Source of the DNA: Tetradesmus obliquus
Lineage: Eukaryota > Chlorophyta > Chlorophyceae > Sphaeropleales > Scenedesmaceae
Direction of reading: 5' to 3'
DNA: 64,000 bases
NCBI GenBank assembly: GCA_030272155.1
Contig: CP126195.1
Coordinates: forward strand, 4,633,001-4,697,000
The notes below the pieces were generated by a model. It searched no databases and had not been told where the DNA came from. It saw only the letters and a list, made by a program, of their open reading frames with translations. This document shows, piece after piece, positions 1-64,000 of the stretch (positions are counted from its first letter, which is position 1; each line of letters begins with the position of its first letter). The position numbers were made by a program, and so were the translations under genes.

Positions 1-31
1 ACAAGTATGCCACATCAAGTGTGGGAGGCAG

Positions 32-81
32 CTCGGTGGGCTGCCTCAGCACAGGCATGGGCGGCAGTCAGCCCTCAACAG
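32..81 (+). repeat. Upstream copy of a duplicated SKA-gene exon
   Basis: This 50-base stretch is flanked by a cag acceptor and a gt donor. It is nearly the same as 195-250, differing mainly by a 6-base deletion and a few substitutions. Because the difference is a multiple of three, either copy could be spliced to the exon at 452 in the same frame, giving SVGCLSTGMG-type peptides. It may be an alternative exon or a decaying duplicate; the sequence does not decide. Confidence 0.45.
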
Positions 82-194
82 GTGTGTGATCAGCAAGGTT
101 TGCATGTCTTGCAGCATGCAGGCAGTGCTGCGTGTGAGTGAGGGTTTGAGAGGGTGTGATCAGGCAAGAGTATGTGAGCAAGCGTTGGAGGCAG

Positions 195-3100
195 CTCGGT
201 GGGCTGCCTCAGCACAGGCATGGGCATGGGCGACTGCCAGCCCTCAACAGGTGCGAGTTGTGAGAGGATAGACGTGTTTGATGCGAGCAGATGCGACCGT
301 ATGACCAAGCTTCACGCACATGCTGCAGCGCCAGCCTTTGTCTCAACGGGTGTACATGTTTGAGCTGTTTCCAAGTGCATGTGCATGTTGGCATTTGGGC
401 TGACACGCTGTTGTACTGCTGCCACTGCTGCTGCTGCTGCTGCTGCTGCAGGGCCTGTGCTGAAGCAGCTCCCTGCAGGCAGGGACCTGAGCCTGACATA
501 TGGCTTGGATGACAGTCAGAGCCCCGACCTGCCCATCTTTGGCCGCGCAGCAGCAGCACACCCCAGCCATCATCATCAGCAGCAGGGATTGACTGCAGCA
601 GCATGTGATGCAACAGCTGACGCAGACCAGACGACGCCTGATGCAGCAGCCAGCTCACAGCAGAGCGGCCAGCTCACAGCAGCAGCAGCAGCAGCAAAGG
701 CTGGTGCTGCTGGTGATGACGAGGACACCACTGGGCAGCTGTACAGCAGCCTCATCCACAGCAACATGGGAGGCATGTCCAGCAGGGATGTTGACATGCA
801 AGAGGATCAGGCAGAGGAGCCAGGTGTGTGCTAAGTGCTGTGGTTTATTGCCAGCTGCCTGGTGTTCTGCAACCTGCAGCACACCACTTGACAGGCGCTG
901 CTGCCTGCTTGAGGTTGCCTGCATGCTTTTGTGTATGCAGAGCCATCGCCTGCCCACCGCTGTTCGCTCAGCCGCAAGCCCTGCATTCCCTGCTGTGTAC
1001 CCAGCAAGGCTTGGGTTGTATGGTAATAGACAGTAACGTCAGAATGCCTGTGTGCTTGTGCACTGCGCTGCTGCAGTGACGCCTCGTGCTGGCGCGTCCT
1101 GCCCCGGCACGCCCAAGGCGCCAGGCACAGCAGGCCGGCTGCCTGCGCAGTGGCACAGCAAGAAGATGCAGGAGCTGGATAGCCTGCAGGTGCGCAGCAG
1201 CAGCATGTAGCATGAAAGGCAGAACTCTGACTGTGCCTGACTCTCAAACATATGCCTGAGTGTGCAAGCAGCAGAAGCTGTATGCATGATGTGCAGCATC
1301 TTGATGCCGAGCAACCTGCAATGCCTCTGATTGAGCAGTCACGCAGTCGTGACAGATGCTAGCAGCAGCAGCAGCAGCAGCAGCAGAATTTATCAGCTGT
1401 CAATACCTGCATTGCAGTCCAGCTTATCAGCATTGCTTACTGATCATGCCCGTGCAGGCCGACCTGACCATCACGCTGAGCCAGATGAAGCGCACGCCCT
1501 CACGCAGCAGGCTGGCATCCCGTGCTGCTTGGCCAGAGGACTCAGACGAGGACGAGGAGCAGCCGCAACAGCAGCAGCGGCAGCAGGCGACGCAGCAGCA
1601 GCAGCAGCTACCTGGGAGGACGCCGGGCAGGGCTGCTGGTGCCAGCAGCAGCACCGCAGAGGATGCGGGTGACCAAGCAGGCCAAACAGCAGACCAGGTG
1701 CAGCATGGTAACATTGCAGCAGCAGCAGCAGCCAGCATGCAGCCGCCACCCTCTGCAGGTGGCACCAACCTGCAGCGACTGAGGCAGCGGCTGCAGGAGC
1801 AGCAGCAGCTGCGGCAGCAGCAGCAGCAGCAAGAGGCAGCAGCGCCTGCACTGCTGGCTGCCACTACACACCAGCCGAGCAGGAGCAGCAGGAACTCTGC
1901 AGCTCCTGCCAATGCAGCGGCTAAGGCTTCTGCTGCGGTGTCTTCGGCGGCAGCAGCGGCAGCAGCAGCAACAGCAGACCTGGAGAGCCTCATGGAGAGC
2001 CTGAGCAGGAAGTATGCAGCTGATGCAGCCGCTGCTGCTGCTGATGCAGAGGAGGACAGTTTGGCTTCACCAGCTTCAGTGGATGACATGTCTGCCGGCA
2101 GCCTACCTGAGGATAGGGAGGAACTGACACCTGCAGCGGGTGCCGCAGAGCCAGCAGCGGCAGCAGCAGCGGAGGAGGAGGAGGAGGAGGAGGACGGCCT
2201 CAGCGCCAAGTATGCTGCGCTGTCGCTGAATGCAGAGCCGTCTGCGACAGATCTGGCAGAGCCAGACGCAATGCAGCAGCAGCAGCAGCTGAGCCGGGAG
2301 CTGCGGGAGAGCTATGACGCACCTGATGCACCTTTGCTGGCGCCGCCAGCACCCTGCAGCTCACCCAAGCAGCAGCGGCAGCGCTTGGCAGGCACTGCAT
2401 CAACCACAGCACGCTCTTCCACAGCAGCTGCTGCTGCCAGGTCGTCTGCTGTGATGCAATGCTCTGTGGCATCTGACGCAAGCGGTCTGAGCACGCCAGG
2501 CCGGCCAAAGCTGGCTGCTGCCATTGCTGCATGGCACAGTGCGGTGCGCATGGATTGCCCCAGCCCCATCAGCCCTGAGAGCCCTCCAGGCCCAGGGCCC
2601 CTGCTGAGTATGGCAGATGACAGTGGTGATGCTGATGCTGATGCTGTGGGCCAGGGGATCAGCCTGAGGCGTAGCGCTGATGCAACAGCTGCAGCAGAGG
2701 AGGCAGCTGAGGGAGTGGCAGCAGCTGAGAGCACACCGCCTGCAGCAGCAGCAGCAGCGGCATATGATGAGGAAGAAGATGCAGCAGGCAGCTCCCCAGA
2801 AGATCGGCAGCAGCAGCATGCTTTGGTGCTGACGCCTGCGACGCAGCGAGCCATCAGGTATGCTGTTGCTGCAGTTGGCGTGGATAGTGTGCGGCCAAAG
2901 TCGAGCATCCGCCACCCGCAGCCCACCACAGATATGAAGCGGCTCGATGAGATGCGCGGCTACTGGCACAACATGCAGCAGCAGCAGCAGCAGCAAGGCC
3001 TGCCCAGTGTCCAGCAGGAGCAGCAGCAGCAGCAGCGGCTGGTGCAGAATCTTGAGATGCGCCTGGCAGGGGCTGCGGAAGCACAGGAGGGTAGCAGCAG

Positions 3101-4773
3101 TGCAGCCGCCGCTGGCAGCAGCAGGCTGCGTGCTGTTCCTGCTGCTGCTGCTGGGGCGGTGAGGCAGGCTGGTGAGAAGCAGGCAGGCAGCAGCCCAAGT
3201 GCTGCAGCCGGCAAGCAGCAGAGGCAAAGCGGCAGGCACAGCGTGCGCAGCGGCAGCAGTAACAGCAACAGCAGCGCTGGCAGCAGCAGTGCCAGGAAGG
3301 GCAAGGCGGCAGCTGCCAGCCCTGACGTGCAACCAAAGCACAGCCAGCAGCAGCAGGAGCTCACGCCGCGTGCTGCACGGCTGCTGCGGCGGCAGCAGCA
3401 GCAGCTGCAGGAGCAGCAGCACCAGCAGAGCCGCAGCAGCAGAGCACCCTCTTCATCAGCCGGCACTAGTGTGCTGCGTGCAGTTGAAAACACGTGTGGC
3501 GTGAACTCGCCAAGCGCTGGCGGCAGTGCGCAGAAGGGCTCGCAGGAGCAGCATGCCGTAGCGGCAGCGGCATGTGCAGCAGCAGTGCAGGTGGTGGTGC
3601 AGCCTGTTTCAGCTGAGGAGTTTGCTGGGCTGCCTGGCTGGTGCAGGGGCCTGCTGACAGTGGAGCTGCTGAATGGGGCACTGGAGGAGCTGGCGGAGCT
3701 GGCGGCTGGCAGGTGAACACGGCTTGCGCAGCTGTTGCAAATGGGCTGTTTGCACATGGGCTGCATGCTGGCTGGTGCTGCTGGGGATATGGCTGTTTGG
3801 AGAGCAGCAGCAGCAGCAGAAGCTAGATGATGTGACAGCAGCTGGCAGGCAAGCAGAGGTAGGTATGGCCTGCCCTATTAGATGTATCTGTGACGTCTGC
3901 ATTTTTAAGTTGCTGAATGGGGCGCTGGAGGAGCTGGCGGAGCTGGCTGCTGGCAGGTGAGGCTGCAGTGCAGTGCGATGCTGATGCTAGCTGGTGTGTT
4001 GGTTCAGGGCTGGTGTTTTTTTTGGGCTGATGGCTGTGGTGTGAGCAGCAGCAGTGGCTAACTTATGTGGCAGCTGACAGATGAGCTTGGAGTCCTGTTG
4101 TGTCAACATATGGGAGTATGGCCTGTCCTCTGCACGCCCTGCTGGAGGGCTGAAGCCTGTGTGCCGCGCTGGTGTCCTGCGAGGGCTTTGCCACACTAAA
4201 ACCTGCCTGCACACTCGCTCTGACTCCCATGCCCACCTGCATCAAACCTCCACTTGTACGTACAGCTGTCCTAGTTGCATGTATTTCTAGCCTGCTTGCA
4301 GACCCTCACTTGCAATCTCGCATGCTGTCTCTTTTTCATCTGCAGGGCCGGCAAGCGGTCGCTGGTGTCCTCTGAGGGCCTCAAAGCACACCTGCCTGCG
4401 CACCTCCATTGCAACCTCCCTGCGCACCTGCACATGCACTTGCAACTCACGCCTGCTCCCTGTACACCAAATCTCTCTGCGCACATTCATCTGCACCCTC
4501 ACCAATACCCACGCTCACCTGGAGCTGCACTCTCACATCTGCCTGTTCAATAACCCCTGCAGGGCCGGCAAGCGGGCGCTGGTGTCCTGTGAGGGCTTCA
4601 CCGCAGCCGACCTGGAGCTGCTGGGCCACAGCAGCAGCAAGAGCAAGACGCTGGTGTCCTGCCTGCACAAGCTGGGCCGCGCCAGCCTGCAGCGATCAGC
4701 AGCAGGCAGCAACGTGTACAAGCTGGTGGGGGCGCCTATCGGCAGCAGCAGCAGCAGCGTGGCGGCGCAGTGA
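195..4773 (+). CDS. SKA-complex (SKA1/SKA3-type) kinetochore protein, 5' incomplete
   Basis: Predicted exons are 195-250, 452-823, 1077-1189, 1458-3712 and 4563-4773 (TGA); all joins keep frame (phases 1, 1, 0, 2). The product is about 1000 residues, mostly low-complexity Gln/Ala/Ser with acidic patches. The last ~120 residues are compact. EEFAGLPGWCRGLLTVE followed by LLNGALEELAE, then KRALVSCEGFTAADLELLG and LVSCLHKLGR, match the layout of the SKA1 winged-helix microtubule-binding domain (EF-G-P-Y-KGRLT-IN, then a basic helix and a C-terminal strand). In that family the protein binds spindle microtubules at the kinetochore. TP/SP sites such as MKRTPSRS and PGTPKAPGT are possible mitotic kinase sites (inference). 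SKA1 versus SKA3 is unresolved because the N-terminus is missing and the protein is much longer than the roughly 250-residue human SKA1. Family call is by eye. Confidence 0.6.
3909..3957 (+). repeat. Duplicate of the end of SKA exon 4
   Basis: The last ~48 bases of the large SKA exon (LLNGALEELAELAAG plus donor) recur here inside the intron with two or three substitutions, still followed by a gtgag donor and preceded by a weak ttttaag acceptor. It could in principle act as a cassette exon, but is more likely a duplication remnant. Confidence 0.7.
4160..4386 (+). repeat. Two degenerate copies of the start of the last SKA exon
   Basis: Around 4166-4192 and 4341-4380 the intron carries copies of the start of the terminal exon (parent 4558-4610; AGKRALVSCEGF). 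The second keeps the tgcag acceptor and reads AGKRSLVSSEGL before degenerating; the first lacks a good acceptor. Only the exon at 4563 continues into the rest of the winged-helix domain. Confidence 0.65.
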
Positions 4774-4856
4774 GGGTGGCAGTTTGTGTGGACTGTGTGC
4801 TTAAATTGGCCTCGTGAAGCTGCATTTCATCTCTAGTCCCTCGTTGCTGCGGCTGG

Positions 4857-4925
4857 CGGCAGGCAGCAACATGTACAAGCTGGTGGGGGTGCCTGTCAGC
4901 GGCAGCAGCAGCGTGGCAGCGCAGT
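4857..4925 (+). repeat. Duplicate of the SKA terminal exon end
   Basis: About 69 bases just past the stop repeat the end of the gene (parent ~4704-4773): GSN-YKLVG followed by a Gly/Ser run and VAAQ. The copy has lost the stop context and has small deletions. Non-coding remnant in the 3' region. Confidence 0.7.
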
Positions 4926-5121
4926 GCCGCTGGTGCAGTTGGGGGCTTGCTGGAAGCCCTGTCGTGCATGAAGCAGCATTTCACTCTGGCTGAAGTGCAT
5001 GGCAATCAGCAGCCGCTGGTGCCGGTGGCAGCCGCAGCAGCATTGAGGTACATTGCAGAGCAGCCTGCCCTGAGGGCTTTGAAGGTTTAGCTAAAGGTGG
5101 CTCGCAACCCGCCCTGGTAAC

Positions 5122-5305
5122 ACAAGAATGGCTCATGATGGTGTAGTGCTCCCTTCTGTTGCCGCTCCATCGGGGCGCGGGGCCGATGGCAAAAAGCACA
5201 TTTAACTTACCAGTTACTTCTCATTCAGGTTACAACGGGCACACAGCCCCATATAAAGTAAGCTATGGCTTGATGGGTAACATGGTGATGACAAGAATGG
5301 CTCAT
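5122..5305 (+). mobile_element. Short 5'-truncated LINE 3'-end insertion with target-site duplication
   Basis: The 15-mer acaagaatggctcat occurs at 5122-5136 and again at 5291-5305, flanking a 154-base insert. The insert is related to the 3' end of the LINE at 14552-16601: both contain a block beginning ttgccgctccat followed by ggggcgcggggccgatggc, and both end in a ggcttgatg-gtaacatg-tgatg tail. The insert carries an extra ~70 bases between the two shared blocks. Matching flanks, shared 3' end and no coding capacity fit a heavily 5'-truncated retrotransposed copy. Confidence 0.7.
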
Positions 5306-6733
5306 AGCTTCAAGCTGAAGTTGCAAGTTGCAGCTAGTAGAATGGCCGCAGCAGCCCCCTAGGCCTTCTGATAACAACACGCCGCCTGACACCAGCAAAC
5401 TGCAAATCTTTAGCTTGATATGATTGAACATTAATGCGTCATGCAATGGCAACGTATGCGCGTGCGCGGAGCTACCTGGCTTTCCAAGGGCCGATGGCTG
5501 GCGTGCGTCAACCTTATATGGCCTGACAATGGCCACCGCCTCTGCTTAGCAGTGCTACAGAGGTCTGGAGTGACAGCAACCCGCAATGAATACACAGGGG
5601 GCCTGCAACTCTTCCCCAAGCTGCCGCAGCATGTGCGGAAGCTCGTCAAGTGTGCCTGTTCTACAGTTTTGCACTGGGTTTGGATTACTGCTGATGCAGG
5701 AACACAGGAACACAGGCAGAAGACATCTGAAAGTGCTGGGTGGTGGAACACGCAGCAGCTGCGGGCAGCTACAAGCCATGGGGAGGAAAACAGTGTGCAC
5801 GTGCCTAGGCAATGCTGAACATGGCTGGCAGCGACACACCAGGGGTGTTAGCAGCCCTGGACCCTAGCTGTGCTGACAGCTTACTGGCACTGACTATTCT
5901 CACAGAAAAGTGTTGATTGCTCAACGAGATGGCAACAGGTTGCAAAAGCGTTCCTGTTTCTTCCTGTCGTCTCGCTGTGTCACAGCACCTCGAGCTGTTA
6001 TACCGACGGGATAGGAGAGCCGAGCCGCTTGGAAAGCTTTGAAGTGCTTATTTTATCGGTTCGACTCACACGGCTGCTCGTTCACCTACTCTCCTGCCAC
6101 ATCTACTGCCCACCTTGGACGGTCCGACAGCAGCGCCTCTTCGCTCCAGGAAGCACAGCAGCGCAGGCATGCCGCCATCAGGTGGGTTTGTTTAGGCGTG
6201 TGTAATTCGTTGTAAGCCGCCCAAATGCGCCTCGCTCTTGCCCCTGGACTCCTTCATCAGAAGGTGAAGGTGCTTAGAGCAACCTGCTCCTTGCCTTGTG
6301 AATTCAGGGCAAAGGATGCACCTCTTGGTTCGAGATTTCTCTTGAAGCTCACAACAATATACAGGAAACTTCAAGGCAGTTTCGACCATCACACCCGTCA
6401 GGTGATCAGTCATTACTGCACACCCTGGCTAGCTACACTGGCTATGCTAACCCCATGGGGTGGCCACCAGGATCGCAAATGGCATACGAATCACTTAGGT
6501 ATCTCATATTATCGACTATGTTGTCAATTGGCATGCATGCTGGTTCTGTGACAAGGCAAGGGGGCACGCTGCTGCAGTGCACTGGGTCTTCTGTGTACAC
6601 TTGGGCTCAACTTACGATGTCTTCCTTGTGCTTTCCCAATGCAGGAGTGATACTTAGCTTTGGTGTAAACCTTGTGCAGTGGCAGTGCAGCAGCAGCGAT
6701 AGCGGCAGCAGCAGAGCTGCACCGTGAAGGACC
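5306..6733. other. Intergenic region and 5' leader of the SET-LRR gene
   Basis: I find no convincing reading frame or RNA gene here. The right part is probably promoter and leader of the gene at 6734; a TGA lies in frame shortly before that ATG, in accgtgaaggaccatgg. Confidence 0.4.
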
Positions 6734-7113
6734 ATGGATGGACGCGGCAGGCTATTGGTAGTACGCGATACAAACCTACCAATCCGCCTGGTGCCTTGCC
6801 CTGGCTATGTGCGGGTGGGCAATGGCCGCTGCCCTGTGACGTGGCAGGACCAGGACAGCAACAAGGCACAGCGCTTTGTTTTCTATGACTATGCAGACAC
6901 CCCAGCTGAGGAGCTGCTCCAGCAGCCCGAAGTGCGGCAAGCACTTGGGCAGCAACTGGCGGCATGGATCAGCAGCCTGCAGGACAAGGAGGTGCCACTG
7001 GAGCAGCTGCTGCAGGCAGGCCGCGCACAAGCTGCCAACACAGCGGCAGGTGCCAGTGGACAGCAGCAGCAGCAGCAGCAGCAACAACAACAGCAACTGC
7101 AAGTGCAGCAGCA

Positions 7114-7191
<78 letters not shown>

Positions 7192-7553
7192 GCGGCTGCG
7201 GCAGCGCCAGCGCCAGCAGCCAGCCACATCAGATTGGCGTGCAGGTGTTGAGGTGCGCCCAGTCAGCTTGGGCCACAGGGCATACAACCCTGCTGCTGCG
7301 GCTGCTGCTGCTGGGAAGCCACAGATGCAGGCAGTGTATGCTGGCATCAGCATCAGCAGCAGCAGCGGCAGCGGCTTCAAGGCAGGGCAGGCAATAGGCC
7401 TGTACCTGGGCTATGTGTTTGACAGTGAGCAGGTGGCACAGCACCGCATGTTCCAGTCAGCAGAAGACGAAGCATTCTACCTGTACCAGTACAGCTTTGA
7501 TGTGGAGGCCCCGCAAGGAGCGGAGCGACAGCAGCTGCAGCAGGCAGGCGCCG

Positions 7554-7584
<31 letters not shown>

Positions 7585-8439
7585 GGCCAGCAGCTTCATC
7601 ATAGATGCCAGCTGCTGCCGGGAGGACAATCCGCTTGCGCAGATGCTGGATTACAGAGCTTTTGAGCAGGACAGCAGCGGCAGGCTGGTGCACCCTCTTA
7701 CCGTGGACAGTGTCCGCAGCTTACCTGGCGCTGAGAATGCCATGCTGCTGCCTTTCAGTGACAACAGCAGCGGCAAGGTCTACTGCGCAGTGATTGCGCT
7801 GCGGGACGTGCCAGCTGATGGTGAGCTGTGCCTGGACTACGGCCTACCATACTGGCAGGTGAGGCTCTATAGGCTGTTACGTGGCACCTACACTGATGCA
7901 GTTGCTGTTCTTGCTGTGTCGCTGTGCAGTGGGACCTCTCTGCGAAAGATGACAGTTTTGCATCCAAGTTGTTGCACCACAAGACCAATATATAGCCAGC
8001 ATTATCCCGCCATTATCCTGCGCCTGCTGCTCTGCTCATGCACATATGATTGAGTCGATAGCGCTTGCTGCACGCAAGCTGGCGCTGCTCCTTGACTGGT
8101 GTGCTCGCTGATGCACCAACTGGCTGTGCTTTGCTGTGCCCCTGGCTGTGCTTTTCCCCTGCAGGAAACAGCCGACCATGAGCAGTTCATGCAGTGGGCC
8201 AGGCAGCAGGCACGCTGCGAGCGCAGTCAGGAGGTGAATGAGCTGAAGGGCCAGCTAGCAGTGCAGTCAAACGCAGCTGATACCCTCAGGAGCGGCTTGC
8301 AGGCAATGCTGCAGCATGCCAACCCCGTAGTCCTGCAGCTTGTCGCTGCGCTGCCGCAGCTGCCAGAGCAGGCGCGGGGCGCATTGTTGCAGCTGGCGGA
8401 GGCTGCCACCACAGCACAGAAGCTGCTGCAGCCACCCGC

Positions 8440-8472
<33 letters not shown>

Positions 8473-10900
8473 TGAGGCGGCAGGCGCCGCGCCAGCCGCA
8501 GAAGCAGAAGAAGCTGCTGATCCTGATGCTGCAGTGGCAGGGCAGCAACAGCTTGCACCAGCAGCTGCACCTGCAGCAGCTGGCGCTGTAGAGGAGCCCG
8601 CAGCAGCAGCAACAGCGCCAGCAGGAGCAGCACAGGCAGCAGCAGCTGCAGGTGAGGCGGCAGGCGCAGCGCCAGCAGCAGGAGCAACAACAATCCCTGC
8701 TCCTGCTGCCGCGGTTGCAGAGCAGCAGGAGCTTTCACCAGCAGCTGCGCTTGCAGCAACAGCCGCAGCACAAGACCCAGCAGCAGCAGCAGCAGCAGCA
8801 CAATGCAGGCAGCATCAAATCCGTCAACTGAGCCAGCAGCTGGATGGGGCGCAGCTGCAGCAGCCACACAGCAGCGGCAGCAGTGGCAGAAAGCAGCAGG
8901 CATTGCATGGCACGCTGAAGGCACTGCTTGAGGTGCTGCTGCCTCATCCCAGCATCAGCCAGGATCAGCAGGCAGTAGCAGCGCTGCTGCGGGCGTCAAA
9001 GCAGCTGCGGGCAGCCACTGTGAAGGCTGTGGCAGGCCGGCTGCCGGTGGCGTTCTGCATAAAGTTCCAGCCCAGCTTGCAGCGGCAGCGGGCTGACAGA
9101 TTCCTGCAGTGGCTACAGCAGCATGTGGGCCTGCTGTGGGAGCTGGATGTGGGTGTGGACATGCCGGACATTGACCCTATGCGTTTTGCTGATTTCAAGC
9201 CCAGCTACAGCTGCTCAGCCACTGTGGACAAGCTGAAGGCTGTGCTGCTGCAGACCGCAGCAGCTGGGGCGCTGCAGCTGCAGTCACTCAAGCTGAGGGG
9301 CATCAAAGCAGACCCTGGCCTGCTGCAGCAGCTGCCAGTGCAGCAGCTGACACAGTTACAAGCAGAGGTGGACTTGACGACCACAGCTCTCCAGCTTAGC
9401 AGCATGCAGGCAGTTGCAGCTCTGTCAGGCCTACAGAGCCTGCAGCTCGACATCGGGCGCTGCTTCAAGCATGGCCCTGATGCGCTGGCCCCGCTTGCAG
9501 CAGGCTTGCAGCAGCTGAGGCAGCTGCACATTGGCTGCATCTCGTCTGCAGAGCTGCGGCATCTGCCGCCGCAGTTGCAGGAGGTGTACTTGGGAGTCAG
9601 CATCGCAGAAGGTGTGCATGTGGAGTTGCTGGCAGACTGGTTGCGTCAGCATCGCAGCACAGTCAGGGGCCTTGAGTTGCTGGAGTGCGGCAGCGGCATA
9701 GAGTGGACTCCTCTAGTGGCAGTGCTGCAGGCAGCCGCGGCAGAGCCCAGCGCAGCAGCAGCGGACAACAAGCCGTGGCAGCTGCAGTCGTTCTCAACTC
9801 AGTGGTTGTGTAACTCAGCTGAACCCAGCTGGTTGTGTAACTCAGCTGAACTGCTGCTGCTGCAGCATCTGCCTGCTTATGCCCTGACGAGCCTCAGCTG
9901 CCAGTCATACCGCAACAAGGCTGAAGTTATCGGCAGATTCACAGCGCTGCAGAAGCTCTGCGTGCCTGAGTGGTTCCTGGCAGATGATGCGCCTGAAGCT
10001 ACTGCACAGCTGCAGCAGCTGACACATTTACAGCTGCATGGCTCGCAAAAGACAAGCCTGCAGCAACTGAAGCTGCGGCACCTACAGGAGCTTGAGGTTT
10101 CGCTATGCATCACGAGATCAAGTGATGTGCTGCAGCTAGCGCACATGACAGCGCTGAGCAGGCTTGTTGTGGACGACGTGTATGCTCCCTTGAGCTCACG
10201 CGACCGCCTGCCACCCAGCCTTTGTCACCTATCGTGGCGTCAGACGCTGGATTGGGCCCGTCCAGGCCCGGAGGATGTCGCTTTCAGCTCGCAGCCGCTG
10301 CTGGGGCTCACACGTCTGCAGCAGCTGGAGCTGGTGTTGGACAGATTGCCAGCAGCTGCTGCGAGGCAGTTGATGAAGCTGAGCAGCCTCCACACTTTGC
10401 GTGAGGTGACACTTGAGCACCACGATTTCACCAGGGAGGCGACATCGGCAGCTGCAGCAGCATGGCGGTGGCTGCCGCTGCGCTCGCTGACTCTGAGAGT
10501 AGAAGCACTGCCGTCCAAGGCAGTGCTGCAGTTGGGCAAGCTGCAGGGCCTCACACGGCTTGATGTGAGGGTTGGTGGCAGCAGAACATCTCACGGGATG
10601 GTGCAGGCCACACCGCTGCAGCTTGCACGCAGCCTGCAATCGCTCAAAGCACTGCAGGAGCTGACCCTTGTTGTTGACAGCTGGCAGTCAAATACCAATG
10701 AGGGCAGCTATGACGCAGAGGGTGCAACAGCACTGCTGCGGGCTGTTGGCAGCTTGCCTGAGCTTGAGCGGGTTGAGCTGGAAGTGGCAGCCAGGCTTAG
10801 GTCAGCGGAAGTGCTGCAACTGTCTGGCATGCTGCAGCAGCTGCTGCCTAGGGGGCTGGCGTCATCCTGTGAAGTGAGCAAATACTGCCTGGCATTGTGA
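6734..10900 (+). CDS. SET-domain / leucine-rich-repeat fusion protein
   Basis: Two exons, 6734-7858 and 8165-10900, joined in phase 0 (GGCAG/GTGAGG ... CTGCAG), give about 1286 residues. The start has an ACCATGG context and an in-frame stop upstream. Exon 1 holds a polyglutamine tract (residues ~112-155, about two dozen uninterrupted CAG at the DNA level), then a SET-like domain: AIGLYLGYVF, FIIDASCCREDNPLAQMLDY, VIALRDVPADGELCLDYG and YW at the exon end. SET domains are usually protein lysine methyltransferases. The catalytic Tyr region (DYG-x-x-YW) is clear, but the usual N-H-x-C motif is not, so activity is uncertain. Exon 2 starts with a helical segment, has an Ala/Gln spacer, and continues with many degenerate leucine-rich repeats (LSGLQSLQLDIG, LQGLTRLDVRVG) suited to protein binding. 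TGTAA signals occur near 11265 and 11341. A frameshifted paralogue of exon 2 alone lies at 38237-40656. Confidence 0.75.
7063..7191 (+). repeat. CAG repeat encoding polyglutamine
   Basis: A (CAG)n run, slightly interrupted by CAA and CTG near 7081-7106 and then pure for about two dozen units, is read as glutamine in the SET-LRR gene. The same run yields polyserine and polyalanine frames, which I treat as shadows. Confidence 0.9.
9794..9852 (+). repeat. Tandem in-frame repeat in the LRR exon
   Basis: The block tggttgtgtaactcagctga occurs twice in a row, separated by a short spacer (period ~30 bases), adding an in-frame WLCNSAE-type repeat to the protein. It is absent from the paralogue at 38237-40656. 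Confidence 0.75.
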
Positions 10901-12359
10901 TGTGTGTCGTGTGCAGCACTGTGTGGCTGCTGTGTGCTGCCGTGGGGTTGACTGAACCCTGCTGGACACATGCCTCCCTCTTTGTGACTGTGCGTGACTA
11001 CATGCTGCTCAGCACATTTGCAGAGAACGAAACGTTGTTGTACGGCTTCTGTTTGTGCTGTGGCAAGTTGCATGGGCTGGCTCGTTTGATGGGTACAGGT
11101 CCTGGGCCACACACACGGTGTTGTTGCCACCGCTGTGCTGCATATGCATGACCTTCAGTGTGCGAAAACATGCTGTGCTTGAAAGGAGGCAGGCTGTACT
11201 GGGCGTGTTGGCCTGGCACACGCGTCAGCGGCAGCAGCAGTGTGGCAGTGAAGGATGGTTGCTGTGTAATCTGCATTTGTGTGTATGCATAGCAGTGCAA
11301 GAGCCCTGCATACGCGAAGCTGAACACGACCTCAACTGACTGTAACCCCAACAGGATGACGCGTTGTACTGTTCTGCTTTCACTTAGTGCAATATGTCAC
11401 CGGTTCGCTTGCCGTGCATCTCATTGCCGCATTTTTGTCACCCTGTTGAGACATGCTGTGATGTCCGTGCTCTGCTTTCCTTCCAATCAGGGTCGAGGTT
11501 CACCCTAGTCTGTTACCAGCCGGTGATTACATCGGCTGAATCCACAACATGCTTACACCCTCAACATGCTTGAAGGTGCGCAGATGTGCATGTTTCATGC
11601 CAGATCGTCCTTTTACACAAAGGAAATCAAGCAAAGCCGATCTGATCCTACGCAGTGACCAAATAGTATGTCAAATTAACTGGTCAGCAGCATGTGCCAA
11701 GTGTGCCCCAATTGCATGCACCACACATTTATGCCTCAGTCACCTGACAGGCCCTACAGATCAACTGCCAGAATCAAAAAAACAAACAAGTAAATCTCCT
11801 GCTGCGTAGCACAATGTACACATCTTAGGAGAGAGGCCGATGGTGGTGGTGCCATGGCTGTACAATGGCTTACTAGAACGGCCAGCAGCAGTAGCAGCAC
11901 AGCGATGCTATGCCAGTGAACATGTGAAACCCTCCAAGTGCAGTATGTGTGTGCACAATAAAGCCATAAGCGCTTACTGATTTGTCAAGATGCTAGTAGC
12001 TGTCAATAGACATACATTACATTACATTACATGCTCCACTCAACGAGGAGTGGGAACCCCAGTCAGGAGCCAACGAGAGGCTCATAGGGGGAGGAAACAT
12101 CGAAGAACAACTCATCATCGTCCAAACCGTCAGACGAAAACGCAGAAAAAAAACTCATCAGCATCATCAATAGCTTGAGCAATAGCCTGAGAGGACAGAA
12201 GGACCTCAGAATAGAATATATGCTAGTAGCTATCGATAAAATAGCTACAGCCACTTCAATACATGCAAAGCACTCACCAATGGTAGAATTCCCTTTGACA
12301 CTGCTCTGCGCAGCCCTGAACCCCAACAAGTTGTTAAACACGCCTTGCAAATGCGACAA

Positions 12360-12420
<61 letters not shown>

Positions 12421-12487
12421 ACCCTTATGCTGCAACTGTCAAGTTGCAGCATAGCAGCTGCAGCTACGACACCAGCACTGAGATCAA
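10901..12487. other. Converging 3' regions of the SET-LRR gene and the minus-strand gene
   Basis: No gene is recognised. The left part is the 3' UTR of the SET-LRR gene, with TGTAA at about 11265 and 11341. A short pentanucleotide run at 12014-12031 (cattac repeats) reads on the minus strand as overlapping TGTAA signals for the gene ending at 12488. The repeat tgctagtagct occurs near 11990 and 12221. Confidence 0.5.
12359..12421 (-). repeat. About 20-unit CTG/CAG microsatellite in a 3' UTR
   Basis: A pure trinucleotide run (CTG on plus, CAG on minus) lies just past the stop of the minus-strand gene at 12488, between its stop and the TGTAA cluster at about 12014-12031, so it should be transcribed but not translated. 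Confidence 0.85.
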
Positions 12488-13612
12488 TCACTCCGCCTGC
12501 GCCTTGACAACTTCCACATTCAGCGTGCTGCTGACAATGTTGTGCAGTGGCGAGCCTGCATCCCCCGGGCTCCACCAGGGGTCCACGTAGTATTGCCTTG
12601 TGCGGCTCCAGCTGCAGCGGCCATCACCCCTCACGATGCAGTACTTGTCACTGCTGCTGCTGCTGCTGCTGCCGCTGCCACTAGCCCTGCTGCGATTGCT
12701 GGATGCGCGTGTGCGTCGCTTGGCTGTGCTTCCTGTGGGATCCCAATCAGGATCTAACGCTGCATCAGCCTTTTTGATAGCTTGCTGATCTTCACCCTCA
12801 TCTTCACCCTCATCTTCATACCCATCATCATACTCGAACACAAACTGCCGCTGATACATGCCACCTCGGCCCTTGCTGGCCTGCGGCCCATCCCCTGCAT
12901 CAGGCACCACCCCATCAAACCCGTGGTTGACCTGCAAGCTCTGCCACACGAGCGCCGCTGCGGCGTTTGCCGCTGCTAAGCTGCTGAACACACGCACAAC
13001 ACCAGGGCTGCGAGTGAGTCCTGGGGTGGGCTTGTCCACCGGGTGTCGGTCAGTGGCGCTGCCCGGGCACCAGCCGTAACCCATGTCAAAGACCCAGCTG
13101 CCATCTCTGTATTCGACACAGTCGTCAACCTCCCTCTCTGCCTCATCTGCTTCTTCTCCGTAGCGGTCCGTGTAGGTGTCGTCATCATACTCGACGAGCT
13201 TGGTATCGCGGCTGCAACTGCACAGACAGCAAAAGCATGCATGCCATGTGGCCCGCGGCTTTGGGCAACTTGATTGACAAGATTTGCCAGCTCTACCGTG
13301 CCACTGAGTTGCCATGCGAAAAGATGCAGTGAATGCTACCACTGCTGCTGATAGAGATGCTGCTGAATGCACACATCGGCTGCCCCACAGACAAGCACAC
13401 AAAGCATGCAGTGCTGCAAGCTGCCCAGCCTGTTGCCACATACACTGCAATAATTCAATGTATGCTGCTGAGGTTGCTGCTCACCTGATAACATACATCT
13501 GAGCTGGCTGTTGGTGTGCACTGCCATCGCCTGCTGCAGCTGCCGCAGCAGCGGCAGTGGCAGCAGCAACTGCATCGCCCAAACGTCTGCTCCTTTTGGG
13601 TCTGCTCTCCAT
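12488..13612 (-). CDS. Unrecognised acidic protein, two exons
   Basis: Exon 1 is 13485-13612 and exon 2 is 12488-13211; the join (ATCAG/GTGAGC ... TTGCAG/CCGCG) completes a Ser codon and keeps frame, giving 283 residues. The N-terminus MESRPKRSRR is a possible nuclear localisation signal, followed by an Ala run. The middle has acidic stretches (YDDDTYTDRYGEEADEAERE, YEDEGEDEGED), a Trp/Gly-rich segment with SWVFDMGYGW and a basic patch AKRRTRASSNRSRASG with polyserine. The C-terminal 60 residues (KYCIVRGDGRCSWSRTRQYY, then DPWW) look folded. I do not recognise the family. It could be a nuclear or chromatin-associated protein, judged only from charge and the basic N-terminus. TGTAA signals at 12014-12031 (minus) fit its 3' end. 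Confidence 0.6.
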
Positions 13613-14535
13613 TACTAGCTGTTGCGTGCCTGCAGGCATAAAGCATGCGAAATAACGCAGGGAGCAGCAGCTGACGACAATATCTAGGTGACAAGTAGCA
13701 TTCGATACATAGCAACTGTTGCTGCACTGACATGACGTGGTTGGCAGCAACAGCAGCAGCAGCAGCAGCAGCTTGCGACTCTGGAGTGCTGACAGCAGAG
13801 GTGGTGCAGCACAATGTAGTTGGAACGCTGCAACCATAACGAGATGCTTCGTTGTCTGTAATTCATCTTGTGTGTGCCTCAAGCACTTCTCTTGGTGCCT
13901 TGTGTACTCTCGGAATTGCAGGGCTCACTCACGAGCATACGAGTGCAATGAAGCAGCAGAGGGCCATAACTGCACAAATACGCTGATCAAACTGCATCTC
14001 AAGGTGGTCAACCCTCCACCTACGGTATTTACCTTCTGCGAACCCGTGTTCGCGTCAATGAGCTGCGGCAACTGGGACTCACACAGCGTTGAGTAGCGAG
14101 CTGTTGGAGCTTCTCGTGGTTAATCGCCTTCAAAACACAGTTCTGTGTTTCGGTGGTGCTCGGACGGCTTACACGCATTCCCATTGTGTAGCCTGACTAT
14201 AACAAGGTCCAGCTCAGCTGTCAGACCTGAGTTCAGTGATGGCTCGAGTGCAAGACGGCTGAAGCCACTGTCGGCAGCTGTCTTCCAGTACAATAAATGG
14301 TAGCTTTCCAAGCTCCTGATCATAGGTTGTGCAGGACTGCAGGTGATGGTGTATCTGACTCAACAGTCGCAGCCACCGGTGGTACCATGGCTTAACTGCC
14401 GCAGAACCGCTGCGACTAGCTGCGGTGCTGTGCGTACGGGTGGATGAAAAAGGGCATGACAACGTTCAGCAGATACAACATTAGCACTGAGAAACCAGCA
14501 AGTTGCCAACGTGAGGCCCCCTACCTCTACCAGAA
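13613..14535. other. Intergenic region
   Basis: I see only short accidental frames here. It includes the upstream region of the minus-strand gene starting at 13612, and the pre-insertion DNA into which the LINE at 14552 was placed. Confidence 0.4.
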
Positions 14536-16617
14536 CATAACCTGGAGGACAAATGTGCTTTACAAATTCTACACCAGCGTCCTAAAACAGCGCCTCATCA
14601 AGTTTGCAGAGGGCGAATTGCAGCCGCAGCACCACAGCCAGCAGACAGGACAACAGCAACAGCGGTCAGCACCACAGCCAGCAGCACAACAGCAGCAGCA
14701 GCAGCAGCAACAGCAACAGCAGCAGCAGCAACAACAGTCACAGCAGCAGCAGCCAGCAGGTCCACCACGAGCAACTGCTGCTGCCACGGCAGCAGCACCG
14801 TTGCTGCATGAAAGCCAGAATGGTTTCAGGCCCAAGCGCAGCTGTGCAGATCACCAGAGCGTGCTAAGTGAGATCTTGTGTGGAAGGAAAGCGGAGGGGA
14901 AGGAATCAAATGTGCTTTTTGTTGACACCTACAAAGCCTTTCCCACTGTCTGGCTTGATGGGTTGTTCTACAAACTCTGGGAGAAGGGTGTACGAGGAAA
15001 GATGTTCGGGTGCTGTATAACTTATATCAGGGCGCTCGTCGTGTGGTTTCTCATGAAGGTTGCGTCACTGACAGCTTTTCATGCGATCTTGGCTTGCATG
15101 AGGGTGATGTCATCTCCCCCACATTGTACCTTTTTTTCTTTGATGACCTGTTGCGTGAGGTGCATGCAAAACACCCCGGCATAACGCTACTAGGTCCATC
15201 TGACGAAGCTGCTGGCCAGGTTGTGGCTGCCATGCAGGCAGATGATTTTGTTGCTGTGTGTGGTTCTCTGTCTGAAGTTCAAGCCGTTGCTGCAACCGTG
15301 TATGAGTACAGTTGCAAGTGGCGCTTTAAGCTCAACAGTTCCAAGTCTGCAGTCATGCACATCTTGCCAGGTCGTCAGCGCAGCCAGCGTAGTCAGCTGG
15401 TTGACTCTGGCATCATATGGAATGATGCTCCAGTGCCAGTCGTTTCAGAATATTGCTATCTTGGTTTGTGGCTCAACAACGCATGCAATTGGAGTACGCA
15501 TTTTGACAAAATGCTTGCCAAAGTGCAGCGTGTGAGAGCTGGGCTTATGCCCATATGGAAGAGCCGTCATATCAGTGTTGAAGTGAAGCGTATTGTGCTG
15601 TTGACCTGCATTCGTCCAGTTGTGGAGTACGGCAGTGAAGTGTGGTTCCCATTAAAAGCTAGGCAGCTGCAGCAGATTGATCAGGTGCAGACAGACATAA
15701 TTAAGTGTGCAATGCGTTGTGGCAAGGAGCGTCCGTGTTCCTCGGCTGTTTTGGCTGAATGGGGTGTGAAGCCTTTGCACATGTGGTTACATCAGCGAGC
15801 TATGGAGTACTATTTCAGGATACAGCGCATGGATAGTGTTAGACTGCCAAAGCAAGTTTTCTCTGCAGAGTGGAGGCGTTCGACTGGAGCAATGGTAGTA
15901 ACTCCGTGGCACAAGTATGTGCAGAGTCTATTGTGCAAGTATGGTGTGAATGTAGAGACAGCGGCAGGGCGTGCAAGTTGCTGCAAGAGTCACATTTCAG
16001 GGCAGATCAAGAAGTTGCATGCAGATAGGGTAATGTGTGAATCGCTGGAGCATTCCACTTTGTTGAGTTACATCACGCATGTGCACCCTAAACATGCTGA
16101 TGTTATGACGTTTAAGCGGGTCAGGCCTTTTTTGCGGTCTGGGGCGCCTACACGTGGTGTCGAGTTGATGATGCGTGTGCGTTTGGGTTGCTTGGCTGTA
16201 CATGAACGAACCAGTCGTTATGGTGGCAGGCGAGCTAATGGTAATACAGCATGTCCGGCGTGTGGTGCTGGTGTGGAGTCTGTCACATTTGTTGTTTGAT
16301 TGTGCTGCGACGTCTGTGCAAAGAGATGAGATGTTTAATGAGATTAGGGCTTTGTCTGGTTGCGCTGCAAAATTGCGTAACTTGTTGTCTATTACAGATG
16401 CTGAGGTGAAGGTGAAGCGGTTTGTGTCGGATGATGCTTGGGGTTCTGTTAGGTTACTGGTGTCTAGGTTCATTGCTGATTTTTTTGAAAAGGCTTGGGG
16501 TGTGCGTAATGCTTGCAAACACGAGGGTGTAGTTGCCGCTCCATTGGGGCGCGGGGCCGATGGCGTTGATGCCATGGCTTGATGAGTAACATGATGATGA
16601 TCATAACCTGGAGGACA
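14536..16617 (+). mobile_element. 5'-truncated LINE (non-LTR retrotransposon) with 16-bp target-site duplication
   Basis: The 16-mer cataacctggaggaca occurs at 14536-14551 and 16602-16617. Between them lie 2050 bases that begin inside the reverse transcriptase and end in a short ATG-rich tail (aacatgatgatgat). The matching flanks show insertion by target-primed reverse transcription with 5' truncation, the usual outcome for LINEs. The 3' end is related to the 154-base insertion at 5137-5290, so the family has moved more than once in this region. There is no poly(A) tail, unlike the element at 32260-35769, so they belong to different LINE groups; I cannot assign the clade. Confidence 0.85.
14552..16582 (+). 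pseudogene. LINE reverse transcriptase remnant, two frameshifts
   Basis: Reading starts at NVLYKFYTSVLKQRLIKF, a segment preceding the first RT motif. A Gln-rich insertion (about 14634-14760) separates it from QNGFRPKRSCADHQSVLSEI. Motif A reads NVLFVDTYKAFPTVW: the first Asp is present but the usual second Asp is Pro. The frame changes near 15005-15012, after GVRGKMFG, and resumes as LYNLYQGARR and LGLHEGDVISPTLYLFFFDD. The catalytic box reads MQADDF in place of YADD, keeping both Asp. A thumb-like region and a zinc-binding end (ACPACGAGVE ... HLLFDC) follow, with a second frameshift near 16285-16300. The copy cannot make one full protein, and the 5' end with any endonuclease domain is missing. 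Confidence 0.8.
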
Positions 16618-17513
16618 GAACTGCCAGTTGCACAAACACCGATGCACACAATGCTGTCCATGCACAATTCCAAGGGTGGCTGCCCACGATGGCCAGTCAA
16701 CACTAGAATACTCTGTTGACATTGTCAACACAGATCAGATGTGCACACCCACAGCTGGGGTACCTGCTGCAACAACACCTCCACACGCAGCATGCATGCA
16801 GTGTTAATCCTGCCACCCGGCTGTGCAGTGCTCACAGCAGCCTGCAGACCGCGGCTTACTCCACAAGATACTCTGCCACAGCATATCTGGGCGCACCCAT
16901 CCTCACGGAGTTACACCATACGTACTTTGGGTCACTGGCACCTGGCACTCCATGACCTGAAGCTGGCATTGTGCTGTGTCAGCACCAATCAAGCCACAAC
17001 CACAGCAGCTCAATGCAACGCAGGTGCGAGGCCAGAACTGGACTGCTGGTACAAGCCAAGGGTACAAGCTGCTGTTCAACGCGGCCACGCCAGCTGCATC
17101 GAGCAGCACGCAGCCCGGTTGCACACAGGGCACCCATCGCTTGCTGTGGAAGGTAGGTATGGAGGCTGAGGTACAGTGGTGTTGCTGCTGCTCTGCTGCT
17201 GCTGCTGCTGCTGTAGTTGCGCACCAAGCGCCATCCAGTAGAGCAGCAGCCATGCTCCGCAGGAAGCAGTGGGCGTGGTTGATTGGCCTGACTGCTGCCA
17301 GCTGCGCCCGTGGAATCACCAGCCCGATTGGCTACCCTGTGCTGGAGAAGCAGCGGCTAACCCGTATGGTGCGTTCAGCAACAACAAGCCGCCGCAGCTG
17401 CTTGGAGGAGGTAGGTTGGTACAACAGCTGTAGCTGTACTAGCAGCTGCTGCTGTTGCTTCTGCTCCTGCTGCTGCTATTGGCAGCTGCTAGCTTGATGC
17501 ACGCCCAGGGCAA
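16618..17513. other. Possible degenerate plus-strand exons, unassigned
   Basis: Two stretches look more protein-like than their surroundings: 16976-17152, with QVRGQNWTAGTSQGYKLLFN and ending at an aag/gtaggt donor, and 17358-17410, with ANPYGAFSNNKPPQLLGG before ggag/gtaggt. I could not join them in frame with each other or with a start, and I do not recognise a family. A TTACA near 16912 is a TGTAA signal on the minus strand for the gene at 17514. Confidence 0.2.
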
Positions 17514-17765
17514 TCAGCCTCCGCTGAGAGGAGGAATGATAGCAACTTCGTCCCCATCTTTCAAAGTCAGGGCCTGTGAAGGTGGCACATACTCCTGGTT
17601 GACAGCAAACACACAGGCCTTCATCACTGATTGCAGGCCAGGGTAGGCTGCGAGCAGTTGCTCCAGCAGCTTGTGCGTAGTAGCCCCGTCTTCAATCTGC
17701 AGCTCCTCTTCACTCTTGCCTACTACCTCCCTGCTGATCGCGAAGTACAGCACGTTCACCTTCAT
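17514..17765 (-). CDS. CNX7: Molybdopterin synthase sulfur-carrier subunit (MOCS2A/CNX7, MoaD family)
   Basis: A single exon encodes 83 residues from MKVNVLYFAISREVVG to the C-terminal PLSGG. The length (family ~80-90), the ubiquitin-like pattern (KVNVLYFA strand, acidic helix region, LLEQLLAAYPGL, ACVFAVNQEYV, DGDEVAIIPP) and the terminal Gly-Gly are diagnostic of MoaD. In this family the C-terminal glycine is thiocarboxylated by the CNX5/MOCS3 E1-like enzyme; the subunit then pairs with the large subunit CNX6 to put two sulfurs on cyclic pyranopterin monophosphate, giving molybdopterin for nitrate reductase and other Mo enzymes. Eleven more residues could be added from an upstream ATG at 17798, but the inner ATG matches family starts. 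In humans both subunits come from one bicistronic transcript; no large subunit is visible here. Confidence 0.92.
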   Translation of the reverse strand: MKVNVLYFAISREVVGKSEEELQIEDGATTHKLLEQLLAAYPGLQSVMKACVFAVNQEYVPPSQALTLKDGDEVAIIPPLSGG

Positions 17766-19427
17766 GGCGAAGATGTTGGTGCGTGGACGCCGTATCAACC
17801 GTGGCTAAATCGTAATGTTCAAAACACTATTTTTCTGACGTGCTAGAATGAGCGAGACGCGATTGCTGCCTTGTCAAGGCGCAGCAACGTGCCCTGGCAA
17901 CCTGAAGGGACCAGGTCTCAGACAGAGGACTACACCCCCAAGCTAGGCAGTATATCCAAGGGGTATAACGTGCAAGCAGCTAGGCAGGCGCACGCTATCT
18001 ATGGCACGGAAAACAACACCATTCCTGGATCAGCAAAATTACACAAAACATCAGCAACGTGGCTAGCGGCTATTTGTACATGCATTGAAATTGGCACTGC
18101 CAGCCTGTACTGGAACAACGCCAGTCACTGACCACGTGACCCACATGTCAGCACTGCTGCCCCGAGCAACCATGGAACTCCATCTGATATACACAAAACT
18201 TGCTCAAGCAGATCAACAGCCGTGCACAATGGGCGGGCGGCTGGAGACAGCTCAGCAGCTGCTCAAAATCTGGGGCAAAAGCAGGCATACGTGCCTGCAG
18301 TAGCCACAACAGCTTACAGCTGTCAATCGTGTTGGGGAGCAACCAGTAACAGCATGTGCTATGACATCACTGCGCACTGCGGCAGCTACCCACATGCAGG
18401 CTCAGCATCAACCTCAAACGCCCCCTTGCACCATTCAACCAACAATGCATGTGCCGGCACTGACCGCCTCTCTCCTGCAACATCCGCACAAGCACAAGCT
18501 CTGCGTGCCCGCACACCTTGGCACACCACACACGAATGCAGCAGCTGTTTTGGGCAGGCGGTGTGTTCACCGCAGCCCAAAACATACAGCTGCTTTGATT
18601 GGCAGCAATACTTGCTCGGCAAAAGAACAAACTCTGCACTCAGCAAACATAGCAATCACCGGCCGACACGCTTTACACAGCGCGAGGCATGTAAGTGCTC
18701 ACTCACCCTGCCATGTGCCTGCTCAACCCTCATCAAATGTGTATATGCGGCCATGTTTGACCAAGTTGACCACACAGAATCACTGCACACGCACGATGTC
18801 ACGCACACGCTGCTGCAGCCCAGCAGGACACGCAAGAAATGAAGCTCACACTCTTTGATTTAAACCCTGCACAGACAAAGCGCTACAGACAAGTCAACTC
18901 GCCAACAACTGCCGACCTTTGCAACGACGCACAGTGCTAGTGTGTCGGCAGCACTCAATTCCTTGCCTCATGGCTTGCTGAAATACAGCAGCACCCAGTG
19001 GGCCTGTATAAGCAAAAGACGACAGCACACCACACCAGCTGCAGCGGAGATCGACCCACAGCTTTCCTGCCAGCACATCGCACACTCATGCACATCTGCA
19101 GAAACAAAAGGTCACAGGTAGGGCGCGTGGCAGCGCCACAACAGCTGCATTGCAGATATCTGGCCAGTGCGCACGGCGCTATCCATGCATTTATGGCGCA
19201 GCATGAACATCCCCATGTCCTCCAAGGGCATGCTCTTGCAAGCACCGCTGCTGCCGGGTTTCAAATGGTACACGGCCAAGTCAAAGCAATCAAAATGCCA
19301 CCACCACACACGCCACAAGCTCCCGACCCTCGCTCACCAACACTCTCGAAGGACGCAGCACGCGTCACTGTACACTGCACAATCGTTTCAACACCTCAGT
19401 GCCTGCTTTCCAGCACACCAACACACC
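17766..19427. other. Intergenic region
   Basis: No supported gene. Short frames read across CA-rich, low-complexity DNA without homology I recognise. TTACA at about 18669 could be the TGTAA signal (minus) of the FAD4-like gene, whose 3' UTR would then cover 18.7-19.6 kb. Confidence 0.35.
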
Positions 19428-19497
19428 TACTGCCCCGGCTGAAGCTGCTTAGCCCACTCGTGGTGGGGAGCGTACCAGCACGCAGCCGCCCGCCTTG
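19428..19497 (-). repeat. Decayed duplicate of the end of the FAD4-like last exon
   Basis: About 70 bases 150 bp past the stop resemble 19576-19645 (tactgccccggctg, then cccactcgtggt-aggagcgtaccagca). On the minus strand this corresponds to the C-terminal WYAPDHEWAEQ region. It lies outside the reading frame in the 3' UTR. Confidence 0.7.
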
Positions 19498-19579
19498 GCA
19501 TTGCAGGAAGGCCACCATTTTGCCTGCAGGAACTGCAGCACAACTCAATAAACGCCTACCAAGATGTGCACCGAACCGC

Positions 19580-21030
19580 CTACTGCCCCGGCTGCACCTG
19601 CTCCGCCCACTCGTGGTCAGGAGCGTACCAGCAGCGCGGCTCCACGCCCGTGGCATCCACCACGCGGTGCTCCAGCCACCTGAAGAACTGCGTGTTGTCC
19701 AGCAGCGGGTTCCACCAGCCGCTCACGATGGAGTAGTTGCCCTCAAAGTTGGGCTTGTGGTGCGCGCCGTGCTGCTTGCGGCCAATGAGCACGCCGGCGT
19801 CCTGAGGGGGCAAATGGAGGGCGAGACAGCAGCAGAAAAGCCAGCAAGGATGAGCTGATGATGCAGTTGATGTGGCCAGCAGGCATGGGTGTCAAAAGGC
19901 CATCATGGCAAAGTGTGTAAACGCACTAGAGGCAGCCGACACGCAGCAAGCATGCATCGACGCTTGCTGCAACAGCTGTCCAAGTCCAACGCTCGATTCA
20001 AATTCAAATTCAAACTGACAGCCGGCCGCACCTGCAGCGCCACCACCACCTCAGGCAGCTCGCTCTTCTTCATGTGGCTCCACGCGTGGAACTGCTGGCT
20101 CATGCACACCAGCAGCAGGAAGCTCGGCATGAACGCGTGCAGGCCCAGCGGCACAAAGGGGCCCAGCGCAAAGATGGCGGCAGCCGGCGCCAGCGCGGGC
20201 TGGAAGACCTGCTCGGCAGCAGCAAATGCAGCAGAAGCAGCAGCAGTGATGAGGATGAAGCGATGCAAGAACATGTGTGGCAAGTGATGAGGGCGAGCCA
20301 GCGGGAAGCTGTGCGGTACATTCATGCAGTGGAGGCCGACTCCTGCAAGCTGACAGCCAAGTACGAGCTGAGAGCCACGCAGGTGCACGAGTTCTGTGGG
20401 CCTGCATGCCCATGCAGTTGATGCCATGACTGTACCTATCAAACCAGCCAGCTACATGCAAAAGTATGCTGGGCTTCACTACCAAGCAGCATATGCACAC
20501 ACCTGGTGCACGTTGTTGCAGAACTCGCGCTGCGTGATGGTCCACGGGCGCTGGTGGTGGCCCTGGAAGGCCGCAATCTGGCGCCCAAACACAGGCGTGT
20601 TGCCGTCACCATAGTTGTCGACTGCCCAGTGGTACACCGCTGTGCCTAGGTCTGACAGCACATATGCAGCAAACGTGGCCCCCAGTACTGTGGCCACATC
20701 CCCTGGGCTGTGGATGTCTGCTGCTGCCCCTGCAATGGATGCGCCGAGCATGCTCAGGCAGCCATATGTCACCAGCCTGTGCTCCGTTGTTGACTTGAGG
20801 TTCTCCTTCTCGTCAATGACCCACTTGCTAGAGCCCTTCTTGGCACCTGCTGCTGCGGATGTGCTGGCGCTCGCGCTGCTGAGGGCGCGCTCCGCTGCTG
20901 CTGCGGCCTCTGCGATTTCTGCGCTGCTGTAAGCCGTGCTGCTTGCAGGAGCTGCTGCTGTCTCAGGCTCCTCAGTGAGGAGGCTGCCCGCTGCGATGAT
21001 GTAGGATGCTGAACGAGATGGGCGGGAGAC
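19580..21030 (-). CDS. FAD4: FAD4-like plastid fatty-acid desaturase, 5' incomplete
   Basis: Exons on the minus strand are 20503-21030, 20032-20208 and 19580-19801, all phase 0, giving 308 residues; the exon carrying the start and transit peptide was not found. The FAD4/TMEM189 lipid-desaturase domain is clear: AVYHWAVDNYGDG, FQGHHQRPWTITQREFCNN, SQQFHAWSHMKKSELP, then ALQDAGVLIGRKQHGAHHK and NYSIVSGWWNPLLD. These carry the His clusters expected to bind two irons. Arabidopsis FAD4 makes the trans-delta-3 double bond of 16:1 on plastid phosphatidylglycerol and needs the peroxiredoxin PRXQ; animal relatives desaturate plasmanyl lipids. Plastid function is inferred from the algal context. Residues ~15-65 are a low-complexity Ala/Ser linker. 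The hydrophobic segments ATVLGATFAAYVLSDLG and AIFALGPFVPLGLHAF are likely membrane helices. Confidence 0.85.
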
Positions 21031-22161
21031 CTGCAGCAAAGCAGCAGTGCAGGGCTCAACATGCGAACCGGCTGTGTGCAGCAGATCGATGCCTACAGTT
21101 CGTGCTGTGCAGCAGACGCCCCGATGCTGGCTGATGTTCTCGGCTCCTTGACAGTTCGTGTGTGCTCGCAGCAAGACGCAATACACATGTGGTCTGCTGC
21201 CCCACACACCGCAAGCCTAGCGTGATTGGTGGTAGCATCTGGCAGTGGCTGGTGGTGGATGTTGGCGTTGCTGTATTTTCCGCACTGTGTGCCTTCAAAG
21301 AGCACCCAACTGCCAGCGATTAATTGCTGTATGTGTTGCACAAATGGGCCTACAGGTAGCACGCGCAGACGTTCACAAGCTGCGTGCTGCCACAGACAAT
21401 CTGTGTGCATGTGTGTTATTGTGCTGCAGCTTCCGTCAGCGCGTTTCAGGCCATTCTCATGGCGGTATACGGAGGTGCATATTAGGCTGTGATTTTTGAC
21501 ACAGTACGACCAGTTGACTAGGTTTTCCTTCAAGGTGTTCTGCCTATACTGTGTTTATGTGCGTGGTTGTATCCTGCTGCAGCTGATTGTCAAGATGCTG
21601 CAACAGCTGCTGCTTCAGTAACTACGTCCACCCCTCCCCTTCACACCCCATTCACATACCCCGCAAAGTGCGTCGTATCAGCGTTCACTGTGTTACGTTC
21701 ACCACAACCACCAAAAGTAACCATCGCGCCTGTCAATAACAAACATATACAGTGTTTGAAGGGCAGGCTCACAAAACGCCCTAGGGTGCAGGTTCCCACC
21801 CTACACATGCCCTTGTGCACCAGGCAATGAGGACCAAGCAATGCTACTGCAAAACAATGCAGGACATGACCACAAGGGCTGAAACTCTGGCACTGCTGGC
21901 CAGCAAAACACCCAAAACCAAAACCCGCATCTGCTACTACTGTACAGTACAATGGTTGCTGCATGCTGCAGTCAGCCCTGATGTTGTGAACCAGTCACAA
22001 CTGCTGCTGCTGCAGCAGCACGACCTGCTTTGCATGCCTTCGCTGCCGGCATCATCCCAGCTGCAGCTCGAGTCACAAGTCTCAGCAGCTTAAAACTTGT
22101 GCCGCCACACGGCCACATGTTTGTGAGCCGGTGTCAAAACTTGCAGCCAGCCAGCTGCAGC
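21031..22161. other. Between the FAD4-like exon and the membrane-protein gene
   Basis: The missing first exon of the FAD4-like gene should lie here on the minus strand, but I cannot pick it: no frame gives a convincing transit peptide with a matching donor. The 3' UTR of the gene ending at 22162 is also in this interval. Nothing else is recognised. Confidence 0.35.
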
Positions 22162-23208
22162 CTAGATTGCTCCGGTGAGCTTGCTGAGCACTGCCAGCAC
22201 AGAGATGACGACGATAATCCACAGGAAGTAATTGCTGTCCATTGCCTGCAGCCAGCAGGGGGAGCGGGTGCGGGGCGCGCAGCCGCTGTCAGTGCTTCGG
22301 CCTTAGAGCGCATGCGTGCCCCTAGCCCAGCCCCCTGCTGGCTGCCTGCCTGCAGCGCCGCTGGCATGAAGCTGCATGTGCTGCTCAGAATACAGTGATT
22401 GCTGTGGAGTGGAGATGCTGGCAGCAGTGCTTGCAGGAAAACACCACAATTGACCACACAGGACCACACACGATGGAGCTGCCACACAGGAGTTGCTGCA
22501 CCACAACAATATGAGTACAACACACGGTATACCGGTAAGACAACCTACTGCAACAAGAAAAACGATAACCACACCGCACGCAACATAGGGTTGTGATGTT
22601 GCACACCCAGCCAGAACCCATCCATGTTTTCCCACTTCCCCACTGCTTTGCACCGCTGCACTGCGTGCATAAGTTCCCACCAGCTTGCTGTTCAGCAATC
22701 TGTGTTATGTAAACAGCGCAAGTACGATGTGTTGTGTGGCTGGACAGCTAGCCTGGAGGTCCTGTAGCTGTGGCAGCTGCATATCCTTGCCTCACCTTGC
22801 TTTCTGAGCCACCCAGCCCATAGTACTCCTGGCGTAGGCGCTGCTTCATCTCCTTTGAGATGTTCTCCTTGGGCTTCAACTGCAATGAGAGAGCAGCGGG
22901 GCGTGAGCGCGTTTGCTAGGGCCGGGACGCACTGTGTGGCGCTGAGTCGACGCACAGGACCTGAGGCCCCGACCAGCAACGCCACTCACCGCCTGAGGCA
23001 ATTGGTCGGCATACAGCGCGTTGTCTGCCTTTTTCTGTTCGCCTGGCACCACCATCTCGCCGCTGTCCTCCCTGTACTCTCGCACCACCTTGCTTCCCTT
23101 GTCATCGCCCGCCCGCACGATGCTGCCAGCCCTGATGCGTCCTACACGCTGATTGCCAGACGCAAAAACTGCGCCATGGCACTGACTGCGGCAGAGTGCT
23201 GCTTGCAT
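22162..23208 (-). CDS. Small single-pass membrane protein, probably plastid
   Basis: Three phase-0 exons on the minus strand (22990-23208, 22796-22879, 22162-22245) encode 128 residues. Donors are GTGAGT, GTGAGG; acceptors TTGCAG, CTGCAG. The N-terminus MQAALCRSQCHGAVFASGNQ is Ala/Arg/Ser-rich without acidic residues, like a plastid transit peptide. The middle, GSKVVREYREDSGEMVVPGE, then LKPKENISKEMKQRLRQEYY and GLGGSESK, is hydrophilic. The last exon is NYFLWIIVVISVLAVLSKL plus a short tail, one transmembrane helix near the C-terminus. The compact exon-by-exon structure makes the gene convincing, but I cannot name the family; a thylakoid-membrane role is an inference from the transit-like N-terminus and tail anchor. 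Confidence 0.75.
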
Positions 23209-24274
23209 GTTCGTCACTGCGTGTAGGCTAGCTCGGAACTGAGAGCAATAAAACAGCAGCAACTACAAGACGATAAGGTGGTTTTAATACCAAGCAAGCC
23301 CCCGTAACAGCACAATCCGTGTGATAAGCAAAAGGTGTCACTTCAGGGTTTTTCCACAGCTTGGCAACCACCTCGAACTCTGCATCAGGCGTCTTCTCGT
23401 CAGTCGATAAAAAAGCTATTTGTAAGTTGGTTCAACGTGTTAAGCTTGTCTGAGGGAAATCTAGGTGGAGTCATAGTCAGTATCGTGGCGTGCAGAGGCG
23501 AGAGAGCTTGTTTCCCGTCATATGGCTTCTGGTTGAGCTCGGACCAGACATCAAGGTGACCTGTCGGCGTGCGGCATTGAGGAGGTGCGCAGGCGGAAAG
23601 AAACAGGCTCATGAACTCGTAAGCCAGAAGCACATTCGTCACCCAGCAGCCAGCCACAGCTGTAGTGTGGTCTTTGAAGCGATCAACCTGTGAGCGCAGC
23701 ATACTCAGTGGGCTGTGCTCTCTCAGCGGGTAGTTCGCTGACAGAAAGGCGTGACCGGCAGCAAAACGTGAGTGCTGGGTGAGCAGCGAGCAAAGGAGCG
23801 CAAACTGGCTCTTTTGCTTCAATCAGCCCTATCGGAGCCTCAAGTCGACCTAGGACAGCCATTGTAGGGAGTAGGTGGCAGCGTGACTTGGGTGGCGTGC
23901 TGGTGGAGCCTCTCGTCAGGTCAGCGCGATAGCAGGAGTTTACAGGGCTTGCCATCGCTTACTTTGGAGCAGCGGCGTGGAGGGCCCACCAGTACCTCGT
24001 CATCAACCCCCACTGTTTGTCACAATCAGCATCACATTCCTTGATCAGCATCTGCAACCACCTGCCCCAAGCAACACGTTGCTGCGCTTGCTCTCCTGGC
24101 CCACCATCTTCCAACACATATCTAGGTGCAAAGCAGCCGGCCGGCAGCTGTCAAGGTCAGCAGTAACACTGAAGCACCAACCGCCTGCTGCTGCTGCTGC
24201 GCTGCATTGCCCCGCATTCCCGCCTGCTGCTCCTGCAACCGCCACAGCAGCTCAGGGCAGGCAGCCACGGCCCA
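23209..24274. other. Divergent intergenic region with one unassigned minus-strand frame
   Basis: This separates the minus-strand gene starting at 23208 from the plus-strand BAH-GATA gene, so it should hold two promoters. A 140-codon frame at 23400-23822 (minus; e.g. HAFLSANYPLREHSPLSMLR and GCWVTNVLLAYEFMSLF) is less repetitive than most chance frames here, but it matches nothing I know and overlaps another open frame, so I do not call it a gene. Confidence 0.3.
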
Positions 24275-24285
24275 ATGGGCGAGCT

Positions 24286-24320
<35 letters not shown>

Positions 24321-26089
24321 CGACGTTCAGTTGGACCGGCGCAGGGCGGCATGAGGGCTCCAGCATCTTCTACAGCTCTTTCAACTTTGCTGGGGAGCCA
24401 TATGCTCTGGGCGACTGTGTGTACCTGTTGCCAGAGGAGGAGGGAGCGCCTCCTTACATTGCCAAGCTGATGCGGGCCTGGGAGGACACGGCAGCAGCAG
24501 ATGCAGAGAAGCTCATCATCGAGGTGCGCAGCAGCTTGCAGGACAGCTGGCTTGCAGGACAGCTGGCTTGCAGAAACAGGGTGCTTGCAGGACGGCAGGC
24601 AGCAGGTGTTGTTGCAGTGTGCAGTGAGCAGGGTGCGTAACGGAATCAGGCAGCAATCGCAGCTGCTGAGGGCGCATCGGGAATCGCAAGGGATGGCAGC
24701 AGCAGCATGCTTGCGGGAGCGGCTGCAGCAGACCTTGGATATAGCGTGCAGGACAGCACCCAGAGCATACTGTGTTGCTTCGCAATGCAGTGCCAGCAGC
24801 ACCTGCAGCAACAGTTTCTGACATGTAAGCGCTTGGCAACACAGGGTGGGCAGGCTCCAGGGGCAGAAGGGTCTGCATGGGGAGGGCATGCAATCATGTC
24901 CACAAAAGCAGCGGTGATGTTATTTCCTCTTGATGTGGCCGGAGAGCATGCACCAGCAGCAGCAGCAGTTGTGCTTGGTTGACAAAGCTGTGTCATCTGT
25001 CCCGCTGCCTGTGTGTGTATGCAGGTGCGCTGGTACGAGCGCCGCAGTGCCGTGCCTGCAGCGCTGGCTGCCTCCATGCATGAGCGCGAGGTGGTGGCCA
25101 GCAGCCTGCTCGACACCAACCTGGTGGGATGCCTGGACAGCCGCGCGACAGTCGTGCGGGCAAGCAGCTACGAGGAGGTGAGACCTGATTAAGATTGGTT
25201 GTTGTATTATTTGTTATAGTCAGTTGGACGTGCACGCTGAATGCCCATCCCAGTTTGACTGCCAGCACAGCTGCATGCAGTGGTGGCCAGCAGCCTGCGT
25301 GACACCAACCTGGTGGGATGCCTGGACAGCCGCGCAACCGTCGTGCGGGCCAGCAGCTACAAGGAGGTGAGACTTGATTTCAGATATCGTGTTTGGATCT
25401 CAAATGTATCATGCTTGGCGTGCATGAGTGGGCTGCTCTGGACAGCCGCGCAACAGCCGTACAGGCCATCAGCTACGAGCAAGTGAGGCATACCCTTTCG
25501 TGTTGGTTGATTGTTTGGAGGATGTGTACAATCGCGGGGTGTGGCGTGTAAAGCTGCATGACCAGCACACGGCGCTCGTAGTATTCTGTAACCACTGTGA
25601 CCACCACCACAAGCGCTCATCCGTTAGATGCATGCCTGGCAGATTCCTTTTGGGCATCCCCACCTTGCGTGAGTCTTGTGTCTGTAGCACGGCTGATCAT
25701 GCTGCTGTTTCTGCTGCTGCTGCTGTCTCTGCTGCTGCTGCCGCGTGTCAGGCGTGTGAGCTGATGCAGGCGGTGCTGCCCCAGGCTGGGCGCAAGGGCG
25801 AGTGGCACTTCTGCAGGGGCGTGCTGGACAGCGCCAGCCACACCTTCCGCACCTTCCAGGAGCTGGGTGAGCCGCCTGCTGCTGCTGCCGCTGCTGCTGC
25901 TGCACATATGTTGTAGCCAGTTGTTTGGTCGTAGGACGCAAGCTTTTCAGCTTTTGCATGTGTTGCACATCACGCAACACATCTGCCAGGCCGCAGCACT
26001 TCCATGTGTATCAACCAGGGTTGTTGTGCAGAAGCAGTATGCAATATTGCTTGCAGCAGTTCGACGCCTTCACTCACCACTGATGTTGG

Positions 26090-26128
<39 letters not shown>

Positions 26129-29100
26129 AGGCATCGGGCCGCTGGATGACGAGTTTGGCGCCAAGCCAGAGCCCAGCCTGATGGTGGGAGGCATATCTGC
26201 AGCAGCACTCATCAGCCAAGGCTTTGCAGGAAGCACCGCTGCCTACTGCAACGGCATGCAGCAGCAGCAGCAGTATGAGGACGCAGCAATGCACGACGCA
26301 GCAGGCGAGCCCGACGGCGCAGCCACCAGCAAAGGCGGCAGCGGCAAAGGCGGGTCCGGTGGTAGCAATAGCAACCGCAGCAGGCGTGCTGGGGCTGCTG
26401 CGCGTGTGGCAGCGGCAGCGGCAGCGGCGGGCGCGGCTGCGGGCGGCAATGGCATTCGGGGCATTCCTGGCAAGGTGTGCTGCGAGTGTGGCGCCACGCA
26501 GACGCCACAGTGGAGGGAGGGGCCGCAAGGTGAGGCTCAGTCCCTTGGGGTCACTTGGGGTGTGAGGGTTTTGGAGTTGACAGCTGCTCGCGCAGGCCTC
26601 CACGATTGACAGTACTGTGGGTATAGGGTGTTGAGAGGAGCAAGGGGCCACAAGGTGAGGCTGGGCAGGGCTCAGGGTGCAGGGGTTTTGGGTGTGTGCC
26701 TGAGCCCTCAAGGATGCAAAAGCAGTGAGGGTATGAAGTTTGGCTGAAGCTAGGGTGTTGGCTTTCTTTGTCACAAGCTGCACATGCTTGCCTTCAGTAT
26801 CTGCTTCTGCTGTTGCGTGCCTGGCTCGTTTCTGCTACAAAACGTCTCTGAAACAACCATGACACTAACTTGATGTTTGGTCACTCCTGCACAGGCCCCA
26901 AGACGCTCTGCAACGCATGCGGCGTGCGCTACCAGCGCTCGCAGTCCAAGGCCAAGTCCAACAAGCGCCAGGCCTCCGAGCGCGCACGCAGCGAGCGAGG
27001 CAGCCCTAGCCACGCCCGAGCACCCAAGCAAGCCTGCCTTGCTAATCGCGCTGCCGCGCCGGCATGCGGAGACAGCAGCAAAGCTGCTGCTGATGCTGCA
27101 GCAGCAGCAGCAGCAGCAGGGGGTCATGGGCATGGCACGCGCAGCGCGAGCAAGGGTGGCGGCAGGCACGCCGGCGCGCAGCAGCAACACGGCAGCAGGC
27201 CGCGCAGCGGAGTTTCTGGCATGTCTGGACATGCCGGCAGCAATGCGGCGATGCGCAGCATGGTGCAGCAGCAGCAGCAGCGGCATGGGCAGCAGCATAT
27301 GGTGGCGCATGGCGGGGCGATGGGGCCTGCGGGGCACGGCATGTTTTCTGAGCTGCACTTTTATGAGGATGAGGGCAGCCCCCCTGGCATGCACACACAC
27401 ATACTGGAGGAGGATGAGGAGGAGGATGAGCAGCAGCAGGTGCTGCTGGCTGACGTGAGTGCTGGCGCTGCTGCTGCTGCTGCTGCTGCTGCTGCCGCCC
27501 TTGTGGGATTGTGATAGCAGTTGGCTGGTGCCTTGGCAGTAGCTGCCTTTGCCTTCGGTTGGCTGGCTGTGCAGGCGGTTGCCTTGGGTCAGCTGTGCTC
27601 CTGTTGTTTGCCTCTTGTCAACCTTCACATAATCTCACCTAGGTTGAAGTGCCTGCCTCCTGTCACTCTGGCTTGGCTGCAAGCTGACTTCTGCCTGCCT
27701 GTGCACTGCCTGCCTGCGTGCGCACCCATCTCTCTGCAACACAGACCCTCAACCGCAGCGCCACGCACGAGGCAGCAGACGTGCTGCAGACGCTGTCTCT
27801 GCCTCAGCAGCAGCAGCAGCATCGGCTCCCGCAGCTGCACCGGCAGCAGCAGCAGCAGCAGCAGCAGCATGGCGTGCCCATGTCAGCAGGCTACTGCGGC
27901 CTCGGCATTGGCAGCCCCAGCAGCAGCATGCTGCTTGTGGATCAGTTGCAGCCTGATTCCATGCCGCTGCTGTCACTGAACGACTCGAGCCTTACCGGCG
28001 TGGGTCCTGACGGGGTTTTGATGGGTGGGCCTGACAGCTTAGACCCTAGCCTGAACCCCAGCAGCTTCCCAAACCCTGGACTGCAGCCACACAGCCTGTC
28101 GCCGCTGCCTAGGAGCCACAGAGTGTCCAGCTCAGCTGTCGGCAGCAGCCGCCTGGGAGCAACAGGCAGCAGTGGAGCATCAGCGGTATGTGCGTCGCCG
28201 GGACGGCTGATTGCGGCTATGGTACAGGGCTTAAAGCTGCCGACGCCGCTCAGTTTGAACGGGCCGGGCGGTCTGCCGAGTCACTCCATGGCGCCGGCAG
28301 CAGCAGCAGTGTGTGGCGCGCCAGGAGCAGCAGCAGCAGCGCCGATAGGGCTGGATCTCAGCTCAGTACCTCAGCAGCAGCAGCAGCCTGCGGCGTCGAT
28401 GGTGTCGAGCAGCATGTTGAGTATGCACGCCCGTAGCCAGCAGCTGTCACTTGGCATGCAGCAGAATCAGCAGCAGCAGCTGCAGCTGCATGGCTTGCCC
28501 GGCAAGGGCCTGATGCTGCCGCTGCCGATGATCGGCAGCAACAGCAGCATCAATGCGCAGCCACACGCAGCAGCAACAGCAGCAGGTGGCATGGCAGGTA
28601 GTGACAGCACGCCAGCTTCTGCAGCAGTCAGCAGCTGCGAGGCCTCCGGCACACCTCACGGAGCAGCAGCAGCAGGGGGTCCAGCACCAGGTGCCAGCAG
28701 CAGCATGGTGCCAAATGCAGCAGCTGCTGCTGCTGGCAATGGTGCCAATGGCAGCAGCTGTCCGCTGCTGTCTCAGCTGCGCTCGCTGGTGTTCCGGGCA
28801 TCTGCCTTCACCCCTGATGTCCAGGGTTTGAGCGGGCTGTACCCTGGACCTTCGTCACCACGTGCAATGCAGCACTTGGTGCAGCAGCTAGATCAGCTGC
28901 CAGGCGCAGCGCGTGCACAGCTACAGCAGGTATCTGCCACAGTTGAAGAGCAGCTCTCCAAGGCGAAGGCAGCTGATGCTGCAGTGCTTGCAGTCAGCCA
29001 AGTGCTAGCAGCCAAGAAGCAGGCAGCAGCAGAGGCGCGGCAAGAGGTAGAGGCCGCAGTAGTGCTGCTGCGCTCGCTGCTGGGCCAGGTAAGCCCTGCT

Positions 29101-29760
29101 GCTGCAGCAGCAGCAGCCGGCACCGGCTGCTGCAGCGGCAACCACAAGCACACTGCAGCTTGCAGCCCAGGGGCATGCACGACGGCTGGCGGCACCGGCT
29201 GCTGTGCTGCTGTGAGCTCTGCAGGTACTGCCTGCACTGCTGTTGCTGTTGCGGGCGACAGCGGCTGCTGTGCTATGGGCTCCAGCAGGCTGGGTGGGAA
29301 CAGCCCTCGCGTGTTAGTGTCACAGGGGCTATCGCATCCTACTCAGGGGTTTGATCTGAGCACGGGAGATGCCACGCGACTCAGCATGCGCAGCAGCCCA
29401 TATGCTGGGCCGGCAGGGGTGGATGGGGCTCAGGGCTTTGCCGGGGATGCTTCTGATGCTGATGATCTGATCAGGGATCCCGAGGAGCAGCAGCAGCAGG
29501 CGGCTGCTGGCAAGGCTGCTGCAGCAGCAGTATGCGCTGGGCAGCAGCTGCCAGCACCAGCAGATGTGAAGCTTGAGTGTGACGGCCAGCAGCAGCAGCA
29601 GGTGGCAGCAGGGATGTTGCAGGTGAAGCAAGAGCAGGGGCGGCAGCAGCAGCAGCAGCAGCAGGTGAAGCTGGCAGTGCCAGAGTGTTTTGAGGCGGCA
29701 GGCGAGGCGTCGGCTGCTACTGCTCATACTGCTGCTGAGCCTGCCACAGTTGCTGCTTGA
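24275..29760 (+). CDS. BAH-domain plus GATA zinc-finger regulator
   Basis: Six exons join in frame: 24275-24523, 25025-25177, 25752-25866, 26131-26529, 26895-27454 and 27745-29760 (1163 residues). After a polyQ start, residues ~35-170 form a BAH domain: EPYALGDCVYLLPEEEGAPP, YIAKLMRAWED, VRWYERR, EREVVASSLLDTNLVGCLDS and WHFCRGVLDSASHTFRTFQE. BAH modules bind nucleosomes or modified histones. Residues ~285-335 are a GATA finger split across exons 4 and 5: VCCECGATQTPQWREGPQ joined to GPKTLCNACGVRYQRS. Its spacing is C-x2-C-x18-C-x2-C, the plant-like form, followed by a basic KAKSNKRQ tail. The C-terminal 680 residues are Gln/Ser/Ala-rich with one likely coiled coil (VEEQLSKAKAADAAVLAVSQ onward). 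Probably a nuclear, chromatin-linked DNA-binding protein. A TGTAA lies at 30590. Exon 6 contains a gtaag at 29090, but the frame stays open, so I keep it unspliced. Confidence 0.85.
24527..24600 (+). repeat. Short tandem repeat in BAH-GATA intron 1
   Basis: The motif gcttgcaggacagctg is repeated right after the exon 1 donor, with two clean copies and flanking partial ones. It follows the donor by only a few bases. Confidence 0.7.
25272..25490 (+). repeat. Two decayed copies of BAH-GATA exon 2
   Basis: The end of exon 2 (parent ~25091-25190, including gaggaggtgagac) recurs at about 25280-25375 with its donor (tacaaggaggtgagac) and few changes, and again, shorter and more diverged, at 25436-25488 (ctggacagccgcgcaacag, then agctacgagcaagtgag). 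Neither copy keeps a good acceptor in the right phase, so they are treated as intronic remnants. Confidence 0.75.
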
Positions 29761-32259
29761 GCCACGCAACTGTACAGGCTATGCAAGCAGGGCGGAAGCA
29801 AGCGTGATGTGGTGCCACTGCGTGCGTCTGCTGCTGCTATTATTTGAACATCTCGTGGTGTGGATGCTGTCTTGTGTTGGGTGCTGTGTCGGTGCATGTG
29901 CAAGCGTGGCCAGTTAGGTTCTCAGGTGGATGGGAGGTGGTTCATGCCACAGCGGGTGTTGAGTTGTGATGTGCATTGTGATGCGGCACTGGCGGTGCTG
30001 GCTGCTCAGTGGCAGGTAGTAGTTTGGAGCAAATAACGCTTCAAGCAGCCAGGCAGCCAGCACAACCGACCTTCTCTTCTCTTTTCCTCGTATTGATCTT
30101 CTCATGCTTGCATGTGGCCGCTGCCACACTGCCTGGCACGTGACGGCTGCATTGGTGGTGGGCTTGGTGTTTGTGCATTCGCCGTGTGTAGGCGTTAGGC
30201 GTAGCAACGGCTCTTTGGCAGTGAGATTACGCTAGATGTGTAAAGGTGTGCTGTTCCTGTGCACGCTTGCTAGTCTTGTAGTCGGACCCGGATCCTGAAG
30301 TACAAAAAAAGCGTCAGCACGGTGATGGTTGTGTGCTGTCAGCGCCGCCGTGCACGTAGGCTTGCGCAGATACCACAGCTGTCTGTGTCACACTGTTACA
30401 TTACGGACTGCCAATGCGCACGGCTGCCTTGTATGATTTTTTCCTACCATGAACCTTGTACGTACGCAGCCAGGTTGCTAGGCTGCTGTCCGCCTGCTGG
30501 TTTCCTGTTGTGCCAGTCGGCGTGTATTGTGCTGCGAGCTTGTTTTGGTTTGTTGGTCAGCCTGTCGTGCGGCTGCGTCTGTGAGGTTTTGTAACGGGTT
30601 AGGGTTGTGGAGATACACATGGGGGCATGTCCAGGGTCCGTGCCACTTGTGGCAGCCTTGTTGCTGTGCGTTTGTGGCTACGCCATTGTTGTTGTGTTCC
30701 AGTGGTTGTCATATGTCAGTGCTGGTGGCTGTGCGGATGGCAGTGTCTCTCTTGGCCGTACGCGGCTGTGCGCTGGCAATATCTCTGCATGTTTTGTGGT
30801 GCCTTGGATTGGTGGCTGGACAGAACATGCAGGGGCAAACAAGGGCGTGTGCGTGCGCGGCCGAGCTGAAGGTATGGGTAGGGTGAGATGTATAACTTGT
30901 TATGGCAGGGCCGTGCGACACATGTTATGTTGTGTTATGGGTGCTGCTAGGGCTGCATGTAGTTTGCCAGTGTGCTGCACACTTGGTCCAACTTGTGAAC
31001 GTTGCATGTATCATGCTGTGAACCCAGTTGGAAACACCACTTTCAGCTGTGAACAACGTGCACAGCGTAGTGTGTGGTGGAACATGGTGCACCTGCCGCA
31101 GCTTGCTTCGAGGTATGTGCATCGTGTTGCTGCACATACGGGTGTCACTGAGCACCCTGAAACAGTGCAGGGGTGTATGCTGCAAGTGTGTGCATGCATC
31201 TTGCATCAATGTGGGGTGATTGGGGCGCTCGCGCATCTGGCCGAACACTGTCTTGCAGGAACGTGATGTGCGCCTGATGACTGTTCGTGCTGCATCATCA
31301 TCTGTCATGGCAGCTGCATCATCCGCTGATGCGCAGACCACGGTTGCTGTCTCGTGTGCGGCAATGCGATGCAGTGCATTGCATTGTGTGTGCCGTGTGT
31401 GGAGGGCCAGCGGGCGTGAGTTTGAGTAGTAGTCGATCTGTTGTTGTCTACAGCGATGCTTGCCGCGCACGCTCAGTGATGGTTGCTGTGGATGCCTTGT
31501 GCTGCTGGCTCAGGTACAAGTTCGCATCCTGGTGTGTGCACGCTGTGTTTTAGGATAAGCGGCCCGCGGGCAGGATGGCGGCAGCGGCAGCTGTTGCGTG
31601 CGTGGCGGTGCTGTGACGCGTAGTAGTTTGTAGCTGGTAGCATAGCTTTGCTTGCTCATGCTTAGCGTAGCTGTTGCAGGCATTGGCAGTCAACTCTGCA
31701 GTTGTTGGTGTTGCTGTGCTAGGTCAGCCTCTGGCAGGGTGTGGTGTTGAATGTAGTGCAGTGCTGTATGTTGCTTGCACACTGCTATAGCTCGTACAGC
31801 TAGCCTGTCTTTCTGGGGCGATTCTGCCATACACCTACCCTTGCAACTCTACTGCCTCGTGCATATATATTTGACCAGCAGCACTTGATTTGAACAGCAT
31901 TTGACGGTCCTGTGGTGTGCCCGCCACCATTGTCTTTGTTCGTGTTTGGAGCCCCTAGCCGAAAAATCAACACTTGCTTGCAGTTGGCGCTTGGCTGCGT
32001 CAGAACCGCTACTGCTTGCTTGACTTCATGTGGCAACGTGTGCCTGTTTGATGCATGCAGATGTCGTTGCATGCGTCTACTTCAATGCGAGCGGCTGTAG
32101 TTATGTCAGCAGTGTGGGTGGATTGCGAGCGTGTAGGTGTGCGGCGGTCACATGTGCTTGGCGATGTCCGTGCTTGCATAACAATCCGCAGCTTGCTAGC
32201 AGAGCGGCTGCCACGCCTGCTTGTGTGCTGTCAGGCTTGGTGCTAGGCTTTCGTGCGCT
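29761..32259. other. 3' UTR of BAH-GATA and long gene-poor, GT-rich region
   Basis: The first TGTAA is at 30590, so the UTR may be about 0.8 kb. From 30.3 to 31.8 kb the plus strand is rich in G and T. Several long open frames pass through it on both strands, but none shows a domain, a convincing start or splice structure. I see no gene here. Confidence 0.4.
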
Positions 32260-32660
32260 TTTTTTTTTTTTTTTTTTTTTTGAAGCAAGAAAGTTACAAG
32301 GGCTGACCTACATAACTGTGCACTTGCTCCACAAAAAGATCCATTGAGAGAGTGAGGCAACCTGTTCCGCACTCACCCCACAGGTCTCTTGTACCAAGAG
32401 ACGCTGTCACACGATCATGCAGACAGCCCCGTGCGGGGCAGCCCCGAAAGGCATCCAGGACCTGACCGAGTGCCCAGACTCCACTAAAATCACAGTTACG
32501 CAATGACGTCCTGTGATGTGCGACAGACCGTGACTGGCCCTTGAAACAAAAGCTGTCCATAGTGTAGCTGTCAGCTATCAACGCATGGTGACTTGCACAC
32601 CTCTAAAAGCTGCACCTCACAGGCAGCATTACGACACACACACACAAGACGCCTATTTAT

Positions 32661-32695
32661 AGGTGACTGATTGTCGACACAGACAATCACCACCT
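32661..32695 (-). other. Imperfect hairpin in the LINE 3' UTR
   Basis: aggtgactgattgtc and gacaatcaccacct pair with one bulge around a short gacaca loop. The same hairpin sits at 34056-34090 in the other duplicate. Stem-loops near the 3' end are recognised by reverse transcriptase in some LINE groups; that role here is inference. Confidence 0.5.
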
Positions 32696-33036
32696 GTCTA
32701 TTGATAGACTCTCCACTTCAGGCAAAGCATATCCTGCTATTGACCGAACATACCCCTATGAGACATGTGGCATTATGTAAAAAATGACACCAACACAGAC
32801 ACATATAACCACACACACAAACTTATCAGCACATGCCTGCACACATCATGATACTCTGCTACCCACACGCATGCATACATAACGTAACCCAGCCATCAAA
32901 TTAGCCTTTGCCATTCTATTTTGCAACACATCACAACGAGGAACGACAACCACTACTCCAACGGATGCATTGCATATCCTGCCCGAACCGTCAAAACAGA
33001 CCACCACGCCACCTATAACCGTGCCCAACCCATCAC

Positions 33037-33308
33037 TCACATGCCAGCCGTGCCGGCCCGAATCTTGATGCGACCATCTGTGCCCACCCTATACAGTTCT
33101 CCCCACTTCTGCCAAAAGTCAACAAGTTTGATCTCAGGCGACCTGCCTTGCAGCCACGCAAACGGTATCCCACAACCCAACCTAACATCTACTTCCACCC
33201 TATCCCATTCCCTCTGAATTTGCTGCCGTAGCTCTGCCAGAAACCTGCACGCCACAGCCTTAGCAGCGTATGATGAGCTGCCCGGCTCGCCAGCTGCAAA
33301 CCGTTGGC

Positions 33309-33347
<39 letters not shown>

Positions 33348-33792
33348 TGTTGTCCTCGGCACCGCCGTTGCTGTGGCTCTGCGATTGCAAACCGCTGCCT
33401 GCATTGCGGCTGCTGCCGCCCTCGCTACCACCCGCACTGGCCACAGTCACGCCAGCCCTGCTGCTGCTGCAGCGCACCACCCAAATGGATTCCAGCAGCA
33501 GCAGACGCAGCTGCGTCCACAACTGCTGCTGCCCTGCTGGCGGCGCCCACACACTGAAGTCATCCAGCAGCAGCAGACGGCTGTTATTAACAGGGACCAC
33601 TGCTCCTGGCTGCACACGCTGCCACACCTGTTGCGCATACCACTGCCACACTGCTGCAGCTATTGGGCACTCCACAAACAAGTGGGTGAGGGTCTCCAGT
33701 TGCTGCGGCTGCTGACACTGCTGTGCTGGGCAGGCAAAGTGAGCCGGCGCGCGCCTGCTGGATGCCAGCATGCGCCGTGCGCCTACCTTCAC
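33037..33792 (-). pseudogene. Truncated LINE C-terminal coding copy
   Basis: This is the left-copy version of the zf-RVT end, cut at its N-terminal side by the duplication junction at 33800, so it starts within VKVGARRMLASSRRAP. It then follows the other copy through CPAQQC, LTHLFVECPIAAAVWQW and the C-terminal DFWQKWGELYRVG. It has lost everything upstream and should be inactive. Confidence 0.8.
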
Positions 33793-33800
33793 TCCTGCAT

Positions 33801-34703
33801 GTCACACGATCATGCAGACAGCCCCGTGCGGGGCAGCCCCGAAAGGCATCCAGGACCTGACCGAGTGCCCAGACTCCACTAAAATCACAGTTACGCAATG
33901 ACGTCCTGTGATGTGCGACAGACCGTGACTGGCCCTTGAAACAAAAGCTGTCCATAGTGTAGCTGTCAGCTATCCACGCATGGTGACTTGCACACCTCTA
34001 AAAGCTGCACCTCACAGGCAGCATTACGACACACACACACAAGACACCTATTTATAGGTGACTGATTGTCGACACAGACAATCACCACCTGTCTATTGAT
34101 AGACTCTCCACTTCAGGCAAAGCATATCCTGCTATTGACCGAACATACCCCTATGAGACATGTGGCATTATGTAAAAAATGACACCAACACAGACACATA
34201 TAACCACACACACAAACTTATCAGCACATGCCTGCACACATCATGATACTCTGCTACCCACACGCATGCATACATAACGTAACCCAGCCATCAACTTAGC
34301 CTTTGCCATTCTATTTTGCAACACATCACAACGAGGAACGACAACCACTACTCCAACGGATGCATTGCATATCCTGCCCGAACCGTCAAAACAGACCACC
34401 ACGCCACCTATAACCGTGCCCAACCCATCACTCACATGCCAGCCGTGCCGGCCCGAATCTTGATGCGACCATCTGTGCCCACCCTATACAGTTCTCCCCA
34501 CTTCTGCCAAAAGTCAACAAGTTTGATCTCAGGCGACCTGCCTTGCAGCCACGCAAACGGTATCCCACAACCCAACCTAACATCTACTTCCACCCTATCC
34601 CATTCCCTCTGAATTTGCTGCCGTAGCTCTGCCAGAAACCTGCACGCCACAGCCTTAGCAGCGTATGATGAGCTGCCCGGCTCGCCAGCTGCAAACCGTT
34701 GGC

Positions 34704-34735
<32 letters not shown>

Positions 34736-35192
34736 TTGCTGTTGTCCTCGGCACCGCCGTTGCTGTGGCTCTGCGATTGCAAACTGCTGCCTGCATTGCG
34801 GCTGCTGCCGCCCTCGCTACCACCCGCACTGGCCACAGTCACGCCAGCCCTGCTGCTGCTGCAGCGCACCACCCAAATGGATTCCAGCAGCAGCAGACGC
34901 AGCTGCGTCCACAACTGCTGCTGCCCTGCTGGCGGCGCCCACACACTGAAGTCATCCAGCAGCAGCAGACGGCTGTTATTAACAGGGACCACTGCTCCTG
35001 GCTGCACACGCTGCCACACCTGTTGCGCATACCACTGCCACACTGCTGCAGCTATTGGGCACTCCACAAACAAGTGGGTGAGGGTCTCCAGTTGCTGCGG
35101 CTGCTGACACTGCTGTGCTGGGCAGGCAAAGTGAGCCGGCGCGCGCCTGCTGGATGCCAGCATGCGCCGTGCGCCTACCTTCACTCCTGCAT
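33801..35192 (-). repeat. Tandem duplication, right copy
   Basis: The right-hand partner of 32406-33800. It joins directly to the rest of the LINE coding region at 35193, so it is the original position and the left copy is the added one on the coding side. Confidence 0.9.
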
Positions 35193-35769
35193 GCAGAAGC
35201 CGCCAGCCAAACACTCGCAGCCGCCTCGGCAGCTGGGTGTCTTTCAGCCTCTGATAACTCGCCACCCAGCGGTGCTGCCTGGCGTTGGCAGCACCCATGG
35301 ATTGAGTGATCGGGTCCAGTAGATCATTGTGTGCTGGGCAGCTGATGCGCTGTTGTTGTTGCTCCTGTTGCTGCCGCTGAGCCGTGACCACTGCTGCTGC
35401 TGTTGCTGCGCGCTGTCTTGGCAGCTCCCGCTCCCTGGACGGATCCATCCAGGACGCATGGTAAGCTGCCATCATAGCTGCATCGCTAAGCCGCTGGCTG
35501 TCACTGCTGCTGCTGCTGCGATTGCCTGGCGCCTCGCTACTTTGCTGCATTTGCTGGAAAGACCGTTTCTGAGCTGCCTCCATCTCCTGCAAGCCGTCCT
35601 GTGGCGCCTCAGCACCCAGGCGGTTGCGCCACAGCCGCGGGCGCATGCCTACACCTGACACCCACCCCTCTTTGCACTGCCGGCTGCATTGCTCCTGCAG
35701 CAGCCTGCATGTTGCCACCTTTGGTGCGCTTTGCAGGTATCTGTTGCGGCAGCTTGCAGACGTGGGCAC
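34432..35769 (-). pseudogene. LINE ORF2 C-terminus (zf-RVT region), 5'-truncated
   Basis: A 445-codon frame. Residues ~150-250 carry the typical plant/algal LINE ending: RLRVFGWRLLHAGVKVGARR, then HFACPAQQC, LETLTHLFVECPIAAAVWQW. This is the zinc-binding knuckle that follows the reverse transcriptase in L1-like elements. The rest is Gln/Ser-rich plus a compact end (CRFLAELRQQIQREW, VDFWQKWGEL). No RT motifs, endonuclease or ORF1 are present, so this is a dead 5'-truncated copy, though its frame is open to the end. Confidence 0.75.
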
Positions 35770-38236
35770 CTGTGTTTACCTTTCAAACCAGCAGCAGTGG
35801 CAGTGGCAGTGAGGGCACCATTTGGTTTGCTGTTCCATTCATGGTTGCGCCATATTGTTTGCTGGTCATGCTTCTGTTTGCGTACGTATTTGATTGAGCA
35901 GGACACAGCCGCAGCCGCGCACATACCCCGGAGAGAATGCCTGCCGCCCTGCTGTCCATATGTCTTTGCGCAGGGTGCGGCTCTTGCAGAATTCGAAGTG
36001 CAGTGCAGGCAGCATCGATCCGCATGCTTGACTGACTTTGAACACGCATGGTGTGTGAGCGATTGTGTGTCAAGCGCAGTTGCGGACCATGAGACAGCAG
36101 CAGCGGGCCATGCTGACGCAATGTGGCAGCAGCATGGTCTGTTATCTGCAGCGGCCCTCATTCGAACGGCCGTTTTGAGCGAACTGAGTTGTTAGAAGTT
36201 GCGCTGGGGCGTGATTCCACATGGCACCGCCCGTGCACATCTCACCTGTTCTTCCGGCCTTGCGAAGGTGATTGTCTGCATGTTGCACAGCGTCCAGAAC
36301 CACAATCCTGATGCAATCTCGGCTTTGTTGGGGCAGCAGCTGCTGCACTAGTAACAAGATCTGTTGCAGTGTGCGGCATCCAAGGCAGCAGCAGGCATGC
36401 ACTTGATGCAGGCAGGACTTGCTACTTGCATTGTTGCTGTTGCAGCTGCTGCTGCGTGCTCCCTGACTGCTAAGGACGTGGCAGGCACGCGGCCGTGCAC
36501 GTTTGCTGCCGGGGCCACACTGCTGTTGTGTGTTGCTGCTGGGTTGCAGCGCCAGCAGCAGCCACATGTGCCGTAAGCAGGTGCCAAAATCAAAAGCAGC
36601 TCATCACCCTGCATTGACAGCTGTTCCCGTAGCTCAGCGTTTGTGCCAGTCACTGCTGGCAGCACTTGGTATCTGTTTTGAGGTTGTTTGGGTTGGGTTG
36701 GGCGGTTGCGCAATAGTCGTTTCTGTTTTGCGGCAGCTGCTGACGGCTGGCTTGCAGGGCTGCTGTTGTCAGTCTGCTTGCAGGACAGTGGCTGTTGGTG
36801 TGCTTGCAGGACAGCAGTAGGTGGATTGTGTAGCAAGCTGATAGACAGCAGCAGCTGCCCAGTTCCTCGGCTGGGGAAGCAGCAGCAAGAAGGCCTCCTG
36901 TTGTTTGCGTTGCGCTGCTCTTTCGCGCAGTTTGTGGGTACAGGCCGGCGGCCCGTGGCGTTTTCTTGCCCCGGCTGTTTGGTCATGTTGTTGATGTGGT
37001 GGTGGTGGCATGTGCATTTGGAGCGCCAGCTGCAGTCTTTGTTGCAAGGAAGGGTTTATCAGACTAGGGTCTTATTGGGGTTGCCGGGGCACAGCGCCCA
37101 CAGCTTATTGTGCATGAACTTGACAAGGGTTTCATGTAAGTCGGTTGGGGTGATGTGCAGACTCAAACATGGCAAGTATTGTGATGCAACTGTGTTGCAA
37201 CTGTCTTGCGTCCCCCTGTCTTTCTCAGGGTTTGCTGAGGCTCATCATCGCAGGTCCACAATCATCACTTCGAGTCCTTTGTAGTTATGGCTGCAACACC
37301 TTGCGTATTTGTACAAAAGAACGCAGCCGCGCTGTGGCCGGATGCATGGCGCTGCTGCAAGCTGTGAGGCAATGTGTAAAAGCTACCACCCCAGCCGCTG
37401 GCTGCAGCTGCAGTGAGCAGCGCTTAGCAACATGAAATTACGATCATGATCAGGCTGCACACAGTTCTGCCCGTGCGCAAATCAAGGCTGGTGTGCCAGC
37501 CGCTTGGCAAGCTGCGGCAGCCTGTGGCTCAGCTAGTCTGGCTGCCAGCCACCATGCAGGCTTCAGCTGCGCTGCAACAGCAGCATGCTGGCACACCAAC
37601 CAATTCATAACCTCCGACAACTACATGGCACTCTGAGCTCATCTGATGCCATTCAACTCCCTCTCCACATGGATAGGGTTGCCATGGCAGCTGCACAAGG
37701 CGCAGTCACTGTAGCATCAATTGGCCGATTCTGACAGGCCACCATCCCGATCAGACCATGCTGCAGCAGCGCAATTGCTGAGAGCAACTACGCAGTCTGC
37801 TCAATGCTGGTGTACACCGATGCTGTGTTCAACACAGTCACAAGCACAGCTGCCCACCCTCCCATCCCACCGATAAGGCTGGGGCATACGCACACCAGCA
37901 AAAAGCAACAACAAAAAGAAACAGCGGGCATGCAGTGGCAGATCAAGGCCAGCTCGTGCAGCCAAGGTGCCCTCCTTGAAACATAGTGTTGAAAAATTTG
38001 AACCCAACGTACTGAACCCAATCATGGACATGCGGATGCAACAGAGGCACAACGGTGTATGTAAACCAAGCCAGTCAAAACAAAGCACCCTGCACAGCAG
38101 CAGAAACACAACCCATGCAAACGGTGTTTCTCTGTGCCGGCCATCCCGCGGGCACGAAGACGGAGCGATTGTCACTGCAGGGGCAACTCACCCCCAGCGC
38201 AGCACAACAGCAGCGCATTGAGACCACCAACACATG
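35770..38236. other. Intergenic region
   Basis: No supported gene. There are many overlapping low-complexity frames, none with a recognised domain. The right end is the 3' region of the minus-strand LRR paralogue. Confidence 0.4.
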
Positions 38237-40242
38237 CTACAACGTCACGTGGTCTTTGCTCACTTTACATGATGACGCCAGGTGGCTAGGCAGCAGCTGC
38301 AGCATGCCAGACAGCTGCTGCACTGCCGAGAAGTCCAGCCTGACAGGCACATCCAGCCGCACATAGTCCAGCTCAGGCAAGCTGCCAACAGCCCGCAGCA
38401 GCGCAGCTGCACTCTCATCATCCTGCGGGCCCAGCCAAGTCATGTCGCCAACACCGCCGCTGCCACCCCTGTTTTTTGCACCCCAAACAATAGGCCCAAG
38501 GCTAAGCTGCTGCAGATCTGTGAGCGACTGCAGGGCACCTGCAAGCTGCAGCGGTGTAGCGTGCACATACTCTGGCGCCGGGCCAAAGCTGCCACACTCC
38601 AACTGCAGCCGTGTGAGGCCTTGCAGCTTGCCCAACTGCAGCACTGCCTCTGCTGGCAAGCAGCACGACCTCAGAGTCAAGGAGAGCAGCGGTAGCAGCA
38701 CCCATGCTTCCGCAGCCGCCGCTGTTGCCTGTTTGCTGAACTTGTCGTGCTTCAGCCCCACTTCACGCAAACTGCGGAGGCTGCTCAGAATTGCCAGCTC
38801 ACGTGCAGCAGCTTCGGTTGGGTTGCGCAAGCGCAGCTGCGGCTGCTCTAAATGTGCCAGCGTCAACAGCGGCTGACAGCTGAATCCCGCCCCAAACGGA
38901 CGCCACGCTAGGCAAGGAAGGTTTGGCGGCAGCCGGTCATCTAAATTGAAGGGCGCACCGTCAGTACCAGCAAGCCTGGTCAGCGCTGTCAGGTGCGCCA
39001 GCTGCAGCACATCGCCTCGCGTGCCACTTGGGGGCATTTTCAGCTCCAGCTCCTGCAAGTGCTGCGGCTGCAAGTGCCCCAATAGCTTCTGCTCCCCTGA
39101 AAGTCCAACCTGCAGATACGTCAGCTGCTGCAGCTGCGACAGCACTGCAGGCGCATGACGTACCAGCTCTGCCCCTTCTCCTGCAAGGGAGAGGTGCTGC
39201 AGCGCTGGGTAGTTGCCCAGAGCTTCAGACCCTGGAGCAACAAAGGGTTGCTCAAAGCTCAGGCGTGTCAGAGCGTTGGCTGGCAGGTGCTGCAGCAGGA
39301 GATTACCTTGTTTCCAGAAATTGCCCGCAAAATACTGCAGCTGCCATGGCGCAGCAGATGCCGCCGCTGTGCTGGGTTCTGCAGCTGCCGCCGCTGTGCT
39401 GGGTTCTGCAGCTGCCGCCTGCAGTACTGCCACAAGAGGCGAGTACCTGCCATTGCTCACTGGGTTGATGTCCTGCAGCTCAAGGCCCCTGACGATGCTG
39501 CCACGCTGACTCAACCAGTCTGCCAGCAGCACCACCTCGTGATCGTCTTCCCCTGTATCAATCTTCAGGTGCACCTCCTGCAGCTGCCGCGGCAGGTGCT
39601 GCAGGCTGCAGGCACCCAATGTGCAGCTGCGTCAGCTGCTGCAAGCCTGCAAGCGGGGCCAGCGCATCAGGTCATGCTCGTTGCTGCACCCGATGCCAAG
39701 GTGCAGGCGCTGCAGGCCTGACAGAGCTGCAACTGCCTGCATGCTGCCAAGCTGATTAGCTGTGGACGCCAAGCTCTGGGAGCAAACGGCTGCACGCAAC
39801 TGCGTCAGCTGCTGCACTGGAAGCTGCAGCAGGATGTCAGGGTCTGCACTGATGCCGCTAAGCCTGAGTGACTGCAGCTGCAGGCTCCCAGCTGCTGCGG
39901 CCTGCTGCAGCACAGCCTTCAGCTGGTCAATGGTGGCTGAGCAGCTGTAGCCATTTGGTCTGTATTTGCAATGGCGTATGCTGTAATGTGGTACGTCCAC
40001 CTGGACATCCAGCGCCCACAGCAGGCCTGCATGCTGCTGCAGCCATTGCAGGAAGCTGTCAGCCTGCCGGCGCTGCGAGCTGGGCACGACCTTGATGCGG
40101 AACGCTACTGCAAGCTGGCCCCTCACCAGCACTGTGATGGATGCCCAAAGCTGCTTTGACGTCTGCAGCAGCGCTGCAACCAGCTGCTGGCCTTGGCTGA
40201 TGCTGGGTTGGCACAGCAGCACCTCCAACACTGAATGCTGCA

Positions 40243-40277
<35 letters not shown>

Positions 40278-40656
40278 GCTGCTGCGCCGCTCCCTTGATG
40301 AGCAACAGCTGCTGCTGGCGCAACAGCTGCTGCGAGCTGTCGCTGCTCTGCCAACACAGCAGGATCAGCAGATTCTTCTGCTCCTGCTGCTGCTGCTGCT
40401 GCTGCTGATGCTGTGGGTGAACTGAACAGCCTTCGTGCTGTTTGACGGCACGCGCCAGCTGCTCCATGACGCTTCGTGCCTGCTCTGGCAGCTGTGGCAC
40501 AGCAGCCAGGTCCACAACTGCTTCACTAGCATGCTGCAGCAGTTCCTGCAAGCCGCTCTTGAAAGTGTCAGCTGCAGTGGGCAGCTGTGGTGGCTGAAAC
40601 ACGCTGCTGGGCTCCTGATTGTTACGTGCCAACAACAAGCTGTCGCCCGCATCCAT
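38237..40656 (-). pseudogene. Frameshifted leucine-rich-repeat paralogue of the SET-LRR gene
   Basis: The minus strand follows exon 2 of the gene at 6734-10900 from start to stop. Matching points are TFKSGLQELLQHASEAVV, LPEQARSVMEQLA, LEVLLCQPSISQGQQ, FLQWLQQHAGLLWALDVQVD, LQSLRLSGISADPD, LLADWLSQRGSIVRGLEL and the end MLQLLPSHLASSCKVSK. The reading frame changes at least three times: in the Gln/Ala spacer near 40.35-40.45 kb, near 39.67 kb (one base fewer than the parent) and near 39.615 kb. No splice sites explain the changes well. No SET domain lies upstream; the frame starts at MDAGDSLLLARN. It is probably a pseudogene, unless the indels are assembly errors. Confidence 0.7.
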
Positions 40657-42835
40657 GGTCCTTGATCACAGTGCTGTACTGCTGCTGCTGGTGCTGCTGG
40701 CGCTGCTGGTGCTGCTGCTGCTGCTGCTGCTGCTGCTGCAGATGCAGATGCACTGCCACTGCTGCAGATCTGACTCCCAGTCGTTGTCCCAGTCAATGCG
40801 TCCTCTACAGATCAACGACAAACACAAAGTGGAAGTCACGTACGGGGTGCACACAAGAGAGACCTACAGAGGCGGGTGTTTTTGCAATGCAAACTTTGCA
40901 TTGACGGCACAGCTAGCCGGGGGTGAGTACTCACCTACAGATATGACCGCCTCTTTGAATTGCACTCGTGCGCATATCAGCGTGTGCCGCAGACAGAAAG
41001 CGACATTTCTGCACCGGGAACTTGCAGCAAATTACTTGCTGAAAAACCACTCAAGCCGAAGGAGAGGTAAAAGTTTCCCGGTCTTTATATTCAGTATTCC
41101 TTCAACGTGTGGGCGTGGCCATTCAAGCCTCTGCAATGACCCGACGTCATACACCGGCCAGCTGGCCTGAAGCTGAACCCTACCTGCAGGTGGGGACCTT
41201 AATTACTATCCTGTACATTGATAAGATTAGTGTAATGATCGCCCAATTCCGCCCCAGCTCATCACCACCACCGCGACCAAAAGCAGGTCTGCAGCCCCGT
41301 TGCAGTACATTATGTATGTATGGTGGGTGCAAAGTCGCTTCTCAAGTTGTAGTCAGCTTTGAACATAAATGATTATCAACATTTACACTGAACGCTGAGC
41401 CCACAGCAAGTGTCTTAGCCGATGACTCTATTCTGCAGAACTCTATTGTGCAGATATGTGGCATGTGTTCTTGATTGTGTTCTTGTATCCAGCTGCCAGC
41501 CGGGTGTTCCGTCTGCTAGCCGTTTTGTAGAGTGACGATGTCTAGACAACAAAAGCCAGGATCCCATTGTATCACTAGCTGGCTGGTAGACGCAGTACCA
41601 GCACACTCCATACATTGGAACTTCCAAGGTTTGAGCTGTGGTCTAGACCACCAAAGATCTTTGGTAAAACAAATAAATATTATTACAGATCCACCAGCAA
41701 ATGACACGAACAGTGCGGTGACAGGAACATTTACATATGACAGCAGGCTCCACACTCCATGATAGGTAGAGCTAGCTCTACCATGCATAGCGCTGTGCAT
41801 GGCATGGCTGCCGCAGCATTGAGACCCACCACCAGATCAACCAGCCTGGCGTGCAGGTGGTGCCGCCAGGAGTGTGTGTGGATAATCATTATCAGACATA
41901 AATATCAGAGCGTGATCAGAGGAAGGGTTGGTGTATCTCACGGGCATAGTCATAGATGCTCATCCCATGTCCACAGCCACCATATGGTGTCAGGTGATCA
42001 AGACACCGAAGCACGGTTGCTAACTTGGCGGCCATTGGGCATTCTAAACATATTTCAAGGTGCCGCACTGGTGCCTGGGACCGGCACTGCAGCAGGGAAG
42101 CCAAGATGCATGGTGCTGCAGACTGCGAGGCACTGCGTACGCGAGCCTTGTATGAGGCTGCCCTATGATCCTCTGCTGCGGCCGCAGTGAGCAGCGCTTG
42201 CAAACAGATCAGGCATCAAGGCATGCAAATGTTTTGCTGTCTGAACAACAAAGTCAGCCGATCAGATTTCTTGGACACAACAGCGCCAGCATACCCTCGG
42301 ACACACCGCGCATTGTGTGCTGTTCTGCATGCTGGCAGTGGACAGGTTACTGGGATGGCCCCATATTACCATGCCATCATCACGCAGGCAGCAGCACACA
42401 TGAAACCATCGCCAACAAACCTTTGCTGTCAAGTACCAAATTTTCTGCCAAACACGATTTCAGGACATAGCACAGGCTGGGTTCCTGTGCTAGACACCAG
42501 GCAGGCCTGTACAGCTGCCTGCTGCCCACATTCACAGGTATGGCCCATAGGGATTGCGTGAGCCATCTAAACATGTGGCCTGCCACCGCCCTTAGCTGCA
42601 CACGGCAGCATAGACGCAACCGATTCAAAGTTGCTCCACATCGTGCCTACAGTATAGTCAGCCCATGCAAGCATATCCATCTCAGCTAGCATCGTCTGCA
42701 CACGTCAGCACTGCTAGTTTGATGTGGTTTCTTGGAGTGGCTGCCACTGTTTGTTGTCGCCACGATGGGCAGGATCCTACTGGCTCTACAGCTCAATCCA
42801 TGCGGCTGCCCTCCTACCATGTGCGGCTGTGCTCC
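40657..42835. other. Intergenic region with CTG run
   Basis: Close to the LRR paralogue there is a CTG-rich run (40678-40740) that, on the minus strand, could be a further 5' exon (RIDWDNDWESDLQQW then Ser/Ala), but no join is supported. From 41.1 to 42.8 kb I see no gene; the right end is the 3' region of the tyrosinase gene. Confidence 0.35.
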
Positions 42836-43802
42836 TCACATCCTCACCATGCTGTCATATGTGTAAGGCGAGCTCACACCCGGCCGGGTGCCCCACAGCA
42901 CGTCATAATGCGTGAACCCAGAAGGCTTCACAGAAGATGGGCCGAAGATGTCGGTGAGTTTGAAGTTTGCGTTGACCACATCGTTCAAATAGCAGCGGGG
43001 GTTGTCGTATGGGTACTCGCTGGAGCTTGCTGGGTAGCCATACATGGCCTGGCGGCTGGCAGCAGCGGGGTTGCGCCGCGCTAGATTTGCCTGCAGTGGT
43101 AGCAAACATTGCACAAACTGTAGGCCTATCACGCCCTGTCAGCGTGAGTAGTGCATCGAAGCTGTGGGCAAGACAGCCGCAGTCTAATACGTTCCTCTTG
43201 GGTGCTGTTGCCGTCTTGTGTGCTCTCAAAGGCAGCAGGCTGTGCAATGTTGCAGCTTATGCCCTCGAGGTTTTTTCGAGAAAACATGGCAGTAGCAGGC
43301 TTACGCATTAGTGCTGCTTCAGCTGTCTGCTGCAGCTGTACGATGGGCTACGCCGTACCTGCCAGATCATGTTGTTGCGGTCAATGTTGGCGTGGTGGCT
43401 GAAGAACACCAGCACCTCATTCGGGCTAGTGGCCACATCAAACATGTCACCTATATGACCCTCATCAGACAGACTTCCCACAGCCCAATGGATGCCAGGG
43501 TGCAGCATTGCAGCTCCTGGAGGCATGTACTGCTTCAAAAGCTCAGGCGGTACAGTTGTTATGTCCAGGCAGTACGACCAGGCTGTCCAGTTGCGGTATG
43601 CTGCTGCATCAGTGCATTTCCAGTAGTCGGCGGCTGAGTAGGACCAGTCAAAGTTGTCAGGGATAGGCACGGTGGTGTCACCCATGGTCACCTGGCAGCA
43701 GTGATGGCAGCAGTTAGCAGTAAAGGAAGAGGGCAGTCAAAGGGTGTGCATTGTGGCTATGCATGCGCATAGGGTTAAACAAACCATGAAATCAAGCTCG
43801 AT

Positions 43803-43855
43803 GATGGGCACGGTGGTGTCACCCATGGGCATCTGGCAGCAGTGACGGCAGCAGC
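43803..43855 (-). repeat. Copy of a tyrosinase exon-intron junction
   Basis: gcacggtggtgtcacccatgg and the adjoining intron sequence ctggcagcagtga-ggcagcag match 43667-43716, the start of exon 4 with its acceptor, about 137 bases away inside the same intron. Confidence 0.75.
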
Positions 43856-44933
43856 ATACATATCTGAGAGTGAAAATTGACATTTTGATATGTCAAAATG
43901 GCGGTACATACATGGGCATGCGGGTGTCCCTACAACTGTAACGAACCCAGCTTGCTGCAGATGGTTCTGTGTGGCGCAGCCAGCCTTGTCTGCTCACTGA
44001 GGTGTTCTTCTTGAAGAGGTTGGACACAGGGAAGCGTGTCACAAAAGTAGTATTCAACGTACTGTCAGGCGTCCGCAGCAGCCCTGTCGCCAATGAGCCG
44101 TTGTAGATCGGTGCGTATTCGCCGTAAACTTCCCAGTTGAACTTCCCGATCTGGCGCCAGCCGAAGATGCCGTCTTTCACCGCGAAGTTCTCAGCAGGGG
44201 AGGAGTCCAGGGAGCATGCCCACCTGCTGCTGAACATGAAGTTGGGGGTGTTGTAGTAGCGGCCACCTGCGGGGCAGGGTATACAGGGGTGTACAGGTGG
44301 TTGGCAGCAGGGCGGTTGGGCGACATGACACGCACCTTGCTTACTGCTGCCAGCCTACATTCACACTGTGCTATGCCACTTGAATGACACATGCTGTGCT
44401 GCTGCGGGCTCTGCTTGCTAGGCGGTGTGCTGCTGCCCGAGGTTTGCCGCCCGTAGGCGCAACACCAGCTGCTGCAGCACCTTGATGACACCCAAGCAAC
44501 ATGTGCCATGTTTGACTGCGATCTTTCTAACAGGTTGAGCCAGGCCTGCAGACTACGGCAGAAGCAAAGGTTTGAATGCCCGATTGCATGTCATTCTGCT
44601 AAAATTGCTGCCCAACACTTGGGATGCCCTGACGCCTCTGTACACCTCACCCTTGCTGCTGTCCAGTGTGAGGTCCTAGTAGGGCAGTGCACGCAGCTCA
44701 GGCACCACTGCCAGCAGCGCCAGCTCAAATTCCAGCAGCCAGGCACGATGAAAAGTCTGGAAGCAGGAGCCGGCGTGGCCCTGCAGAGGCAGCAGCAGCA
44801 GCCGTGGTGTCAGCAGCAGCAAAGCTGAGGCATCACTCTGTGCTGGCGGCGCTGCTGCAGTAGCTTTAGCAGCAGCTGCACCAGCTATATAGCCGCTCAA
44901 TGTACGAGGTTTTACTACACACTGCCTCACCCA

Positions 44934-45060
44934 CCTGATCGCCGCGTGGATCGTTTACCGGCACCGCATGCTTCATTATGAAATAGGTGTACTCCTTGTA
45001 CTGCTTGCCTTACATGGCCTGGCCCTCTGCAGTGTGATAGGCCATTGAGCAGCAGCCTGC
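44934..45060 (-). repeat. Decayed copy of the first recognised tyrosinase exon
   Basis: About 125 bases match 45171-45300 (cacctgatcgccgcgtgg, tactccttgtactgcttgcc, acatggc-tggccctctgc) including the donor. The copy has substitutions and its Met-Tyr-Gly region contains a change to a stop, so it is no longer a usable exon. Confidence 0.8.
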
Positions 45061-45375
45061 ACTCGTGCTGTGCTGGCAGCACTGGTGCTGCAAGTGATCA
45101 CCACCATGACCAGCCATGGCAGTTGACACATTTATCTACAAGGTGCGACTCTCACATCAACAATCGAACCCACCTGATCGCCGCGTGGGTCGTTGACTGA
45201 CACGGCGTGCTTCACAATGAAGTAGTTGTACTCCTTGTACTGCTTGCCATACATGGCTTGGCCCTCTGCTGTGGGCACACTCAGCATGGTGGACAGCCCG
45301 TTGACCAGCAGCCTGTACTCCCGCTGCGTGAGGCCGCGCAGCTCCTTCCTCACTCGCACGCGTGGCTTGCGGCCC

Positions 45376-46109
45376 CTGCAGCACAATGAATAATGAGCCT
45401 GTCATTGGCACGAAGCGGGCTGTGTTCTCGCCGTGTAACACACAAATTGTGGGCAGCGTGAAGGGCGTGGCATGAAACGATGTGGTGTGAGGTTGTATGC
45501 TGGCCAGAGCAGTGGAGGCTGGTTGGCTGGTGCTGGTGCTGGTGCTGGAGCTGGTGCTGCTGCCAGTCCTGACCAGCCTAGAGGCTGATGTCACTGCCTG
45601 CTTGGCGCTAACATGCTGCTTTTGCTGTGCTATGTGAAAATTTTATTGGTGTGCAGTGAGCTCAAGGTGTGGCTTCTGCAGCAGCTGCTGTCCCACAGCA
45701 ACCCAGCTACATGCATATATATGTACATATATATATACATGTACATATATATATATATGCATAACATATGTTGCCCAGTCAAATTTCACGCCTGTGACAG
45801 GCAATTGCCTTTGCAAAGCAGTTCCCAGCTGTTCGGCAGGTACCCTTTGTAATTGGTTTGCAGAATAATCGATTGAATTCAGTGAAATGCTATGAACATT
45901 CATTAATCTCCGATGGGCGCATGCCATGATGGCTGCAGCAGCTCAGCAGCTTACCATTTAGTCTGGGTGTCGACTTCGCTGGTGCTTGCCAGCTGCATCC
46001 AGCATAGTGCGAGGACGCACATAGTTAACGTTGTCATGTTTCTCATCTTTGAATATGCAAATTGAAGCGTGTTCTACCAAACGTACGGGTGGCAAGCGTT
46101 GCTCGAAGC
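45376..46109. other. Tyrosinase 5' region and left flank of the transposon array
   Basis: The tyrosinase start and leader exon should lie here on the minus strand; I cannot choose the exon. The right end, up to gctcgaagc, is unique sequence abutting the first X element. Confidence 0.35.
45710..45770. repeat. AT-rich palindromic dinucleotide repeat
   Basis: A run of TA/CATA units such as tacatatatatatacatgta is nearly self-complementary over ~60 bases and could extrude a cruciform. It lies about 340 bases left of the transposon array. Confidence 0.85.
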
Positions 46110-46832
46110 CAGCTGGGCATGGTACAAACGTAGCATCTGCATTTTGCAACAAATCAACACAGCTTGCAAGCAGACAGCCATGCTGGCATAGCAACCTGCT
46201 GTACGTGGCAGGCACAGTAAGGCACAGCTGCCAGTGCTGCTGCTTTGGTTTGCTTGCATCCCAACTGCACAGCAGGGCCCCCACCTGCCAGCAGCAGCAG
46301 CTTCAAACTGCTAGTAATTTTGAGCTCCAGAATTCGCCTTGATCACACAAGAAGGATGTTTGCAGGAGACTGTGTGGAATACTAGTCCTCAACAAACTCT
46401 GTGCAGCCACACTAGCTGCACGCGCGCAGCAGCTGCCGGTGGGCCTGAAGCGGTGTTGCGCACTTTGTAACAGATATGACAGTTGAAACTGTATGTGCAG
46501 CGCACAGCGCCAAGCAGCAGAGCGCAACAGCAGCGGCAGGGCACTTGGCACACCAGAACTGCAGTGCCTGATCAGCCAGCAAGGGAAGCCCAGAAGTAGT
46601 ACATTACACATCAAAACATGTTGCAGGCAGCAGCACCCACAGCAACACTCTACAGCGCAAGTTAACATATGTAACAGTCGAGTCGGGGCACTTCAAGGCA
46701 ACGTGTTTTTAGCTCTTTTCTTGCAGCACACTGTGCCACTGCTAACAGCTCAAATTGATTTAGATTCGTCGTTGAAAGCTTGACATTTATATGTAGGCCA
46801 CTTGTTCGCTACGTTTGTACCATGCCCAGCTG
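46110..46832 (+). mobile_element. X element copy 1 (array left border)
   Basis: A 723-base element with a 25-base perfect terminal inverted repeat beginning CAGCTGGGCATGGTACAAAC. Open frames inside are short and on both strands, with no domain, so it looks non-coding. In the internal copies the repeat is extended by TCT outside (AGA on the other side), and the outside sequences are the ends of module M. At this copy the left flank is unrelated DNA (gctcgaagc), so this is the array's left edge. No direct target duplication is seen at any copy. X may be a terminal region of the larger unit rather than an independent insertion. Confidence 0.85.
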
Positions 46833-46940
46833 AGACCGGTCAAACTCCATGATGCCGCAGGCTGTTGTTTGACCTGACCAGTTACTTCTGTTCACACTGC
46901 TGCTAGAAGCACAGCTAACATATCCATACGTTTTGGATTC

Positions 46941-49144
46941 ATGCCTGCAGGGGGGCTGTCCATGGTGCGCAAGCACTCTTCAGGATGGAAGAGCAACCGC
47001 AGCACCACGGCCATGAGGGTGGCGGCGGTGGTGTGTGTGATAATGGCTTTGACCACAGCTGACGAAAAGTTTACGCCCGCATATTATTACAGAGAGCAGT
47101 ACCCTGACTACGCCAAGGAGGTACACGGGGACCTGAACCGGTTCTGCAAACTTCATCACAAGAACTTCACAGCAAACGGCACAGTGGCTACACCCAAGCA
47201 TGGCGGCAGGCCCTCAAATGTCCCACATGCTGTCGCCTTCCATGCCAGCACAATATTCAAGGCTGGCAAGGTGGTAAAGGCCTACCCATCTGCAGATTCA
47301 AAGAGAAAGGTTGATGTGCACGTGTGGTGGACTTCAATCGAAGTCGCATGTCAGGAAAATGACACACTGCGCCAGCTGTGCACTGACTACAACATCACAC
47401 CCAAGAGACTGCTGAAGTACATGAAATGGGCTGACCCCGACCTGGTGCGCAGGAGAATAGATGTGAAGCTGGACTTGACAAAGATACAGAAACAAAGGCG
47501 AAAGGCAGCAGCTGCGGCGCTGTGGCAGAAGTACCAAAGTGACCCCGACATGCTGCAGCGCATATATTTCATTGATGAGTGCAAATTCTGGATGTCAGAC
47601 CTGGCAGGCGGCTCCGTCAAGGTCTATTGTGATGCACACGATGAAAACGTGCATGCTGTGCTGCCATGCAAATGGATGCGCAAGGGCAAGGACGCAGAGC
47701 CGGTCAAGTTGCACTTTGTCTGCGCCGTCAACGCTGTGCACGGGCCCGTCTACTGCAAGTTTGTCACCGGCACAACAGACAACAAGGACCATGCTGGCAA
47801 CCTCAATGTACCGTACATGGTGAGTGTGCGCTGCTACTGCGCAGGCGCCTGCCATCGAAAGACATGCCAGCCCTGCTGTACTGTGTAGTAACAGTCCCGC
47901 AGTGCTTTTTTTAGTGCTGTAGTGAAGCTGCAGCGCTGCCCGTCCTCTGCTGTGAACATAACAGCAGAGTAACTTGGTGACAGTACAACGACACCACCTG
48001 CAACAGCAAGCTGGAAACCAATGTGCAAGGATTGGTGCATGTCACATCCGTGCGTGCTCACGCGCAGCACACTGCCCCCTGGCTGCAGCCAGTTGTCATA
48101 TGCTGCAGCGCAGAACTCAAAGTCGCGCTCCAGCACCTGCTGCCTGCTGCTGCTGTAATAACCCTTGTCATGACATGAGCCATCAGCTTGAATCAGCATG
48201 TTGTGCTGTGCATGGAGGAAATCAATCCCCCCATCCCACCAGTCCACTGCTACCTGAGCACACATACTGCTGCTGATGCCTAACCAGTACAGCATGCACA
48301 CCAGCTGCTCCTCGCTTGTGTGCATGTAGCCCATGCATGTGCCAACCATATCAGCCAGCACACATGCACACATCTTGCAATGAAGCGCTGCTGCTGTGGC
48401 GACTGCACGCGGCGCGCAGAACTTGAAGTGCTGCACACCTGGCAAGCAGCCAGTCAAGCCCCAGAACAATCTCTGCCCCCTCATAGACTTGGTGATGTAT
48501 CTGACCTTGTCTGCACTGAGCCTGATGTAGAAGCGTCCCATCGCATCCATCCGCACCGCTGCGTTGCGCTCCTGCGCTGCTAACAAGGCTGCGCGCTGCC
48601 AATCCGGCAATTCTTGCACCTGCAGTTGAAGGACAAACCAACCCAGCAGGCCAAGAGCATGACTCAGCTGGAGTTTGTTCACTGCATGATGGACGTCAAA
48701 GACATAGCCAACCAACAGCAGGCGCAGCGCGGCACTACGCCGCTGTACATCTTTGACAACCCAAGTGTTCACCTGGGGAAGGATGGCCTACAGATGTTGG
48801 TTGCAGGTGGCATCAATGAAGATCAACTGCTGCACATTGCACCCTACTCCCCAGATTTCAACAAGCCCATTGAACATGCATTTGGCAGCCTCAAAGCAGC
48901 CTTCCGCAACTACTTGTATAACAGCTGCCAGCTGGGTGGTGCTGATGTGAAGCCGCGAGACCTGCAGCGCGGCCTGTACAACACCTTTATGAAGATCACA
49001 GCTGCATCTGTCATGGCTGATGTATTGAAGCTGCCAGATTTGTGGAACATGGTGCGCAGCCGCAAGAGGAGTCTTTGTGTGTGCCGAGACGGGAAGCAGC
49101 GCCGCGGCACTGCTGGCGACTACCCCAGGAAAGACCAGCGCTGA
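46941..49144 (+). CDS. Tc1/mariner-IS630 superfamily transposase, two exons (copy 1)
   Basis: Exons 46941-47819 and 48626-49144 join in phase 0 (ATG/GTGAGT ... CTGCAG) to give 465 residues. The catalytic triad is visible: IYFIDECKFWM (first Asp, exon 1), LYIFDNPSVH (second Asp) and PYSPDFNKPIEHAFGSLK (Glu). There are 38 residues between second Asp and Glu, so DD38E. The SPDFN-PIEH-F-LK block is the hallmark of this superfamily. The N-terminal ~200 residues are basic and helical and should include the DNA-binding region. The start could also be the inner MVRKHSSGWK at residue 8. A TGTAA near 49554 may end the transcript. The intron is about 806 bases and holds the antisense nuclease-like frame. 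All domains are intact, so the copy may be active. Known members cut and paste DNA at TA dinucleotides, but I found no TA target duplication here. Confidence 0.85.
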
Positions 49145-49328
49145 GTCTGCTGTTGTGCTGCTGCATGGCATGTAGGGATTGTGGCTGTCAGCTGCATGCA
49201 AGATGGCTGGCCAGCAGTGCACAGGGTGTCACTCAGATAGCCCTTGAGCTCACCTGTTTGAGGGCACCTGCGCTTGTCGCCGTCCTGCATGTTCGCACCG
49301 CCCGGGGCTTGGGAGGTGCTGGCACCAT
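47834..49328 (-). CDS. Antisense zinc-ribbon/Vsr-like nuclease gene interleaved with the transposase (copy 1)
   Basis: The main exon 47834-48619 encodes 261 residues and fills the transposase intron almost end to end, its stop lying 15 bases from the transposase donor. A short exon 49254-49328 starts with ATG (MVPAPPKPRAVRT), ends KQ/GTGAGC, and joins in phase 0 to VQELPDWQRAALLAAQERNA. The 634-base intron would contain transposase exon 2. Visible features of the main exon: a Cys cluster FKFCAP and ALHCKMCAC (residues ~66-86); HTSEEQLVCMLYWLGI (~100-115); GGIDFLHAQHNMLIQADGSC (~130-149), the D-x(n)-(E/Q)-x-D pattern of Vsr/DUF559-type PD-(D/E)XK nucleases, with Gln where Glu is usual; LERDFEFCAAAYDNWL; GGSVLRVSTHGCDMH; and GGVVVLSPSYSAVM. 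Nuclease identity is by pattern only. The short exon is less certain than the main frame. Confidence 0.55.
48620..48625. other. Palindromic CTGCAG used as splice acceptor on both strands
   Basis: On plus, CTGCAG precedes transposase exon 2 at 48626. On minus, the same six bases precede the nuclease-like exon at 48619. Because the site is a perfect palindrome, each strand reads a CAG acceptor. Equivalent sites are at 52902-52907, 57163-57168 and 61466-61471. Confidence 0.55.
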
Positions 49329-50391
49329 GCTGCTGTAGGGTGGTTACTTCCTGGTGTTCACCTGAGAGCGAGTGTGGGAACAAAATGGCATGTTCAGAAG
49401 CTTATTGTATGAGTAAACTACATGTGGATGTTGTGCTTTGGTGCTCAGACTTGTCAGGAGTGGTTCCTGCTTCAAACGACTGCTGCAAGGCAGCACGGCA
49501 CTTGGTGCCCATTTCACATACAGGCATTTGCAGTCATGCTGAATTGCCTAATGTAATGGTAAAATTCCTGACATAATTCAACTACGCTCGTAGCTCTTGA
49601 ACATGGCTCCTGCTGCTGTCACTCGCGTTGGTTGTGACGACTGTTGGCCTGCCAAGCGATATGCACGGAGCCTGCAAGAAACCTTGCGGTCGATTAACTG
49701 TTAAATTTGATGATTGATTTAAGCATGGCTTGAGCCGAAATAAACTGCGATATGGTGAAGAACTTCAAGACGGAAAGGTGCCCTGAAACAAGCCTGCTCC
49801 GAGCCACACAGCTGCCACGCTGCCAACTTATCATCGTCGACACATTATGCAACGTACCTTTGGTTGAAGCAGAAAACCAATCCTGACGGGCCCTCGCAAG
49901 CCCACGTTGCAGGTGAGCCTGACGGGTCAACACGGATGTCCAGAGCACTGCAGCTCGATCGCGTTGCTGCAGCACCTGCATACAATTTGTTTTGAACATT
50001 GAACGACGTTAAACACAGCGCAGTGCTGAAAGGCTTCGCCAAAAAATTAGGTGGCAGCAGTGAGGCACCTGCTGGCACATGCTGCTGCTGTCACGCCCAC
50101 CAACAACTGCAGTTGAAAAACACATGCCACCGTGATTCACAGCACACATAGCTGTAACGTTTCCTGTTGTCTGCTGCTGCTGCTGCTCCTGCCCAGGCAG
50201 ATATCATATATTGCAAACAGTGCTACTGCCGCAGTAAAATCAGCTGCATACCCAGCAGCAGCAGGAGCACATCAGCCATAGCATAAAAAGGTAGGTGTGC
50301 ACTTCAGGCACCAAGTCCAGGAACAGCAACAGAAGGGATGCAGTGCAGGCTAAGAACTGCTGCAGCAAAGGCTGGCATGCAATCACAGTCT

Positions 50392-51114
50392 CAGCTGGGC
50401 ATGGTACAAACGTAGCATCTGCATTTTGCAACAAATCAACACAGCTTGCAAGCAGACAGCCATGCTGGCATAGCAACCTGCTGTACGTGGCAGGCACAGT
50501 AAGGCACAGCTGCCAGTGCTGCTGCTTTGGTTTGCTTGCATCCCAACTGCACAGCAGGGCCCCCACCTGCCAGCAGCAGCAGCTTCAAACTGCTAGTAAT
50601 TTTGAGCTCCAGAATTCGCCTTGATCACACAAGAAGGATGTTTGCAGGAGACTGTGTGGAATACTAGTCCTCAACAAACTCTGTGCAGCCACACTAGCTG
50701 CACGCGCGCAGCAGCTGCCGGTGGGCCTGAAGCGGTGTTGCGCACTTTGTAACAGATATGACAGTTGAAACTGTATGTGCAGCGCACAGCGCCAAGCAGC
50801 AGAGCGCAACAGCAGCGGCAGGGCACTTGGCACACCAGAACTGCAGTGCCTGATCAGCCAGCAAGGGAAGCCCAGAAGTAGTACATTACACATCAAAACA
50901 TGTTGCAGGCAGCAGCACCCACAGCAACACTCTACAGCGCAAGTTAACATATGTAACAGTCGAGTCGGGGCACTTCAAGGCAACGTGTTTTTAGCTCTTT
51001 TCTTGCAGCACACTGTGCCACTGCTAACAGCTCAAATTGATTTAGATTCGTCGTTGAAAGCTTGACATTTATATGTAGGCCACTTGTTCGCTACGTTTGT
51101 ACCATGCCCAGCTG
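50392..51114 (+). mobile_element. X element copy 2
   Basis: Same 723 bases as copy 1, same orientation, offset 4282. Left flank is the M1 end (cacagtct), right flank the M2 start (agaccggtc). Confidence 0.9.
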
Positions 51115-51222
51115 AGACCGGTCAAACTCCATGATGCCGCAGGCTGTTGTTTGACCTGACCAGTTACTTCTGTTCACACTGCTGCTAGAAGCACAGCTAA
51201 CATATCCATACGTTTTGGATTC

Positions 51223-53426
51223 ATGCCTGCAGGGGGGCTGTCCATGGTGCGCAAGCACTCTTCAGGATGGAAGAGCAACCGCAGCACCACGGCCATGAGG
51301 GTGGCGGCGGTGGTGTGTGTGATAATGGCTTTGACCACAGCTGACGAAAAGTTTACGCCCGCATATTATTACAGAGAGCAGTACCCTGACTACGCCAAGG
51401 AGGTACACGGGGACCTGAACCGGTTCTGCAAACTTCATCACAAGAACTTCACAGCAAACGGCACAGTGGCTACACCCAAGCATGGCGGCAGGCCCTCAAA
51501 TGTCCCACATGCTGTCGCCTTCCATGCCAGCACAATATTCAAGGCTGGCAAGGTGGTAAAGGCCTACCCATCTGCAGATTCAAAGAGAAAGGTTGATGTG
51601 CACGTGTGGTGGACTTCAATCGAAGTCGCATGTCAGGAAAATGACACACTGCGCCAGCTGTGCACTGACTACAACATCACACCCAAGAGACTGCTGAAGT
51701 ACATGAAATGGGCTGACCCCGACCTGGTGCGCAGGAGAATAGATGTGAAGCTGGACTTGACAAAGATACAGAAACAAAGGCGAAAGGCAGCAGCTGCGGC
51801 GCTGTGGCAGAAGTACCAAAGTGACCCCGACATGCTGCAGCGCATATATTTCATTGATGAGTGCAAATTCTGGATGTCAGACCTGGCAGGCGGCTCCGTC
51901 AAGGTCTATTGTGATGCACACGATGAAAACGTGCATGCTGTGCTGCCATGCAAATGGATGCGCAAGGGCAAGGACGCAGAGCCGGTCAAGTTGCACTTTG
52001 TCTGCGCCGTCAACGCTGTGCACGGGCCCGTCTACTGCAAGTTTGTCACCGGCACAACAGACAACAAGGACCATGCTGGCAACCTCAATGTACCGTACAT
52101 GGTGAGTGTGCGCTGCTACTGCGCAGGCGCCTGCCATCGAAAGACATGCCAGCCCTGCTGTACTGTGTAGTAACAGTCCCGCAGTGCTTTTTTTAGTGCT
52201 GTAGTGAAGCTGCAGCGCTGCCCGTCCTCTGCTGTGAACATAACAGCAGAGTAACTTGGTGACAGTACAACGACACCACCTGCAACAGCAAGCTGGAAAC
52301 CAATGTGCAAGGATTGGTGCATGTCACATCCGTGCGTGCTCACGCGCAGCACACTGCCCCCTGGCTGCAGCCAGTTGTCATATGCTGCAGCGCAGAACTC
52401 AAAGTCGCGCTCCAGCACCTGCTGCCTGCTGCTGCTGTAATAACCCTTGTCATGACATGAGCCATCAGCTTGAATCAGCATGTTGTGCTGTGCATGGAGG
52501 AAATCAATCCCCCCATCCCACCAGTCCACTGCTACCTGAGCACACATACTGCTGCTGATGCCTAACCAGTACAGCATGCACACCAGCTGCTCCTCGCTTG
52601 TGTGCATGTAGCCCATGCATGTGCCAACCATATCAGCCAGCACACATGCACACATCTTGCAATGAAGCGCTGCTGCTGTGGCGACTGCACGCGGCGCGCA
52701 GAACTTGAAGTGCTGCACACCTGGCAAGCAGCCAGTCAAGCCCCAGAACAATCTCTGCCCCCTCATAGACTTGGTGATGTATCTGACCTTGTCTGCACTG
52801 AGCCTGATGTAGAAGCGTCCCATCGCATCCATCCGCACCGCTGCGTTGCGCTCCTGCGCTGCTAACAAGGCTGCGCGCTGCCAATCCGGCAATTCTTGCA
52901 CCTGCAGTTGAAGGACAAACCAACCCAGCAGGCCAAGAGCATGACTCAGCTGGAGTTTGTTCACTGCATGATGGACGTCAAAGACATAGCCAACCAACAG
53001 CAGGCGCAGCGCGGCACTACGCCGCTGTACATCTTTGACAACCCAAGTGTTCACCTGGGGAAGGATGGCCTACAGATGTTGGTTGCAGGTGGCATCAATG
53101 AAGATCAACTGCTGCACATTGCACCCTACTCCCCAGATTTCAACAAGCCCATTGAACATGCATTTGGCAGCCTCAAAGCAGCCTTCCGCAACTACTTGTA
53201 TAACAGCTGCCAGCTGGGTGGTGCTGATGTGAAGCCGCGAGACCTGCAGCGCGGCCTGTACAACACCTTTATGAAGATCACAGCTGCATCTGTCATGGCT
53301 GATGTATTGAAGCTGCCAGATTTGTGGAACATGGTGCGCAGCCGCAAGAGGAGTCTTTGTGTGTGCCGAGACGGGAAGCAGCGCCGCGGCACTGCTGGCG
53401 ACTACCCCAGGAAAGACCAGCGCTGA
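51223..53426 (+). CDS. DDE transposase, copy 2
   Basis: Exons 51223-52101 and 52908-53426. The predicted protein is the same as copy 1 with the DD38E triad and both splice sites kept. Confidence 0.85.
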
Positions 53427-53610
53427 GTCTGCTGTTGTGCTGCTGCATGGCATGTAGGGATTGTGGCTGTCAGCTGCATGCAAGATGGCTGGCCAGCAGT
53501 GCACAGGGTGTCACTCAGATAGCCCTTGAGCTCACCTGTTTGAGGGCACCTGCGCTTGTCGCCGTCCTGCATGTTCGCACCGCCCGGGGCTTGGGAGGTG
53601 CTGGCACCAT
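52116..53610 (-). CDS. Antisense nuclease-like gene, copy 2
   Basis: Main exon 52116-52901, short ATG exon 53536-53610. Same predicted protein and layout as copy 1. Confidence 0.55.
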
Positions 53611-54673
53611 GCTGCTGTAGGGTGGTTACTTCCTGGTGTTCACCTGAGAGCGAGTGTGGGAACAAAATGGCATGTTCAGAAGCTTATTGTATGAGTAAAC
53701 TACATGTGGATGTTGTGCTTTGGTGCTCAGACTTGTCAGGAGTGGTTCCTGCTTCAAACGACTGCTGCAAGGCAGCACGGCACTTGGTGCCCATTTCACA
53801 TACAGGCATTTGCAGTCATGCTGAATTGCCGAATGTAATGGTAAAATTCCTGACATAATTCAACTACGCTCGTAGCTCTTGAACATGGCTCCTGCTGCTG
53901 TCACTCGCGTTGGTTGTGACGACTGTTGGCCTGCCAAGCGATATGCACGGAGCCTGCAAGAAACCTTGCGGTCGATTAACTGTTAAATTTGATGATTGAT
54001 TTAAGCATGGCTTGAGCCGAAATAAACTGCGATATGGTGAAGAACTTCAAGACGGAAAGGTGCCCTGAAACAAGCCTGCTCCGAGCCACACAGCTGCCAC
54101 GCTGCCAACTTATCATCGTCGACACATTATGCAACGTACCTTTGGTTGAAGCAGAAAACCAATCCTGACGGGCCCTCGCAAGCCCACGTTGCAGGTGAGC
54201 CTGACGGGTCAACACGGATGTCCAGAGCACTGCAGCTCGATCGCGTTGCTGCAGCACCTGCATACAATTTGTTTTGAACATTGAACGACGTTAAACACAG
54301 CGCAGTGCTGAAAGGCTTCGCCAAAAAATTAGGTGGCAGCAGTGAGGCACCTGCTGGCACATGCTGCTGCTGTCACGCCCACCAACAACTGCAGTTGAAA
54401 AACACATGCCACCGTGATTCACAGCACACATAGCTGTAACGTTTCCTGTTGTCTGCTGCTGCTGCTGCTCCTGCCCAGGCAGATATCATATATTGCAAAC
54501 AGTGCTACTGCCGCAGTAAAATCAGCTGCATACCCAGCAGCAGCAGGAGCACATCAGCCATAGCATAAAAAGGTAGGTGTGCACTTCAGGCACCAAGTCC
54601 AGGAACAGCAACAGAAGGGATGCAGTGCAGGCTAAGAACTGCTGCAGCAAAGGCTGGCATGCAATCACAGTCT

Positions 54674-55396
54674 CAGCTGGGCATGGTACAAACGTAGCGA
54701 ACAAGTGGCCTACATATAAATGTCAAGCTTTCAACGACGAATCTAAATCAATTTGAGCTGTTAGCAGTGGCACAGTGTGCTGCAAGAAAAGAGCTAAAAA
54801 CACGTTGCCTTGAAGTGCCCCGACTCGACTGTTACATATGTTAACTTGCGCTGTAGAGTGTTGCTGTGGGTGCTGCTGCCTGCAACATGTTTTGATGTGT
54901 AATGTACTACTTCTGGGCTTCCCTTGCTGGCTGATCAGGCACTGCAGTTCTGGTGTGCCAAGTGCCCTGCCGCTGCTGTTGCGCTCTGCTGCTTGGCGCT
55001 GTGCGCTGCACATACAGTTTCAACTGTCATATCTGTTACAAAGTGCGCAACACCGCTTCAGGCCCACCGGCAGCTGCTGCGCGCGTGCAGCTAGTGTGGC
55101 TGCACAGAGTTTGTTGAGGACTAGTATTCCACACAGTCTCCTGCAAACATCCTTCTTGTGTGATCAAGGCGAATTCTGGAGCTCAAAATTACTAGCAGTT
55201 TGAAGCTGCTGCTGCTGGCAGGTGGGGGCCCTGCTGTGCAGTTGGGATGCAAGCAAACCAAAGCAGCAGCACTGGCAGCTGTGCCTTACTGTGCCTGCCA
55301 CGTACAGCAGGTTGCTATGCCAGCATGGCTGTCTGCTTGCAAGCTGTGTTGATTTGTTGCAAAATGCAGATGCTACGTTTGTACCATGCCCAGCTG
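54674..55396 (-). mobile_element. X element copy 3, inverted; centre of a palindrome
   Basis: Reverse orientation of copies 1 and 2. Its left flank is gcaatcacagtct and its right flank agactgtgattgc, that is, the same M end facing inwards from both sides. M2 and inverted M3 therefore form a large palindrome around it, with arms of 3559 bases. Confidence 0.9.
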
Positions 55397-56459
55397 AGAC
55401 TGTGATTGCATGCCAGCCTTTGCTGCAGCAGTTCTTAGCCTGCACTGCATCCCTTCTGTTGCTGTTCCTGGACTTGGTGCCTGAAGTGCACACCTACCTT
55501 TTTATGCTATGGCTGATGTGCTCCTGCTGCTGCTGGGTATGCAGCTGATTTTACTGCGGCAGTAGCACTGTTTGCAATATATGATATCTGCCTGGGCAGG
55601 AGCAGCAGCAGCAGCAGACAACAGGAAACGTTACAGCTATGTGTGCTGTGAATCACGGTGGCATGTGTTTTTCAACTGCAGTTGTTGGTGGGCGTGACAG
55701 CAGCAGCATGTGCCAGCAGGTGCCTCACTGCTGCCACCTAATTTTTTGGCGAAGCCTTTCAGCACTGCGCTGTGTTTAACGTCGTTCAATGTTCAAAACA
55801 AATTGTATGCAGGTGCTGCAGCAACGCGATCGAGCTGCAGTGCTCTGGACATCCGTGTTGACCCGTCAGGCTCACCTGCAACGTGGGCTTGCGAGGGCCC
55901 GTCAGGATTGGTTTTCTGCTTCAACCAAAGGTACGTTGCATAATGTGTCGACGATGATAAGTTGGCAGCGTGGCAGCTGTGTGGCTCGGAGCAGGCTTGT
56001 TTCAGGGCACCTTTCCGTCTTGAAGTTCTTCACCATATCGCAGTTTATTTCGGCTCAAGCCATGCTTAAATCAATCATCAAATTTAACAGTTAATCGACC
56101 GCAAGGTTTCTTGCAGGCTCCGTGCATATCGCTTGGCAGGCCAACAGTCGTCACAACCAACGCGAGTGACAGCAGCAGGAGCCATGTTCAAGAGCTACGA
56201 GCGTAGTTGAATTATGTCAGGAATTTTACCATTACATTCGGCAATTCAGCATGACTGCAAATGCCTGTATGTGAAATGGGCACCAAGTGCCGTGCTGCCT
56301 TGCAGCAGTCGTTTGAAGCAGGAACCACTCCTGACAAGTCTGAGCACCAAAGCACAACATCCACATGTAGTTTACTCATACAATAAGCTTCTGAACATGC
56401 CATTTTGTTCCCACACTCGCTCTCAGGTGAACACCAGGAAGTAACCACCCTACAGCAGC

Positions 56460-57954
56460 ATGGTGCCAGCACCTCCCAAGCCCCGGGCGGTGCGAACATG
56501 CAGGACGGCGACAAGCGCAGGTGCCCTCAAACAGGTGAGCTCAAGGGCTATCTGAGTGACACCCTGTGCACTGCTGGCCAGCCATCTTGCATGCAGCTGA
56601 CAGCCACAATCCCTACATGCCATGCAGCAGCACAACAGCAGACTCAGCGCTGGTCTTTCCTGGGGTAGTCGCCAGCAGTGCCGCGGCGCTGCTTCCCGTC
56701 TCGGCACACACAAAGACTCCTCTTGCGGCTGCGCACCATGTTCCACAAATCTGGCAGCTTCAATACATCAGCCATGACAGATGCAGCTGTGATCTTCATA
56801 AAGGTGTTGTACAGGCCGCGCTGCAGGTCTCGCGGCTTCACATCAGCACCACCCAGCTGGCAGCTGTTATACAAGTAGTTGCGGAAGGCTGCTTTGAGGC
56901 TGCCAAATGCATGTTCAATGGGCTTGTTGAAATCTGGGGAGTAGGGTGCAATGTGCAGCAGTTGATCTTCATTGATGCCACCTGCAACCAACATCTGTAG
57001 GCCATCCTTCCCCAGGTGAACACTTGGGTTGTCAAAGATGTACAGCGGCGTAGTGCCGCGCTGCGCCTGCTGTTGGTTGGCTATGTCTTTGACGTCCATC
57101 ATGCAGTGAACAAACTCCAGCTGAGTCATGCTCTTGGCCTGCTGGGTTGGTTTGTCCTTCAACTGCAGGTGCAAGAATTGCCGGATTGGCAGCGCGCAGC
57201 CTTGTTAGCAGCGCAGGAGCGCAACGCAGCGGTGCGGATGGATGCGATGGGACGCTTCTACATCAGGCTCAGTGCAGACAAGGTCAGATACATCACCAAG
57301 TCTATGAGGGGGCAGAGATTGTTCTGGGGCTTGACTGGCTGCTTGCCAGGTGTGCAGCACTTCAAGTTCTGCGCGCCGCGTGCAGTCGCCACAGCAGCAG
57401 CGCTTCATTGCAAGATGTGTGCATGTGTGCTGGCTGATATGGTTGGCACATGCATGGGCTACATGCACACAAGCGAGGAGCAGCTGGTGTGCATGCTGTA
57501 CTGGTTAGGCATCAGCAGCAGTATGTGTGCTCAGGTAGCAGTGGACTGGTGGGATGGGGGGATTGATTTCCTCCATGCACAGCACAACATGCTGATTCAA
57601 GCTGATGGCTCATGTCATGACAAGGGTTATTACAGCAGCAGCAGGCAGCAGGTGCTGGAGCGCGACTTTGAGTTCTGCGCTGCAGCATATGACAACTGGC
57701 TGCAGCCAGGGGGCAGTGTGCTGCGCGTGAGCACGCACGGATGTGACATGCACCAATCCTTGCACATTGGTTTCCAGCTTGCTGTTGCAGGTGGTGTCGT
57801 TGTACTGTCACCAAGTTACTCTGCTGTTATGTTCACAGCAGAGGACGGGCAGCGCTGCAGCTTCACTACAGCACTAAAAAAAGCACTGCGGGACTGTTAC
57901 TACACAGTACAGCAGGGCTGGCATGTCTTTCGATGGCAGGCGCCTGCGCAGTAG
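56460..57954 (+). CDS. Antisense nuclease-like gene, copy 3 (inverted)
   Basis: Plus-strand short ATG exon 56460-56534 and main exon 57169-57954, same predicted protein as copy 1. Confidence 0.55.
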
Positions 57955-58847
57955 CAGCGCACACTCACCATGTACGGTACATTGAGGTTGCCAGCATGGT
58001 CCTTGTTGTCTGTTGTGCCGGTGACAAACTTGCAGTAGACGGGCCCGTGCACAGCGTTGACGGCGCAGACAAAGTGCAACTTGACCGGCTCTGCGTCCTT
58101 GCCCTTGCGCATCCATTTGCATGGCAGCACAGCATGCACGTTTTCATCGTGTGCATCACAATAGACCTTGACGGAGCCGCCTGCCAGGTCTGACATCCAG
58201 AATTTGCACTCATCAATGAAATATATGCGCTGCAGCATGTCGGGGTCACTTTGGTACTTCTGCCACAGCGCCGCAGCTGCTGCCTTTCGCCTTTGTTTCT
58301 GTATCTTTGTCAAGTCCAGCTTCACATCTATTCTCCTGCGCACCAGGTCGGGGTCAGCCCATTTCATGTACTTCAGCAGTCTCTTGGGTGTGATGTTGTA
58401 GTCAGTGCACAGCTGGCGCAGTGTGTCATTTTCCTGACATGCGACTTCGATTGAAGTCCACCACACGTGCACATCAACCTTTCTCTTTGAATCTGCAGAT
58501 GGGTAGGCCTTTACCACCTTGCCAGCCTTGAATATTGTGCTGGCATGGAAGGCGACAGCATGTGGGACATTTGAGGGCCTGCCGCCATGCTTGGGTGTAG
58601 CCACTGTGCCGTTTGCTGTGAAGTTCTTGTGATGAAGTTTGCAGAACCGGTTCAGGTCCCCGTGTACCTCCTTGGCGTAGTCAGGGTACTGCTCTCTGTA
58701 ATAATATGCGGGCGTAAACTTTTCGTCAGCTGTGGTCAAAGCCATTATCACACACACCACCGCCGCCACCCTCATGGCCGTGGTGCTGCGGTTGCTCTTC
58801 CATCCTGAAGAGTGCTTGCGCACCATGGACAGCCCCCCTGCAGGCAT
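56644..58847 (-). CDS. DDE transposase, copy 3 (inverted)
   Basis: Minus-strand exons 57969-58847 and 56644-57162, same protein as copy 1. Confidence 0.85.
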
Positions 58848-58955
58848 GAATCCAAAACGTATGGATATGTTAGCTGTGCTTCTAGCAGCAGTGTGAACAG
58901 AAGTAACTGGTCAGGTCAAACAACAGCCTGCGGCATCATGGAGTTTGACCGGTCT

Positions 58956-59678
58956 CAGCTGGGCATGGTACAAACGTAGCGAACAAGTGGCCTACATATA
59001 AATGTCAAGCTTTCAACGACGAATCTAAATCAATTTGAGCTGTTAGCAGTGGCACAGTGTGCTGCAAGAAAAGAGCTAAAAACACGTTGCCTTGAAGTGC
59101 CCCGACTCGACTGTTACATATGTTAACTTGCGCTGTAGAGTGTTGCTGTGGGTGCTGCTGCCTGCAACATGTTTTGATGTGTAATGTACTACTTCTGGGC
59201 TTCCCTTGCTGGCTGATCAGGCACTGCAGTTCTGGTGTGCCAAGTGCCCTGCCGCTGCTGTTGCGCTCTGCTGCTTGGCGCTGTGCGCTGCACATACAGT
59301 TTCAACTGTCATATCTGTTACAAAGTGCGCAACACCGCTTCAGGCCCACCGGCAGCTGCTGCGCGCGTGCAGCTAGTGTGGCTGCACAGAGTTTGTTGAG
59401 GACTAGTATTCCACACAGTCTCCTGCAAACATCCTTCTTGTGTGATCAAGGCGAATTCTGGAGCTCAAAATTACTAGCAGTTTGAAGCTGCTGCTGCTGG
59501 CAGGTGGGGGCCCTGCTGTGCAGTTGGGATGCAAGCAAACCAAAGCAGCAGCACTGGCAGCTGTGCCTTACTGTGCCTGCCACGTACAGCAGGTTGCTAT
59601 GCCAGCATGGCTGTCTGCTTGCAAGCTGTGTTGATTTGTTGCAAAATGCAGATGCTACGTTTGTACCATGCCCAGCTG
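58956..59678 (-). mobile_element. X element copy 4, inverted; centre of a second palindrome
   Basis: Flanked on the left by gaccggtct and on the right by agaccggtc, so the M starts face each other across it: inverted M3 to the left, direct M4 to the right. X copies 3 and 4 are both reversed, as expected if the block X-M-X was inverted as one piece. Confidence 0.9.
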
Positions 59679-59786
59679 AGACCGGTCAAACTCCATGATG
59701 CCGCAGGCTGTTGTTTGACCTGACCAGTTACTTCTGTTCACACTGCTGCTAGAAGCACAGCTAACATATCCATACGTTTTGGATTC

Positions 59787-61990
59787 ATGCCTGCAGGGGG
59801 GCTGTCCATGGTGCGCAAGCACTCTTCAGGATGGAAGAGCAACCGCAGCACCACGGCCATGAGGGTGGCGGCGGTGGTGTGTGTGATAATGGCTTTGACC
59901 ACAGCTGACGAAAAGTTTACGCCCGCATATTATTACAGAGAGCAGTACCCTGACTACGCCAAGGAGGTACACGGGGACCTGAACCGGTTCTGCAAACTTC
60001 ATCACAAGAACTTCACAGCAAACGGCACAGTGGCTACACCCAAGCATGGCGGCAGGCCCTCAAATGTCCCACATGCTGTCGCCTTCCATGCCAGCACAAT
60101 ATTCAAGGCTGGCAAGGTGGTAAAGGCCTACCCATCTGCAGATTCAAAGAGAAAGGTTGATGTGCACGTGTGGTGGACTTCAATCGAAGTCGCATGTCAG
60201 GAAAATGACACACTGCGCCAGCTGTGCACTGACTACAACATCACACCCAAGAGACTGCTGAAGTACATGAAATGGGCTGACCCCGACCTGGTGCGCAGGA
60301 GAATAGATGTGAAGCTGGACTTGACAAAGATACAGAAACAAAGGCGAAAGGCAGCAGCTGCGGCGCTGTGGCAGAAGTACCAAAGTGACCCCGACATGCT
60401 GCAGCGCATATATTTCATTGATGAGTGCAAATTCTGGATGTCAGACCTGGCAGGCGGCTCCGTCAAGGTCTATTGTGATGCACACGATGAAAACGTGCAT
60501 GCTGTGCTGCCATGCAAATGGATGCGCAAGGGCAAGGACGCAGAGCCGGTCAAGTTGCACTTTGTCTGCGCCGTCAACGCTGTGCACGGGCCCGTCTACT
60601 GCAAGTTTGTCACCGGCACAACAGACAACAAGGACCATGCTGGCAACCTCAATGTACCGTACATGGTGAGTGTGCGCTGCTACTGCGCAGGCGCCTGCCA
60701 TCGAAAGACATGCCAGCCCTGCTGTACTGTGTAGTAACAGTCCCGCAGTGCTTTTTTTAGTGCTGTAGTGAAGCTGCAGCGCTGCCCGTCCTCTGCTGTG
60801 AACATAACAGCAGAGTAACTTGGTGACAGTACAACGACACCACCTGCAACAGCAAGCTGGAAACCAATGTGCAAGGATTGGTGCATGTCACATCCGTGCG
60901 TGCTCACGCGCAGCACACTGCCCCCTGGCTGCAGCCAGTTGTCATATGCTGCAGCGCAGAACTCAAAGTCGCGCTCCAGCACCTGCTGCCTGCTGCTGCT
61001 GTAATAACCCTTGTCATGACATGAGCCATCAGCTTGAATCAGCATGTTGTGCTGTGCATGGAGGAAATCAATCCCCCCATCCCACCAGTCCACTGCTACC
61101 TGAGCACACATACTGCTGCTGATGCCTAACCAGTACAGCATGCACACCAGCTGCTCCTCGCTTGTGTGCATGTAGCCCATGCATGTGCCAACCATATCAG
61201 CCAGCACACATGCACACATCTTGCAATGAAGCGCTGCTGCTGTGGCGACTGCACGCGGCGCGCAGAACTTGAAGTGCTGCACACCTGGCAAGCAGCCAGT
61301 CAAGCCCCAGAACAATCTCTGCCCCCTCATAGACTTGGTGATGTATCTGACCTTGTCTGCACTGAGCCTGATGTAGAAGCGTCCCATCGCATCCATCCGC
61401 ACCGCTGCGTTGCGCTCCTGCGCTGCTAACAAGGCTGCGCGCTGCCAATCCGGCAATTCTTGCACCTGCAGTTGAAGGACAAACCAACCCAGCAGGCCAA
61501 GAGCATGACTCAGCTGGAGTTTGTTCACTGCATGATGGACGTCAAAGACATAGCCAACCAACAGCAGGCGCAGCGCGGCACTACGCCGCTGTACATCTTT
61601 GACAACCCAAGTGTTCACCTGGGGAAGGATGGCCTACAGATGTTGGTTGCAGGTGGCATCAATGAAGATCAACTGCTGCACATTGCACCCTACTCCCCAG
61701 ATTTCAACAAGCCCATTGAACATGCATTTGGCAGCCTCAAAGCAGCCTTCCGCAACTACTTGTATAACAGCTGCCAGCTGGGTGGTGCTGATGTGAAGCC
61801 GCGAGACCTGCAGCGCGGCCTGTACAACACCTTTATGAAGATCACAGCTGCATCTGTCATGGCTGATGTATTGAAGCTGCCAGATTTGTGGAACATGGTG
61901 CGCAGCCGCAAGAGGAGTCTTTGTGTGTGCCGAGACGGGAAGCAGCGCCGCGGCACTGCTGGCGACTACCCCAGGAAAGACCAGCGCTGA
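59787..61990 (+). CDS. DDE transposase, copy 4
   Basis: Exons 59787-60665 and 61472-61990, same protein as copy 1. Confidence 0.85.
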
Positions 61991-62174
61991 GTCTGCTGTT
62001 GTGCTGCTGCATGGCATGTAGGGATTGTGGCTGTCAGCTGCATGCAAGATGGCTGGCCAGCAGTGCACAGGGTGTCACTCAGATAGCCCTTGAGCTCACC
62101 TGTTTGAGGGCACCTGCGCTTGTCGCCGTCCTGCATGTTCGCACCGCCCGGGGCTTGGGAGGTGCTGGCACCAT
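60680..62174 (-). CDS. Antisense nuclease-like gene, copy 4
   Basis: Main exon 60680-61465, short ATG exon 62100-62174, same layout as copy 1. Confidence 0.55.
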
Positions 62175-63237
62175 GCTGCTGTAGGGTGGTTACTTCCTGG
62201 TGTTCACCTGAGAGCGAGTGTGGGAACAAAATGGCATGTTCAGAAGCTTATTGTATGAGTAAACTACATGTGGATGTTGTGCTTTGGTGCTCAGACTTGT
62301 CAGGAGTGGTTCCTGCTTCAAACGACTGCTGCAAGGCAGCACGGCACTTGGTGCCCATTTCACATACAGGCATTTGCAGTCATGCTGAATTGCCGAATGT
62401 AATGGTAAAATTCCTGACATAATTCAACTACGCTCGTAGCTCTTGAACATGGCTCCTGCTGCTGTCACTCGCGTTGGTTGTGACGACTGTTGGCCTGCCA
62501 AGCGATATGCACGGAGCCTGCAAGAAACCTTGCGGTCGATTAACTGTTAAATTTGATGATTGATTTAAGCATGGCTTGAGCCGAAATAAACTGCGATATG
62601 GTGAAGAACTTCAAGACGGAAAGGTGCCCTGAAACAAGCCTGCTCCGAGCCACACAGCTGCCACGCTGCCAACTTATCATCGTCGACACATTATGCAACG
62701 TACCTTTGGTTGAAGCAGAAAACCAATCCTGACGGGCCCTCGCAAGCCCACGTTGCAGGTGAGCCTGACGGGTCAACACGGATGTCCAGAGCACTGCAGC
62801 TCGATCGCGTTGCTGCAGCACCTGCATACAATTTGTTTTGAACATTGAACGACGTTAAACACAGCGCAGTGCTGAAAGGCTTCGCCAAAAAATTAGGTGG
62901 CAGCAGTGAGGCACCTGCTGGCACATGCTGCTGCTGTCACGCCCACCAACAACTGCAGTTGAAAAACACATGCCACCGTGATTCACAGCACACATAGCTG
63001 TAACGTTTCCTGTTGTCTGCTGCTGCTGCTGCTCCTGCCCAGGCAGATATCATATATTGCAAACAGTGCTACTGCCGCAGTAAAATCAGCTGCATACCCA
63101 GCAGCAGCAGGAGCACATCAGCCATAGCATAAAAAGGTAGGTGTGCACTTCAGGCACCAAGTCCAGGAACAGCAACAGAAGGGATGCAGTGCAGGCTAAG
63201 AACTGCTGCAGCAAAGGCTGGCATGCAATCACAGTCT

Positions 63238-63960
63238 CAGCTGGGCATGGTACAAACGTAGCATCTGCATTTTGCAACAAATCAACACAGCTTGCAAGCA
63301 GACAGCCATGCTGGCATAGCAACCTGCTGTACGTGGCAGGCACAGTAAGGCACAGCTGCCAGTGCTGCTGCTTTGGTTTGCTTGCATCCCAACTGCACAG
63401 CAGGGCCCCCACCTGCCAGCAGCAGCAGCTTCAAACTGCTAGTAATTTTGAGCTCCAGAATTCGCCTTGATCACACAAGAAGGATGTTTGCAGGAGACTG
63501 TGTGGAATACTAGTCCTCAACAAACTCTGTGCAGCCACACTAGCTGCACGCGCGCAGCAGCTGCCGGTGGGCCTGAAGCGGTGTTGCGCACTTTGTAACA
63601 GATATGACAGTTGAAACTGTATGTGCAGCGCACAGCGCCAAGCAGCAGAGCGCAACAGCAGCGGCAGGGCACTTGGCACACCAGAACTGCAGTGCCTGAT
63701 CAGCCAGCAAGGGAAGCCCAGAAGTAGTACATTACACATCAAAACATGTTGCAGGCAGCAGCACCCACAGCAACACTCTACAGCGCAAGTTAACATATGT
63801 AACAGTCGAGTCGGGGCACTTCAAGGCAACGTGTTTTTAGCTCTTTTCTTGCAGCACACTGTGCCACTGCTAACAGCTCAAATTGATTTAGATTCGTCGT
63901 TGAAAGCTTGACATTTATATGTAGGCCACTTGTTCGCTACGTTTGTACCATGCCCAGCTG
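63238..63960 (+). mobile_element. X element copy 5
   Basis: Direct orientation, complete, flanked by the M4 end and the start of M5. Confidence 0.9.
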
Positions 63961-64000
63961 AGACCGGTCAAACTCCATGATGCCGCAGGCTGTTGTTTGA
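63961..64000 (+). mobile_element. M module copy 5, cut by the window end
   Basis: The first 40 bases of a further M (agaccggtcaaactccatga onward) show that the array continues beyond the window. Confidence 0.85.

Follow-up and report, generated by a model that had tools for sequence, protein, structure and literature searches.

Comparison with Described Elements

The closest described system is KolobokP, an element of animals for which the account drawn on here reports single LTDR-INT-LTDR units, solo LTDRs, multimers of the form (LTDR-INT)n-LTDR and INT-INT structures, all within one set of target-site duplications (TSDs) of 3-5 bp, as well as LTDRs that seem excisable (Kojima and Bao, 2022; PMC9587614). 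Its authors regard the long-terminal-direct-repeat design as unlike that of other DNA transposons, and describe their own model of nuclease-driven multimerisation as speculative (PMC9587614). The element presented here, from the 64,000-nucleotide stretch of DNA that was analysed (the window) and apparently belonging to a green alga, resembles KolobokP, as far as that account extends, in having long terminal direct repeats that each include short terminal inverted repeats (TIRs), solo repeats, multimers, TSDs at the outer ends, an internal DDD/E transposase and a (putative) nuclease on the complementary strand. The two differ in enzymes and layout: the same account gives KolobokP a Kolobok transposase and a His-Me finger (I-PpoI-like) nuclease downstream of it (PMC9587614), whereas the window element has a DDE_3 transposase, what we infer to be a DUF559/Vsr-like nuclease, placed within the transposase intron and interlocked through its first exon, as well as 3-bp TSDs and a 723-bp repeat module (S) with 25-bp TIRs. 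Pfam scans of the transposase returned DDE_3 and no Kolobok-like family. The window element probably has an origin independent of KolobokP.

Other elements share parts of this arrangement. Those of Bao and Jurka (2013; PMC3627910) likewise combine a mariner-like transposase and an endonuclease in the same element, but the nucleases are of the GIY-YIG or EcoRII type, the TSDs are TA, the portion of the paper considered here mentions no S-like modules, and the word "antisense" is absent from its main text. Sola1-1_Ec32 of Ectocarpus (PMC12477816), likewise a DNA transposon from an alga, carries an accessory gene opposite in strand to its transposase, but it belongs to another superfamily, the product of that gene shows ParB-like and DNA methyltransferase domains, and intron nesting is not described in the part of that work used here. 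With the IS630-Tc1-mariner group, in which Zator is placed together with pogo and Sailor (PMC7386202, PMC8533490), the window element shares a DDE_3 match, a DD38E triad and an SPDxNxPIEH block; it departs from the group, within what these sources cover, in its 3-bp duplications, its S-B-S organisation and its antisense accessory gene. Searches of the open-access literature aimed at antisense, nested or accessory-nuclease transposons turned up no comparable nuclease encoded antisense within an intron.

Organisation of the Element and Its Arrays

The element consists of module S on both sides of a 3.56-kb unit B that carries both genes, and copies take the form of S-B-S, of solo S or of (S-B)n-S arrays. 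The initial annotation missed this composite and the arrays it forms, features that hint at a function. In the window, an array opens on the plus strand with S1 (46110-46832), its left end, which shares the duplication AGC with a right end outside the window. B1 (46833-50391, with both genes) and S2 (50392-51114) follow, both delimited by self-comparison and TIR positions, and then B2 (51115-54673) with a second copy of both genes. S3 (54674-55396), B3 (55397-58955, a further copy of both genes) and S4 (58956-59678) are inverted onto the minus strand; B4 (59679-63237), holding the fourth copy of both genes, and S5 (63238-63960) are again on the plus strand, and the array continues outside the window to C5:4713368.

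Target duplications of 3 bp (AGC, TCA, TTG, GGG, TAC, GTT, ATC, TAA and CAT) were found in nine of nine insertions with both ends read, a count that leaves out L075; TA occurs only in TAC and TAA. One solo S was read at both ends. The 146 scored copies fall into 14 singles and 15 clusters sized 2 to 27, and in subfamily 2 the S module is 72% identical, S having diverged together with B. At the sole B-B junction read, S is missing and CAG is retained, as excision of S would leave. Mariner-type elements leave 3-nt footprints, which the CAG after this apparent S excision resembles.

The Transposase Gene

Transposase exon 1 (46941-47819, plus strand; 293 codons) is an open frame with the first catalytic Asp, D212, and its donor GTGAGT is kept in the subfamilies. 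An 806-bp intron in phase 0 (47820-48625, plus strand; GTGAGT...CTGCAG), which the antisense nuclease exon 2 fills, separates it from exon 2 (48626-49144, plus strand), where the second Asp (D337), the Glu (E376) and the block SPDFNKPIEH are located. The predicted splice joins the exons into a 465-aa protein with triad spacings of 124 and 38. The triad is aligned in L076 and L079, and the intron position is the same in L076, L077, L080 and L081 and in the 29%-identical L079. Homologues were found for exon 1 (17) and exon 2 (13). Window exon 2 matches Pfam DDE_3 with E 6.8e-5 and 23.2 bits, under the cut-off of 28.6; the transposase of its relative L076 reaches 28.9 bits, above that cut-off, and a Pfam scan of the L079 transposase gave no DDE_3 match. 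The earlier label "Tc1/mariner-type" fits the DDE_3-like triad but not the target duplications, which are 3 bp long and in seven of nine cases without TA, and we reject strict Tc1/mariner membership because of the target-site duplication. Zator has a TSD of 3 bp.

An Antisense Gene Interlocked with the Transposase

Nuclease exon 2 lies on the minus strand at 47834-48619 (261 codons and a stop), inside the transposase intron. Both these coordinates, first given by the initial annotation, and the openness of the frame are correct; in the window copy it is uninterrupted from stop to stop over 317 codons. It encodes a Cys/His cluster and the pattern E103/D133/Q144-x-D146-G147/H150/D166. Exon 1 (49254-49328, minus strand) is 75 nt or 25 codons long, starts with ATG, has the donor CAG/GTGAGC and joins position 48619 in phase 0 by the predicted splice, the ATG, a good donor and the phase having been proposed initially; an exon of the same length with ATG and donor recurs in L076, L077 and L081, three of the four loci of the subfamily with 55-58% identical nucleases. 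It was sought in L076-L078 and L080-L083 and was not found in L080, nor was it seen in the alignment of L079, whose frame has an ATG in phase close to its beginning. The intervening intron (48620-49253, minus strand) encloses transposase exon 2; its donor is kept in L076, L077 and L081, and its acceptor in these and L080. Both nuclease exons are present in four identical copies within the window.

Each gene has a coding exon within the intron of the other, the 25-codon nuclease exon lying beyond transposase exon 2, so that the coding exons do not overlap. This mutual arrangement, recognised from the start, holds in its coordinates, and the antisense position is kept in diverged copies. The palindrome CTGCAG (48620-48625, both strands) is the acceptor for both genes, and is kept in the window family and at all four loci of the 55-58% subfamily; L079 has no such palindrome, its transposase acceptor being CATTGCAG. 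TGTAA is an algal poly(A) signal. The nuclease strand has it once only, at 47087 within transposase exon 1; along the transposase strand, the first one after the transposase stop comes at 49552, on the far side of nuclease exon 1, so the untranslated ends probably overlap exons of the opposite gene. Confinement of the overlap to intronic sequence, as first suggested, is upheld for the coding exons but probably not for these ends.

Frame length by itself is only a suggestive argument for coding. When the transposase intron was shuffled 3000 times with dinucleotides preserved, the mean length of the longest open frame was 129 codons, and 3 shuffles attained at least 260; composition rarely yields such a frame and length is not decisive, and the case for a real gene therefore rests on homologues and conservation.

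Homologues and Diverged Copies

The nuclease has homologues in 19 predicted proteins (31-92% identity, E 6e-20 or better). Alignment A1, made from the window sequence and 17 of the 19 (P0004 and P0017 left out), has 18 invariant columns across its 18 sequences; a second alignment, A2, holds the window sequence and 15 of the 19. P0017 appears to start with the 25 residues of nuclease exon 1, translated onward through the donor. Three contig sizes from the same source (3563, 2947 and 9808) are common to the nuclease and transposase matches, against 0.14 expected, and it is solely these shared sizes that suggest the antisense layout for the 19 homologues. No relatives turned up in searches of plasmids, viral contigs and genome contigs.

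The search for diverged copies proposed in the initial annotation did recover relatives in the same genome, with nucleases 55-58% and 29% identical, in which the frame is open and antisense inside the same intron. A broken antisense frame beside an intact transposase had been named there as counter-evidence; it was absent between subfamilies, but within the young family some copies have a nuclease stop and none of the scored copies has one in transposase exon 1. L081 has broken transposase exons beside an open nuclease frame, and L078 has damage in both genes. The antisense gene is real and conserved, and it probably codes for a nuclease.

Affinity of the Antisense Protein

The window protein scores 13.7 bits against Pfam DUF559 (PF04480), for which the curated cut-off is 20.6; this family, weakly matched by 12 of 18 members, is the sole recurrent Pfam match, and a sub-threshold one. 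A genome-wide DUF559 search gave six candidates, all from the nuclease family of the element and none above the cut-off. Several homologues are named very-short-patch-repair endonuclease in their source. The protein has the E...DF...DG..H...RD pattern of DUF559/Vsr endonucleases, with E103, D133, D146, H150 and D166 conserved or nearly so. It differs from them in an additional N-terminal Cys/His cluster and in Q144, a Gln that replaces the usual second acidic residue, Glu, in every aligned member, and its similarity to the Vsr profile (drawn from E. coli Vsr with as many as 80 relatives) is not significant (hhalign probability <1%, the best local match setting D133 on Vsr position 51). No HNH or His-Me family was among the seven Pfam families matched by any of the 18 members. 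AlphaFold models from A1 and A2 were poor (pLDDT 50.7 and 51.2), and Foldseek with the second, low-confidence model found no match at E 0.001 or better; PDB sequence searches with the nuclease gave nothing credible, and NCBIfam and PHROGs searches nothing useful. The profile comparisons with Vsr and DUF559 stayed below threshold, and the membership first assigned is weakened accordingly; we infer a Vsr/DUF559-like PD-(D/E)XK nuclease with a zinc-binding cluster.

Selection and Decay among Copies

Across subfamilies dN/dS, which the initial annotation had wanted measured, is below 1 for both frames, at 0.52-0.55 in four comparisons for the nuclease and 0.26-0.47 for the transposase; L079 is excluded from these ranges because its synonymous change is saturated. 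Synonymous against nonsynonymous change in the nuclease gave p 1.2e-4 and 2.7e-4 in the two comparisons tested. Recent copies of the window's young subfamily show near-neutral evolution of the nuclease, with 6 synonymous, 37 nonsynonymous and 1 nonsense change (transposase 25:30), and 7 of the 37 nonsynonymous changes fall in long-conserved columns, the chance rate (6.2 expected). D133N occurs in three haplotypes at four sites, arrays included; these counts refer to 20 distinct haplotypes, drawn from 22 loci out of 25 selected, with L088, L092 and L093 dropped for gaps or truncation and the damaged L078 outside the 25.

Of 146 copies in the young window family, 14 carry a stop in the nuclease; transposase exon 1 has none in the 134 copies scored. 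Thirteen of the 14 stops lie near codon 255, about seven residues from the end (11 with TGA, C17, and 2 with TAA, C16; codon 255 read in L019 and L029), and the single early one is at codon 53 (C6, L092/L098). The reading of these stops as a sign of nuclease decay has to be cut back, since 13 of them leave a frame merely seven residues shorter. Copies bearing a stop or D133N are amplified, so neither spread nor amplification depends on a fully intact nuclease in cis, and in this family the nuclease appears to be drifting, no longer needed copy by copy.

Possible Roles of the Gene Pair

We suggest, with modest confidence, that the whole is best explained by a transposase that moves S-ended units and an antisense nuclease whose breaks promote array growth. 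The transposase would mobilise anything with S termini, solo S included; the nuclease would cut S or palindromic S junctions, and when a neighbouring S served to repair the cut, unequal exchange would add B-S units, a mechanism also proposed for the convergent KolobokP. Nesting of the nuclease in the transposase intron would tie the genes together, a deletion in either tending to damage its partner. The near-neutral recent evolution, the chance rate of change in long-conserved columns and the amplified copies with a stop or D133N would also agree with a real gene that is passive or obsolete cargo, the arrays growing via ordinary unequal crossing-over between S repeats; against this stand the long-term constraint and the retention of the nuclease in both diverged lineages read as DNA (55-58% and 29%), and we hold it to be unlikely, though not by far. 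The spread of damaged-nuclease copies would be accounted for by action in trans, the nuclease aiding transposition through excision, end processing, target cutting or repair choice, and its co-inheritance with the transposase and S is in keeping with such help; to our knowledge, however, the DDE transposases of known cut-and-paste elements need no second nuclease, and this role seems to us improbable.

Full nesting, the acceptor palindrome common to both genes and the probable overlap of untranslated ends could indicate a unit that is mainly RNA, its antisense transcription tuning transposase splicing or silencing and its protein coding being secondary, but conservation at the protein level, invariant residues in the motif and a dN/dS under 1 between subfamilies leave this very little probability. 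An accident of stop-poor, CTG-rich sequence, to which the shuffled introns lend some plausibility, is contradicted by the 19 homologues and by diverged subfamilies with the same frame open; because of the homologues we reject it, and its probability is negligible.

Returning to a nuclease that drives array growth, the window element could tentatively be seen, with somewhat less assurance than the explanation itself, as another lineage of composite-like DNA transposons armed with a nuclease, which evolved independently of KolobokP with other types of transposase and nuclease, and in which the interlocked pair inseparably binds transposition to new sites and array growth by nuclease-induced unequal exchange. 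The interlocked exons provide a clean natural case of an opposite-strand gene pair with coding exons kept separate, and the layout offers a reason for the linkage of the genes, as most deletions dropping one would harm the other. With two lineages and one predicted mechanism, the speculation on KolobokP becomes a comparative test in an apparently unrelated element with different enzymes. If this reading of convergence is true, a nuclease combined with long direct repeats would be a general route from a transposon to a chromosome-scale array.

Gene organization and predicted transcript overlap

In this genome, which by its composition and splice signals resembles that of a green alga, the transposase gene lies on the forward strand, with exon 1 at 46941-47819, closed by a GTGAGT donor, and exon 2 at 48626-49144, preceded by CTGCAG; the joined exons encode a 465-residue transposase with the triad D-124-D-38-E. 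As the initial annotation had proposed, the 806-bp intron between them is filled on the opposite strand by a 261-codon open frame (317 codons between the flanking stops), which is joined in phase 0 by a 75-nt first exon (49328-49254, reverse strand) with an ATG and a GTGAGC donor. The CTGCAG palindrome serves as the acceptor for both genes, one per strand, and their coding exons do not overlap. This layout and its conservation are confirmed, and the interpretation offered in the initial annotation is supported in part. The further claim that RNA overlap is restricted to intronic sequence holds for the coding exons, but probably not for the untranslated ends. TGTAA, the algal poly(A) signal, occurs past the transposase stop at 49552 and 50153, and on the nuclease strand at 47087 only, so that the untranslated ends would reach into exons of the other gene and a purely intronic overlap is not secure.

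Homology and the first exon

By itself, frame length is weak evidence against chance: dinucleotide shuffling of the transposase intron gave an open frame of at least 260 codons in 3 of 3000 trials. Sequence comparison argues strongly for homology: 19 predicted proteins from public genomes and metagenomes match the nuclease (E 6e-20 or better, 31-92% identity), several carrying the source name very-short-patch-repair endonuclease, and some resemble copies in this genome so closely that they could stem from the same species or a near one. The alignment of 17 of the 19 with the window sequence has 18 invariant columns. Within the genome, a second subfamily forms arrays on contigs C13, C4, C10 and C14, with copies on C6, and its nuclease is 55-58% identical to that of the window (four loci read); for L079, which belongs to a distant lineage with two copies on C16, identity is 29%. 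At the four second-subfamily loci and in L079 the frame again runs antisense next to transposase exon 1, inside an intron whose position corresponds.

Three of the four second-subfamily loci (L076, L077, L081) share with the window a first exon of 75 nt with the ATG and the AG|GTGAGC donor; none was found in the fourth, L080. Nucleotide identity between the window and L076 is 52/75 in the exon, 52/100 upstream and 57/99 in the intron beyond; differences by codon position within the exon (6, 9 and 8) are uninformative. The homologous protein P0017 begins MPRLRREHITVRTHSSSTSAGAVIQ, then VS, and we infer that its start is the same 25-codon exon reading through into the donor. The alignment revealed no comparable first exon in L079, where an in-frame ATG close to the start of the frame may render a separate one unnecessary.

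Nature of the antisense protein

The initial annotation had noted a Cys cluster and a Vsr/DUF559-like pattern. Cys and His residues are indeed conserved in the N-terminal half of the protein. The pattern is borne out in part: E103, D133-F, D146-G, H150 and D166 are conserved, but position 144 is Gln, and the profile matches are weak. DUF559 is the sole Pfam family with matches in more than one member (12 of the 18 scanned, best E 0.0074), the others being weak and single-member, one of them better than DUF559 (DUF6239, E 0.0049). Across the whole genome (104.7 Mb, 17 contigs), the DUF559 search returned six places, all of this nuclease family, with E 2.9 each and none above cut-off. Comparison of the family with the Vsr profile was not significant, structure models were poor, and Foldseek with the nuclease model gave no match. 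Given these results, nuclease identity is a well-motivated reading rather than a demonstration.

Selection on the two genes

In diverged copies both frames show dN/dS below 1: comparison of the window with the second subfamily (four loci each) gives 0.52-0.55 for the nuclease, against 0.26-0.47 for the two transposase exons, and in the nuclease synonymous change significantly exceeds nonsynonymous change in both comparisons tested (p 1.2e-4 and 2.7e-4). Among 20 haplotypes of the young window family, the nuclease carries 6 synonymous, 37 nonsynonymous and 1 nonsense changes, and the transposase 25 synonymous and 30 nonsynonymous (6:38 versus 25:30, Fisher p 9e-4). With a neutral expectation of 0.21-0.28, the nuclease synonymous share of 6/44 lies at neutrality or slightly past it (p 0.02-0.12 for shares of 0.22-0.28). 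Of its 37 nonsynonymous changes, 7 fall in conserved columns, about as many as chance would give (6.2 expected), and D133, invariant in the alignment, is yet Asn in three window-family haplotypes. Long-term dN/dS below 1 together with near-neutral recent change indicates a gene long retained and now drifting or diversifying in the young window family.

One second-subfamily locus, L081 (G000:C6:5539500-5542010), is mosaic, its dS from L076 being ~0.61 in transposase exon 1, 0.084 in the nuclease and 0.147 in exon 2, which suggests recombination between subfamilies.

Element structure and proposed array formation

The element combines a 723-bp module, S, whose terminal inverted repeats are 25 bp long, and B, 3559 bp with both genes inside; the window array reads S1+ B1+ S2+ B2+ S3- B3- S4- B4+ S5+. 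Of 280 candidate nuclease copies in the genome 146 were scored, so that counts are lower bounds: 132 fall in 15 clusters of 2 to 27 and 14 are single, where neighbours lie <12 kb apart and a pair on C6, 7.6 kb apart, is possibly no tandem. Copies lie 4280-4282 apart in 78 of 117 spacings, a distance that fits an intervening S, and 3561-3564 apart in 28, which fits its absence. Both outer ends were read for nine insertions (four S-B-S monomers, four arrays, one solo S), and every one has a 3-bp target-site duplication (AGC, TCA, TTG, GGG, TAC, GTT, ATC, TAA, CAT). The second-subfamily S is 72% identical, and S and B have therefore diverged together. In the single B-B junction read (L074, G000:C5:1163150-1163260; AGTCT-CAG-AGACC), CAG stands in place of S as if left by S excision, and resembles the 3-nt remnant of mariner-like excision.

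The relative orientation of S and B varies across window 46110-64000, which fits either inversion between the inverted 25-bp ends or excision of S followed by its re-entry; the repeats there are long and identical, and the assembly of the array calls for caution. In L094 and L096 (G000:C13:1051350 and C4:125100 regions) the subfamily-2 S termini read CAGTGGGG and CACTAGGC and, with the 3-bp duplications, are reminiscent of CACTA-type ends, although the transposase here is DDE_3-like. Adjoining L079, in G000:C16:1031874-1130298, a fragment that corresponds to residues 1-149 of the L079-type transposase is present in at least 59 copies spaced ~1689 bp apart, apparently an array built from an internally deleted form of that distant element. 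Elsewhere the window holds a ~1.4-kb tandem duplication (32405-35193, 99.5% identical) and two similar inverted stretches (8930-9762 and 39387-40225, 77% identical), with weaker pieces close by.

We suggest that the transposase would act on S ends, that S could move by itself, and that arrays would lengthen through unequal exchange between S repeats in direct orientation; since outer target-site duplications persist around arrays, growth would take place inside one insertion. Ordinary unequal crossing-over as the source of the arrays is a serious rival. D133N or late-stop copies occur both as arrays and dispersed, and in a single copy the frame is stopped early, which speaks against a cis requirement for the nuclease.

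Relation to known elements

In the KolobokP transposons of animals, the nuclease also lies on the complementary strand within the same architecture, and its cuts are proposed to act in multimerisation (PMC9587614). In that account, however, transposase type, nuclease family, target-site duplication and intron nesting all differ from those of the S-B element (PMC9587614), which makes an independent origin likely. The literature matches listed on such arrangements include no precedent for an exon-interlocked transposase and nuclease. Composite-like DNA transposons with a complementary-strand nuclease are an already known class, to which the exon-interlocked layout adds a new feature.
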